A DNA stretch of 42,583 nt from Methylophaga thalassica (lineage in GTDB: Bacteria; Pseudomonadota; Gammaproteobacteria; Nitrosococcales; Methylophagaceae), in the NCBI GenBank assembly GCA_011052985.1, contig DRHY01000303.1:1-42583 (forward strand), in the 5' to 3' direction. Under the pieces are notes generated by a model. It was not told the DNA's origin and made no database searches. It saw only the letters and a list, made by a program, of their open reading frames with translations. The first letter of the stretch is position 1. Each line of letters begins with the position of its first letter. A program made the position numbers and the translations under genes. Positions 1 through 42,583 of this stretch are shown piece by piece.

Positions 1-781
1 ACTCAATTTGAGCATGATTAGCAGCTTCCAACGCTTGATGAAGCTCACTCACATCATATTCAGTTACCAACATTAAAAATTCTGCCGTTAATGGGTGACG
101 AGTTATGCGAATATCCAGCGTATGCTGACGTAAGCCTTCACTGGTCTTCATCACATGAGTCCATCGACCAACCCGTTTTTCAGTGGCATCCTTTAAACGC
201 TCAATCCCTTCTTCAAGCTTATTAAAGCGGGCAGTGAAGGCATTTTTATCACTACCAAGTTGTTGCGGAATGATGTGTTTATAGGCTTCTGTTGCTGCTG
301 GGTTTTCAATTACAATATCGCCAGAGAACGTAAAGGTACTGACCAAAACGGTGGTATAGCGCATGGCTTCGACCAATAATAAATTCTCAGGGGTTTCACC
401 TAGTTCGACCTGTTCATTCACATACGCGATTATGGCGCGATGCTTTTCAGGACCAATTAAAACAGCTCTATGCAACATATAGAGTGTTTTTGGTTTACCA
501 TTTGGATAGGTCGTCCATGGGTCAATGCTCAGACCATTTTTAGCGGCTAATTCGAAGGTTTGAAGCATTCTATCTCGGGCACCTTCGGTATCACCCGAAA
601 GATCTTTATTGACAAGCTCATCAAGGGACTTCAGCCCCCAAAAAGTCAGTGCTGCCTCATTACCCCACCACCAACCATGTTTATCAAGATCAAAAATCCA
701 CACCACAGTAGGAATCAGTTCATAAAGATGAAGCTCATCTATACTTTTGATATGGGTAAGGTGACTGTAATCGGTGCTCAT
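1..781 (-). CDS. PAS-domain sensor protein, N-terminal part (runs off the window)
   Basis: An uninterrupted minus-strand frame runs from an ATG at 781 to the left edge, giving about 260 residues with no stop. It opens MSTDYSHLTHIKSIDELHLY and continues with a PAS-like segment (VVWIFDLDKHGWWWGN at about residues 26-41), then a second PAS-like segment around residues 145-250 (TTVLVSTFTFSGDIVIENPAA). This is the N-terminal sensory half of a signalling protein. The output domain (histidine kinase, GGDEF or EAL) lies outside the window and cannot be named. No signal peptide or membrane helix is visible, so a cytosolic sensor is likely. No convincing ribosome site precedes the ATG. The plus-strand frame at 560-787 is a shadow of this gene. 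Confidence 0.8.
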   Translation of the reverse strand, partial: MSTDYSHLTHIKSIDELHLYELIPTVVWIFDLDKHGWWWGNEAALTFWGLKSLDELVNKDLSGDTEGARDRMLQTFELAAKNGLSIDPWTTYPNGKPKTLYMLHRAVLIGPEKHRAIIAYVNEQVELGETPENLLLVEAMRYTTVLVSTFTFSGDIVIENPAATEAYKHIIPQQLGSDKNAFTARFNKLEEGIERLKDATEKRVGRWTHVMKTSEGLRQHTLDIRITRHPLTAEFLMLVTEYDVSELHQALEAANHAQIE

Positions 782-916
782 GAATAAAAAAAGTTTATCG
801 TTCGTTTGTTACCAAAGTGGATAGATGATTATCGCATAAGCTGACATCGAGATAAGGAACTCGTCTTATCTTTAAGTAGGCTGATATCAAATTAAACAAT
901 ATATATTATCCATCCT

Positions 917-1016
917 GTAGGCGGGGTAGAGCGAAAGTGACCCCAGCATTTTTTATCTTCGAATCGGTGTTTTTAAATTCAGGTGTTATGGTGGGTTCAT
1001 ACTTAAACCCAGTATT
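917..1016. repeat. MITE-like palindromic repeat, copy 1, in the 782-1082 intergenic gap
   Basis: Two hairpins are spaced about 45 bp apart: GGGGT...ACCCC at 923-944 (loop agagcgaaagtg) and TGGGTT...AAACCCA at 992-1011. The same layout recurs at 4315-4425, where the first hairpin reads gggttgagcgataacgaaccc. The shared motif is GTAGG...GGG-T-GAGCG...CCCA followed by a T-rich spacer and a second GGGTTT/AAACCC hairpin. This resembles the small non-autonomous palindromic repeats common in gammaproteobacterial intergenic DNA. The rest of the 782-1082 gap is AT-rich; I see no gene in it. The nfsA promoter must lie here but is not obvious. Confidence 0.5.
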
Positions 1017-1082
1017 TTAATATGATGCTTATCCGTTAGGTTTCATTTTAAAACCTAAGCTAATTAAGGTGTATTAATTTAT

Positions 1083-1814
1083 ATGAATCAAACTATCAAA
1101 CTGTTGAAAAACCATCGTTCAATACGACAGTTCACATCAGAACCCGTGAGAGATGAAATAGTACGTGAGATTATTGATGCCGCTGGCTGGTCAGCCACAT
1201 CTAATTTTGTTCAGGCATACACTGTTATAAGAGTCAGAAATCCACAAACACGTCAGCAGATGGCAGAGCTCGCCGGCTCACAAAGTTGGGTGGAAAACAG
1301 CCCGGTATTTTTAGTGTTTTGTGCTGATCTCAAACGCAGTCAAGCTGCCTGTGCTTATGAGAATATGGAAATGATCTCTGGTTATACCGAGCAGTTCATA
1401 ATCGCGACAGTGGATGTGAGTCTGGCTGCACAGAATGCGATGATTGCCTCAGAATCACTGGGTCTTGGTGGTGTATTTATTGGCGGTATCCGTAATAATC
1501 CGGAAAAAGTGTCTGAATTGCTCAAGCTTCCTGAGCAAGTTTATCCTGTCTTTGGTATGTGTCTTGGTTATCCGGCAGCAGAGCCTGAGCAAAAGCCAAG
1601 GCTGCCAGTCGATGTGGTTTTGAAAGAAGAAACATATCGACAAGACGAAGCAGAGCTCGAACACTACAATGAAACCTGTAAAACCTACTATCAAAATCGC
1701 TCCAGTGGTTCACGTGATGAAACATGGACGCATCAAATAGCCACAATGATGAGTAAGCCAATGCGTCCACATATGAAAGGATTTTTACTGGAGAAGGGCT
1801 TTAAGTTTAAGTAA
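1083..1814 (+). CDS. nfsA: Oxygen-insensitive NADPH nitroreductase (NfsA family)
   Basis: The 243-residue protein matches the NfsA/Frp flavoreductase family in length and sequence. It has the N-terminal HRSIRQFTSEPV motif (FMN-binding start), a central SLAAQNAMIASESLGLGGVF-type segment, the IGGIRNNPEKV loop, and FGMCLGYP...KPRLP typical of NfsA. The enzyme is cytosolic and binds FMN. It makes two-electron reductions of nitroaromatics and quinones with NADPH. The start at 1083 is the first ATG and begins with the conserved helix before HRSIR. It stands alone, 186 bp before the next gene on the same strand. A chromate or quinone reductase role is equally compatible with the family. Confidence 0.88.
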   Translation: MNQTIKLLKNHRSIRQFTSEPVRDEIVREIIDAAGWSATSNFVQAYTVIRVRNPQTRQQMAELAGSQSWVENSPVFLVFCADLKRSQAACAYENMEMISGYTEQFIIATVDVSLAAQNAMIASESLGLGGVFIGGIRNNPEKVSELLKLPEQVYPVFGMCLGYPAAEPEQKPRLPVDVVLKEETYRQDEAELEHYNETCKTYYQNRSSGSRDETWTHQIATMMSKPMRPHMKGFLLEKGFKFK

Positions 1815-2000
1815 ATGCTTTAGCAACCGCCTGTGCAACATCTCTTATGCTTAGTTGGAACTATCGACTGACAAAATAAACAAACAAATTATCCAATGAT
1901 GGTGGCTAGTTTATATGTTTGGTGATCATGCTTTTTTTGTTTGAAAGCAGCGTCCAGCTGGCTGAGTAATTTTCTTATCGACACAATACTTGGAGGAAGC

Positions 2001-4304
2001 ATGACAAAATCAAACAATAAAAATGACCATTCCCCTATAGAGCAAGATCCCAATACAACATATGACAAAGGTCCCGCAGGTGGGTGGGGATCGCTTCGTG
2101 GTGTGACGAGAATCTTCGGTGAAGTGCAAGGCTCAACCGTTGCAGCGAAAATTCTTTCCAGACTAAATAAGCCCGGTGGGGTTATGTGCAGTTCTTGTGC
2201 TTGGGCCAAACCTGCCAAGCCATCTACATTCGAGTTCTGTGAAAACGGAGCTAAAGCAACTTTATGGGAGTTGGATGAGAAGCATGCGGATGCCAACTTT
2301 TTCGAACAGCACAGCATTACTGAATTAAAAACGTGGCACGACCATGATCTGGAAAAAGCAGGCAGGTTGTCTGAGCCACTTCGTTATGAGGCTGACCGCG
2401 ACCGATATGTACCAGTGAGTTGGGATGATGCAATAAAAGATATTGGTGAAAAACTTGCTGAGATGAATCCTAAGGAAGCTGTTTTTTACGCAAGCGGTCA
2501 TGCTGGATTAGAGGCATCGTATCTATATGCACTGTTTGCGCGTGCAATGGGTCATCAGAACCTGCCACAGTCGTCTAATATGTGCCATGAAACAACCAGC
2601 GTGAATTTAAAGACCTTTGTCGGCACACCCGTCGGCACGTGTACTCTGGAAGATTTTGAACATTGTGATGCTATTTTCTTTTTCGGACAGAATACAGGCA
2701 CAAACTCGCCACGTTTCTTACACACGATAAAGGATGCTGTCGAACGGGGCTGTAAAATTGTCACCTTTAACCCGGTTCGTGAAAGAGGACTGATTGAATT
2801 TATCGAACCTCAGAACATCATGCAGATGCTCACCAACAATCCCACAGAAATCTCCAACAAATACTATCAGGTCAAGCCAGGCGGTGACGTTGCGGTGATC
2901 ACGGGCATGATGAAACATATACTGACGCGAGAAGATGCCGCGCCGGGGACTATTCTGGATAACGATTTTATTGCAGCTGAGACAATCGATTTTGATGAAA
3001 CTGTTGAAAAGGTAAGAGCCTTTGACTGGCCCGATATTGAAGAAGAATCTGGCCTCAGTCGCGAGATGATTGAGGAAGCAGCAGAGATTTATATTCAGTC
3101 AAAAAATGTTATCGGTATCTACGGCATGGGTCTGACACAACATGTCGATGGTTGGCTCAATCTAGGGATGTACTGCAACCTTTTATTGATGCGTGGCAAT
3201 ATCGGTCGCCTAGGTGCTGGTATATCGCCTGTGCGTGGGCATTCCAATGTGCAGGGGCAACGCACTGTCGGTATAGGCGAAAAGTCATCACATATGCCGG
3301 CTGATAAATTACATGAACAATTCGGTATCGATGCACCTACCGAAAATGGACAGAATATCGTTCAAGCCAGTGAAGGTGTAATGGATGGCAGCATCAAAGC
3401 CATGCTCTCACTGGGAGGTAATTTATTACGAGCTTTACCCGATCGTGAACGCCTAGAAACCGGATGGTCAAATTTGGACCTCACGGTTCATATCGCAACC
3501 AAGCCCAATCGCTCACATCTTATCCCGGGTAAAGTAAGCTATATTTTACCTTGTCTTGGTCGTACCGATATCGACCAGCAGCAAAGCGGGCCGCAGGCTA
3601 GTTCGATGGAAGATACCTTCAGTCACATTTATGGCTCGCTTGGTTCAGCAGAGCCACCCAGTGAACATGTCCGCTCCGAGACAGCCATTGTGGCAGGTAT
3701 AGCAAAGGCAACTTTGCCGTCCAACCCTAAGCTACGTTGGGATGAATGGGTAGCAAACTACGATTTGATCCGCGATCTCATTGCCGAAACCTTCCCTGAT
3801 GATTTTAGTGATTTCAATAATAGAATGACACAGCCGGGTGGCTTTTATCGTGGTAACCCGGCACGCGAAAGAAAGTGGAAAACGGACAGTGGCAAAGCAC
3901 AATTCACTCCACCAACAACACTGTCATCACTGGGACAGCATCCACGCGGTGAGAATGGCTTTACCCTAATTACATTACGTTCCAATGATCAATTCAATAC
4001 TACTATTTACGGCTTTTCTGACCGACTTCGTGGGTTGGAAGGGAGTCGTGAAATCGTATTGATTAATCGCGAAGAAATGGCGCGACTTGGCTTGCAGGAA
4101 GGGCAATTAATTAGTCTGTATAGTCAGGTAGACGATGGACACCTACGCCAGGTCGACGGCCTGAAAGTCACCCCATACGATCTGCCTGATGGCACTGTAG
4201 CTGGCTATTATCCTGAACTAAACCCACTAGTTCCTTTGTCCTATCATGAAAAGAAATCATTCACACCAGCATACAAAGGTGTGCCTGTGGAAATTAAACA
4301 ATAA
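2001..4304 (+). CDS. ydeP: FdhF/YdeP-family molybdopterin oxidoreductase
   Basis: A 767-residue enzyme of the FdhF/YdeP branch of the molybdopterin oxidoreductases. The start at 2001 is preferred because GGAGGAAGC precedes it directly; an upstream in-frame ATG at 1941 lacks such a site. GPAGGWGSLRGV near the N-terminus is typical of YdeP. An iron-sulfur site is suggested by C63, C66 and C80 (CSSCAWAK...FEFCENGAKA). At the Mo ligand position the protein has Cys195-His196 (NMCHETTSV), where FDH-H has selenocysteine-His, so this is a cysteine version. The C-terminal part carries the usual pterin-binding domain (ITLRSNDQFNTTIYGF). E. coli YdeP is linked to acid resistance, but the substrate of the family is unclear. 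No Tat signal is seen, so it is probably cytosolic. Confidence 0.82.
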   Translation: MTKSNNKNDHSPIEQDPNTTYDKGPAGGWGSLRGVTRIFGEVQGSTVAAKILSRLNKPGGVMCSSCAWAKPAKPSTFEFCENGAKATLWELDEKHADANFFEQHSITELKTWHDHDLEKAGRLSEPLRYEADRDRYVPVSWDDAIKDIGEKLAEMNPKEAVFYASGHAGLEASYLYALFARAMGHQNLPQSSNMCHETTSVNLKTFVGTPVGTCTLEDFEHCDAIFFFGQNTGTNSPRFLHTIKDAVERGCKIVTFNPVRERGLIEFIEPQNIMQMLTNNPTEISNKYYQVKPGGDVAVITGMMKHILTREDAAPGTILDNDFIAAETIDFDETVEKVRAFDWPDIEEESGLSREMIEEAAEIYIQSKNVIGIYGMGLTQHVDGWLNLGMYCNLLLMRGNIGRLGAGISPVRGHSNVQGQRTVGIGEKSSHMPADKLHEQFGIDAPTENGQNIVQASEGVMDGSIKAMLSLGGNLLRALPDRERLETGWSNLDLTVHIATKPNRSHLIPGKVSYILPCLGRTDIDQQQSGPQASSMEDTFSHIYGSLGSAEPPSEHVRSETAIVAGIAKATLPSNPKLRWDEWVANYDLIRDLIAETFPDDFSDFNNRMTQPGGFYRGNPARERKWKTDSGKAQFTPPTTLSSLGQHPRGENGFTLITLRSNDQFNTTIYGFSDRLRGLEGSREIVLINREEMARLGLQEGQLISLYSQVDDGHLRQVDGLKVTPYDLPDGTVAGYYPELNPLVPLSYHEKKSFTPAYKGVPVEIKQ

Positions 4305-4314
4305 TGGGGTGAGG

Positions 4315-4425
4315 GTATTGTCCGGGTTGAGCGATAACGAACCCAATATTTTGATGTTTTTAGCTTGTTTTATAATTTGAAGTAGTTGTGTTGGGTTTCA
4401 TTCTTCAACTCAACCTACGGGCTTC
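4315..4425. repeat. MITE-like palindromic repeat, copy 2
   Basis: It lies downstream of the ydeP-like gene, in the 185-bp gap before the convergent secreted-protein gene. Hairpin 1 (gggttgagcgataacgaaccc, about 4324-4344) and hairpin 2 (TTGGGTTtcattcttcAACTCAA, about 4391-4413) are followed by CCTACGG. This is the same architecture as the copy at 917-1016, in the same orientation. It may serve as a bidirectional terminator. Confidence 0.5.
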
Positions 4426-4489
4426 ATTTTTCTCAGCCCTACAGAAATGCTTTGATTGATCTCGCTCACAAGCCAGTGTCTATTGAAAC

Positions 4490-5095
4490 CTAGGGATTAC
4501 ATATTGCACGATCCGCCTCATGTGCTTGGCAAAGCAAATGAATAACTTCTGCCGTACAATCGCGAAGAAGCTCCTCATTTGATGGCGTACGCACATTTAT
4601 GAGAACAGCCGATGTCGGTACCGCTATAACAGGCTCTTCCTTAATACCAGCAATCATTATCTGATGACCTTTAAGAGGTGCTTGATTCGCTTCAGCGGCG
4701 CTGAGCATGATACGCGAACATTGCTGAGAAACTTTTTCATTATTAGTAGATGTCAGCGCCCAAACATGGTGTCCCTGATAGTCTACTTTGCCCGTCACCT
4801 GTGCAATTGGCACATCCCCGCTTTTTGGGTTTTTTGGCATAAGCCTTTTAAAATTACTGTGCGCGCCCATGCACAATGTAAGTGCACGGTTATTATGTAT
4901 TCGCAGGTTTTCAGGACAAGCAGACAAACATTGGTTTGTTGCATTTTTATGATCAGCAGAAGCATAGCGACCACTTGCAGCCACAGCCACGCATTCGCCA
5001 CGAAGCGATTCAAACTCAGCTTGGCTAATCTTTTGCGCATGCACAGGCAGTGACAGAATTGTGAAGATACTAAATAATAAAAGATAACCAGTCAT
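4490..5095 (-). CDS. Predicted secreted cysteine-rich protein, unknown function
   Basis: A 201-residue protein with a clear Sec signal peptide (MTGYLLLFSIFTILSLPVHA, cleavage after VHA). I chose the start at 5095 because AGGAG lies 8 nt upstream and the signal peptide then begins at residue 1; the longer frame to 5170 lacks a ribosome site. The mature part has eight cysteines, which suggests up to four disulfides in the periplasm or outside. A segment around residues 95-170 (VTGKVDYQGHHVWALTSTNN) looks like a small beta domain. I do not recognise the family. It is a single gene, convergent with the ydeP-like gene. Confidence 0.7.
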   Translation of the reverse strand: MTGYLLLFSIFTILSLPVHAQKISQAEFESLRGECVAVAASGRYASADHKNATNQCLSACPENLRIHNNRALTLCMGAHSNFKRLMPKNPKSGDVPIAQVTGKVDYQGHHVWALTSTNNEKVSQQCSRIMLSAAEANQAPLKGHQIMIAGIKEEPVIAVPTSAVLINVRTPSNEELLRDCTAEVIHLLCQAHEADRAICNP

Positions 5096-5285
5096 ACAAA
5101 ACTCCTTTTTTATAAAATTAAATCTGATAACAAACCTAAAGTAAAACCGTTTCCAGTATGTAGTACACATTTTGATCTTGGATCAGATTCACATCTTAGG
5201 CCTAAAAATATTTTAGAAAATTCAGCCTAGTATCCTCGTGCATGGTTACGTTTCTTGCGAAAAGCACGGACATCATCAGTTCTCA

Positions 5286-5316
5286 AAAAAAAGCCGACTC
5301 AAGGTCGGCTTTTTAT
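5286..5316 (-). terminator. Rho-independent terminator after the HEPN gene (bidirectional form)
   Basis: Stem GCCGAC (5293-5298) pairs with GTCGGC (5304-5309). An A-run lies on one side and a T-run on the other, so it can work in both directions. A near-copy lies at 7309-7340, on the other side of the HEPN gene. Confidence 0.75.
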
Positions 5317-5335
5317 TCGTAAGCACTCAATCCAA

Positions 5336-5443
5336 ATCAAACACTCTGACCCCATTGATTGGATTCTATCATTCTCGTGTAAATGCTTCTTCTGCGTAAT
5401 CAAACACTCTGACCCCATTGATTTCTAGATTCTATCATTCTCG
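5336..5443. repeat. Two direct copies of a ~45-bp sequence, one overlapping the 3' end of the HEPN gene
   Basis: Copy 1 (about 5336-5377) and copy 2 (about 5398-5443) share atcaaacactctgaccccat followed by tgatt, then gattctatcattctcg; copy 2 has a few extra bases in the middle. Copy 2 contains the stop codon and the last codons of the HEPN gene, so copy 1 is a displaced duplicate of that gene end. Together with 5096-5335, which holds only the terminator, this accounts for the gap between the two minus-strand genes. Confidence 0.75.
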
Positions 5444-7188
5444 AAAAACAACTCAATATTGCTCTCATCAAATATAAGTCCTTTTGCATTGAGTCGCTTG
5501 TAATACGATAAATAGCCTAACTCGGCCATTTTAAATCCCTGATCAATAGAGTTCAGAATATGATCTTTGGAACCCAATGACATAAGAGAAGAAAGTATTG
5601 TGTCGAGATAGTCATGTGTGTTTTCTATAAGAATTTCGGTATAGGACGGCGTCCTTCCATCATGCACGATCATATTTCTTGCTCTATAAATGCGGCGTAT
5701 TTGCCAGTCCACTCTCTGTTTGTGTGAGTCAAGAGAAGAGACAACATTCAATGGACTAGACAGCAATCGTTCTATGTAAGCAAACCTCTCACTTAGAAGA
5801 TGGAAGTCATTAAACCGTCCTTTCAGCTCATTCCTGAGCGCCTCATATTTATTTAAGGCTAATAAATTTAGTATCTTTTCAGGAATTCCCGAGCATTCCA
5901 CCTCTTTCAAAATTCTTTTACTAACACGTGAGTTCCAAACGAGTAGGTCTTTAGATAGCCTTATTACAATCTTTTGTATGTATCCAATATTCAAGAAGGG
6001 CATTATTGAATTGGAAATATGCTCTATTTGAGATAGTTTCTCGTCGTCTTTTGAGGGTAATAGAGACTCTAGAGCAGTCCATAGATTAATTAGTTGATTT
6101 TCTACAGAATCACTTGCAAGAGCTAAAGCATGGAGATCCGCACTTCTATTGAACCGCAAAAATGACTCTCTCTCCATCGAAAAGCCGTCCATAAACTTGT
6201 TTAGCTTTCTTGATGCGTTTCCTACTTTTAAATCCTTGCATTTATGCATCGGATTGAAATGGCTAGCTACGATCTTTCCATCGCGTAACCCGGGAGATAT
6301 AACTAAACCTTCTGTTATTTTCTTCGGTGACTCCTTGTGATGATATAGCCCGATCAGAGTCTGAAGTTGATCGATTTTGGTATCTGAGTATTTTTTTGCC
6401 TTGTGATATTCTTTTGCTTCGCACTTTGTTATCAGATAGATTTGATTATTCTGAAGATTAAAGTTAAATGTATCAATAACATGAGATAACTCATCTTTAT
6501 TTTCAGTAATGATTATGCCCAGCTTTTCTGCTGAATTTCTGAATCCATTTAGAAATAATGGCCCTTTGTAAACCACTTGAAATTCTTCAGGCTCATTTTT
6601 GAAATTTTCCAAAAACAGAGAAATATCGGAGTTGCCTGAAATCCTATTATCAGAATAGTGGAAGAATTGTCTAGCCATATCCTGAATATACTTTTCAGAA
6701 TAACCGCTATTAAGCAGAGTTGTTATATAGCTCCTTGTTAAGCTCCGAATACTTGACGAATTCTTCGTTTCACAGATGGCCCCGATTAAAAGCTTTTCAT
6801 TCATCGATTTATATAGCCTTAACGGCATCTGGCTTTCAATTAGTTTTAAACATGTCAGCTTAGTTTTATCTGGTGTTTTCGGATCTTTTAATGTTGATTT
6901 AATCCCACCTAAATCAACCATAATTAATTCTTGGGCTATCGTGTCTTTGTCAATGTTTTCACAAAGCTCATTGATAACATGCTTTAAATTTGGTCCCTTA
7001 ATCGTGCCAGATTCAATAGCTAAATAAGTTTGGATCGCCTCCCTGACCAATAGACTAGTGTTCATGGCGGAGGGCTTGTAGGTATCTAAAGTGAACGCGA
7101 ACATCAGCTCATCTACAAGCTGCGCAAAAAGTATTAACTCTTTCGATTCTTGAGGATCATCCCACTTGTGCAAGCTTCGAAATTTCAT
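5425..7188 (-). CDS. ApeA-like HEPN-domain protein, putative abortive-infection RNase
   Basis: A 587-residue protein whose C-terminal third resembles the ApeA-type HEPN domain. It has the helix ADLHALALASDSVENQLINL followed by WTALESLLP at about residues 350-380, and the RNase-type HEPN motif R-x4-H as RNMIVH at residues 504-509 (IYRARNMIVHDGR). HEPN proteins of this kind cut RNA, often tRNA, in anti-phage and toxin systems. The N-terminal 300 residues are not recognised and may sense the trigger. It stands alone with no antitoxin-like partner. The promoter would lie in 7190-7300. Its base use is more AT-rich than nfsA or ydeP, and it sits between duplicated terminators, both signs of recent acquisition. 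The defence role is inferred from the domain. Confidence 0.72.
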   Translation of the reverse strand: MKFRSLHKWDDPQESKELILFAQLVDELMFAFTLDTYKPSAMNTSLLVREAIQTYLAIESGTIKGPNLKHVINELCENIDKDTIAQELIMVDLGGIKSTLKDPKTPDKTKLTCLKLIESQMPLRLYKSMNEKLLIGAICETKNSSSIRSLTRSYITTLLNSGYSEKYIQDMARQFFHYSDNRISGNSDISLFLENFKNEPEEFQVVYKGPLFLNGFRNSAEKLGIIITENKDELSHVIDTFNFNLQNNQIYLITKCEAKEYHKAKKYSDTKIDQLQTLIGLYHHKESPKKITEGLVISPGLRDGKIVASHFNPMHKCKDLKVGNASRKLNKFMDGFSMERESFLRFNRSADLHALALASDSVENQLINLWTALESLLPSKDDEKLSQIEHISNSIMPFLNIGYIQKIVIRLSKDLLVWNSRVSKRILKEVECSGIPEKILNLLALNKYEALRNELKGRFNDFHLLSERFAYIERLLSSPLNVVSSLDSHKQRVDWQIRRIYRARNMIVHDGRTPSYTEILIENTHDYLDTILSSLMSLGSKDHILNSIDQGFKMAELGYLSYYKRLNAKGLIFDESNIELFFENDRI

Positions 7189-7308
7189 CTTATTCCCTAT
7201 TTGAATCTAATAGTGTATTGGCCCCCCTGCCTGTAATTTACGATCTAGCTTGCCGGGATCCTAGTTACACAAAGTCCATTTAATTTATTGAAAAATAATC
7301 GTGTTTTG

Positions 7309-7340
7309 AAAAAAAACCGACTCAAAGCCGGCTTTTTATT
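7309..7340. terminator. Terminator-like hairpin, near-copy of 5286-5316
   Basis: CCGACT (7317-7322) pairs imperfectly with AGCCGG (7326-7331), between an A-run and CTTTTTATT. The sequence matches the 5286-5316 terminator apart from a few bases, including the trailing ttattcgt. Confidence 0.6.
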
Positions 7341-7444
7341 CGTTGGAGCTCAAAGATGATGAGATTGAGAGATTAAGGAAATCAAAAGGTTATCTGAACT
7401 GTTTTTAGAAAAGATGATATGAAATTTCAGAATAAATGAGATTT

Positions 7445-7690
7445 TATGAATTATTTTTCACAATAGATGAGATCTTTACTGCTCAAACAAAATTAATGCC
7501 TCTTTTCACCCCATGGTTGAAGTGCTCATAGTGGTGAGCTTAATAAAGTTTTCAGAATATGTTTTAAGGGCACTATAACAAATTTTTAGTTGGTAAGAGC
7601 TATATGCGATGGCCTGGCATATTCCTCTACCTAAATTTGTTCCAAAATTTGGCTTAATTGAATAGGGCTTGCCAAAAAAAGTATAAAACA
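7445..7690 (+). pseudogene. Decayed N-terminal fragment of an ELYELVW-type protein gene, copy 1
   Basis: This stretch aligns by eye with 12965-13200. In one frame it reads ELYAMAWHIPLPKFVPKFGL but is interrupted by stops (before ELY and after GLIE). The intact copy of the motif at 13082-13255 reads VELYELVWNTPLSKLVPKFG. Such segments open a family of accessory proteins with a helix-turn-helix-like N-terminus. Only the start of the gene survives here. The match extends into the upstream non-coding part, so a block with promoter and gene start was once duplicated. The rest of the 7189-8138 gap holds the terminator, the tRNA-fragment repeat and the receptor promoter. Confidence 0.5.
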
Positions 7691-7752
7691 CAAATTTTAA
7701 CGCCATCACCTGGCTATTGGGCAAAGTGCAAAATGGGAAAAACATTGAAATT

Positions 7753-7868
7753 ACTCATAATCCCAAGGTCCCAGGTTCAAGTCCTGGTGGGCCCACCAAT
7801 TAAATCAAGCGGTTAGCCGAATTTCGGTTGACCGCTTTTTTATGCCAAAGGGATTTTTGCGGGGATTG
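7753..7868 (+). repeat. Direct repeat 1: 3' half of a CAU-anticodon tRNA gene plus terminator (attachment-site scar)
   Basis: The repeat starts at the anticodon loop (ctcataa) and carries a complete T arm (CCAGG-ttcaagt-CCTGG), the 3' acceptor strand TGGGCCC and ACCA. A hairpin terminator and the string ggatttttgcggggattg follow. No matching 5' half (expected acceptor GGGCCCA, D arm) precedes it, so it is not a functional tRNA gene. The second copy is at 12704-12818, with about 90% identity and only one indel. Fragments cut at the anticodon loop are the usual product of tyrosine-recombinase integration into tRNA genes. Confidence 0.85.
7809..7841 (+). terminator. Rho-independent terminator inside the tRNA-fragment repeat
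   Basis: The hairpin at 7809-7835 (GCGGTTAGCCGA / TCGGTTGACCGC with two wobble-type pairs) is followed by TTTTTT. It would have been the native terminator of the tRNA gene. Confidence 0.75.
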
Positions 7869-8094
7869 TTTACGATTTCAAAGGCAGTCCAGCCTGCTCA
7901 AGAGATTCCTCTTGGAAAATGCTCAAAGCAAAGATGTTGGGAACATAAAAGCTAATATTATTTGTTAAATTCTTCCTCACATAACTACAGCATTAAGTGT
8001 TGGTTTCGGTTTTACCTAAGCGTAATTTAAGTTAGTTCGGTATGTATTCTCTGTAAAGTTTTGTAAGGAAGCTTTCATTTTCTCTTTATTCGCG

Positions 8095-8113
8095 AATAAT
8101 AATCGTTTTTATC
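8095..8113 (+). promoter_or_regulatory. Candidate Fur box upstream of the TonB receptor
   Basis: The 19-bp string aataataatcgtttttatc matches the Fur consensus GATAATGATAATCATTATC at 13 of 19 positions. It sits 26 bp before the receptor ATG, in an AT-rich promoter-like stretch. Iron repression is expected for this type of operon. The start codon at 8139 has AGGAAG just upstream. Confidence 0.5.
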
Positions 8114-8138
8114 TAGATAATTATTACAGGAAGAATAA

Positions 8139-10109
8139 ATGCAAGACCTCATTCGCAACAAGTCCGCTGTGGCGCTCTCTATAGGACTTTCACTCATCAG
8201 CACTAAAGTCTTATCCGCTGAAACTTCAACAGATCTTAAACAAATTGTGGTGACTGCATCAGGATTTGAGCAAGAAGCTACTTTAGCACCCGCTTCCGTC
8301 ACCATCATCGATCAGGAGACTCTCAGCAAACACGGCTACCGCGATTTAAACGATGCATTGCGAACAGTCCCCGGCGTGACAGTTACAGGAGGAGGATCAG
8401 GAGACCGGGGAACCGATGTCAGCATCCGTGGGATGGGGTCAAGTTACACATTGCTTCTGGTGGACGGAAAACGACAATCAGGCCGTGAAAGTCGACCAAA
8501 TGGAAGCGCAGGTTTTGAAGCTGACTGGTTACCGCCTATTGAGGCGATAGAACGTATTGAAATTATCCGTGGCCCTATGTCAACGCTTTATGGTTCTGAT
8601 GCGTTGGGTGGGGTAATTAATGTTATCACCAAAAAGGTCATGGATCAGTGGACCGGTAATATGCAAGTGGAACGGACTTTTCAGGAAAGTAGTAGTTCAG
8701 GTGATTATTCGCGTGGAAGTTTTAATCTTGCTGGCCCTATCGTCAGTGATATTTTGGGGTTGCAGCTCTATGGTGAAACCTACAAACGTGATGAGGATCG
8801 CATTGTTTACGGCTACGAAGATAAACTGATGAATAGTGTCACAGCAAAACTCTCGTTAACCGCCTTAGAAAATCACGATTTTTCTTTTGAGGCCGGTATG
8901 ACAGAACAGGATCGTGAAGGCAATTTAGGAAAATCAGAACCCACACAAGATTGTGGTCGGGGTGGTTGTAGTGATTCGGTAAATGATACAAATCGTGAAC
9001 ATTATGCTATCACTCACACTGGTCGCTGGGGATTTGGAACCAGTGAAAGTTACATTCAGCGTGAGGAAGTCGAAAACGAGACACGTGAAATCATCATTGA
9101 AAATACGTTCGCTAAGACTAATTTAGTCATGCCATTTGAAAAGCATACCGCTACTATCGGGGCAAGCTTTGAAAAGGAAGAACTTGAAGATCTTAACTCC
9201 AACACCATTTCAGACCGTACGCAAATCAGTAATCAACAATGGGCTTTATTTGTTGAAGATGAGTGGTATCTGTTAGATAACTTCTCGCTGACCGGCGGGG
9301 TTCGTATGGACGATAACGAAAATTTCGGTCAACATTTCAGCCCCCGACTCTATGGCGTCTGGGAAGTGGCATCTCAATGGGTTTTAAAAGGTGGTGTTTC
9401 GACCGGTTACCGTTCACCAAGTTTACGTGAACTAACTTTTGATTGGGGTCAAAGTAGTCGCGGTGGCGATGTTTATGGAAATCCCGACCTGGAACCAGAA
9501 ACCTCCATTAACCAAGAAATTGGATTGTATTTTAATGGTGAAAATGACCGTTATGCCAGTTTGACACTCTTTCATACTGATTTTGAAGACAAAATTACCC
9601 GTATAGCTTGTCCAGTTGAGATTTGTACCGCAGGAGCTAATAGTTTTGGTTCATTTCCTACCTATCGCATCAATGTTGACGAAGCAGTCACCCGAGGGGT
9701 TGAAATTACCGCAGGTACGAATCTAACTGAGAAGATTAATTTGGATGCCAGCTATACCTATACCGACTCTGAACAAAAAACAGGTGAATATAAAGGAGAG
9801 CCGCTTACACAATTACCTAAACACCTCGCGTCAGTTAGTCTGAACTGGTTGAACAATGACAGATTAAATTCATGGTTCCGGATCATTTATCGAGGTGAAG
9901 AAAGTCAGCCTATTACAGGACCTTCCAGCTCCACCATTGTGGCGCCTTCAAGCACGATTGCTGATCTGGGCATGAATTACAAAGTCACTAAACATGCCAC
10001 GGTTAAAGCAGGTCTTTACAATCTGTTTGATGAAGAAATTGAATACGATGAATACGGTTACATAGATGATGGACGACGTCTTTGGTTGGCTCTGAATCTA
10101 GGGTTTTGA
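8139..10109 (+). CDS. TonB-dependent ferric-siderophore receptor (FepA/CirA-like)
   Basis: A 656-residue outer-membrane receptor. Residues 1-27 form a signal peptide ending VLSA. The TonB box is QIVVTAS (about 35-41). The plug domain follows (LNDALRTVPGVTVTG, VSIRGMGSSYTLLLVDGKR, IERIEIIRGPMSTLYGSDAL), then a 22-strand-type barrel ending in the outer-membrane signature ...LWLALNLGF. Extracellular loops carry cysteine pairs (CGRGGC, CPVEIC), as in CirA/FepA-type catecholate receptors, but the ligand is unknown. It leads an iron operon with DUF3649, PepSY and DUF3325 genes. A candidate Fur box precedes it, and a hairpin at 10123-10159 separates it from the downstream genes, which would let the receptor be expressed at a higher level. 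Confidence 0.9.
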   Translation: MQDLIRNKSAVALSIGLSLISTKVLSAETSTDLKQIVVTASGFEQEATLAPASVTIIDQETLSKHGYRDLNDALRTVPGVTVTGGGSGDRGTDVSIRGMGSSYTLLLVDGKRQSGRESRPNGSAGFEADWLPPIEAIERIEIIRGPMSTLYGSDALGGVINVITKKVMDQWTGNMQVERTFQESSSSGDYSRGSFNLAGPIVSDILGLQLYGETYKRDEDRIVYGYEDKLMNSVTAKLSLTALENHDFSFEAGMTEQDREGNLGKSEPTQDCGRGGCSDSVNDTNREHYAITHTGRWGFGTSESYIQREEVENETREIIIENTFAKTNLVMPFEKHTATIGASFEKEELEDLNSNTISDRTQISNQQWALFVEDEWYLLDNFSLTGGVRMDDNENFGQHFSPRLYGVWEVASQWVLKGGVSTGYRSPSLRELTFDWGQSSRGGDVYGNPDLEPETSINQEIGLYFNGENDRYASLTLFHTDFEDKITRIACPVEICTAGANSFGSFPTYRINVDEAVTRGVEITAGTNLTEKINLDASYTYTDSEQKTGEYKGEPLTQLPKHLASVSLNWLNNDRLNSWFRIIYRGEESQPITGPSSSTIVAPSSTIADLGMNYKVTKHATVKAGLYNLFDEEIEYDEYGYIDDGRRLWLALNLGF

Positions 10110-10122
10110 TGCACTAGTTAAC

Positions 10123-10159
10123 AAGCGAGTGTAGTGCTTCTCCAATACACTCGCTTTTC
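10123..10159 (+). terminator. Terminator or attenuator between the receptor and inner-membrane genes
   Basis: A perfect 11-bp stem, AAGCGAGTGTA (10123-10133) with TACACTCGCTT (10146-10156), ends in a short T-run (tttct). The weak T tract suggests partial termination. Confidence 0.7.
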
Positions 10160-10219
10160 TCCTAGCTGGCTTTATTAGCCGATTTAATCCTCATTTTTAG
10201 ATCATGGATTTTCAAAAGC

Positions 10220-10564
10220 ATGTTTAATTTCTCACCTCTATTAAAATGGTTTCGCTCTCCTGGCAGTAAAGCCATGTCCGGCAGAACTCGAATTAACTTG
10301 GCATGCCGTACTGGCTTGACCATTTTTGGTGGTTACTTGTTAGTTTCTCTTTGGACGGCAACGATGAGTTTGTTGTTGCCAACTGTTCGTTATGAAGCTG
10401 TATTAGTAGCCAGTATGACTGGCTTTATGATCTTTCCAGCGTTTGCAATCTGGGCTTTTTATACAATCAGTTTGAAACGAATGGCTGGTTATCTATTGGC
10501 AGCCATCATTTTATTGTCATGTGTTTTATGGTTTGTAATGAGACACGTTGGGAGCCCAGCATGA
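10220..10564 (+). CDS. DUF3649-type small inner-membrane protein of the iron-uptake operon
   Basis: A 114-residue protein with three predicted membrane helices (about residues 30-50, 58-80 and 88-106) after a basic N-terminus. It resembles the DUF3649 family, which is usually encoded between a TonB receptor and a PepSY-domain membrane protein. Its biochemical role is unknown; neighbours suggest help in reducing or handling iron at the inner membrane. The start is uncertain, because neither the ATG at 10220 nor the one at 10274 has a strong ribosome site. It overlaps the next gene by 4 bp (ATGA), so the two are translationally coupled. Confidence 0.75.
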   Translation: MFNFSPLLKWFRSPGSKAMSGRTRINLACRTGLTIFGGYLLVSLWTATMSLLLPTVRYEAVLVASMTGFMIFPAFAIWAFYTISLKRMAGYLLAAIILLSCVLWFVMRHVGSPA

Positions 10565-12153
10565 GCAACATTCAACCGGGTTTTCGTCAAAGTAATGCCT
10601 GGCTCCATACCTGGAGTGGGATTATGGTGGGCTGGCTGCTCTACTTAATCTTTCTCCTTGGTGCGCTGAGTTTTTTTCGTACCGAGATAAATACCTGGGC
10701 ACAACCTGAACTCGCACAAATTGAAACTCAAACCAGCAGTCAGGCGTGGCAAAGTGCTTGGGCATTCCTTCAACAAAAAGCACCGAATTCCCCTGAGTGG
10801 AATATCGAGCTCCCTAATGAACGCAATCCAGCAGTTAATGTTCGCTGGTTTGATGAGGGAGAAAGGCCGAGTAGACGAGGCGGACATCGCGCCATACTTG
10901 ATCCCGCGACCGGAGAGCAATTGCATCCTCGAGAAACTAGATTGGGGGACTTTTTGTATCGCATGCATTTTGAACTTTATGGTGTACCCAGACATGCGGC
11001 GAGGTGGTTTATCGGTATCGCGACTATGGCTATGTTTATCGGTCTTATAACCGGCATTATCATCCATAAAAAAATATTTAAAGACTTTTTTACCTTTCGC
11101 CAAAATAAGGGACAACGTTCCTGGCTGGATATGCACAATGTTTCTTCGGTGCTGGCACTACCTTTTCATCTAATGATCACTTTCAGCGGTTTATTACTTT
11201 TGATATTTACGTTGATGCCGTGGGGATTACAGACTGCCTTTAACGGTGATGTAGGTGAATATTTTGAAGCCATGGGTGGCCGAGGTGGCAAGACAATATC
11301 TGAAACATTGACTTTACCCACAACCATAATGGATGCCTCGTCACGCATTGAGCAAATTGACGTATTGATGGGAATTGCTGAAACGAAATGGCCCAGGGGA
11401 GTCGATAGTTTGCAGATCAATAACTCGCGTCGCGCCATGCAAATTTCACTTCGTCAGCAAGGCGCTAACTCACTATTGAACCGGGCGAGAGGCGAAACGC
11501 TGCTTTTTGACATCAATAAGTCTGAACTTTCACTAATAAACAGTGATCCCGAAATAGGATTTTGGCGTGCGTTTTACAACAGTTTCACGGCCTTACACCT
11601 TTTGCATTATGCTGATGCTTTATCGCGCTGGCTGTTTTTTCTCGGCGGCTTGCTTGGAACCATGATGATTGGAACCGGTTTATTGTTGTGGGTAGAAAAG
11701 CGCCGACAAAAAGCGGAAAAAACCGGTGAGTGGAAACGTATGTTTCGTTTAGTACAGATCCTGAATGTCGGCACCATAGCCGGATTGCCATTAGCGATAA
11801 CCTTTGCTTTCTGGGCCAATAGACTATTACCGGTTGAATTGGCACAACGAGAGCTATGGGAAATCCGAATATTCTTTATTACCTGGTTTGCCAGCTTGGT
11901 TTATAGCTTTATAAGAAGTAACCGACAGGCGTGGGTTGAACAGCTGGCGTTATTAAGCGGTTTATTACTTTTACTACCAGTATTTAACTTGATCACTTTA
12001 CCTCGGTACAGTGTTTTATCAATGAGTTTCGATGCTGTCTTGATTGTAATGGGCTTATTGGCCGCTTCGGGTTGCAAAAGTTTAGTCAAACACGGCAAAT
12101 CTTCAATCCTCCCTGTGAGCCGAAAAAACTCTTTAATGAGGTCGATGTCATGA
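10561..12153 (+). CDS. PepSY-associated transmembrane protein (iron-uptake, FpvG-like)
   Basis: A 530-residue PepSY_TM protein. I chose the start at 10561 because GGGAG lies 7 nt upstream and the protein then begins with the conserved RQSNAWLHTWSGIMVGWLLY helix; the longer frame from 10519 lies inside the upstream gene. About five to seven membrane helices are visible, including HTWSG near the start, a helix after AARWFIG, the conserved LDMHNVSSVLALPFHLMITF, and a C-terminal cluster. Histidines in these helices (H-x-W, H-N, FH) are candidate haem ligands. Relatives such as Pseudomonas FpvG take part in ferric-siderophore reduction. It overlaps both neighbours by 4 bp. Confidence 0.85.
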   Translation: MSNIQPGFRQSNAWLHTWSGIMVGWLLYLIFLLGALSFFRTEINTWAQPELAQIETQTSSQAWQSAWAFLQQKAPNSPEWNIELPNERNPAVNVRWFDEGERPSRRGGHRAILDPATGEQLHPRETRLGDFLYRMHFELYGVPRHAARWFIGIATMAMFIGLITGIIIHKKIFKDFFTFRQNKGQRSWLDMHNVSSVLALPFHLMITFSGLLLLIFTLMPWGLQTAFNGDVGEYFEAMGGRGGKTISETLTLPTTIMDASSRIEQIDVLMGIAETKWPRGVDSLQINNSRRAMQISLRQQGANSLLNRARGETLLFDINKSELSLINSDPEIGFWRAFYNSFTALHLLHYADALSRWLFFLGGLLGTMMIGTGLLLWVEKRRQKAEKTGEWKRMFRLVQILNVGTIAGLPLAITFAFWANRLLPVELAQRELWEIRIFFITWFASLVYSFIRSNRQAWVEQLALLSGLLLLLPVFNLITLPRYSVLSMSFDAVLIVMGLLAASGCKSLVKHGKSSILPVSRKNSLMRSMS

Positions 12154-12473
12154 TCATGTCTTTTTTAATGTCGTTGGAAAGTATGATGTTATTGGCATTA
12201 GTACAACATTCTAAAATGATTTTCGACACCCCATTGACCTTGACTGACAAACGTATTCTTAGAGTTTTGGCTGGCCTGTTATTGCTTATAGCAGTACTAA
12301 TATGGATTGCAGATAGTAGTATATCAATAGGCTTTTCACACGCGATCATGTTATTTGGTACTGTAGGGTTAGTGCCGATTTTTATGCTTTCCTATGGTAA
12401 AAAGTGGCTATTTCGAACTGTTATCTTGCTGCCTTTAATCGGACTAGGCTTAGGGTTATTCCATGTAATTTGA
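12150..12473 (+). CDS. DUF3325-type small inner-membrane protein
   Basis: A 107-residue hydrophobic protein with three to four helices. The start at 12150 fits the ATGA overlap with the PepSY gene and has GAGGT upstream; the longer frame from 12072 would extend into that gene. Size, the SLxSMxLLALVQHSK-like opening and its place as last gene of a receptor-DUF3649-PepSY operon point to DUF3325. Function is inferred from context only. After it, 12474-12703 holds no gene or clear terminator that I can see. Confidence 0.75.
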   Translation: MIMSFLMSLESMMLLALVQHSKMIFDTPLTLTDKRILRVLAGLLLLIAVLIWIADSSISIGFSHAIMLFGTVGLVPIFMLSYGKKWLFRTVILLPLIGLGLGLFHVI

Positions 12474-12703
12474 ATAGGTAGCGAGTTCAGACTCTTCTGT
12501 TATATGTCCACTACACTTTGAACTTAAGTTAGGATAGCGTTCAGGGGGTTGGTTACTTCTGAAATCCAAGAATGCATAATCTAGAATCTTTGCGGGACTT
12601 TTGCGTGTATTGGTTGTGAAAAGTAATACATAGTGATGCAAATTAGCAACGGGCATCACGGTAAATAATAAATAAAAACAATAAGTTAAACTTTACTTCT
12701 CCA

Positions 12704-12818
12704 ACTCATAATCCCAAGGTCCCAGGTTCAAGTCTTGGTGGCCCACCAATAAAATCAAGTGGTTAGTCGATTTTCGGCTAGCCGCTTTTTTGTGTCTGAG
12801 GGATTTTTGCGGGGATTG
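12704..12818 (+). repeat. Direct repeat 2: 3' half of a CAU-anticodon tRNA gene plus terminator
   Basis: It matches 7753-7868 from actcataatccc to ggggattg. It has one missing G in the acceptor (GGCCC instead of GGGCCC), a T-stem change (cctgg to cttgg) and scattered changes in the terminator. The sequence upstream of actcataat differs completely between the copies, so the break is at the anticodon loop. It marks the right limit of the iron-uptake unit. Confidence 0.85.
12759..12791 (+). terminator. Rho-independent terminator inside repeat 2
   Basis: The hairpin GTGGTTAGTCGA / CGGCTAGCCGC with a short T loop is followed by TTTTTT. It is the diverged counterpart of 7809-7841. Confidence 0.7.
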
Positions 12819-13081
12819 AGTTAAAGATTTCACGAGCCCAATTTGTAACTGATTTGTGTCGCGCGAATTAGTGGCGATTCAGGTTTTTAATTGAGAGCAA
12901 TGAATACACTGTGATGTTTGATCTAATTGATGCCTAGAGCACTAGAACCCCTAACAGCTTTCAAAAGTTGGATACCAAAAAAGATGAGGTTGGTATTGCT
13001 CAAAAAAATTAATGCCTGTTCTTACATTATGATTGAAGAGCTCATAATCTTGATTAAAGCAAATTTTTCAGGATAAAGTTA

Positions 13082-13255
13082 ATGAGCATTATATTAAATT
13101 TGAGTAGGGTAGAGCTATATGAGCTGGTCTGGAATACTCCACTATCTAAACTTGTTCCAAAATTTGGCTTAAGTGATAAAGGGTTTGCCAAAAAAAGCCA
13201 TCAATTTGACCGCCTTACGCTGCGCTTCAGGCGGCAATTTATTGCTGAGTTATAA
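13082..13255 (+). pseudogene. Truncated ELYELVW-type gene start fused into an attC site, copy 2
   Basis: A 57-codon frame starts MSIILNLSRVELYELVW, continues NTPLSKLVPKFGLSDKGFAKK and then changes abruptly to SHQFDRLTLRF, which is simply the translated attC sequence. The family normally continues with a cysteine-arginine helix (KKICR-like) after this point, so the gene was cut right after the AKK codons. Upstream DNA from about 12965 is shared with the decayed copy at 7445-7690. It is probably the chromosomal (or older cassette) sequence into which the cassette array was inserted. It is unlikely to make a working protein. Confidence 0.55.
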
Positions 13256-13257
13256 GC
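13190..13257 (+). other. attC-like recombination site 0 (left end of cassette cluster)
   Basis: It shares ccatcaatttgacc, the core cttacgctgcg and aggcggcaa with the site at 15844-15924. CCGCCT pairs with AGGCGG around the loop. The right core is GTTATAAGC at 13249-13257, the exact complement of the left core GCTTATAAC of the next site (14057-14065), as expected for the two ends of one cassette. The left core is missing, replaced by the gene fragment before it. Confidence 0.65.
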
Positions 13258-13275
13258 ATAAGGAACATATGTGTA

Positions 13276-14064
13276 ATGAATAAAATCCCCTGGGGTCCAA
13301 TAAGATCCATCCTTACGGCAAATTTTTCATTTGGCAGTATTAAGGAAATTGTTGGCTACGCGGATATAGACATGTCTAAGTTGTCGCACCTAGAACAAAA
13401 GTCTCAGGGAGGTGCTTCAAAATCACAGCTACTTAGTGCAATTGATGCTCAAATAGGGAATATGGAAGAAAACAGTTCAGGTGTTGTCGCATCAATTGTC
13501 TGTGAAGAAATGCTCAGGAGAAACCCCGATCTTATAAGCGAGCTTGAGCGTGTTTTATCGCGAGTTGGTTGGAAATTCTCAGGCACTGTCCTCCTTCCAA
13601 TAGAAATATTTGATGTGTCTGAACTGAAAGAAATACCAGAAATTGCGCATCAAGATATTCAAAAAGCTGCAAGCAGATTAAGAGATGGCGATTTAAGCGG
13701 TTCCTTATCAGCTTCTTGCGGTGCCCTTGATGCGGTAACAGGCTCCATATATCAAGAGTTTGGTCTTGGCGATCCAAATAAATCATCATTTCAAGAAAGA
13801 ATAAAAAAATCGATCAATGCAATCGGAGCAAAAGACAGATTACAGAATGAGCTTCGAGATATCGGGTGGGGCGACTCCGATATTAATCCATTATCCAGCA
13901 ATCTGGATGGGTCTTTAAATCAAGCAGCATTTGTAATGCAAAAGCTCAGATCAAATATGGGTGATGTTCACGGTTCAAAACCAGTTGTTTCCGCACTTAT
14001 TTATGACTCAATAAAATGGTCTTTACTACTGCTTAGGGTATTGGTCACTCGTGAAAGCTTATAA
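13276..14064 (+). CDS. Abi_C-domain (abortive infection C-terminal) protein, cassette gene 1
   Basis: A 262-residue protein. The C-terminal 100 residues fit the Abi_C domain: DGSLNQAAFVMQKLRSNMGDVHG at about 220-240, with the R-x(3-4)-G-x2-HG core (RSNMGDVHG), then a long hydrophobic helix (SALIYDSIKWSLLLLRVLV). The middle (SRLRDGDLSGSLSASCGALD) matches the usual helix before it. Abi_C proteins occur in abortive infection systems such as AbiJ types and share the helical HEPN-like layout. The gene fills one cassette between attC 0 and attC 1; its stop overlaps the left core of attC 1. A cassette-borne anti-phage role is inferred from the domain. Confidence 0.65.
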   Translation: MNKIPWGPIRSILTANFSFGSIKEIVGYADIDMSKLSHLEQKSQGGASKSQLLSAIDAQIGNMEENSSGVVASIVCEEMLRRNPDLISELERVLSRVGWKFSGTVLLPIEIFDVSELKEIPEIAHQDIQKAASRLRDGDLSGSLSASCGALDAVTGSIYQEFGLGDPNKSSFQERIKKSINAIGAKDRLQNELRDIGWGDSDINPLSSNLDGSLNQAAFVMQKLRSNMGDVHGSKPVVSALIYDSIKWSLLLLRVLVTRESL

Positions 14065-14120
14065 CAATCAGCTTCAATGTATTCGCTCTCCATTGAGCTT
14101 GGCCGATAGATACTACGGAT
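14057..14120 (+). other. attC-like site 1
   Basis: The left core GCTTATAAC (14057-14065) is followed by AGCTTCAATG, which pairs with CATTGAGCT 12 bp later, giving the hairpin of a short attC. The right core is degenerate (near gataga or atagttc). It is the cassette end of the Abi_C gene. Confidence 0.6.
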
Positions 14121-14129
14121 GGATAGTTC

Positions 14130-14651
14130 ATGTCTATTGATGAAAAGCTGCTTAAACGAACAGAAACCTTGATATCGGAAATCGATACTCAGTCAGATCG
14201 AGGTGCTGCGATTGTCGGTGTCGCATGGGTAGAAGAGGAGCTTGAAGCAGCTATCGCGTCATTTTTAGAGGATGATGCGAAGGCACTGAAGCGACTTTTA
14301 GGCCGTAGCGGGCCTCTTGCAACATTCTCAGCAAAGATTGACCTAGCACTTCTTCTTGGTATGTGTAGTAAAGTTATTGCTGGCGATCTTCATCGACTTA
14401 GAGAAATCAGAAATGATTTTGCTCATACAATTGCAGCGAAGGATCATTCGGCACTAACTTTTAATTCTGAGAATATAGCTGACAAATGTTTCGCATTGAA
14501 ATGCGTCGCGCACGAAAATCCAGAAACATCACGTCATGCATTTTCAAGAGCATGTGCAGTGCTAAATGCTGATTTTTATATGCATGGATTCTTTGAGCAC
14601 AAAGTATCGACTGTGGGCCGAATATATGCCAAATTCGAACATGGCAACTAA
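14130..14651 (+). CDS. MltR-family/HEPN-like small protein, cassette gene 2
   Basis: A 173-residue all-helical protein. The segment GPLATFSAKIDLALLLGMCS, then DLHRLREIRNDFAHT (about residues 70-110), is the hallmark of the MltR (mannitol operon repressor) family. RNDFAH is also an R-x4-H motif like those of HEPN proteins. A mannitol role is very unlikely here because no mtl genes are present. Stand-alone MltR-like proteins are common in integron cassettes and other mobile DNA, and their function is not known. The start at 14130 has only a weak ribosome site (GGATAG). Confidence 0.65.
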   Translation: MSIDEKLLKRTETLISEIDTQSDRGAAIVGVAWVEEELEAAIASFLEDDAKALKRLLGRSGPLATFSAKIDLALLLGMCSKVIAGDLHRLREIRNDFAHTIAAKDHSALTFNSENIADKCFALKCVAHENPETSRHAFSRACAVLNADFYMHGFFEHKVSTVGRIYAKFEHGN

Positions 14652-14727
14652 CAAACCAAGTCAGCGGGATATATTTTTACTTCACTACGCACAAAGCGTA
14701 AAAACATCGCCTTGCTTGGGGGGGGGG
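14646..14727 (+). other. attC-like site 2 with a G-run at its right end
   Basis: The left core aactaac overlaps the stop codon. The arms ccaag-tca-gcg and cgc-cttg-cttgg pair, and inside them tttttac pairs with gtaaaaa and tacgc with gcgta, giving a long imperfect hairpin with unpaired bases as in attC. The expected right core is overwritten by a run of about ten G at 14718-14727. Confidence 0.6.
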
Positions 14728-14748
14728 ACACATCAATGGATATAGCGA

Positions 14749-15849
14749 ATGACCTCAAATAGATTCTGTGTTTTTTGTGGAAATCCACCAGAAAAAAAGA
14801 ATCGAGAGCACATACTTCCTCAGTGGTTACTTGAGCTAACTGGAGATCCAAAAAGAGTTGTAAATTTTGGTACCAATTTTAAAGACGGAAGCACTGTTAA
14901 ATTTGATTGGTTAAATTTCTGTGTTCCTGCGTGTGAGAGTTGCAATTCGGAATACTCAAAGCTCGAAGGTAGAGCTAAATCATATGTTCTGACATTACTT
15001 GATAGAGGTGCACTCAATAGCATTGAATATATTGATTTTATGGATTGGATGGATAAGGTTCGTGTAGGGCTTTGGATTGCATATCATTTCATTCAAGGTA
15101 ACCCCACTAATATTCAGCCCAGTTTCCATATTAAGACGAGAATTGGTCAAAAAGATAGAATGATTGCTATCTATCCACTTGAAGGTGACGGGGTTGGTTT
15201 AAATGCACTGGGAACAGAATCACTAATATTTCATAGTCAGCCATCATGTATGGGGTTAAGAATAAATAACATCCTGATCATAAATATGTCTAGTGATTTT
15301 CTGTTTTCCGCACGTTGTGGGTTCCCGTTCCCTAAAAGCTGTTTCACTATGCTTGATGGAGAAAACCCTTACATGATGCATACTAGTGATTTTTCCATCA
15401 CTAGGAAAATCAAACACCCACTTATAAGAAAAAACATAATTAAACCCTCCATACATCTTTACCAACCGATTTTGGGCAAGTCCGAAGATAAGAGGTTTCA
15501 ATCAGGTTTCGTAGGTGATTATAGTAGCTTTGATGCATATTTAGCTAAACATACACTCCCGCCATACCCCTCGGGTAAGGGCATATTGTACTTTCAGCAT
15601 TTGGATCGTGTTGAACCAATATATGATATTAATCAGTCGATAGAGTTCGAGAATTGTACAGGAATACACTCAAAACCAATGTATAGAATCGTACAGCAAA
15701 TATATGAATTTCAAAATTTTCTCTACAAACAAGAGAAGTTTTTGGCAGAGAATCGAGAGCTAGAACTGAATCATGCAAAGAGAACAAAATTACTCTTAAA
15801 GTGGAACAACAATGTCATTGCACATTACTCGGGCATGAGAAATGTTTAA
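14749..15849 (+). CDS. HNH-type endonuclease-like protein, cassette gene 3
   Basis: A 366-residue protein. The N-terminal 65 residues look like an HNH/zinc-finger nuclease: CVFCG (about 7-11), REHILPQWLL (about 19-28, with the catalytic-type His), then VPACESCNSEYSKLEGRA (about 62-80). The long C-terminal part (about 80-366) is not recognised and may bind DNA or sense a target. The ATG at 14749 begins the zinc-finger region directly and is the only good choice. The stop falls inside the left core of the following attC. Restriction-like or anti-phage nuclease activity is inferred from the HNH layout. Confidence 0.6.
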   Translation: MTSNRFCVFCGNPPEKKNREHILPQWLLELTGDPKRVVNFGTNFKDGSTVKFDWLNFCVPACESCNSEYSKLEGRAKSYVLTLLDRGALNSIEYIDFMDWMDKVRVGLWIAYHFIQGNPTNIQPSFHIKTRIGQKDRMIAIYPLEGDGVGLNALGTESLIFHSQPSCMGLRINNILIINMSSDFLFSARCGFPFPKSCFTMLDGENPYMMHTSDFSITRKIKHPLIRKNIIKPSIHLYQPILGKSEDKRFQSGFVGDYSSFDAYLAKHTLPPYPSGKGILYFQHLDRVEPIYDINQSIEFENCTGIHSKPMYRIVQQIYEFQNFLYKQEKFLAENRELELNHAKRTKLLLKWNNNVIAHYSGMRNV

Positions 15850-15924
15850 CAAAGCCATCAATTTGACCGTCTTACGCTGCGCCTTGCGCTGCGCTTCAGG
15901 CGGCAAATTATGGCAGCGTTGGGC
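15844..15924 (+). other. attC-like site 3, best-preserved in the cluster
   Basis: The left core GTTTAAC (15844-15850, fitting RYYYAAC) and the right core GTTGGGC (15918-15924, fitting GTTRRRY) flank AATTTG...CAAATT and an inner CCG...CGG arm. The centre holds a short duplication (cgctgcgc twice). It shares most of its sequence with site 0. Confidence 0.8.
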
Positions 15925-15973
15925 GTCAGGGCAGCATAATACATACCGGCTGTGAAATAGGAGTTGATGGTCA

Positions 15974-16786
15974 GTGATTTCACTTTTTAAGGACGAAGAC
16001 GTTTCTGTCTGGGTTCCGGTAGCGAATGGCAAGGGAGGCGGTGCAGCGCGAGCATTTCTTCCGTTCAATGGTCGAACTGGCACTTATCGATATGGTTACA
16101 AGGCGTCCCCATCGACAGGGATATATTTCGATGCATTACGTGATATTCAGCAATCCTTTATCGACGATGAACATCAAGTCTTCGTAGTTAATTCGGTAAA
16201 GAAAAAAGAAAAGCAACACAAAGCACGCTGGCGTCATGGAAACAAAACAGGCTCTCCACTCTTGGGACCCTCAATGGGCTGGGTTCGAGTTCCTGTTGAT
16301 GAGCTTGAGAAACTTTCTGAATCAGATTTAGGTAAAGCCCTACAAGCCGCAGGAGCAGAATTCACTCAGCTTTCCCCAGCTACCGCCGAGCCTGTTCTAT
16401 GTGATTCCCCAGAATCTTTGGAAAGGGAAAGTGCTCGACTGTTTCGCGAAGCTTCGATCGCGTTGCCATCAGGCCAGGCAGCGCCTGCACGTCAGGAAAG
16501 ATCGGCGGAACAATTCGTTAGAGATGCAGCGGTAGTCGCCTACGTCCTCAGGGAGGCCCGAGGGAATTGTGAGTGCTGTATGAAGCCAGCGCCATTCACA
16601 AAGCCCAATGGTCTGCCCTACTTAGAAGTACATCATGTGAAGCGACTGGCATCTGGTGGCTCTGACAAGATTTCGAACGCTATCGCCGTTTGTCCAAACT
16701 GTCATAGAGAACTGCACCTTGGTGCTAACTCAGACGATATCGCTTACAGCCTATATACGAAAGTTGGCCGTCTGGTGCGAGAGTGA
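15974..16786 (+). CDS. HNH endonuclease, McrA-like, cassette gene 4
   Basis: A 270-residue protein with a canonical C-terminal HNH domain at about residues 197-250: CECCMKPAPF, then YLEVHHVKRLASGG, NAIAVCPNCHRELH. All zinc cysteines and the HH/N/H residues are present. The N-terminal 150 residues (PVANGKGGGAARAFLPFNG, then RYGYKASPS) are not assigned; they may recognise DNA, as in McrA-type and other modification-dependent nucleases. The start is GTG at 15974, with AGGAG 10 nt upstream; an in-frame stop just before excludes a longer form. The gene lies within the cassette defined by GTTGGGC (15918) and GCCCAAC (16794). Confidence 0.75.
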   Translation: MISLFKDEDVSVWVPVANGKGGGAARAFLPFNGRTGTYRYGYKASPSTGIYFDALRDIQQSFIDDEHQVFVVNSVKKKEKQHKARWRHGNKTGSPLLGPSMGWVRVPVDELEKLSESDLGKALQAAGAEFTQLSPATAEPVLCDSPESLERESARLFREASIALPSGQAAPARQERSAEQFVRDAAVVAYVLREARGNCECCMKPAPFTKPNGLPYLEVHHVKRLASGGSDKISNAIAVCPNCHRELHLGANSDDIAYSLYTKVGRLVRE

Positions 16787-16793
16787 GGCTGCG

Positions 16794-16864
16794 GCCCAAC
16801 AAATAGCTGCACACGGAAAAATTATTCGCTGCGCTCTTAAGTTTCCGGTGAGCAAGGCATTAGC
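16794..16864 (+). other. attC-like site 4
   Basis: The left core GCCCAAC (16794-16800) is the exact complement of the right core GTTGGGC at 15918-15924, so these are the matching ends of cassette 4. GCT..AC.CGGAAA pairs with TTTCCG.GT.GAGC. The right core is degenerate (cattagc, 16858-16864). Confidence 0.7.
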
Positions 16865-16885
16865 CTTTGAAGGATATATATGAAG

Positions 16886-17059
16886 AAAACTGTATCAATG
16901 TGATCATGAGCAGGTGTTAAAGGAGGGGGGGCGTTTGAATTACCATCCCAGGTTTCCGGGGCCGAAATGGGACTGATTTCCAACGCACAGTATTCTCAAT
17001 TCAATGCTGGGCTTTGTGGTTAACCCAGAGTGAGAACCAAGAATTATTGATACAGTTTT
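16886..17059. repeat. Perfect 14-bp inverted repeat next to the Tn7-like operon
   Basis: AAAACTGTATCAAT (16886-16899) and ATTGATACAGTTTT (17046-17059) are exact complements, 146 bp apart. A shorter related string, ATACAGTTTAA, lies at 23320-23330 before tnsA. They could be TnsB-type binding sites marking the left end of the element, or operator sites. Between the arms are a G-run and GC-rich DNA; I see no gene. Confidence 0.45.
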
Positions 17060-17067
17060 TTTATTTA

Positions 17068-17586
17068 CTAATAACCAGAAATTAATGAAATATACAAATC
17101 TCGTAAATACTGCACATCCGCCGAAGCACGATGACGTACACCAATATTCTCTCGAACACGTTTTTGTGTAATCAACATCGTCGATTCGCTGGGCATACCC
17201 TCAACACCAAAGTGACTTTCGAGCAAACTATGGAAATCTCTAAACTGGAAAGGTAAAGACTTAGAAATGGGGTCACAATCGAATAGCTTTTGACACCACA
17301 TTGAATCAAACGAAGCGTCTGATGTATAAACTTTTGAATCAGTAAGAGCTTGAGTCATTTTTTCAATTACCATACCGGCTGGAAAGCCTTCATTAATGAG
17401 TTTTTCACGGCTGATTAGATGAATAGACTTTTCAGCATATTCGTCCCAGTCCGTCCAGCTTGGCTCTGGCTTAATGAGAAAGCTTACAATCTTACCTGTT
17501 CTGTCTGACCAAGCCACTTCAATGGGATGGCTCTTATAACTCAAGCTTGATGCTTCAAAGTCTAAGAAAATTGGTAATTGGCTCAT
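17068..17586 (-). CDS. DEDDh-type 3'-5' exonuclease in the tnsE position
   Basis: A 172-residue protein of the RNase T/DNA polymerase III epsilon fold. Motif I is IFLDFEAS (D9, E11), motif II has an acidic residue in SDASFDSMW (about 90), and motif III is RHRASADVQYL with the H-x4-D spacing of DEDDh enzymes. Metal-dependent 3'-5' trimming of DNA or RNA is expected. I preferred the ATG at 17586 over the TTG at 17592. It lies 50 bp after tniQ on the same strand and is probably the fifth gene of that operon. This is where Tn7 has tnsE, but the protein shows no TnsE similarity that I can see. Confidence 0.72.
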   Translation of the reverse strand: MSQLPIFLDFEASSLSYKSHPIEVAWSDRTGKIVSFLIKPEPSWTDWDEYAEKSIHLISREKLINEGFPAGMVIEKMTQALTDSKVYTSDASFDSMWCQKLFDCDPISKSLPFQFRDFHSLLESHFGVEGMPSESTMLITQKRVRENIGVRHRASADVQYLRDLYISLISGY

Positions 17587-17636
17587 GGTCAATATTTCAC
17601 AGTAAAATTCTTAAGAAATGTAAGAGCAGTTCACCA

Positions 17637-19715
17637 TTACAATAGCTTTATAACGTCATTTCGATCCCAAAAATTAATACTTGTCGTCCACCCTCTGAGT
17701 TGCATCGCTGGAGTAATTAATCCCTGTTTCTGCATATTATTCATTTTGCTTGTGGAGTTAAAATAAAGTGTATTCGCTTCAGCACTGGTTATATATTCTC
17801 GGTGAAGTTTTTCAATCTTTTGAAACTCACTTTTTTTGATGACCTTCGCAATAAAAATGTCTTCGATGCTACATAGTTTGGTTTGGACAAATTTCATTAC
17901 AAAGTTATTTTTTTTCATATTGAGGCTTTTCAACACGTCTTCGAGTTTGATGTAGTAACGTTTGTCGAGCAAATGCTTCAATCTCTCATAAGACGCTTTA
18001 GTGACTAACGCTTTGTGCCCGAGCCCCTGATGTTTTTTTAAGATGCGCTTTCCGAGTAATTTCCTCAAAAGATAAGTATCTATTTTAAGTTCTGCTTTGA
18101 TTTGGTTGAGGGTAACGGCATCGCTATTGCGGTTATCTGTTAATTTAGGGCGGCCAGAGCGCATGGGTAGATGACTAACAGTGGCTCTTTCGACGGCGTT
18201 TAAATCAAGTTTACGGATGTCTTCTCTACGAAACAGATAAGTTTTGCTCCCATCAATAGATGGCCCTGCTAGTGCTTTTATTCCATAAGCGATTACTTTC
18301 AAGCAAAAAGCGGTGGGTCTTAAACTCGCATTATTGGCAAGCTCGGGGCCGATAATATATTTCTTATCAAAATCAATCATGTCCTGTTTTCGGATAAGAA
18401 TTTTATTAGTGTTTCCCATAGCGTTAGTGGAAGGGAGAAACTCTGTATTAAGAAGGTTACTAATATGATGTTTTGAATGTTTAAACGTGTCGGCCGCTTC
18501 CTCTATCGACATGAAATCTTCGGTGTATTGTGAAAGTTCAGCAGACATTTTTACCGAGCTGAGTCTCAGTCCAGTTAAGCCTTGTTCAAGGTCAAACTCC
18601 GTTATGACATTTCTTCCATTGAGCAGGTCTGATACAAGATTTGACAGAGGGAGATGATAATTGGGATTTTTTACCACTTCATTGATACAAAGACTTTTGT
18701 GGCTTGGCTCTTTTTTTAATAAAGATAGCTGCTGTAATAACGTGTAGACATCAGCCAGCTTAATCAATTTTTTACCCGTCGACGATGTCCTATGATGAGC
18801 AATGATATTTTTTTCAAAAAACTGTGAAAGCTGCCCTGTCGATATATTGAGTATGCCTGCAGTCTCGGTTGTAGAGAGGTTAATCCGTGGAAGTGAAAGT
18901 GAATTCAAAATAGGCATTGGAAGTGCCTGGCCCAATAATTTTTCACCGAGTTGCTTAGTCGTTTGGTTGAGACTGGCAAGGAGAGGGTAGAGCTTTATCC
19001 GGTTAGGTAATTTGCTTTGATTTATACGATTTAAAATCTCATCTAAAAAGAAGCCTTCATTACTTAACGCTTTGATGCTCAGTGTGACCAATTTTGTGTG
19101 AGTGACTTTTTTCCCGATCACTCGATTAATTTGCTCAAGACAGAAGTATATTGATTCAACTTCTGTAATTTTTTGCTGAGCACCACTTTTAAGCCACGCC
19201 GTGAGTTTGATCTGACTGGCTATTTCATCATCGGAGAGATTGATGTGACGCATAGCACCAACGCAGTCACACCCCAATGGCGTTGTTTCATTCCAAGAAA
19301 AGGGCTTTTGGCAATGTAGACATTGCGAAGCTAATCGTGTTTTGTGCCGGATACAAGCCGTGACTAGACCATAATCCCAAAGGTAGGGTGCATATCCGGT
19401 TTCTTTCACGCATTGAGCACATACATATCGTTCAGCTATCCGTAAAAGGGATCTATCGATATGGACTTTACGAAAGCTAATAGTTGGTTTCTCAAGTCGG
19501 GTTGGCCTATAAACAAAATCAGTCTTAATGTTTCCATAAATGGCACTATTTAACAGGCAGTCATGGCTCGAAACGGCACTGAATAAAGACGTCTTTGTTG
19601 TTTGTGAATGCAGAAAGTCTTTTGTGCTAAGAAAACCGTTAGCTTTCGCGGCGCGATGCAAAAGACCGTAGGCTGATTCATCACGATAGGGAATACAGGT
19701 GGCGAGTAATTTCAT
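17637..19715 (-). CDS. tnsD: TniQ/TnsD-family target-selection protein
   Basis: A 692-residue protein starting directly after the tnsC stop codon (GGGGAGTAAATAA then ATG). The TniQ domain is at the N-terminus: ESAYGLLHRAAKANGF (about 13-28), a zinc-binding region with C99/C102, H124 in CIRHKTRL, C132/C135 and C149/C151. The long C-terminal part (about 280-692) contains several helix-turn-helix-like segments (ETAGILNISTGQLSQFFEKN, SIEEAADTFKHSKHHISNLL, TLNQIKAELKIDTYLLRKLL), suiting a sequence-specific DNA-binding TnsD. In Tn7, TnsD binds a chromosomal attachment gene and recruits TnsC. The target gene here is unknown. The symbol is by family and context. Confidence 0.83.
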   Translation of the reverse strand: MKLLATCIPYRDESAYGLLHRAAKANGFLSTKDFLHSQTTKTSLFSAVSSHDCLLNSAIYGNIKTDFVYRPTRLEKPTISFRKVHIDRSLLRIAERYVCAQCVKETGYAPYLWDYGLVTACIRHKTRLASQCLHCQKPFSWNETTPLGCDCVGAMRHINLSDDEIASQIKLTAWLKSGAQQKITEVESIYFCLEQINRVIGKKVTHTKLVTLSIKALSNEGFFLDEILNRINQSKLPNRIKLYPLLASLNQTTKQLGEKLLGQALPMPILNSLSLPRINLSTTETAGILNISTGQLSQFFEKNIIAHHRTSSTGKKLIKLADVYTLLQQLSLLKKEPSHKSLCINEVVKNPNYHLPLSNLVSDLLNGRNVITEFDLEQGLTGLRLSSVKMSAELSQYTEDFMSIEEAADTFKHSKHHISNLLNTEFLPSTNAMGNTNKILIRKQDMIDFDKKYIIGPELANNASLRPTAFCLKVIAYGIKALAGPSIDGSKTYLFRREDIRKLDLNAVERATVSHLPMRSGRPKLTDNRNSDAVTLNQIKAELKIDTYLLRKLLGKRILKKHQGLGHKALVTKASYERLKHLLDKRYYIKLEDVLKSLNMKKNNFVMKFVQTKLCSIEDIFIAKVIKKSEFQKIEKLHREYITSAEANTLYFNSTSKMNNMQKQGLITPAMQLRGWTTSINFWDRNDVIKLL

Positions 19716-20693
19716 TTATTTACTCCCCAAATGACGAATAGATTTTACAACGTCTTTTTCGCTGAGCTCAAAAGGACTTATTGAGTTTTGATATCGAACC
19801 GGTAATGTCAGCCCTGTTTTATGAAAACCTTCACGAATATTTTCAAACGTAAGCGACGACTGCCCAGCTTTCATTGCGGTCCTAGAGGCTTCAATCATTA
19901 ATGTGGAGATATTTTCCAAATTACCGTCGGTTGTTAAATAAAGCCTAGCAAGCTCAGTCTGATTGGGGGTAAATACCGTTGTAAACTCTAGAATTTTTTC
20001 AATATCCGAAAATAGTTTTCGGATATACATTTCAAATTCTGAATCCGGGTTATCAAGATCAAATCGCATGTAATGCAGTCTCATCCGCATTTTAAAACGT
20101 GTTTTGAGCTCTGGGTTCGCATCTACGATAGCTTCAGAATCTTCAGTTCCGGCCAAAAAAATGGCTGCTTTGGTCTCGTTCACAAGACTTTTGAGCCACG
20201 ACATCACTTTAGTAAGACCTGTCCCTGTGACAATGTCGTGAATTTCGTCCAACAGAACTATGTTGGTTTCACACGTTGTAAAGAGCTCTTTTAACTGTCT
20301 TAGCATTTGATGTTCAGTAGCACGATTTGGGACTTCTTGATCAAATTCTTCTAATATGCGACCAGTCACAGATTTTGGTGTCGACATATTGGCGATACTT
20401 ACATAGATGCATGGAATAATTGTTTTATGGAGATTATTTTTGGTTACCTCTTTCGAAGGTAATGATGTTTTAACAAAGTTGCACAGTGTAGTTTTTCCCA
20501 CACCTGTAGGACCTGTTATCACTCCACACGTTGGTTTATAAGAAGAGGGTATTTTCCCCTCATTCATGGAGCGTTGCTTTCTGACAGAGAGGTAAGCAAT
20601 TTGAATCGTATCCAGCGCGTCTGCCAAAGATGGATGCTTTATATTCAATTCACGGATTTGATTTACCTTGAAATCAATTTCACTATTATTCAT
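19716..20693 (-). CDS. tnsC: TnsC/TniB-like AAA+ transposition regulator
   Basis: A 325-residue AAA+ ATPase. Walker A is GPTGVGKT (about 61-68), Walker B is NIVLLDEIHD (about 144-153), and the sensor region is IFLAGTEDSE. TnsC forms ATP-dependent filaments on DNA that link the target selector (TnsD/TniQ) to the TnsAB transposase. The start is the ATG at 20693, with GGGGAGA 5 nt upstream; the GTG three bases earlier is possible. It overlaps the end of tnsB by 8 bp and abuts tnsD, so the operon is tightly coupled. Confidence 0.88.
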   Translation of the reverse strand: MNNSEIDFKVNQIRELNIKHPSLADALDTIQIAYLSVRKQRSMNEGKIPSSYKPTCGVITGPTGVGKTTLCNFVKTSLPSKEVTKNNLHKTIIPCIYVSIANMSTPKSVTGRILEEFDQEVPNRATEHQMLRQLKELFTTCETNIVLLDEIHDIVTGTGLTKVMSWLKSLVNETKAAIFLAGTEDSEAIVDANPELKTRFKMRMRLHYMRFDLDNPDSEFEMYIRKLFSDIEKILEFTTVFTPNQTELARLYLTTDGNLENISTLMIEASRTAMKAGQSSLTFENIREGFHKTGLTLPVRYQNSISPFELSEKDVVKSIRHLGSK

Positions 20694-22608
20694 CACCGTC
20701 TCCCCATGTCATATTTTCAAAGCTGCCATTAATATCGTTGCTTAGGTTTTTAGCTGCTGATGGGGGCAGTGTTGGAGCAGGATTTACTTCAATAGTTTTT
20801 TGGGCAGCCGATTTAAGTTTTTTGAGGTTTTCGCTGTGCCTTTGTTTACGTAGTGAAGCATTGTCTTTGATCCGTTTACGAAGTTTTCTGTTAGCGCGAG
20901 ATTTTTCTTCCGCTCCAAGCTCTTTGAGTCTTTGTTCATGCTCATCTTTCTGGCGTTTAATTTCTTCTCGCTCAAGCATATACTCGTACATCGTCAAGTT
21001 CCTCGTACGATCAGGTTCCGTTGAAACTGCTTTGATTAGAGGAGCATTAGGGTCAAGTGCATTTTCAACATAGACGTGACTTAGATCGCTATTGTCAATA
21101 TAAACATGCACAGACGGATTTGCTTTTTTGTGAAGTTTTAGCGTTTCTTCAATTGCACGGAGATCGTGAGATTTATAAGTGAGATGGTCAAAACGTACTG
21201 TGCCATTATTAACTTTAACCAGTTTTACATCTCGAAGTTTAGTATTGATGACTTCTAGTGAAACTTCGTTTTCAAAACCTTTAATGTCGTCTAGCCAATC
21301 CTGCCAGGCTAGCAAAGGTGCTTGTTCGAGTTGTGTATGAATAGTTTGATGATAGTCGTCAACAACTGATCTAAAAATCTGGTTAAGCTCGTCTAAGGTG
21401 TAAATGGCTTCATTCTCTGACTCATAATCACCACGCTGTTCTGGGTTTGAAAAGGTAGCGCCACCGAGGGTATGGAAACATCTGAGGTTAAAAGTGCGAA
21501 ACACACTCTCAACAAACGGTTTGGAATTTGGCTCTTGAGTACGACAAGGCTTTACGTCACAGCCTATCGAAAGAACTGCCGATTTAAATGCATCGGTCTT
21601 ATAGTCGCTGCCATTATCCACTATCACATTGCTTATTCGCCCACCAGGCAAACCGTTATCCTGTCTGAGCGCATCTTTGAAGGTTACTAACAACGTTTCA
21701 AAGCAAAATGCTCTCAAAGATATATGAAAAGAGAGTACCGTTCGGGTTGCACGGTCGATAAAAAGCGTTAAATAGGGACGGCCTAATACTACACCCGTCT
21801 CTTCATCCACAATCATGCAATCGACAACATAGCCATCGGCTTCAACAAATTCAAGCGGAAAACCGGTATCGTGTTTAATTCCAGCAGCTCGGAGCATTCT
21901 TGCCGCTCTCTTTTTACCAAAACGTGAGTTGAGCCGATAGAAAATGTCGTAGGACATTGCTCTACGTCTGAATGAAGCATAACTTGCACGTTTAAAAGTC
22001 GTTGGAGAGCGTTCGAACTCTTCCGTATCCATCATCCTATAACGAAATTCTGCGTATGCTTCTTTAAGTGTTTCAGCTGTTCGTTGGAAATAATGCTCAT
22101 GCAAAACTTCAGAAATAATTTTCTCCTGAAGGGATGAGAAGTGAGGTTTCCGGTTCCCTTTTGCCTTGTGATTTGGGGCAAGGGCATCGAGATTATAACC
22201 AGCTTCAACAAAGCGTTTATATATTCTGGCAAAGTTAGCTGCCGACATCACCGTCACATTGTTTTCTTTACCATATCTTTCTAATAAAGGTTTTACCTTC
22301 GACTGGGAGCGCGGTGTATGTGTATGCTCTTCGACAAATTTAATTAAACTGAATACGCTATTTCGTTTAGCAATATCTTTTTCACTGAGGCCAGCATAAG
22401 AATTTAAAAATTCTTCATTTTCATGAATAAATTCTTTGGATTCCATCATTTTCAAAAAGGCTTCAGTTTTGACTTGAAGTTGGCGCCCGCCGGCAACAGA
22501 GGTATATCTCACTGTCTTTCCGGATATATGGCCAACGGTAAATTTATCTCCTTGAAATGTGAACTCATGACCGACTGCCGGTAAGTTGCTGATAGAGGCA
22601 AAATTCAT
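20686..22608 (-). CDS. tnsB: TnsB-like DDE transposase
   Basis: A 640-residue transposase with an integrase (rve) core. The DDE residues are visible: D258 (FVEADGYVVD), D331 (NVIVDNGSDYK) and E367 (NSKPFVESVF), with the 35-residue spacing between the last two that is typical of the family. N-terminal helix-turn-helix regions should bind the transposon ends. Residues about 545-605 are highly charged and probably form a coiled coil that contacts TnsC. The ATG at 22608 overlaps the tnsA stop (ATGA) and has GGAGGT upstream. It joins the 3' ends of the element to target DNA while TnsA cuts the 5' ends. Confidence 0.92.
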   Translation of the reverse strand: MNFASISNLPAVGHEFTFQGDKFTVGHISGKTVRYTSVAGGRQLQVKTEAFLKMMESKEFIHENEEFLNSYAGLSEKDIAKRNSVFSLIKFVEEHTHTPRSQSKVKPLLERYGKENNVTVMSAANFARIYKRFVEAGYNLDALAPNHKAKGNRKPHFSSLQEKIISEVLHEHYFQRTAETLKEAYAEFRYRMMDTEEFERSPTTFKRASYASFRRRAMSYDIFYRLNSRFGKKRAARMLRAAGIKHDTGFPLEFVEADGYVVDCMIVDEETGVVLGRPYLTLFIDRATRTVLSFHISLRAFCFETLLVTFKDALRQDNGLPGGRISNVIVDNGSDYKTDAFKSAVLSIGCDVKPCRTQEPNSKPFVESVFRTFNLRCFHTLGGATFSNPEQRGDYESENEAIYTLDELNQIFRSVVDDYHQTIHTQLEQAPLLAWQDWLDDIKGFENEVSLEVINTKLRDVKLVKVNNGTVRFDHLTYKSHDLRAIEETLKLHKKANPSVHVYIDNSDLSHVYVENALDPNAPLIKAVSTEPDRTRNLTMYEYMLEREEIKRQKDEHEQRLKELGAEEKSRANRKLRKRIKDNASLRKQRHSENLKKLKSAAQKTIEVNPAPTLPPSAAKNLSNDINGSFENMTWGDGDE

Positions 22609-23300
22609 ACAGCACCTCCAATCATGCTTACATAGGCATTTTTTACGGAATGGGGGGCTATATTGCTTTTAAGGATCCCTTGGGCAATGAGTTGAATAAT
22701 AACGATAGAATCAAATCCCAGTGATTCGACGAAATCCCTGACATCTAAGAGCTTTGCTGTTTTTATATCTTGCTTTTTTAGCGCTTGGTAACACGCTTCC
22801 ATGTCCGCTGGACTGACTGGTTTTCCCCGCATCAGGTGATACACAAAGTTTTGCGTTATCAATACTTTTTTAGAAATGTCAGCTTCCGTAAATATTTCAA
22901 AGTCCACGCCATGCTTATTGCAGTATTGCGTCACTACCTCAAATTTTTCTTTATATTTTGAGGATTCTGCTTCAGCTAAACGTTTTGCTTCTCGGATTTT
23001 ATAAAGCCCATTTTTGCATTTGACGAGAAAATCGGGGGTGTAAGAAAAATCGTCAAATTTCAGCTTGAAAGGTTGTGGCCTGTAACTTTCCACCGCATTT
23101 TCAAATTCCATATGCATGCAAAGATGCTTTTCTAAATCTGATTCACAAGCGATATTTGCTCGGTTTTTTATGCTGTGCATAAACCAGACGTTTTTGAACA
23201 TTTCGCCATGTTTGAACTTTCGCACGCCCTGATATATGCCAAATCGTCTTGGACGCTCATATGCTTCATCAATTAACTGTTTTAATTCATTTTTCACCAT
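22605..23300 (-). CDS. tnsA: TnsA-like endonuclease subunit of the transposase
   Basis: A 231-residue restriction-endonuclease-fold protein. Catalytic residues equivalent to those of Tn7 TnsA are present: E57 (ESDLEKHL), D90 (YTPDFLV) and K106 (KIREAKR). The C-terminal winged helix region follows. TnsA makes the 5' cuts, giving cut-and-paste movement. The ATG at 23300 has GGGAG 7 nt upstream. It is the first gene of the operon, transcribed from the promoter shared with the divergent hsdS-like gene. Confidence 0.9.
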   Translation of the reverse strand: MVKNELKQLIDEAYERPRRFGIYQGVRKFKHGEMFKNVWFMHSIKNRANIACESDLEKHLCMHMEFENAVESYRPQPFKLKFDDFSYTPDFLVKCKNGLYKIREAKRLAEAESSKYKEKFEVVTQYCNKHGVDFEIFTEADISKKVLITQNFVYHLMRGKPVSPADMEACYQALKKQDIKTAKLLDVRDFVESLGFDSIVIIQLIAQGILKSNIAPHSVKNAYVSMIGGAV

Positions 23301-23323
23301 TAGTGTCTCCCAATATGCTATAC

Positions 23324-23371
23324 AGTTTAACTAAGCTTGGCTTGAAAGTCAATCTCTGTAAGTGCTATATT
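23324..23371. promoter_or_regulatory. Overlapping divergent promoters for tnsA and the hsdS-like gene
   Basis: On the plus strand, TTGAAA (23342-23347) and TATATT (23366-23371) are 18 bp apart. On the minus strand, TTGACT (complement of 23347-23352) and TAAACT (complement of 23324-23329) are 17 bp apart. The two -35 boxes share the string ttgaaagtcaa (23342-23352). This is a pattern match and has not been tested. Confidence 0.55.
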
Positions 23372-23400
23372 AGTAGAATGTAATAATAAGGATAAAAGCC

Positions 23401-24111
23401 ATGAGTGAGACACTATTAAAAAATGTGGCTGAGATAAGTTCAGGTCGGGGCTTCAAAGAGGGGGTAAAGCCCAGCAATCAAGGGGTTTATGTTTTAACTG
23501 TGGCAGATGTTAGCGGTGATACTAAAAAAATTAATTGGCAAGAAGTTAAAAAATCAGACATTACCTTGCGTTCCCATAAATCACTTCACAATGGTGAAAT
23601 TGTTTTTTTAGCAAAGGGCAAGTTAAACAAAGCAAGAGTTGTTAGTGGATTAGATGGAGTGGCGGTGGCAACACACCACTTTTTTGTGATAAATCCAGTT
23701 AATACTGTCGACAGTTACTATTTGGCAATGAAGCTCAACAGCGAAGAAGCATTAAAATATTTTTTTGATAATGCTCGAGGGGGAGCAAAACAGCACATCA
23801 CTAAATCAGCACTCGGGCAATTTAAGCTATCTATTCCTCCCATAGAAGAGCAACGATTAATAGTTCAAATGATCGAACAAGTCGATAATCAAGTTATACA
23901 TGTTCAAAATTATCGATCTTTGTTTCGTAAAGCCTGTAACTTTCTGATTGAGGGAAAACTTGATGAATCAGAGAGGATTCTGATTGAAATGCGTGATGCT
24001 TATGACAGCGAATTTCATACTGATATAGAGCAATTTTATGCATTATTACGGCGTAAGAAACTCGAATCGGCCGATGAAGTTAAAGGTAAACGAAAGTTAA
24101 ATCGTATCTGA
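23401..24111 (+). CDS. Half-length HsdS-like specificity protein (single target-recognition domain)
   Basis: A 236-residue protein resembling one half of a type I restriction HsdS subunit. It has an N-terminal target-recognition domain (VAEISSGRGFKEGVKPSNQG, then LVVADVSGD-like and LHNGEIVFLAKGKLNKARVV) and the conserved region ending PIEEQRLIVQMIEQVDNQV, which forms the spacer helix. Full HsdS proteins have two such halves and about 400 residues; half-length forms can dimerise. No hsdM or hsdR is in the window, so it is an orphan. The C-terminal 60 residues (ERILIEMRDAYDSEFHTD) are extra and not recognised. AAGGA precedes the ATG. It is divergent from tnsA with overlapping promoters. It may regulate DNA binding or work with a methylase elsewhere. 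Confidence 0.68.
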   Translation: MSETLLKNVAEISSGRGFKEGVKPSNQGVYVLTVADVSGDTKKINWQEVKKSDITLRSHKSLHNGEIVFLAKGKLNKARVVSGLDGVAVATHHFFVINPVNTVDSYYLAMKLNSEEALKYFFDNARGGAKQHITKSALGQFKLSIPPIEEQRLIVQMIEQVDNQVIHVQNYRSLFRKACNFLIEGKLDESERILIEMRDAYDSEFHTDIEQFYALLRRKKLESADEVKGKRKLNRI

Positions 24112-24258
24112 GTTTAGCGAACAAATATCTTCCTAGAATAGATAGTGTTTTACAGGAAGATCTGTATTGAATCGGCTTATGTTTTAAACATCGAAGCATG
24201 GGGATTCTTTTGATTTGCTACAACTTGATAATACTTTTTTCAAAAATAAAATGGAATA

Positions 24259-24711
24259 GTGATAGTTGACTTAACATTTGCACTGGTTCTGGAAGGTGTA
24301 CTCATCACTAACGCAGTCAGTCAGTTTCCTCGACCGGGATTAATGCAATTTTTGAAGGAATGCGAAGTCCTGTTTGGTGAGGAAAACATATGTATTTTCA
24401 CTACAGTAGATGAAACTCGTTTCAGAGAAGTTGCTACCGGGTTAGTCTATGAGAAATATGCCCCGGAATGGTTTTTCACGATTCGTTATATTGAGTGGGT
24501 TGGAGAGCATAAAGATTTACGATTTGTCGATGATGATATCAATCGTGTCATCATTATTGATGACTATCCGCCGTATATAAAATCAAGTCAGAAGCATCGG
24601 CTTCTTCAAATCAATCAATATCTTGACAACTATACTCATGAAGCACCAGATATGTCTGATATTGAGTTTGAACGAGTACTCGAGCTCCTCAAAAGGGAAT
24701 TGGGATCGTGA
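24259..24711 (+). CDS. HAD/NIF-like phosphatase-fold protein lacking the catalytic aspartates
   Basis: A 150-residue protein. PRPGLMQFLKECE, ICIFTTVDETRF and VIIIDDYPPYI follow the layout of NLI-interacting-factor-type HAD phosphatases. The nucleophile motif (DxDxT/V) should lie in the first strand, which here reads LVLEGVLI: the first Asp is Val and the second is Glu. The protein is therefore probably not an active phosphatase and may be a binding or regulatory form. The start is GTG at 24259 with a weak ribosome site. It stands alone, 147 bp after the hsdS-like gene, and could be in the same transcript. Confidence 0.5.
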   Translation: MIVDLTFALVLEGVLITNAVSQFPRPGLMQFLKECEVLFGEENICIFTTVDETRFREVATGLVYEKYAPEWFFTIRYIEWVGEHKDLRFVDDDINRVIIIDDYPPYIKSSQKHRLLQINQYLDNYTHEAPDMSDIEFERVLELLKRELGS

Positions 24712-24767
24712 ACTTTTAAATTTAAAGAGATAAGTATCTTTGCTTGCCACAGAAGAATTAAGCGATA

Positions 24768-24944
24768 TCAACTTCTTTTTTCATCTGATTTTATTTTTAG
24801 ATAAATTTCTTCTCGGTGAATGGAAACATCCTCCGGCGCTTCAATACCAAGACGCACCTGATTGCCTTTAACGCCTAGGATTATGATGTTTATATCGTCA
24901 CCGATGACAAGCGATTCACCCACACGACGAGTCAAAATAAGCAT
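24768..24944 (-). CDS. csrA: Accessory CsrA-family RNA-binding regulator
   Basis: A 58-residue protein that aligns end to end with CsrA/Rsm[18 protein letters not shown], then [20 protein letters not shown] and HREEIY. The RNA-binding residues at both edges (LTRR, and VSIHREEI with Arg) are kept. CsrA dimers bind GGA motifs in mRNA leaders and usually block translation. The ATG at 24944 has AAGGAG 6 nt upstream; the longer frame is not needed. It is convergent with the NIF-like gene. The chromosomal csrA of such bacteria normally lies near alaS, so this is probably a mobile-element paralogue that controls cargo or transfer genes. Confidence 0.85.
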
Positions 24945-25361
24945 TGATCGCTCCTTGATCTGCATAATAGAGATTTTAATTAAATCACATACAGTTCATA
25001 AGATTAATAAAAGCATAAGTGGATTAGTGCTAATTGAGCATGAATTCTCATCTTATAGTGAATGTCCTTACAACTATATTGACTAAATGAACTTTCTGAA
25101 CTCTGTTTAAACATCCATCACTTATTTTTTTCGATTCTGCGTTTAAAAATGATGGTTGTAATTAATTCCCCTTCAATAATCCCAAATATTTTTTTCCCAT
25201 GCATACCATCTTCAAATAAAGCGTCATTGACCTTTCCCCTCAATTTAACGAAAACGATAAAACGAAATTTTTGGTGCATATAGCCAGTTAGGAACGCTAT
25301 AGGCTGTTTCAGTTTTTCTTTTTTATCTTAAATATTGAAAAGTATGAATACGTTAAATGTG
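24945..25361. other. Intergenic stretch without a recognisable gene
   Basis: About 420 bp of AT-rich DNA. The inverted repeat TATAGC...GCTATA at 25278-25302 is followed by a T-rich tract and could be a weak terminator. I found no coding frame of note. There is no cluster of GGA motifs that would suggest a CsrA-sponge RNA. Confidence 0.4.
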
Positions 25362-25456
25362 TATAACATACATTATATAAATCAATTAGTTAAAGGTATA
25401 AATTAAAGTTGACAATTAAGTTTTTAAGTGCTTTTATTAATATAAAAGGAGCACTT
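25362..25456 (+). promoter_or_regulatory. Shared promoter/operator block, copy 1
   Basis: It contains ataacatacattatat, then aattagtta, then ttgac.atTAAGTTTTTA and an AAAGGAGCACTT ribosome site. The same order and spacing recur at 27743-27843 before the metallophosphoesterase gene. The long conserved AT-rich part upstream of the ttgac box suggests a common operator for one regulator. Confidence 0.55.
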
Positions 25457-25513
25457 ATGAAAAAAAGAATATTGATAAAACAGTTATTCGGTGCAGCTGG
25501 AGCAGAAATATGA
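25457..25513 (+). CDS. 18-residue leader-type ORF
   Basis: The frame MKKRILIKQLFGAAGAEI has the strong ribosome site AAAGGAGCACTT before its ATG. Its stop overlaps the ATG of the next gene (ATGA). That next gene has no clear ribosome site of its own, so it is probably translated by coupling to this small frame. The peptide may have no function beyond coupling, or it may be a short basic or membrane-active peptide. Confidence 0.5.
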   Translation: MKKRILIKQLFGAAGAEI

Positions 25514-25842
25514 GCATCGTAAGTTTAGCGGCGGGGAAAGTTGTTTTAAGAGAATGGAATATCTTACAAATTAATACACCGGAGGGAAGTGGTGAAATAT
25601 TTGTGGGGTATAGCGAGCACGATGGACTGGGACGGGTTAGCACGGTGATTCAACATTTTGATGAAACGACTAAAACCGGACGTACTCAATCAGGTTCTGA
25701 GTACGAAGTCATAGGTGAGGCGGGCATGCCACACGAGGATGCCATGTATGTACTTGAGAGAACATTAGGTGCGGATCTCATTCAGAAAGAATTACTACCT
25801 GGCAACTCTGAAGTATTACGTTTTAGATATCCAATCAAATGA
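25510..25842 (+). CDS. Conserved-looking small protein, unknown function
   Basis: A 110-residue acidic protein, predicted cytosolic and mixed alpha/beta. It begins MSIVSLAAGKVVLREW and contains GEIFVGYSEHDGLGRVSTVI and SGSEYEVIGEAGMPHEDAMY. I do not recognise the family. The ATG overlaps the upstream leader ORF by 4 bp, and its stop overlaps the start of the GNAT gene by 4 bp. The three frames form one coupled unit under promoter block 1. Confidence 0.65.
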   Translation: MSIVSLAAGKVVLREWNILQINTPEGSGEIFVGYSEHDGLGRVSTVIQHFDETTKTGRTQSGSEYEVIGEAGMPHEDAMYVLERTLGADLIQKELLPGNSEVLRFRYPIK

Positions 25843-26264
25843 TTTCTCTCTTAAAAGTATCCGAGTCGGATGCTGAAGACATATTTGAGATGGCCGGTAT
25901 GCTTTCAATGAGTTTTGATGTTGGATGCAAACATGAATTGAGCGATTTCCTTCGTGTGTTCAAAGATGATGAAACCATTTTTCTCATTGCACGAATAGCT
26001 AATGTTGCTGTTGGATATCTCTATGGCAATACGCACTACGCTTTCTATGCAGCTCAAAATGTCGCATGGATTGAAGAGCTTTATGTGAAAGAAGCCTATC
26101 GCAGAAACGGTGTTGCTACCTCACTTCTTATACACGCAGAGCAAATTGCCAACGAGCGAAAAGCTGTACTAATTAGCGTTGCAACTAGACGAGCAGAGCA
26201 GTTTTATGAAAGGTCAGGCTATCAACGATCAGCTCATTATTTCCGAAAGCTACTTGGAAATTAA
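25839..26264 (+). CDS. GNAT-family N-acetyltransferase
   Basis: A 141-residue GNAT protein. The acetyl-CoA pyrophosphate loop is YRRNGVATSLL at about residues 86-96 (R-x2-G-x-A form), preceded by AWIEELYVKEAYR and followed by RRAEQFYERSGYQRS, the usual C-terminal motif. The substrate is unknown; relatives include aminoglycoside and protein acetyltransferases. It is coupled to the 110-residue protein by a 4-bp overlap, so it may act on it or with it. A toxin-type GNAT is less likely because no DUF1778-type antitoxin is adjacent. Confidence 0.75.
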   Translation: MISLLKVSESDAEDIFEMAGMLSMSFDVGCKHELSDFLRVFKDDETIFLIARIANVAVGYLYGNTHYAFYAAQNVAWIEELYVKEAYRRNGVATSLLIHAEQIANERKAVLISVATRRAEQFYERSGYQRSAHYFRKLLGN

Positions 26265-26367
26265 GGATTGAAATAATGAATTCATGCCTCGAGCCCGAAA
26301 GCCAATGCAGAAAAGTAAATTTTAAAGCCTGGTTTCGAATGATTAACTTAAAAGAAGAGGAAAAAAC

Positions 26368-26943
26368 ATGAGCCTTGCTGAGGAGTTATTGCTAGTCGTT
26401 GACTTAGAAGCGACATGCTGGGAAGACAAGGTCGAAGGCACCGATCGTCGGCAAAGTGTTCAGGATATGGAGGTTATTGAGTTTGGCTGTGTAATCTGTA
26501 ATAAAAACGGAGATGTCATTGATGCCAAATCCTATTTTGTACGTCCCCAACTCCATCCTAAATTATCTGTATTTTGTACTGCGTTAACATCAATTCAGCA
26601 AAGTGATGTCGATAGTGCTCAATATTATACAGATGTCGTTTACGAGCTTAACAAGTGGCTAGAAGGATATTTGCTAAGGAAATGGTGCTCATGGGGGAAC
26701 TACGACAAGAATCAGCTCCTAGCCGAAACTGAACGGCATGGTGTTTCACCCAATTTTTTAATGCTACCTCACCATAATCTCAAAAAAATGTGGGCAAAAG
26801 GCAAAAGTACTTATCGTAATATTGGACCAAAAGGTGCGCTTGAATACCATGGGCTTCAGTTCGACGGTAATTATCATCGTGCAATAGATGATGCATTAAA
26901 TATTGCTCGCTTATTACCTTTCATTACATTCAATGAACAATAA
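26368..26943 (+). CDS. DEDDh 3'-5' exonuclease (ERI-1/KapD-like)
   Basis: A 191-residue exonuclease. Motif I is VVDLEATCW (D12, E14), motif II is CSWGNYDKNQL (about 110-120), and motif III is YHRAIDDALNIARLL (about 169-182) with the His-x4-Asp spacing. The cysteine and tryptophan after DLEAT are typical of the ERI-1/KapD-type inhibitor-of-KinA branch of RNase T-fold enzymes. RNA trimming is the likeliest activity. AAGAGGAAAAAAC precedes the ATG. This is the second DEDD exonuclease in the window, but the sequence is clearly different from that at 17068-17586. Confidence 0.82.
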   Translation: MSLAEELLLVVDLEATCWEDKVEGTDRRQSVQDMEVIEFGCVICNKNGDVIDAKSYFVRPQLHPKLSVFCTALTSIQQSDVDSAQYYTDVVYELNKWLEGYLLRKWCSWGNYDKNQLLAETERHGVSPNFLMLPHHNLKKMWAKGKSTYRNIGPKGALEYHGLQFDGNYHRAIDDALNIARLLPFITFNEQ

Positions 26944-26999
26944 AGGATGGCCATTTTCATTACATGGCTATCTGAGAGCGCTAACCATCTAAGAATGTT

Positions 27000-27045
27000 C
27001 AATTATTAGTTTATTGTGTTGTGCAATTACTAGTTTATTGTGTTG
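27000..27045. repeat. Two-unit tandem repeat, 24-bp period
   Basis: caattattagtttattgtgttg (27000-27021) and caattactagtttattgtgttg (27024-27045) differ by one base. They lie in the 240-bp gap between the exonuclease and the MCQ protein. The gap otherwise holds AT-rich promoter-like DNA. Confidence 0.75.
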
Positions 27046-27197
27046 ATGACTCATGTTTTGACAGCAAAAAGTAACTCAATCGTAACGAGTTATGGCTATG
27101 TACTTTCGTTTTATTAATTATTTTATTTTTTTAAATTGAATATTGCAGTTTAACTTTATTTTCTCTATATTTTCTCTCTCAAGTAATGAGAGTGAAA

Positions 27198-27605
27198 ATG
27201 TGCCAAGCAATTAAGTTCACAATTAACAATCATCCCATCCTATTTTGTTTCAGTGATAATAATCCCTGTTTGCCAGTATTGACGCGAAACGGCAATATCG
27301 TGATCCTGCCGTGGGGTAATCAAAGCCAAACCCTTGGCTTATACCCGGAAGGTGCCACAGCCCACATCGTTCATGTTCAGTCTGATAAGTGGAAGTCTCA
27401 CCAGCCCAAATCTGTTCGTATAGCTTGTGAAGCTTTTATGATGGTTGACCAAGAAGGAAATGAACACTGGTTTGACACCCAGAAATCAAACCAATACATA
27501 AGGGGTGTCGTTGCAACGCAACCGCTCGCAGATAAAGTATATGTCTTAATGCGTAACAGAGACTTGCTGGAACCAGATATCTCCCATGAATGGCCAGTTA
27601 AGTAA
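27198..27605 (+). CDS. Small MCQ-type protein, unknown; possible distant SRAP/HMCES relative
   Basis: A 135-residue protein if translation starts at 27198, where GAGAG lies 6 nt upstream; a longer start at 27186 has none. The chosen start puts Cys at position 2 (MCQAIKF). It also has PVLTRNGNIVILPWGNQS, KSVRIACEAFMM and HWFDTQKSNQYIRGV. SRAP/HMCES (YedK) proteins start MCGR with a catalytic Cys2 and carry a WG motif and a catalytic Glu after an R-x-x-C-x segment, which loosely matches. The protein is much shorter than the 220 residues of YedK, so the link is weak. Confidence 0.55.
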   Translation: MCQAIKFTINNHPILFCFSDNNPCLPVLTRNGNIVILPWGNQSQTLGLYPEGATAHIVHVQSDKWKSHQPKSVRIACEAFMMVDQEGNEHWFDTQKSNQYIRGVVATQPLADKVYVLMRNRDLLEPDISHEWPVK

Positions 27606-27742
27606 AACCTAGCACTATTTTGTGATGTGTTTTAGCTAACTCAGTTGGCTGTGAATTGCATAGTTTTATTTAAATCCAATTCAAATGTGTATTTAGTACT
27701 AAATATGCATTTCATTCTAATATCCTAAATATTTGATCAGTG

Positions 27743-27843
27743 AATAACATACATTATATGTTTGTAAACAATTAGTTACGATCAAAATGCAATTTGACGG
27801 TTAAGTTTTTACATGCTATTTCTTTGTGAAAAAAAGGAGAACT
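27743..27843 (+). promoter_or_regulatory. Shared promoter/operator block, copy 2
   Basis: aataacatacattatat, then caattagtta, then ttgacGGTTAAGTTTTTAca, and AAAAAGGAGAACT before the ATG. It aligns with 25362-25456 over its whole length with small gaps. Confidence 0.55.
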
Positions 27844-28602
27844 ATGAAACTTCAACTTGCCTCTGATTTGCATTTGCACCGAGATAAAACATTTGATTTT
27901 GAATCGAGTGATAGCGACATATTGGTTCTGGCGGGAGATATCCAGTCCGGGACACGCGGTATTGAATTCGCAGAAAGTCTTGCAGAACGTCATGGAAAAA
28001 TAGTTCTTTATGTCGCAGGAAATCACGAATACTACATGCACAATTACAATCAGCTTCAAGAATCAATTCGTCAGAAAACCAAAAATTCTCAAAATGTTTT
28101 TTTCTTGAATAATGATGTTTTTTATTATCAGGACGTACGCTTTATTGGGACGACGTTGTGGACGGATTACAAACTTGATGGAAGATACAATCAATCTGAC
28201 GTAATGAACATTGTCGAAAATATTTTAAGTGATCACAGATATATAAAATTTGGCACGGATGGATTTTTTACAACGCAGCATGCACTCATGTTACATAACA
28301 CCGCCCGTAATTTTTTGCAGGAAGAGCTTAATAAAACGTGGGAGGGTAAAACCGTTGTCATTACCCATCATGCACCGAGCCTGCAATGTGCCCATCCAGA
28401 CTACCAGTTAGACCAAATTGCCGGTGCATTTATTTCAGATTGTGAAGAGTTAGTTGCTAAGGCTGATTTGTGGCTGTATGGCCATACGCATGCCAACGTT
28501 GACTTTCAAATAGGCAAATGTCGTGTGGTGAGCAATCAGCTTGGGTATGAACGGGAGAGGGTACCAGTGGCATTTCGACCTGAACTAATAATTGAGATTT
28601 GA
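27844..28602 (+). CDS. Calcineurin-like metallophosphoesterase
   Basis: A 252-residue enzyme with all five metallophosphoesterase motifs: DLHLH (8-12), LAGDIQ (about 30), GNHEYY (about 59), ITHHAPS (about 174) and YGHTHAN (about 213). The metal ligands are intact. Substrates of this branch include nucleotides, nucleic acids and phosphoproteins and cannot be predicted. The start at 27844 has AAAGGAG 6 nt upstream; the GTG at 27826 is not needed. It is followed after 1 bp by the zinc-ribbon gene, so these two form an operon under promoter block 2. Confidence 0.85.
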   Translation: MKLQLASDLHLHRDKTFDFESSDSDILVLAGDIQSGTRGIEFAESLAERHGKIVLYVAGNHEYYMHNYNQLQESIRQKTKNSQNVFFLNNDVFYYQDVRFIGTTLWTDYKLDGRYNQSDVMNIVENILSDHRYIKFGTDGFFTTQHALMLHNTARNFLQEELNKTWEGKTVVITHHAPSLQCAHPDYQLDQIAGAFISDCEELVAKADLWLYGHTHANVDFQIGKCRVVSNQLGYERERVPVAFRPELIIEI

Positions 28603-28603
28603 A

Positions 28604-28999
28604 ATGAAGAAAAGTCTTGAATCTCAAATTTACCTGCAGTGTCCATTAATCTTTCGAAATAAGCATGCAGGCCTGCAAGTAAATTTAATGCAGTTTGGAT
28701 TCGATTGCGGAGAAGGGTGGTTTGAAATTCTCGAGAATTTATTTCTAAATATAGAAGCATACTCTCGCCAACTTTTAGAGCAAGGCAGATCAATCGATAA
28801 ATTACCGTCTGGGGCTCAAGTAAAAGAAAAGTGGGGGACACTTTGTGTCTATATAGATAATACTGATGAACATATTGGAACACTTATTCAAGGTGCGAGG
28901 GGACGTTCATGTTTGACATGTGAGATTTGCGGAAACGCTGGCAAAATAATCATTGAGACTTACTATAGAGTTAGATGTGAAAGTTGTAGATCTTTATAA
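28604..28999 (+). CDS. Conserved hypothetical protein with C-terminal zinc ribbon
   Basis: A 131-residue protein. CPLIFRNKHAG near the N-terminus, FDCGEGWFEILENLF, the block AQVKEKWGTLCVYID (about 70-84) and the C-terminal four-cysteine zinc ribbon CEICGNAG...RCESC are features of a conserved family of unknown function often found in phages and mobile elements. The ATG at 28604 lies one base after the stop of the phosphoesterase gene, so it is co-transcribed. It might be a metal-binding partner of that enzyme, but this is inference. Confidence 0.68.
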   Translation: MKKSLESQIYLQCPLIFRNKHAGLQVNLMQFGFDCGEGWFEILENLFLNIEAYSRQLLEQGRSIDKLPSGAQVKEKWGTLCVYIDNTDEHIGTLIQGARGRSCLTCEICGNAGKIIIETYYRVRCESCRSL

Positions 29000-29164
29000 A
29001 TATGGCAAATCAACAATATCGAAAATTTCTGAATGTACAAGTCACTGGTTTTGGTCAGCAAAATTGAACAAACAACAATCTGTGGGGTTGTTGATTAATA
29101 TGGCTCAAATGTAAAGACCGCTTAGTACTAAAAGTGGCTGTTAATTATAGTGATCATGGCTTCC

Positions 29165-29355
29165 TAGGAGCGGATACAAGATAAAGTCTGTGCTAACCGA
29201 GATGAAGACAGACAAGATGTGTTCAATTATATTGAAATGTTTTACAACACCAAACGGTGGCTTGGTTTCATTAAACAGTTTTCACTGGTAGAGTTTGAGA
29301 ACGATTTACGAAGCGGTTGTTTAGTGTCTAAAAAATCAGTGGAGATTAAGTATGT
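29165..29355 (+). pseudogene. IS3-family transposase remnant (OrfB C-terminus) with a probable right end
   Basis: One frame reads RIQDKVCANRDEDRQDVFNY then IEMFYNTKRWLGFIKQFSLV and EFEND. This is the end of an IS3-type OrfB (normally ...YIE.FYN..RRHG....SPV.FE). The rest of the gene is missing. About 20 bp later, tgtctaaaaaatcagtggag resembles the right terminal repeat of IS3 elements. No left end is found. In 29000-29421 I see no other gene; a hairpin with arms CAACAA/TTGTTG lies at about 29068-29091. Confidence 0.65.
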
Positions 29356-29421
29356 GCGATATAACCGGGGTAGCCAGCTAAGACTATGGAACAGCAGACA
29401 CATAATAGATGTTTTAACTAA

Positions 29422-31170
29422 ATGGCACCAAAAGCTAAACCTCATCGTGATATTGGCGAAGCCCGTGCACTAATTCATCTTGCGATGAGTGTATTCTGGG
29501 ATGAAAAAACGCGAGACCTTCCTACTCACTACCCAAGACCCCAGCTTCCGTCTTTTGAAGGGCTGACAGAACTGTCTAAAATTAGTTCAGAGGCGAATAC
29601 TTCTGCAAGAAAGTTGGGTTCTGACTTGTCAAAATTGAGCTTGATCGAAGCTGGTTATGAGATTGGTAAAGAATACACCCACCTATTGCCATCAGATTAT
29701 CGGTCACAGCATGGAATCTATTACACTCCCCCAGCAGTAACTAATAGGCTCATAGAGCAGGTCGAAAAACACGGTGTTAATTGGCTTAGCGCATCTGCTA
29801 TTGATCCAGCCTGTGGTGGAGGGGCTTTCCTTAGCCCAGTTGCTATCCGTATGAAAAAAGCATTATTTGATGCAGGTTATAGCAGTGATAAAATTATCAA
29901 GCACATTACTAGCCACTTAAAAGGGTATGAAATTGATCCATTTTCGGGCTGGTTATCTCAGACATTATTTGAAATGTCACTAATGCATGAGATTGCTGAC
30001 ACTGGTATCAAAATTCCAAAAATCGTTTGTATTGGCGATACTCTAAAACTCAACAAAAATGAGACTTTTGATGTAGTAATTGGGAACCCTCCATATGCTA
30101 AAGTGAAACTTGACCCAGAACTGAAGACACTTTACGGACGCTCCGTTTTTGGTCATGCAAACTTATATGGTCTATTTACTGATAAGGCTTTGAAGTTATT
30201 AAAGCCCGGAGCTATTTTAGCTTTTGTCACACCGACATCTTTTCTGTCAGGCCAATACTTCAAGCGTTTGAGACATGTTCTATCTTCTGAAACAGATGTG
30301 CTAAGTATAGATTTTATAAGTGCTAGGAAAGGGGTTTTCCATGGAGTACTCCAAGAGACGGTGCTTGCTTGCTTTAAGAGCCTGAAGTCTGATAAATCAA
30401 AAGCTACGTCTGCAACAATTCATATCGATGCGAGCCAAAAATATATTGTTACAGAAAATGGGGAATGTTCAATTGAGCCAAGTATGGATAAGCCTTGGTT
30501 AATTCCACGCGATTCAGATCAAGCTGTTTTACTCAACGATTCTGAGGACAACTTCGCCTACCTAAAAGATTATGGGTATACCGTTTCAACTGGTCCTCTC
30601 GTCTGGAATAGACACAAGCAGCAGTTACGGGAGAAGAAGCAAAAGGGCGCTTTTCCTCTCATTTGGGCCGACTCTATCTCGTCTGATGGGCAATTTGTTC
30701 TGAAGCCAAATAAAAAAAGCCGTCCAAGATGGGTGATGATTGACTGTAGTCGTGAAAAGCACCTTCTATGTAATGTGCCATGTCTACTAATGAAACGAAC
30801 AACGGCAACGGAGCAAACAAACCGTCTCAATGTTGGCATAGTTGAAAAAAATATTCTTCAACGCTTTGGTGGGGTTAGTGTTGAAAATCACTTGAATATC
30901 ATTCGTCCATTAGATGGCATTGAGCCATTAGTCTCACTGGAGACTCTTCGTTATATACTTATGAGCAGACCAGTAGACAAATTATTCCGGGCTATGAATG
31001 GTTCTGTAGCAGTATCGGCCTATGAGCTCAATGCATTGAGGATGCCGACGTTAACATTTGCAAAAATGTTAGATCAGGCCTTGCAATCGGGGGCAAATAA
31101 TACACAGTTAGATGAGCTGCTTGATATAGCCTATTCCTCAACTAATTTGTCAGATATTCATGCTGCGTAA
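29422..31170 (+). CDS. N6-adenine-type DNA methyltransferase of the DISARM locus (DrmMI-like role)
   Basis: A 582-residue gamma-type N6-adenine methyltransferase. The AdoMet motif is DPACGGGAFL from residue 128, a second motif is GYEIDPFSGWLS, and the catalytic NPPY is at 222-225 (VVIGNPPYAKV). The C-terminal half (about 330-582) looks like a target-recognition region similar to Eco57I/TaqI-type enzymes. In DISARM the methylase marks host DNA as self. An adenine methylase is the hallmark of class 1 systems (drmMI). The ATG at 29422 has a poor ribosome site and lies just after the IS3 remnant, so the native promoter may be lost or IS-derived. A gap of about 190 bp separates it from drmE. Confidence 0.78.
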   Translation: MAPKAKPHRDIGEARALIHLAMSVFWDEKTRDLPTHYPRPQLPSFEGLTELSKISSEANTSARKLGSDLSKLSLIEAGYEIGKEYTHLLPSDYRSQHGIYYTPPAVTNRLIEQVEKHGVNWLSASAIDPACGGGAFLSPVAIRMKKALFDAGYSSDKIIKHITSHLKGYEIDPFSGWLSQTLFEMSLMHEIADTGIKIPKIVCIGDTLKLNKNETFDVVIGNPPYAKVKLDPELKTLYGRSVFGHANLYGLFTDKALKLLKPGAILAFVTPTSFLSGQYFKRLRHVLSSETDVLSIDFISARKGVFHGVLQETVLACFKSLKSDKSKATSATIHIDASQKYIVTENGECSIEPSMDKPWLIPRDSDQAVLLNDSEDNFAYLKDYGYTVSTGPLVWNRHKQQLREKKQKGAFPLIWADSISSDGQFVLKPNKKSRPRWVMIDCSREKHLLCNVPCLLMKRTTATEQTNRLNVGIVEKNILQRFGGVSVENHLNIIRPLDGIEPLVSLETLRYILMSRPVDKLFRAMNGSVAVSAYELNALRMPTLTFAKMLDQALQSGANNTQLDELLDIAYSSTNLSDIHAA

Positions 31171-31358
31171 AATTAGATTAGGCTAAATTTGAATAAGATT
31201 ATGATTATGATGTGGATTCTTATGTCTTTGTTTTTACTAGTCTCACAGCTTTAGTTAAATTGCTTTTCCTTGATCTTAGTGATTAAGTGTGTCAATTTCC
31301 GTTAATATTTGATAGTTCAGCATCATGCCGGACAGGGAAAGTGTTAGGTAGAAATGAA

Positions 31359-33968
31359 ATGCCTTTTGAGAAAGAAAAACCAAGATTTACCCCAGTTGAG
31401 CCCGGAAGTAATGCAATAACGTCTAGAATAAGAGATTATGCAAAGGTTGTAGTCAGCGGCCAACATTGCTCTAGGGATGTATGTGAGCTTACTGAGGCAT
31501 ATCAAAATCTCTCAAAACATATTCATGTGGCTTCTAACCACCCACTAATAGACCTAATTCTTAGTTGGCCCAATGATTTAAACATACCATCAGCTAGTGC
31601 GATATTACTGAATAGGGCATTACATCATCAAACATTGAGCCATGATCAGGTTAGGGTATGTGTCTACCCGTATACGATTAGAGAGGACAGAGACCTTGGT
31701 TCAATCCGCTTTCGTGGAGATAGTATTAATGCTGAAATTCAGTCGACCTACCAATCACTCCAGGAAAACCCACATCAACCTTTTAACGAACACCTACGTG
31801 ACCTAACAAGCATAAATCATTTGGATGATGACGCCACCTCAAGAGATATACCATTCAATGAGCTTATGGGATTATTTTCGTGGAAAGATGATCATTGGCA
31901 ATCTTCAAAGGAAAAGTATCTTGAAGAACTCCGCTTAGCTATCTTAAGAAGTATTAAAGATAAGAATGATCAAGATAGGTTTCAAAAGAAAGAGCTCCTG
32001 GATCACGCAAAGTTACGCACGGTTCACCATGAAGATTATCCTGTCCTATACCGCTTAATAAGAACTTGGTCACCAGAGAAAGTACTTCCAGTCCTCACTA
32101 ATAATCAAAAATACTTCGATGTTTTAGTTCTTGATGCAAGACATGTGATGCTTAAAACACATCAAGGCTGGATAAAAAATGTTGCGAAGCTAATCAGTAA
32201 TTTCGACAAAAATGACCAGAAGTCCTCTGTCGTTGTTTTGACTGAAGACATAGAAATCTATCAGCGTTTGGAATATGCGATTCATCAGTATCGTGATGGT
32301 GATAGTAAAAAGCGTTTTGAGCAACATTGTTGGTACAAACCTGAACCAGGGATGTTCAAGAATGACAACTTATCTAAGGAGCAGCGACGTTTTTCACACT
32401 TCAACGCTACAATTATTGGCAGTCATTATCTTTCTAGTCTATCCAAATTAGAAGATTTAGCTAAAGCTACAACTAGTAGTGAATTAAGAACCCTGATTTA
32501 CAGGACAATTCAGTTTCTTGCCAGAATTCTTAATACTCCGGTGCCTCAAAGAGATGTGAATCGCTTGATACTTGAAATGATCAACGATCGAAGAATGGAG
32601 CGTGAGGGACAACGCCTTGGACGCTTTGTGTCATGGGATCTTTTTAGAGCCGATATTAATCATCATGCTATTACATACAAATTGAATGAGGATCCAACTT
32701 TTCACGGCTATATGACCATCGCCACAGAGTTAGTTGCACAAGTTCATGAAGACCCTCCCTTGGCGAAACACCTAAAAACTATTCTTGAAAATGACTCTAG
32801 TAAGCGGTTATTGATAGTTATTGATCAACATTGTCTGGGGCTCGAACAGATAATTACAGAGTATCTAACTTCTTTGATAAAAGCAGATAAGGAAGTCAAA
32901 GTTCTTCACAAACACCGCCTATGTGGACAGTTAGCATGGGCAGATCACATTATTTATGCAGGTATGAATGAAGGAACTCTGAAGTCTTTAATTACTTTGG
33001 AGTCAGACAAAGCTCGTGTGACTTTATTGGCTCATGCATATGTAAGTTTCAAGTTGGAGAGACACTTACGTTTTATAACTGAGAGAAATGCTTTCTCTCA
33101 GTTGCACCTTCGGGCGAATCAGTTATTAGAGGAAATAGGTCCACAAGTCCAATCCATACGTTTAAATCAAAACGAGATTTTATTACCCAATGATTTAGTT
33201 TTCACTTCGCAACATCCAACTCATTCATCGAGTAATGGGGATAGTCATTATGCAGATGTAATGCTTGAGGATTATGGCCTTCTGGATGTTGGTAAAAACT
33301 CTAAGATTCTTCGAGCTACGCCCAAAAGTGTACTTCCTTTTGAATTGATAACGGTTAATCAGCTTAGGGAAGGAGATGAGATATGTCTGACAGAGGAAAT
33401 TAGTTTAGATGGATTTATCGATAAAGCCATCAGCGGGCGAACTAAAAAGGCTAGCACTGTACTCCAAGATTATTTCAACCTTGCAGCAGATGGCATTAAG
33501 AAAAATTTCTTGCATGCCTCCCATCGCAGAATCGCTGAAGCGGTTAAGCAAAGAATGTTTCAGCTAAACCCCGTAATTGCTGAAAGCGTGGGTATCCAGA
33601 GCTTGATTAATTGGATAGAGAATATCTTTCTTAATAGTGAAGGTATATCTTCAGAGATTCGTACAGTATCTCCACGTGATAAAGATGTGTTCTTGTTATT
33701 CACTCAAGCGCTTGAAATATATCCACAAATGGCGGAACAGTTTTGGGCTCTGGGAATACGTAACCTTCGATCGGCTCGCGTATTAGAAGGGCGACAGTTT
33801 TACCAGAACATCAAGCATATACTGACAAGTCACTATATTGATGGCGCTGATATAGAAGGGTTGAGTATGGAAGACCACGCCGAGTTGATAGGTATGGCAA
33901 ATCACTGCTGCTATCAGGTTGAGACAATTCACATACAAGGCATAGAAATAGCTACATATAAGGACTGA
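31359..33968 (+). CDS. drmE: DrmE-like large DISARM protein, unknown function
   Basis: An 869-residue protein directly before drmA (1 bp gap), in the place and size range of DrmE, the uncharacterised large protein of class 2 DISARM. I prefer the ATG at 31359 (MPFEKEKPRF, TAGGTAG 8 nt upstream); a GTG at 31287 would add 24 residues. It has no Walker A. Two segments look like worn helicase cores. The first is FDVLVLDARHVMLK at about residue 253, with D259-A-R-H262 where SF2 enzymes have DEAH, followed by SSVVVLTED like motif III. The second is LLIVIDQHCLG with LERHLRFITERNAFSQL further on. The helicase-like reading is tentative; the DrmE assignment rests mostly on context. Confidence 0.65.
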   Translation: MPFEKEKPRFTPVEPGSNAITSRIRDYAKVVVSGQHCSRDVCELTEAYQNLSKHIHVASNHPLIDLILSWPNDLNIPSASAILLNRALHHQTLSHDQVRVCVYPYTIREDRDLGSIRFRGDSINAEIQSTYQSLQENPHQPFNEHLRDLTSINHLDDDATSRDIPFNELMGLFSWKDDHWQSSKEKYLEELRLAILRSIKDKNDQDRFQKKELLDHAKLRTVHHEDYPVLYRLIRTWSPEKVLPVLTNNQKYFDVLVLDARHVMLKTHQGWIKNVAKLISNFDKNDQKSSVVVLTEDIEIYQRLEYAIHQYRDGDSKKRFEQHCWYKPEPGMFKNDNLSKEQRRFSHFNATIIGSHYLSSLSKLEDLAKATTSSELRTLIYRTIQFLARILNTPVPQRDVNRLILEMINDRRMEREGQRLGRFVSWDLFRADINHHAITYKLNEDPTFHGYMTIATELVAQVHEDPPLAKHLKTILENDSSKRLLIVIDQHCLGLEQIITEYLTSLIKADKEVKVLHKHRLCGQLAWADHIIYAGMNEGTLKSLITLESDKARVTLLAHAYVSFKLERHLRFITERNAFSQLHLRANQLLEEIGPQVQSIRLNQNEILLPNDLVFTSQHPTHSSSNGDSHYADVMLEDYGLLDVGKNSKILRATPKSVLPFELITVNQLREGDEICLTEEISLDGFIDKAISGRTKKASTVLQDYFNLAADGIKKNFLHASHRRIAEAVKQRMFQLNPVIAESVGIQSLINWIENIFLNSEGISSEIRTVSPRDKDVFLLFTQALEIYPQMAEQFWALGIRNLRSARVLEGRQFYQNIKHILTSHYIDGADIEGLSMEDHAELIGMANHCCYQVETIHIQGIEIATYKD

Positions 33969-33969
33969 G

Positions 33970-36900
33970 ATGACTGTAAAAGTGGATCTTAATGACAAGA
34001 GCCGGATAACTGAGAACCTCAAAGAGGCTGTGGCAGAGTCAATACTAAATGGGCTTTATCAGCGTGCAGCAGGAATTGGTGAGTTTGGCCTTCATGTCGT
34101 CGATAAGAAACCTTCGCAACGTTTTGTTTCAGGCTTTATTGAGAGTTTTGGGCTCGCTAAAAGCTTATCCAATGATGTTGATGCAAGTGTAAATCCAATT
34201 CACATCATATCCCATGGATTTGATGTCGAGATGAATAAGAAGAGAGGAAAAGTCACCGTAACACCGTCTTTTTCAATTTATCTCAGGGTCTTGCCAAGAG
34301 TGGAGGATTTAATTAATCATCCGACTCAAATATCCCTGACAAACAATGCACAAGATTTACTCTACGACAAAATCAATGTTCACGTAGAAAATTACAAGAG
34401 GGACCATCCACTACCTGATAAAAAAAACGAACCAGCAACTGATGCTTGGTATAAAGGCATGGCGGATGTGCGTACTAAAGCAATGCATGAGTCCTTGATA
34501 GAAGTTTTGGGTGAACGAATTTCCCAAACAAAAACTGCTGATGTCGAAGTTGATGAAAACCAGAAACTTGAAAATCTAGCGGCAAAAGAGGGTGAAGATA
34601 AATCCTTAACTGACACAGTAAATACAGGAGACCAAGAAGATCAGGAGCAAGCAGGGAGGGATATATTCGCATTTGTTGTTCGTCCTGGTGACTCTCTCAA
34701 TTTAAAAGACGAGCTTTTTAAAGAAGTACCTCCCTTGCAGAGATGGCAGAGACTTGACCTCCATGACTTACCTAGATTGGAATTTTATGCAGACGATGAC
34801 GCCAGCGTAATTCAGAAAAATCTCATTACATACAATACTCAGATTAATTCAAGAATTAGCGAAAAAATAAGAGTATGGCTGCACGATGACTCAGAAACTG
34901 GTGGAAGAAAGTGGGCTTTCCCTAAGAGGTTGAGGGTCACACCTTCGGACATCATCAATTGGCCCAAGAAACTAGAAGATATACGTAAGAACATTCATCA
35001 GACACCTGATGGACCAAGCACAATGGCGATACCAGAGCTCACATTTGCGATTGTTGCTGAAATATACGAAACAATGGATAGGCACTTAAGACAACCGTTT
35101 CGTCAAATGCGGTTAGCCGTTGAAAATCGAACTGAATCAGGTGACCCATTTGATGCTGAAACCGAGCAGGCATTATTCCAGATCCAACTACAAGCTCTAA
35201 TTGAACGAGAAGCACATAAACCAGTTAACTTGGGACGTGTGAAGCCTTCGTATCAATATAGCAACTACCTGCAATATCCCGCTATCGGGTTCAATAGTGG
35301 CTTGAAGTACGCAAAACATAGCGATGCTGTCTTGATTGAGTCGGATTGGATGCCGACGTATCGACAGCCCCGAATCAGACCGAGACCATATCCCTCCGTA
35401 CCTGTTAAGTTTTCTGAGCTTGTCTCAGAAAGTGGGATTCAACGGCTTGTAACTATTCAAGATGAATTTCTCAAATGGATTGAGAAAGCAAAAATTGAAT
35501 CAAAAAGTAAACTATTTGGCAGTAATGAGTTAGAAACGCGAAACGAAGAAGATAAGTTTGAGCGTGATGTTGATTCATGGAAGAAAGAAGCTGAAATGAT
35601 TCAGCTAGGCGTAGAGCTTCTCATTAGATCCCTCAAGGCCTTCAAGGACAAACCTGAGAGTCCTGAAGCTATACCTTACATTGCTTGGAAATGTCTGAAC
35701 GAGACAATGTTACTTGCCGGTAAAGACAAGGGCTTTGATAGTTGGCGTCTTTTTCAGATCGCTTTCATTTTGGCCAATATTAGCGGAATAACCTCTCGAA
35801 TGGGTATCTTCCAGGGCTTATTTGATAATGATTGGGATGATAGTGTAAGTCTTTTGTATTTTGCTACTGGTGGCGGTAAGACGGAGAGTTTTTTTGGTCT
35901 TTTGATATATAACCTCTTCCTTGACCGTTTACGTGGCAAAAAGCATGGCGTGACAGCAATGATTCGCTACCCGTTAAGGCTTCTCACTATTCAGCAGGCA
36001 CAGCGTCTTGCTAAGACTTTAGCTTTCGCCGAGAGGGTTAAACGCAACAACTCTATTCCTGGTGATCCTTTTGCGATAGGTTTTTGGGTAGGTAGCAGCA
36101 ACACACCTAATAATCCTGGTGGATATACTGACAGACAGGTACCGGACATTATGTCCGGCCTAAATGATAGCAGTAGCGATGAAGAGTATAAGCGCGCGAA
36201 TGAAAACTGGAACAAATTGCCAAAGTGTCCTTTTTGTAAAGGAGATACTGTCCTGCGCTCATTCAAATGTGCAGAGCAAAGTGGAGGCAAATTATTAGGA
36301 CATGTCTGTAAATCAGCACCCAACGATTGTGATTGGAATGCATGGAATAGCCATTCAGTTACTCCACTTCCGCTGTATGTTGTTGACACTGATATTTACC
36401 GGAAAGCTCCAGCTGTTGTGCTGGGCACAGTGGATAAGTTAGCTCTAATTGCAAACCGTCCCGGCACTATGCGGAAGGTGTTTGGCATGCTAGGGACAGC
36501 TCCGTTTCGTAACGAAAATACTGGCGATTTGGTCTTTTACAAAACGCCTTCAGAGATTGCAGATCTGGAAGCCAATTTCAAGCATCTGAAACCCTTCTAT
36601 AACAACGGGGAGAATTATTTCCATGATCCATTCCCATCACTGATTATTCAGGATGAGGCTCATTTGCTCGAAGAGTCGCTGGGGACATTCTCTGGATTAT
36701 TTGAGACCGCATTTGAAAAAATGCTCGAAGAGATGGCAACACAATGTCCAGATCTTAGGCAAATTGTAGCTATAACAAATCAAGGTAATATTCGTATGCC
36801 TAAAATTGTTGCTGCTTCAGCAACGGTAACAGAGCCAAGGCGTCAAATGCAGGGGCTCTATCAGCGTGATGTAGTTCAGTTTCCAGCTCCGGGTCACAAG

Positions 36901-38241
36901 CTCTATTACAACTTCTATGCAGAACCGGAGTTATCTGAAGTTGAAGATCGAGCTGAATTAGATGATATTGAGTTGGCGGCAAAAACAGCTCGAATCTATA
37001 CATCAATTCTTACAAATGGAAGACCGCACACCAGTGCCAGTGTTGAACTAATTGGCTACTTTCATTTAACTATCACCATCTTGATGGATTCGCTATGCAG
37101 TGATGACCCATCTGTAGCTTATTCCGCTAAACAAGAAATGAAAGCAATACTCACCAACTCTAGTTCGCCTCATAAAGAGCGTTTCATAGAAGAAATTGAT
37201 GTTGCTGATAATTCATCCCTCGCAACACTAGTTGATCTTCATCGTATTGCATTGACATATGTGACTAACAAAAAAGGTGGTGATCAAATTCAAGCAGCTG
37301 AAGGTGATATCGCAAGTCGTATTCACGATGAGGCTGGTCATCCAATTGAAGGAATTGGTTGCGCCTTGATTAGTGGTGCTGTAAGTGCTGGTGAGATTGA
37401 GGCTGTTATTGCTCGTGCAGAAGAGCGTCCACGAGCAGGGGAAAAGTTTGAGGATATTCATTCAGAGAGCATATTGCGTTCTGTTGTAGCCACATCAGCA
37501 ATTTCACATGGTGTAGACGTTGACGAGTTCAACAGCATGTTCTTTGCAGGTATGCCCTCTGTGGCGGCAGAGTATATTCAATCATCATCCCGTGTTGGGC
37601 GCACCCACGTTGGCTTATCTGTCTTGATACCAACGCCACAGCGAAGGAGAGATCGATACGTTGCGGAAACACACGATCAGTATCACAGATTCTTAGAAAG
37701 AATGATTCGACCAGCCCCCGTTAATCGTTGGGCTGAGAATGCAATTATTCGTACTTTGGCCAGTATGATATTAGGCTACTTCATCATCATCGAAGAGACT
37801 ATTAAGGCAATTAATTTGCCAGTAAGTGATAAGAAAGATGCCGTAAATATGGATAAATTGAGCCAGATAAGGAAATTAAAGATCCAACGTGGGGAGACAG
37901 AGCTAGTGAGAACTCTAGAAAACTTTGTTTTCGATGCTACAGGTCTCAATCATCCAGACTTCTATCCCTCAGCTGTAAATGAAATAAAGGGGATTATTCG
38001 TGATGAGCTCAGATACTTCTATAATTTCCTTTTCAAAGATAGCCCTGACATTACAGACATATGGAGTGCCTATGAGGATATGGAGATAAAAACTCGTAAC
38101 CGAAAAATTACACCTATGACTTCTTTGCGAGATGTGGATCCTGCCGGATTTCTTAAATACGTCAAGGAGACCAACAAGTCACCTGACGCCAGGAGCAATG
38201 CAGTATTAATGTCACTGATCAGAAAAAGAGGGCAGGCATGA
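33970..38241 (+). CDS. drmA: DrmA, DISARM SF2 helicase-domain protein
   Basis: A 1423-residue protein. The helicase motifs are clear: motif I FATGGGKTESFF with K637, motif II QDEAHLLEESL with D895-H898, and motif VI QSSSRVGRTHVG near residues 1204-1214. A four-cysteine zinc cluster (CPFCKGD...C...C) is inserted near residues 752-795 between motifs I and II. The N-terminal 560 residues are DISARM-specific, with an acidic low-complexity stretch around 185-225. DrmA and DrmB form the DNA-binding core complex that loads on and blocks incoming unmethylated phage DNA. The stop overlaps the drmB start by 4 bp, and AAGGACTGAG precedes the ATG. Confidence 0.9.
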   Translation: MTVKVDLNDKSRITENLKEAVAESILNGLYQRAAGIGEFGLHVVDKKPSQRFVSGFIESFGLAKSLSNDVDASVNPIHIISHGFDVEMNKKRGKVTVTPSFSIYLRVLPRVEDLINHPTQISLTNNAQDLLYDKINVHVENYKRDHPLPDKKNEPATDAWYKGMADVRTKAMHESLIEVLGERISQTKTADVEVDENQKLENLAAKEGEDKSLTDTVNTGDQEDQEQAGRDIFAFVVRPGDSLNLKDELFKEVPPLQRWQRLDLHDLPRLEFYADDDASVIQKNLITYNTQINSRISEKIRVWLHDDSETGGRKWAFPKRLRVTPSDIINWPKKLEDIRKNIHQTPDGPSTMAIPELTFAIVAEIYETMDRHLRQPFRQMRLAVENRTESGDPFDAETEQALFQIQLQALIEREAHKPVNLGRVKPSYQYSNYLQYPAIGFNSGLKYAKHSDAVLIESDWMPTYRQPRIRPRPYPSVPVKFSELVSESGIQRLVTIQDEFLKWIEKAKIESKSKLFGSNELETRNEEDKFERDVDSWKKEAEMIQLGVELLIRSLKAFKDKPESPEAIPYIAWKCLNETMLLAGKDKGFDSWRLFQIAFILANISGITSRMGIFQGLFDNDWDDSVSLLYFATGGGKTESFFGLLIYNLFLDRLRGKKHGVTAMIRYPLRLLTIQQAQRLAKTLAFAERVKRNNSIPGDPFAIGFWVGSSNTPNNPGGYTDRQVPDIMSGLNDSSSDEEYKRANENWNKLPKCPFCKGDTVLRSFKCAEQSGGKLLGHVCKSAPNDCDWNAWNSHSVTPLPLYVVDTDIYRKAPAVVLGTVDKLALIANRPGTMRKVFGMLGTAPFRNENTGDLVFYKTPSEIADLEANFKHLKPFYNNGENYFHDPFPSLIIQDEAHLLEESLGTFSGLFETAFEKMLEEMATQCPDLRQIVAITNQGNIRMPKIVAASATVTEPRRQMQGLYQRDVVQFPAPGHKLYYNFYAEPELSEVEDRAELDDIELAAKTARIYTSILTNGRPHTSASVELIGYFHLTITILMDSLCSDDPSVAYSAKQEMKAILTNSSSPHKERFIEEIDVADNSSLATLVDLHRIALTYVTNKKGGDQIQAAEGDIASRIHDEAGHPIEGIGCALISGAVSAGEIEAVIARAEERPRAGEKFEDIHSESILRSVVATSAISHGVDVDEFNSMFFAGMPSVAAEYIQSSSRVGRTHVGLSVLIPTPQRRRDRYVAETHDQYHRFLERMIRPAPVNRWAENAIIRTLASMILGYFIIIEETIKAINLPVSDKKDAVNMDKLSQIRKLKIQRGETELVRTLENFVFDATGLNHPDFYPSAVNEIKGIIRDELRYFYNFLFKDSPDITDIWSAYEDMEIKTRNRKITPMTSLRDVDPAGFLKYVKETNKSPDARSNAVLMSLIRKRGQA

Positions 38242-40472
38242 TTGATTACGAAGAAGATGAAAAATTTAGTGGGCCTATGATGCAGCGTACCAAAGCGCAA
38301 CTCGGGACTGCCTATGCCCCTGGAGCCATCTTTACCTTCGAGAGTAACCTAGTGATATGTAGGTCAAAACCGGCTTCAAGTTACACAAACGAGCAAATGA
38401 ACGGTTACGCTAAAGATCTCATACTCATGTCGATTGATGAGGTGATGACGAAATGGTTAGAAGCAGGGATGCGGATAACCGACTCTGAAATAAAGATTGA
38501 ACCTGAGATGTGCATTGATCCTAATGCACTTAGAGATAATAAATCACGTCTTACTGAGGCCAAAGCATTGTTTGCTTTTGCTCAGCCCTCTCAAATGGGC
38601 TATGAACCTGATCTATTGAGTTTCGTATGTACCCATTGCCGCGATATGCGTAATTTCAGTAGCTTACGTAATTTTGAGCAACATTCAAAAGGACTAGCAA
38701 AGTCCTGTGAAGCACGAGATGACGGGGGAGCATGTAGCTGGCAACAGCTAGATATAGTCTTTATTCACCCGAATGGTAACTACACTGCTCCATTGCCATA
38801 CATCAGGAAATATGATGAAAAAAACGGTATGGTCACAGGACTGCGAAGATGTAACTGTGGTTCCTATGAGGTGAAGTTGATTCGACATGGAGCTCAGATC
38901 GGTAAGTACAGGTTACGTTGTGCTGAATGCAAAACAATCAGAACTGGTCGGAGCGAGTTTTGGCTTCAAAATGACAAGGAATACCTAGAGCTCATAAAGA
39001 CAAGAGCAAATGAGCATCCATATTTCGCTCGAATGAAGCCGATTTCAGCTCGCTCAAACTCAGTTTTCTATGCCAGAACAGATATGGTCATAGATTTTAG
39101 TGGTGAAGATGAAAAGCTAGAAATGATTAGCTCTAATAATAACGTCAGAATCACACAATGGCTGGCAGAAAAATTCGAATTGCCTGTGACAAAGGTCTCT
39201 GAGGGGGAAATGAAAAAAGCAGTCACAGAAGCATTGGGCGTCGAAGCATGGAGAGATTACGAAGGTCGTTTGAAGGCGCTTGATATGCAGCGTAAATACC
39301 TTGATATGATGAGTGAGCAGGAAAAGGAGTTTCTCAGGCTTACCATTATTGACATTGAAGAAAAATTAAATCAGATCGAACGTGAATGGGAAAAGCAAGG
39401 CGTAATCAAATCTGAAACCGCCATTCCAGAATCTATCAGAGAAATGCTAAACAATCGTCGAGATTATTTTGCCCCTAAATATGATCCGTTTCGACTTTCT
39501 GCCGAATATGATGTTTTGAAGGATAAAGTCATTACCACTGCACTGATGGAGAATGGCCTGGCTCACTACACAGCTCTCGACAAACTTGATGAGCATATCG
39601 GTCCAGATGACCCGGAACTGAGGGAACAACTTAAATCAGATCACCGAAAAATAATGGATCAAATTGGGATCGAAGATATGGGACTCGTTCGTGATTTTAG
39701 AACGATTACATATTCATATGGTTACACTCGAGTTGCAGCCACTCCCGTAACTTCTTACATCAACGACAAGCCAGTGCCAGTTAGGTTGAGACTCTTTGAA
39801 AAAACAAAGTTTACTAACCTTACTCATCAAAGACACCCAATTTTTGTATTGAATCAATCAAATGAAGCAATCTACGTAAAACTCAATGAAGTAAATGTTC
39901 GAAGTTGGATAGAGTCATTAGATACGAGTGAAAAACTGACAGATGAACTAATAGGTCTTCAATATCTCAAGAACATAAAGCCTATGTCACAGTACTTGCC
40001 TGAGATCCACACTACTGGTGAAGATAAGCCAGCAATGTCTCTGGCAATATATACACTGGTACACACATATGCGCATCACGTGATGAATGCTGTAAGTGAA
40101 TATTCAGGCCTTGGAAGCGGTTCTCTATCTGAGTATCTATTTCCAGGTGATCTTAGCTTTGTCATTTACCGAAAAGGTATGACGATGGATATGGGGAATT
40201 TGACCTCAATAATCAGGAATAATGCCCCTGCTTTTCTGGAGTACTTACATACACCTAGAAATTTAAGTTGTGGTTCTGGCTCACTCTGTACCAGTCGCGG
40301 AGGTGCTTGTCCTGACTGTTTGCTTATCCATGAAATGAGCTGTATCGCACAAAACAACTTGCTTTCAAGAAGTGTTTTGATAGGAAACGGACATCCAGGT
40401 AAGTATGGGTTTAAAGAACCTATTCCGGGTTATCTCGAGATAGCCTTCAAGGCTTACCATGCTAAAAACTGA
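38238..40472 (+). CDS. drmB: DrmB, DUF1998-domain DISARM protein
   Basis: A 744-residue protein with the DUF1998 C-terminal domain: TLVHTYAHHVMNAVSEYSGL at about 610-630, then CGSGSLCTSRGGACPDCL at about 677-695, with conserved cysteines. Further cysteine pairs lie at FVCTHCRDM (about 130) and RRCNCGS...CAEC (about 205-230), so several zinc sites are likely. The middle (about 340-400) is charged and probably coiled coil. DrmB partners DrmA in the core complex. The ATG overlaps the drmA stop (ATGA), and the 3' end overlaps drmC by 14 bp. Confidence 0.9.
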   Translation: MIDYEEDEKFSGPMMQRTKAQLGTAYAPGAIFTFESNLVICRSKPASSYTNEQMNGYAKDLILMSIDEVMTKWLEAGMRITDSEIKIEPEMCIDPNALRDNKSRLTEAKALFAFAQPSQMGYEPDLLSFVCTHCRDMRNFSSLRNFEQHSKGLAKSCEARDDGGACSWQQLDIVFIHPNGNYTAPLPYIRKYDEKNGMVTGLRRCNCGSYEVKLIRHGAQIGKYRLRCAECKTIRTGRSEFWLQNDKEYLELIKTRANEHPYFARMKPISARSNSVFYARTDMVIDFSGEDEKLEMISSNNNVRITQWLAEKFELPVTKVSEGEMKKAVTEALGVEAWRDYEGRLKALDMQRKYLDMMSEQEKEFLRLTIIDIEEKLNQIEREWEKQGVIKSETAIPESIREMLNNRRDYFAPKYDPFRLSAEYDVLKDKVITTALMENGLAHYTALDKLDEHIGPDDPELREQLKSDHRKIMDQIGIEDMGLVRDFRTITYSYGYTRVAATPVTSYINDKPVPVRLRLFEKTKFTNLTHQRHPIFVLNQSNEAIYVKLNEVNVRSWIESLDTSEKLTDELIGLQYLKNIKPMSQYLPEIHTTGEDKPAMSLAIYTLVHTYAHHVMNAVSEYSGLGSGSLSEYLFPGDLSFVIYRKGMTMDMGNLTSIIRNNAPAFLEYLHTPRNLSCGSGSLCTSRGGACPDCLLIHEMSCIAQNNLLSRSVLIGNGHPGKYGFKEPIPGYLEIAFKAYHAKN

Positions 40473-41316
40473 GCATCTAACAAATGTAGCAAAACATCTT
40501 GGGGCTGATGTTAGATATGGCATGGATATAATCAAGGTTCTTCGTAGAAACGAAAGTAATTCCTACACAGATTATGTGCTGATGTTCGACTTGCATCACG
40601 AGCATCGAACTTCACATCGTCGTGCTCTGGACAAGCTGATTAATGCAGGAGTTTTCAGCTTAAACTCTTCAAAAGGCCTGTATTTTTTAAACTGGCAATA
40701 CGATGAGCTTCCACTTCTAATATCATTTTTAGAGGGAGTGAATTTTAATCACTCTCAGGTACCAGAACTTGATGATGAACTGGTTATTTCTTTTCCTGCG
40801 GGTGGTAAGTTAGAGGCTGCAGCCGAAACAGCTGGTTTTTTGCGTAACAAATTGACCCTCACCCTACCAACTTTTGAAGAAATGGCGATTTCTTCAGAGC
40901 AATCATTGACTGTTATGACGCCTTTCCTTGATAAGCATGGAGTCCTGCACATAATTGATCTATTCAGTCGATGTGATGATGACATTGAAAAGAACCTCAT
41001 ACTGCGTTTTCTAGATGTTGACAGTGAACACAAGCAATATCAGAGGGCATATCACAGATATTCGCGAGACTTAGCGGACTTAGGGGTCAATGTCTTTAAC
41101 TTTTGCCTAGATAGAGAATCTAGTAGTCTGAAAGAAACTTTCCATGCGAAGATTATTAGCTGTGATGATGCAATGGCTTACATTGGCTCTGCAAATATGA
41201 ATCAACATTCTTTTTCGGGTTCGATGGAAATGGGTGTACTGGTACGTGATAGTAAAGCAAAGACATTGGGCAAATTACTGAGAATCATTCGCAAATTGAG
41301 TAACAACGTAAATTAG
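40459..41316 (+). CDS. drmC: DrmC, phospholipase-D-fold DISARM nuclease
   Basis: A 285-residue protein with one PLD motif of the form H-x-K-x4-D-x6-G-S-x-N: H229, K231, D236, G243, S244 and N246 (HAKIISCDDAMAYIGSANMN). A single motif means it works as a dimer, as is usual for DrmC. PLD-fold nucleases cut DNA. In studied DISARM systems drmC is often dispensable, and its role is accessory. It overlaps drmB by 14 bp and ends the operon. Confidence 0.9.
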   Translation: MLKTEHLTNVAKHLGADVRYGMDIIKVLRRNESNSYTDYVLMFDLHHEHRTSHRRALDKLINAGVFSLNSSKGLYFLNWQYDELPLLISFLEGVNFNHSQVPELDDELVISFPAGGKLEAAAETAGFLRNKLTLTLPTFEEMAISSEQSLTVMTPFLDKHGVLHIIDLFSRCDDDIEKNLILRFLDVDSEHKQYQRAYHRYSRDLADLGVNVFNFCLDRESSSLKETFHAKIISCDDAMAYIGSANMNQHSFSGSMEMGVLVRDSKAKTLGKLLRIIRKLSNNVN

Positions 41317-41598
41317 TGCCAATACATCGGCAATATATTTTATATTTTGAGAGTTGTGCATCAAACAAGAGTGACCACTGTGTTCATAAATCATGGTGAA
41401 AATGCTAGTGACCTTTCCCCTGCATTAGTACTAATCTCATTAAGTTGATGGAAGCTACTAAGTGTTTTTATTTTGTAAGGATATGCCCCCAGACATCTCT
41501 GAGGGCATAAAAGTTGAATCTCAGGTTATTTGAAATTCAATATCAACTTATCTGACCAGAATCTCATTTTTTGTGAATTTGAGAGAGTTACGCGACAC
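41317..41598. other. Convergent intergenic region between drmC and nrdB with a strong hairpin
   Basis: A hairpin at 41482-41509 (TATGCCC-cCAGA...TCTG-aGGGCATA) is the likely terminator for one or both converging genes, although no T-run follows on either strand. Short direct repeats of gaatctca are at about 41516 and 41561, and agtgacc recurs at about 41370 and 41408. This gap is the probable right edge of the accessory region. I could not find a convincing transposon end. Confidence 0.45.
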
Positions 41599-42583
41599 CT
41601 AGTCCCACTTAAGACCACCACCGGTTTGATACTCGGTGACCTTGGTTTCGAAGAAGTTCTTTTCTTTCCGCATATTAGCTTGTTCATCGAGCCAGGGCAG
41701 GGTGGCTTCGGCGCCTGGGAAGGGTTCTTCAAAGCCTAGCTGTTTCGCTCTACGGTTTGCTGTGTAGCGGAACTGGCCATGATGCACTTCTTTTGAGTAA
41801 CCTAAGATTGGGTCTCGCAAAATGTAGCCCGCGTAAATTTCTTCAGCGGCATCGGCTTCTTCAAACATTTTTTGGACTTTAGCTGGGTCCAAAGTAATGT
41901 TTTCTTCTTTCATGATCTGTTTACAGACACGAATACCGAACGAGGCGTGCATAACTTCGTCACGCATGATGTATTGCAATTGTTCGGCGGTGCCTTTCAT
42001 TAACCCACGGCGTTGCAGTGCAAAGATTGGGCTGAAACCGTTATAGAACCATGAACCTTCGAAGATGCCAGCAAAGAACGCGTAAGACATAACGAAGTTT
42101 TCTAGCTCGTCACGGTCACGCAGATCAATATCACTACGCATGACGGTGCTTAAACGATCATTAGCCAATTTAATCTTTTGGTAAATCTCTGGCACGACAC
42201 GGTAGCGATTGTAGATTTCTGATTGATCCAAACCAATGGTTTCGATGCAGTGCTGGTATGTCCATGTGTGCAAGGCTTCCTCATACACTTGGCGTGCTTG
42301 ATAGATTTGCAGTTCTGGTGCAGTCATTTTTTCCATTACCGCCAGACCAATATTACGCATAGCGAGGATATCGGAGGTAGTCAGGTATGACAGTACGTTT
42401 TCATAGACATGACGTTCTTCCAGCGTCAGTTTATGACGATAGTCATGAACGTCTTGCGCCATATTAATATCAAGCGGTGTCCAGTGGTTCTTGTTGGCAT
42501 TAAGGAAGTAATTCCATGCCCAAGGGTATTTGAACGGTGCTAATTGATTGATATCCGCTTCACCGTTAATAACGCGTTTGTCG
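41599..42583 (-). CDS. nrdB: Ribonucleotide reductase class Ia beta subunit (5' end outside window)
   Basis: The minus-strand frame is open to the right edge and gives about 328 residues, so the N-terminus is missing. ADINQLAPFKYPWAWNYFLN is visible upstream of the first internal Met at 42462. Radical-site features are present: EALHTWTY (Glu-x2-His-x3-Tyr, the metal ligands and radical tyrosine) and RDEVMHASFG (Glu-x2-His). NrdB houses the diferric-tyrosyl radical that passes to NrdA for making dNTPs. The C-terminal tail ends GGGLKWD, expected to dock on NrdA. This is a core chromosomal gene and anchors the right side of the accessory region. Confidence 0.92.
   Translation of the reverse strand, partial: DKRVINGEADINQLAPFKYPWAWNYFLNANKNHWTPLDINMAQDVHDYRHKLTLEERHVYENVLSYLTTSDILAMRNIGLAVMEKMTAPELQIYQARQVYEEALHTWTYQHCIETIGLDQSEIYNRYRVVPEIYQKIKLANDRLSTVMRSDIDLRDRDELENFVMSYAFFAGIFEGSWFYNGFSPIFALQRRGLMKGTAEQLQYIMRDEVMHASFGIRVCKQIMKEENITLDPAKVQKMFEEADAAEEIYAGYILRDPILGYSKEVHHGQFRYTANRRAKQLGFEEPFPGAEATLPWLDEQANMRKEKNFFETKVTEYQTGGGLKWD

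Follow-up and report, generated by a model that had tools for sequence, protein, structure and literature searches.

In the known DISARM systems as defined by the PADLOC rules, type I needs DrmD and the methylase DrmMI, and type II needs DrmE and the methylase DrmMII (PMC9252829). In class 1, DrmA and DrmB make up a helicase complex with a preference for 5' single-stranded overhangs, and unmethylated DNA stimulates its ATPase; DrmAB is required for defence in known DISARM, and DrmC is apparently non-essential (PMC9142583). A survey of the YprA helicases names ARMADA, BRIGADE and TALON and treats DISARM as marked by a helicase gene that is separate from the DUF1998 gene; in ARMADA an OB-CON-DUF1998 module and a nuclease are fused to the helicase, accompanied by a BrxHII-like helicase and a PglX-like methylase (PMC12458937, preprint). 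The operon described here lies in a stretch of 42,583 nucleotides from Methylophaga thalassica (hereafter the window). It bears the DISARM mark, because its SF2 helicase DrmA and its DUF1998-module protein DrmB are encoded by separate, adjacent genes, and it satisfies neither the type I nor the type II rule of PADLOC. We think it probable that this operon is complete and belongs to a third DISARM class, working by the mechanism proposed below. No published description of such a class was found in the open-access literature, a scope that does not include the founding DISARM paper; with this reserve, the class appears to be new as a version of DISARM, DISARM itself being known.

With regard to the described systems, the locus can be set beside class 2. 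Both have separate DrmA and DrmB genes, DrmC and a DrmE relative directly before drmA, both are without DrmD, and the window DrmA aligns to class 2 DrmA over nearly its full length. On the other hand, class 2 uses the 5-cytosine methylase DrmMII where the window has a PstI-type N6-adenine methylase, the DrmE-like protein of the window is beyond the reach of DrmE models, and its DrmA forms a separate clade. The DrmA/DrmB/DrmC core and an adenine-type methylase are shared with class 1, while the SNF2 helicase DrmD is missing and a short PstI-type methylase stands in place of DrmMI of 1350-1450 aa. In ARMADA, too, a single operon encodes both a YprA-family helicase and an adenine methylase, but the ARMADA fusion, BrxHII-like helicase and PglX-like methylase are all absent from the window locus. 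Finally, PstI/BsuBI type II restriction-modification systems hold the closest relatives of the window methylase, which differs from them in having no partner endonuclease in the genome and in being tied to a DISARM core.

The operon consists of five plus-strand genes lying side by side in the order methylase, DrmE-like, DrmA, DrmB and DrmC, and our check of order, coordinates and strand agreed with the preliminary description. The genes drmA, drmB and drmC overlap or almost touch, and a gap of 188 bp separates the methylase gene from the DrmE-like gene; a promoter and terminator scan of the locus gave signal only at chance level. The operon is flanked by nrdB (41599-42462, minus strand), which is kept in nine genomes of the same genus. 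The similarity of these nine relatives ends at the 3' end of nrdB, pointing to an insertion site and to the operon as a recent arrival. The same window contains Tn7-like transposition genes (17637-23300, minus strand), namely those for TnsA-like (22605-23300), TnsB-like (20686-22608), TnsC/TniB-like (19716-20696) and TniQ/TnsD-like (17637-19715) proteins, all on the minus strand. The DISARM operon is probably outside this element, since the outer end of the element is expected just right of tnsA. Just upstream of tnsA there is also a lone type I restriction specificity (Methylase_S) protein (23401-24111, plus strand).

DrmA (1423 aa; 33970..38241, plus strand) carries the helicase motifs TGGGKTE at residue 633, QDEAH at 894, SAT at 950 and SSSRVGR at 1205. 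DrmB (744 aa; 38238..40472, plus strand) has a DUF1998-type cysteine cluster (C678, C684, C691 and C694), and DrmC (285 aa; 40459..41316, plus strand) is a phospholipase-D-type nuclease with one HKD motif (HAKIISCD at 229, GSAN at 243). That the locus is of DISARM type, as first described, was upheld by matches of all three proteins to DISARM models of PADLOC (E 1e-89 for DrmA, 1e-11 for DrmB and 1e-9 for DrmC), though the matches are weak and their NCBIfam scores lie far below the curated cut-offs (351 against 950 bits, 49 against 240 and 47 against 133, respectively). The assignment of DrmC is accompanied by a match to PLDc_2 and by the NCBIfam model DrmC_I (E 3e-12, under its curated cut-off). 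Moreover, the solved DrmA structure 7s9v matches the window DrmA with an E value of 6e-79, and DEAH or DEMH is present in 77 of 80 DrmA homologues.

When a tree was built from helicase cores, every member sampled fell into one DrmA clade apart from classes 1 and 2 (SH-aLRT 100). With distant YprA proteins as outgroups the clade persists (95) beside class 1 plus class 2 (90), in a tree where the outgroup branches are very long, one reaching a length of 10. The window DrmA thus falls inside neither the class 1 nor the class 2 branch. We claim three deep lineages and no branching order, because the YprA outgroup branches are too long for it. This placement, together with a methylase other than DrmMI and the conservation of the five-gene set across several phyla, speaks against the initial view of the locus as a patchwork mixing class 1 and class 2 parts. 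The noted absence of DrmD stood, as no match above the curated cut-off was found in the window or in the draft genome, which is 93% complete.

The methylase (582 aa; 29422..31170, plus strand) has motif I DPACGGG at residue 128 and motif IV NPPY at residue 222, in agreement with its earlier description as an adenine-type enzyme with NPPY. Its Pfam matches are Eco57I and N6_Mtase and its PDB matches are adenine methylases such as TaqI; judging from these motifs and similarities, it is of the gamma-class N6-adenine type. Its assignment to the class 1 type failed. The best PADLOC model is PDLC03338 (E 1e-184), DrmMI models are absent among the 25 PADLOC matches listed, and the nearest relatives are methylases of the PstI/BsuBI type. 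Two plasmids encode true class 1 DrmMI proteins, of 1378 and 1457 aa, which match the PADLOC DrmMI models with an E value of 0, and only the shared catalytic core aligns between them and the window methylase, which is not DrmMI. A tblastn search of plasmids with the methylase gave 184 records, and all five near relatives inspected directly precede a BsuBI/PstI endonuclease. The window methylase is 39-43% identical to the PstI/BsuBI-type methylases, and 35-38% in the target-recognition half. PstI methylases modify adenine in CTGCAG; whether the window methylase marks such a PstI-like site is only a guess at this level of identity in the target half. Neither the BsuBI/PstI endonuclease (PF06616, BsuBI_PstI_RE) nor a 5-cytosine methylase (PF00145) had any match in the draft genome.

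The history of the methylase seems to be separate from that of the other genes. In the methylase tree, the window enzyme groups with the five restriction methylases and the methylase of one sister operon, L065 (bootstrap 99, SH-aLRT 98), and the methylase of another, L015, lies outside this group. For the DrmE-like protein, DrmA, DrmB and DrmC, by contrast, the window has its nearest relative in L015. A constraint holding the five restriction methylases together was only just rejected (AU p 0.048). Since the methylase groups with the restriction enzymes while the other four genes stay nearest to L015, exchange of methylases between PstI-type restriction systems and the DISARM operon is likely, in one direction or the other, and such an exchange is apparently how the window acquired its copy. 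An apparent C-terminal remnant of an IS3-type transposase (29219-29473, plus strand) extends into the beginning of the methylase gene and might mark how the methylase was exchanged. Given this kinship with restriction enzymes, the methylase may protect against something else.

The DrmE-like gene (31359..33968, plus strand) has two possible starts, ATG at 31359, giving 869 aa, or GTG at 31287, giving 893 aa. The preliminary description had called the product DrmE-like and made its reading depend on a match of the 869-residue protein to DrmE models. Literally, the outcome was negative: the protein matched no PADLOC, NCBIfam or Pfam model, DrmE models included, and direct HMM search for DrmE gave nothing in the protein and five homologues. 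DrmE models also had no match in the whole draft genome, and no members of DrmE_fam were found in the 150 genomes searched in the phylum. A tblastn search with a cyanobacterial DrmE recovers only itself, indicating that DrmE evolves too fast for BLAST, and the DrmE-like homologues are highly divergent, with a median pair identity of 19% versus 40% for DrmA. Profile-profile comparison reversed this outcome. When a profile of 59 DrmE-like homologues was compared by hhalign with one of seven proteins preceding drmA in class 2-like loci, the probability was 97.3% (E 2.1e-11), and the 350 aligned columns all belong to the C-terminal half. Restricting the templates to three, including both annotated, PADLOC-matched DrmE proteins, gave an E value of 3.8e-7; one template DrmE was itself confirmed by model (E 1.8e-122). 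Ten or more hhalign controls, among them reversed DrmE, DrmA, DrmB, DrmC, the methylase, DrmD, DrmMI and UvrD, remained below 1%, and in HMM search the best DrmE reached 27 bits against about 8 for the top of some 2,400 decoys. The N-terminal halves of the DrmE-like protein and DrmE gave no alignment in profile-profile comparison. From this profile match with its negative controls and the decoy-beating score we conclude that the 869-aa protein is a remote DrmE relative, with homology detected in the C-terminal half only, so that the name DrmE-like is retained in this restricted sense.

An AlphaFold (AF2) model of the DrmE-like protein from 59 sequences (pLDDT 82) predicts a two-RecA SF2 fold followed by a DrmE-related C-terminal beta/helical part. 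Residues 16-600 of the model resemble two-RecA SF2 helicases, with modest matches: Foldseek finds RIG-I (E about 1e-6, TM under 0.4), and VIA-align finds XPF (Z 10.5) and Hef (Z 10.3) at an rmsd of 7-10 Å; XPF is a pseudo-helicase. A search of a viral structure library returned generic helicases only. Walker A was found by motif search in none of 77 DrmE-like homologues, which have a nearly invariant Trp-Pro where the strand preceding the expected P-loop ends. At the Walker B strand they commonly carry an aspartate, followed by Ala, Leu or Met in place of Glu; residues were assigned to these helicase motif positions by the order of secondary structures, not by residue-level superposition. Similarly, pattern search found neither Walker A nor Walker B in the seven class 2-like proteins. 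The SF2-like predicted fold, in combination with the missing Walker A and catalytic glutamate, suggests that the DrmE-like protein is probably a pseudo-helicase whose SF2 core has lost the ATP-binding motifs. A Hint/intein-like beta fold in the C-terminal part (about residues 630-680 and 851-859) was considered as well, and its similarity is too weak to claim (E 0.01 to an intein by sequence, Foldseek E >0.1, Z 6.0 over 66 residues).

To see how the operon is distributed, 84,980 species genomes were scanned with a DrmA alignment, and the best 80 of 304 DrmA relatives were kept. Of these 80, 63 have flanks of 5 kb or more on both sides of drmA and were examined by iterated HMM searches in all reading frames. 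The methylase, DrmE-like protein, DrmA and DrmB occur together in all 63, and this arrangement is far from chance; the earlier suggestion of a subtype that pairs a DrmE-like protein with an adenine methylase is borne out by the same loci. The order methylase, DrmE-like, DrmA and DrmB is kept in 57, and the methylase is downstream in six, in two of them inverted. DrmC is recognisable in 52. After DrmB, ten of the 11 loci without it have no HKD protein of similar size; one of the 11 (L008) is disrupted by insertion sequences. Catalytic motifs are preserved across the homologues (NPPY or NPPF in 73/73 methylases, Walker A in 80/80 DrmA, HKD in 59/63). Pairwise identities correlate with those of DrmA (Spearman 0.71 for the methylase, 0.81 for the DrmE-like protein and 0.80 for DrmB), with significance at the lowest value that 300 permutations permit. 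The hosts are mostly Pseudomonadota, and also Acidobacteriota, Thermodesulfobacteriota and Ignavibacteriota. By tblastn the operon was also found on plasmids of Rhizobium, Mesorhizobium, Sphingomonas, Polaromonas, Afipia and Sinorhizobium, where public annotation reads N-6 DNA methylase, hypothetical, helicase, hypothetical and phospholipase D. In an independent, even sample of 398 Pseudomonadota genomes, the DrmA clade is present in three besides the window's own and is sharply bounded, as scores drop from at least 1432 bits in the clade to at most 215 for the next helicases.

Some other loci touch on this comparison. DrmE-like proteins with amino-type methylases also occur outside the clade, as in a Streptomyces plasmid with a weak DrmE match and a DPPY methylase. 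In plasmids of Actinomycetota (L014:5991-10687 and L012:5971-10451) a DrmE-like protein and an amino-type methylase (DPPY, DUF1156-like) lie beside DrmA, DrmB and a PLD protein; class 2-like DISARM thus has a further type of methylase in these two loci. Additional DISARM-related arrangements are DrmA-DrmB pairs that lack DrmC and DrmE (L097:3655-12749, L098:1812-14007 and L103:1-13517) and are accompanied by UvrD-like or AAA proteins, and in L103 by a NERD-domain protein.

A true hybrid, in which class 1 DrmMI replaced the cytosine methylase of a class 2 DISARM, was the preliminary reading, and it would account for a DrmE relative adjoining an adenine methylase with no DrmD. However, the methylase is a 582-aa PstI-type enzyme instead of the long DrmMI, DrmA branches with neither class as its own deep clade, and the gene combination, conserved across several phyla, looks ancient and fixed and no local swap. 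This explanation is largely refuted already, and we regard it as very improbable. If the methylase were a stray, or belonged to a separate restriction-modification system, and had come to lie next to a DISARM core without a methylase of its own, this would fit the 188-bp gap, as well as the fact that the window copy is nearer to restriction methylases of the PstI type than to the methylase of the sister operon L015. This is unlikely, because each of the 63 well-flanked sister operons has a homologous methylase, 57 of them at the same place, and no PstI-type endonuclease was found in the genome; the exchange substituted the methylase of the operon and added none.

It is just as unlikely that the operon is a conserved gene set for DNA processing or of mobile elements with no anti-phage role. 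Its occurrence on plasmids and near transposition genes could be taken in this sense. On the other hand, DrmA, DrmB and DrmC are homologous to those of tested DISARM, the methylase motifs are intact, and the spread is sporadic (one of 24 genomes in the host genus). Moreover, some sister operons adjoin genes of defence type (AbiE, toxin-antitoxin and type I restriction genes). An anti-phage function of the operon is what we infer.

In the proposed mechanism, the methylase would mark host DNA at adenine, most likely at a PstI-like site in view of its kinship. By homology with class 1 DrmAB, DrmA and DrmB may form a DNA-loading helicase complex, which would engage phage DNA that is unmethylated or has single-stranded ends and block the entering DNA. 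The DrmE-like protein is expected not to be a motor, since the P-loop and catalytic glutamate are lost; the model and motifs suggest an ATP-independent scaffold or a partner of DrmAB that binds DNA ends or forks. In our reading this protein would be essential to the system, because of its position before drmA, its correlation of 0.81 with DrmA and its presence in every sister locus, and the rapid divergence of its sequence points to contact with phage-driven targets. DrmC may cut DNA in an accessory role, as ten of the 63 sister operons stop after DrmB. The methylase gene would be exchangeable with those of PstI-type restriction systems. More tentatively, and with rather less than even confidence, we propose that this is a fixed and widespread third class, in which an exchangeable type II methylase of the PstI type marks self, an ATPase-dead SF2 pseudo-helicase of the DrmE family stands in the place of the active class 1 helicase DrmD, and any methylation mark suffices together with DrmAB and a helicase-like partner.

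If the explanation given here is right, a third class of DISARM is common and escapes current annotation tools. A helicase core without ATP motifs would be the first structural idea for DrmE, and would make the roles of DrmE and DrmD comparable. Moreover, a methylase that can be swapped with an ordinary restriction methylase would allow a direct test of whether DISARM needs a particular mark or any mark.
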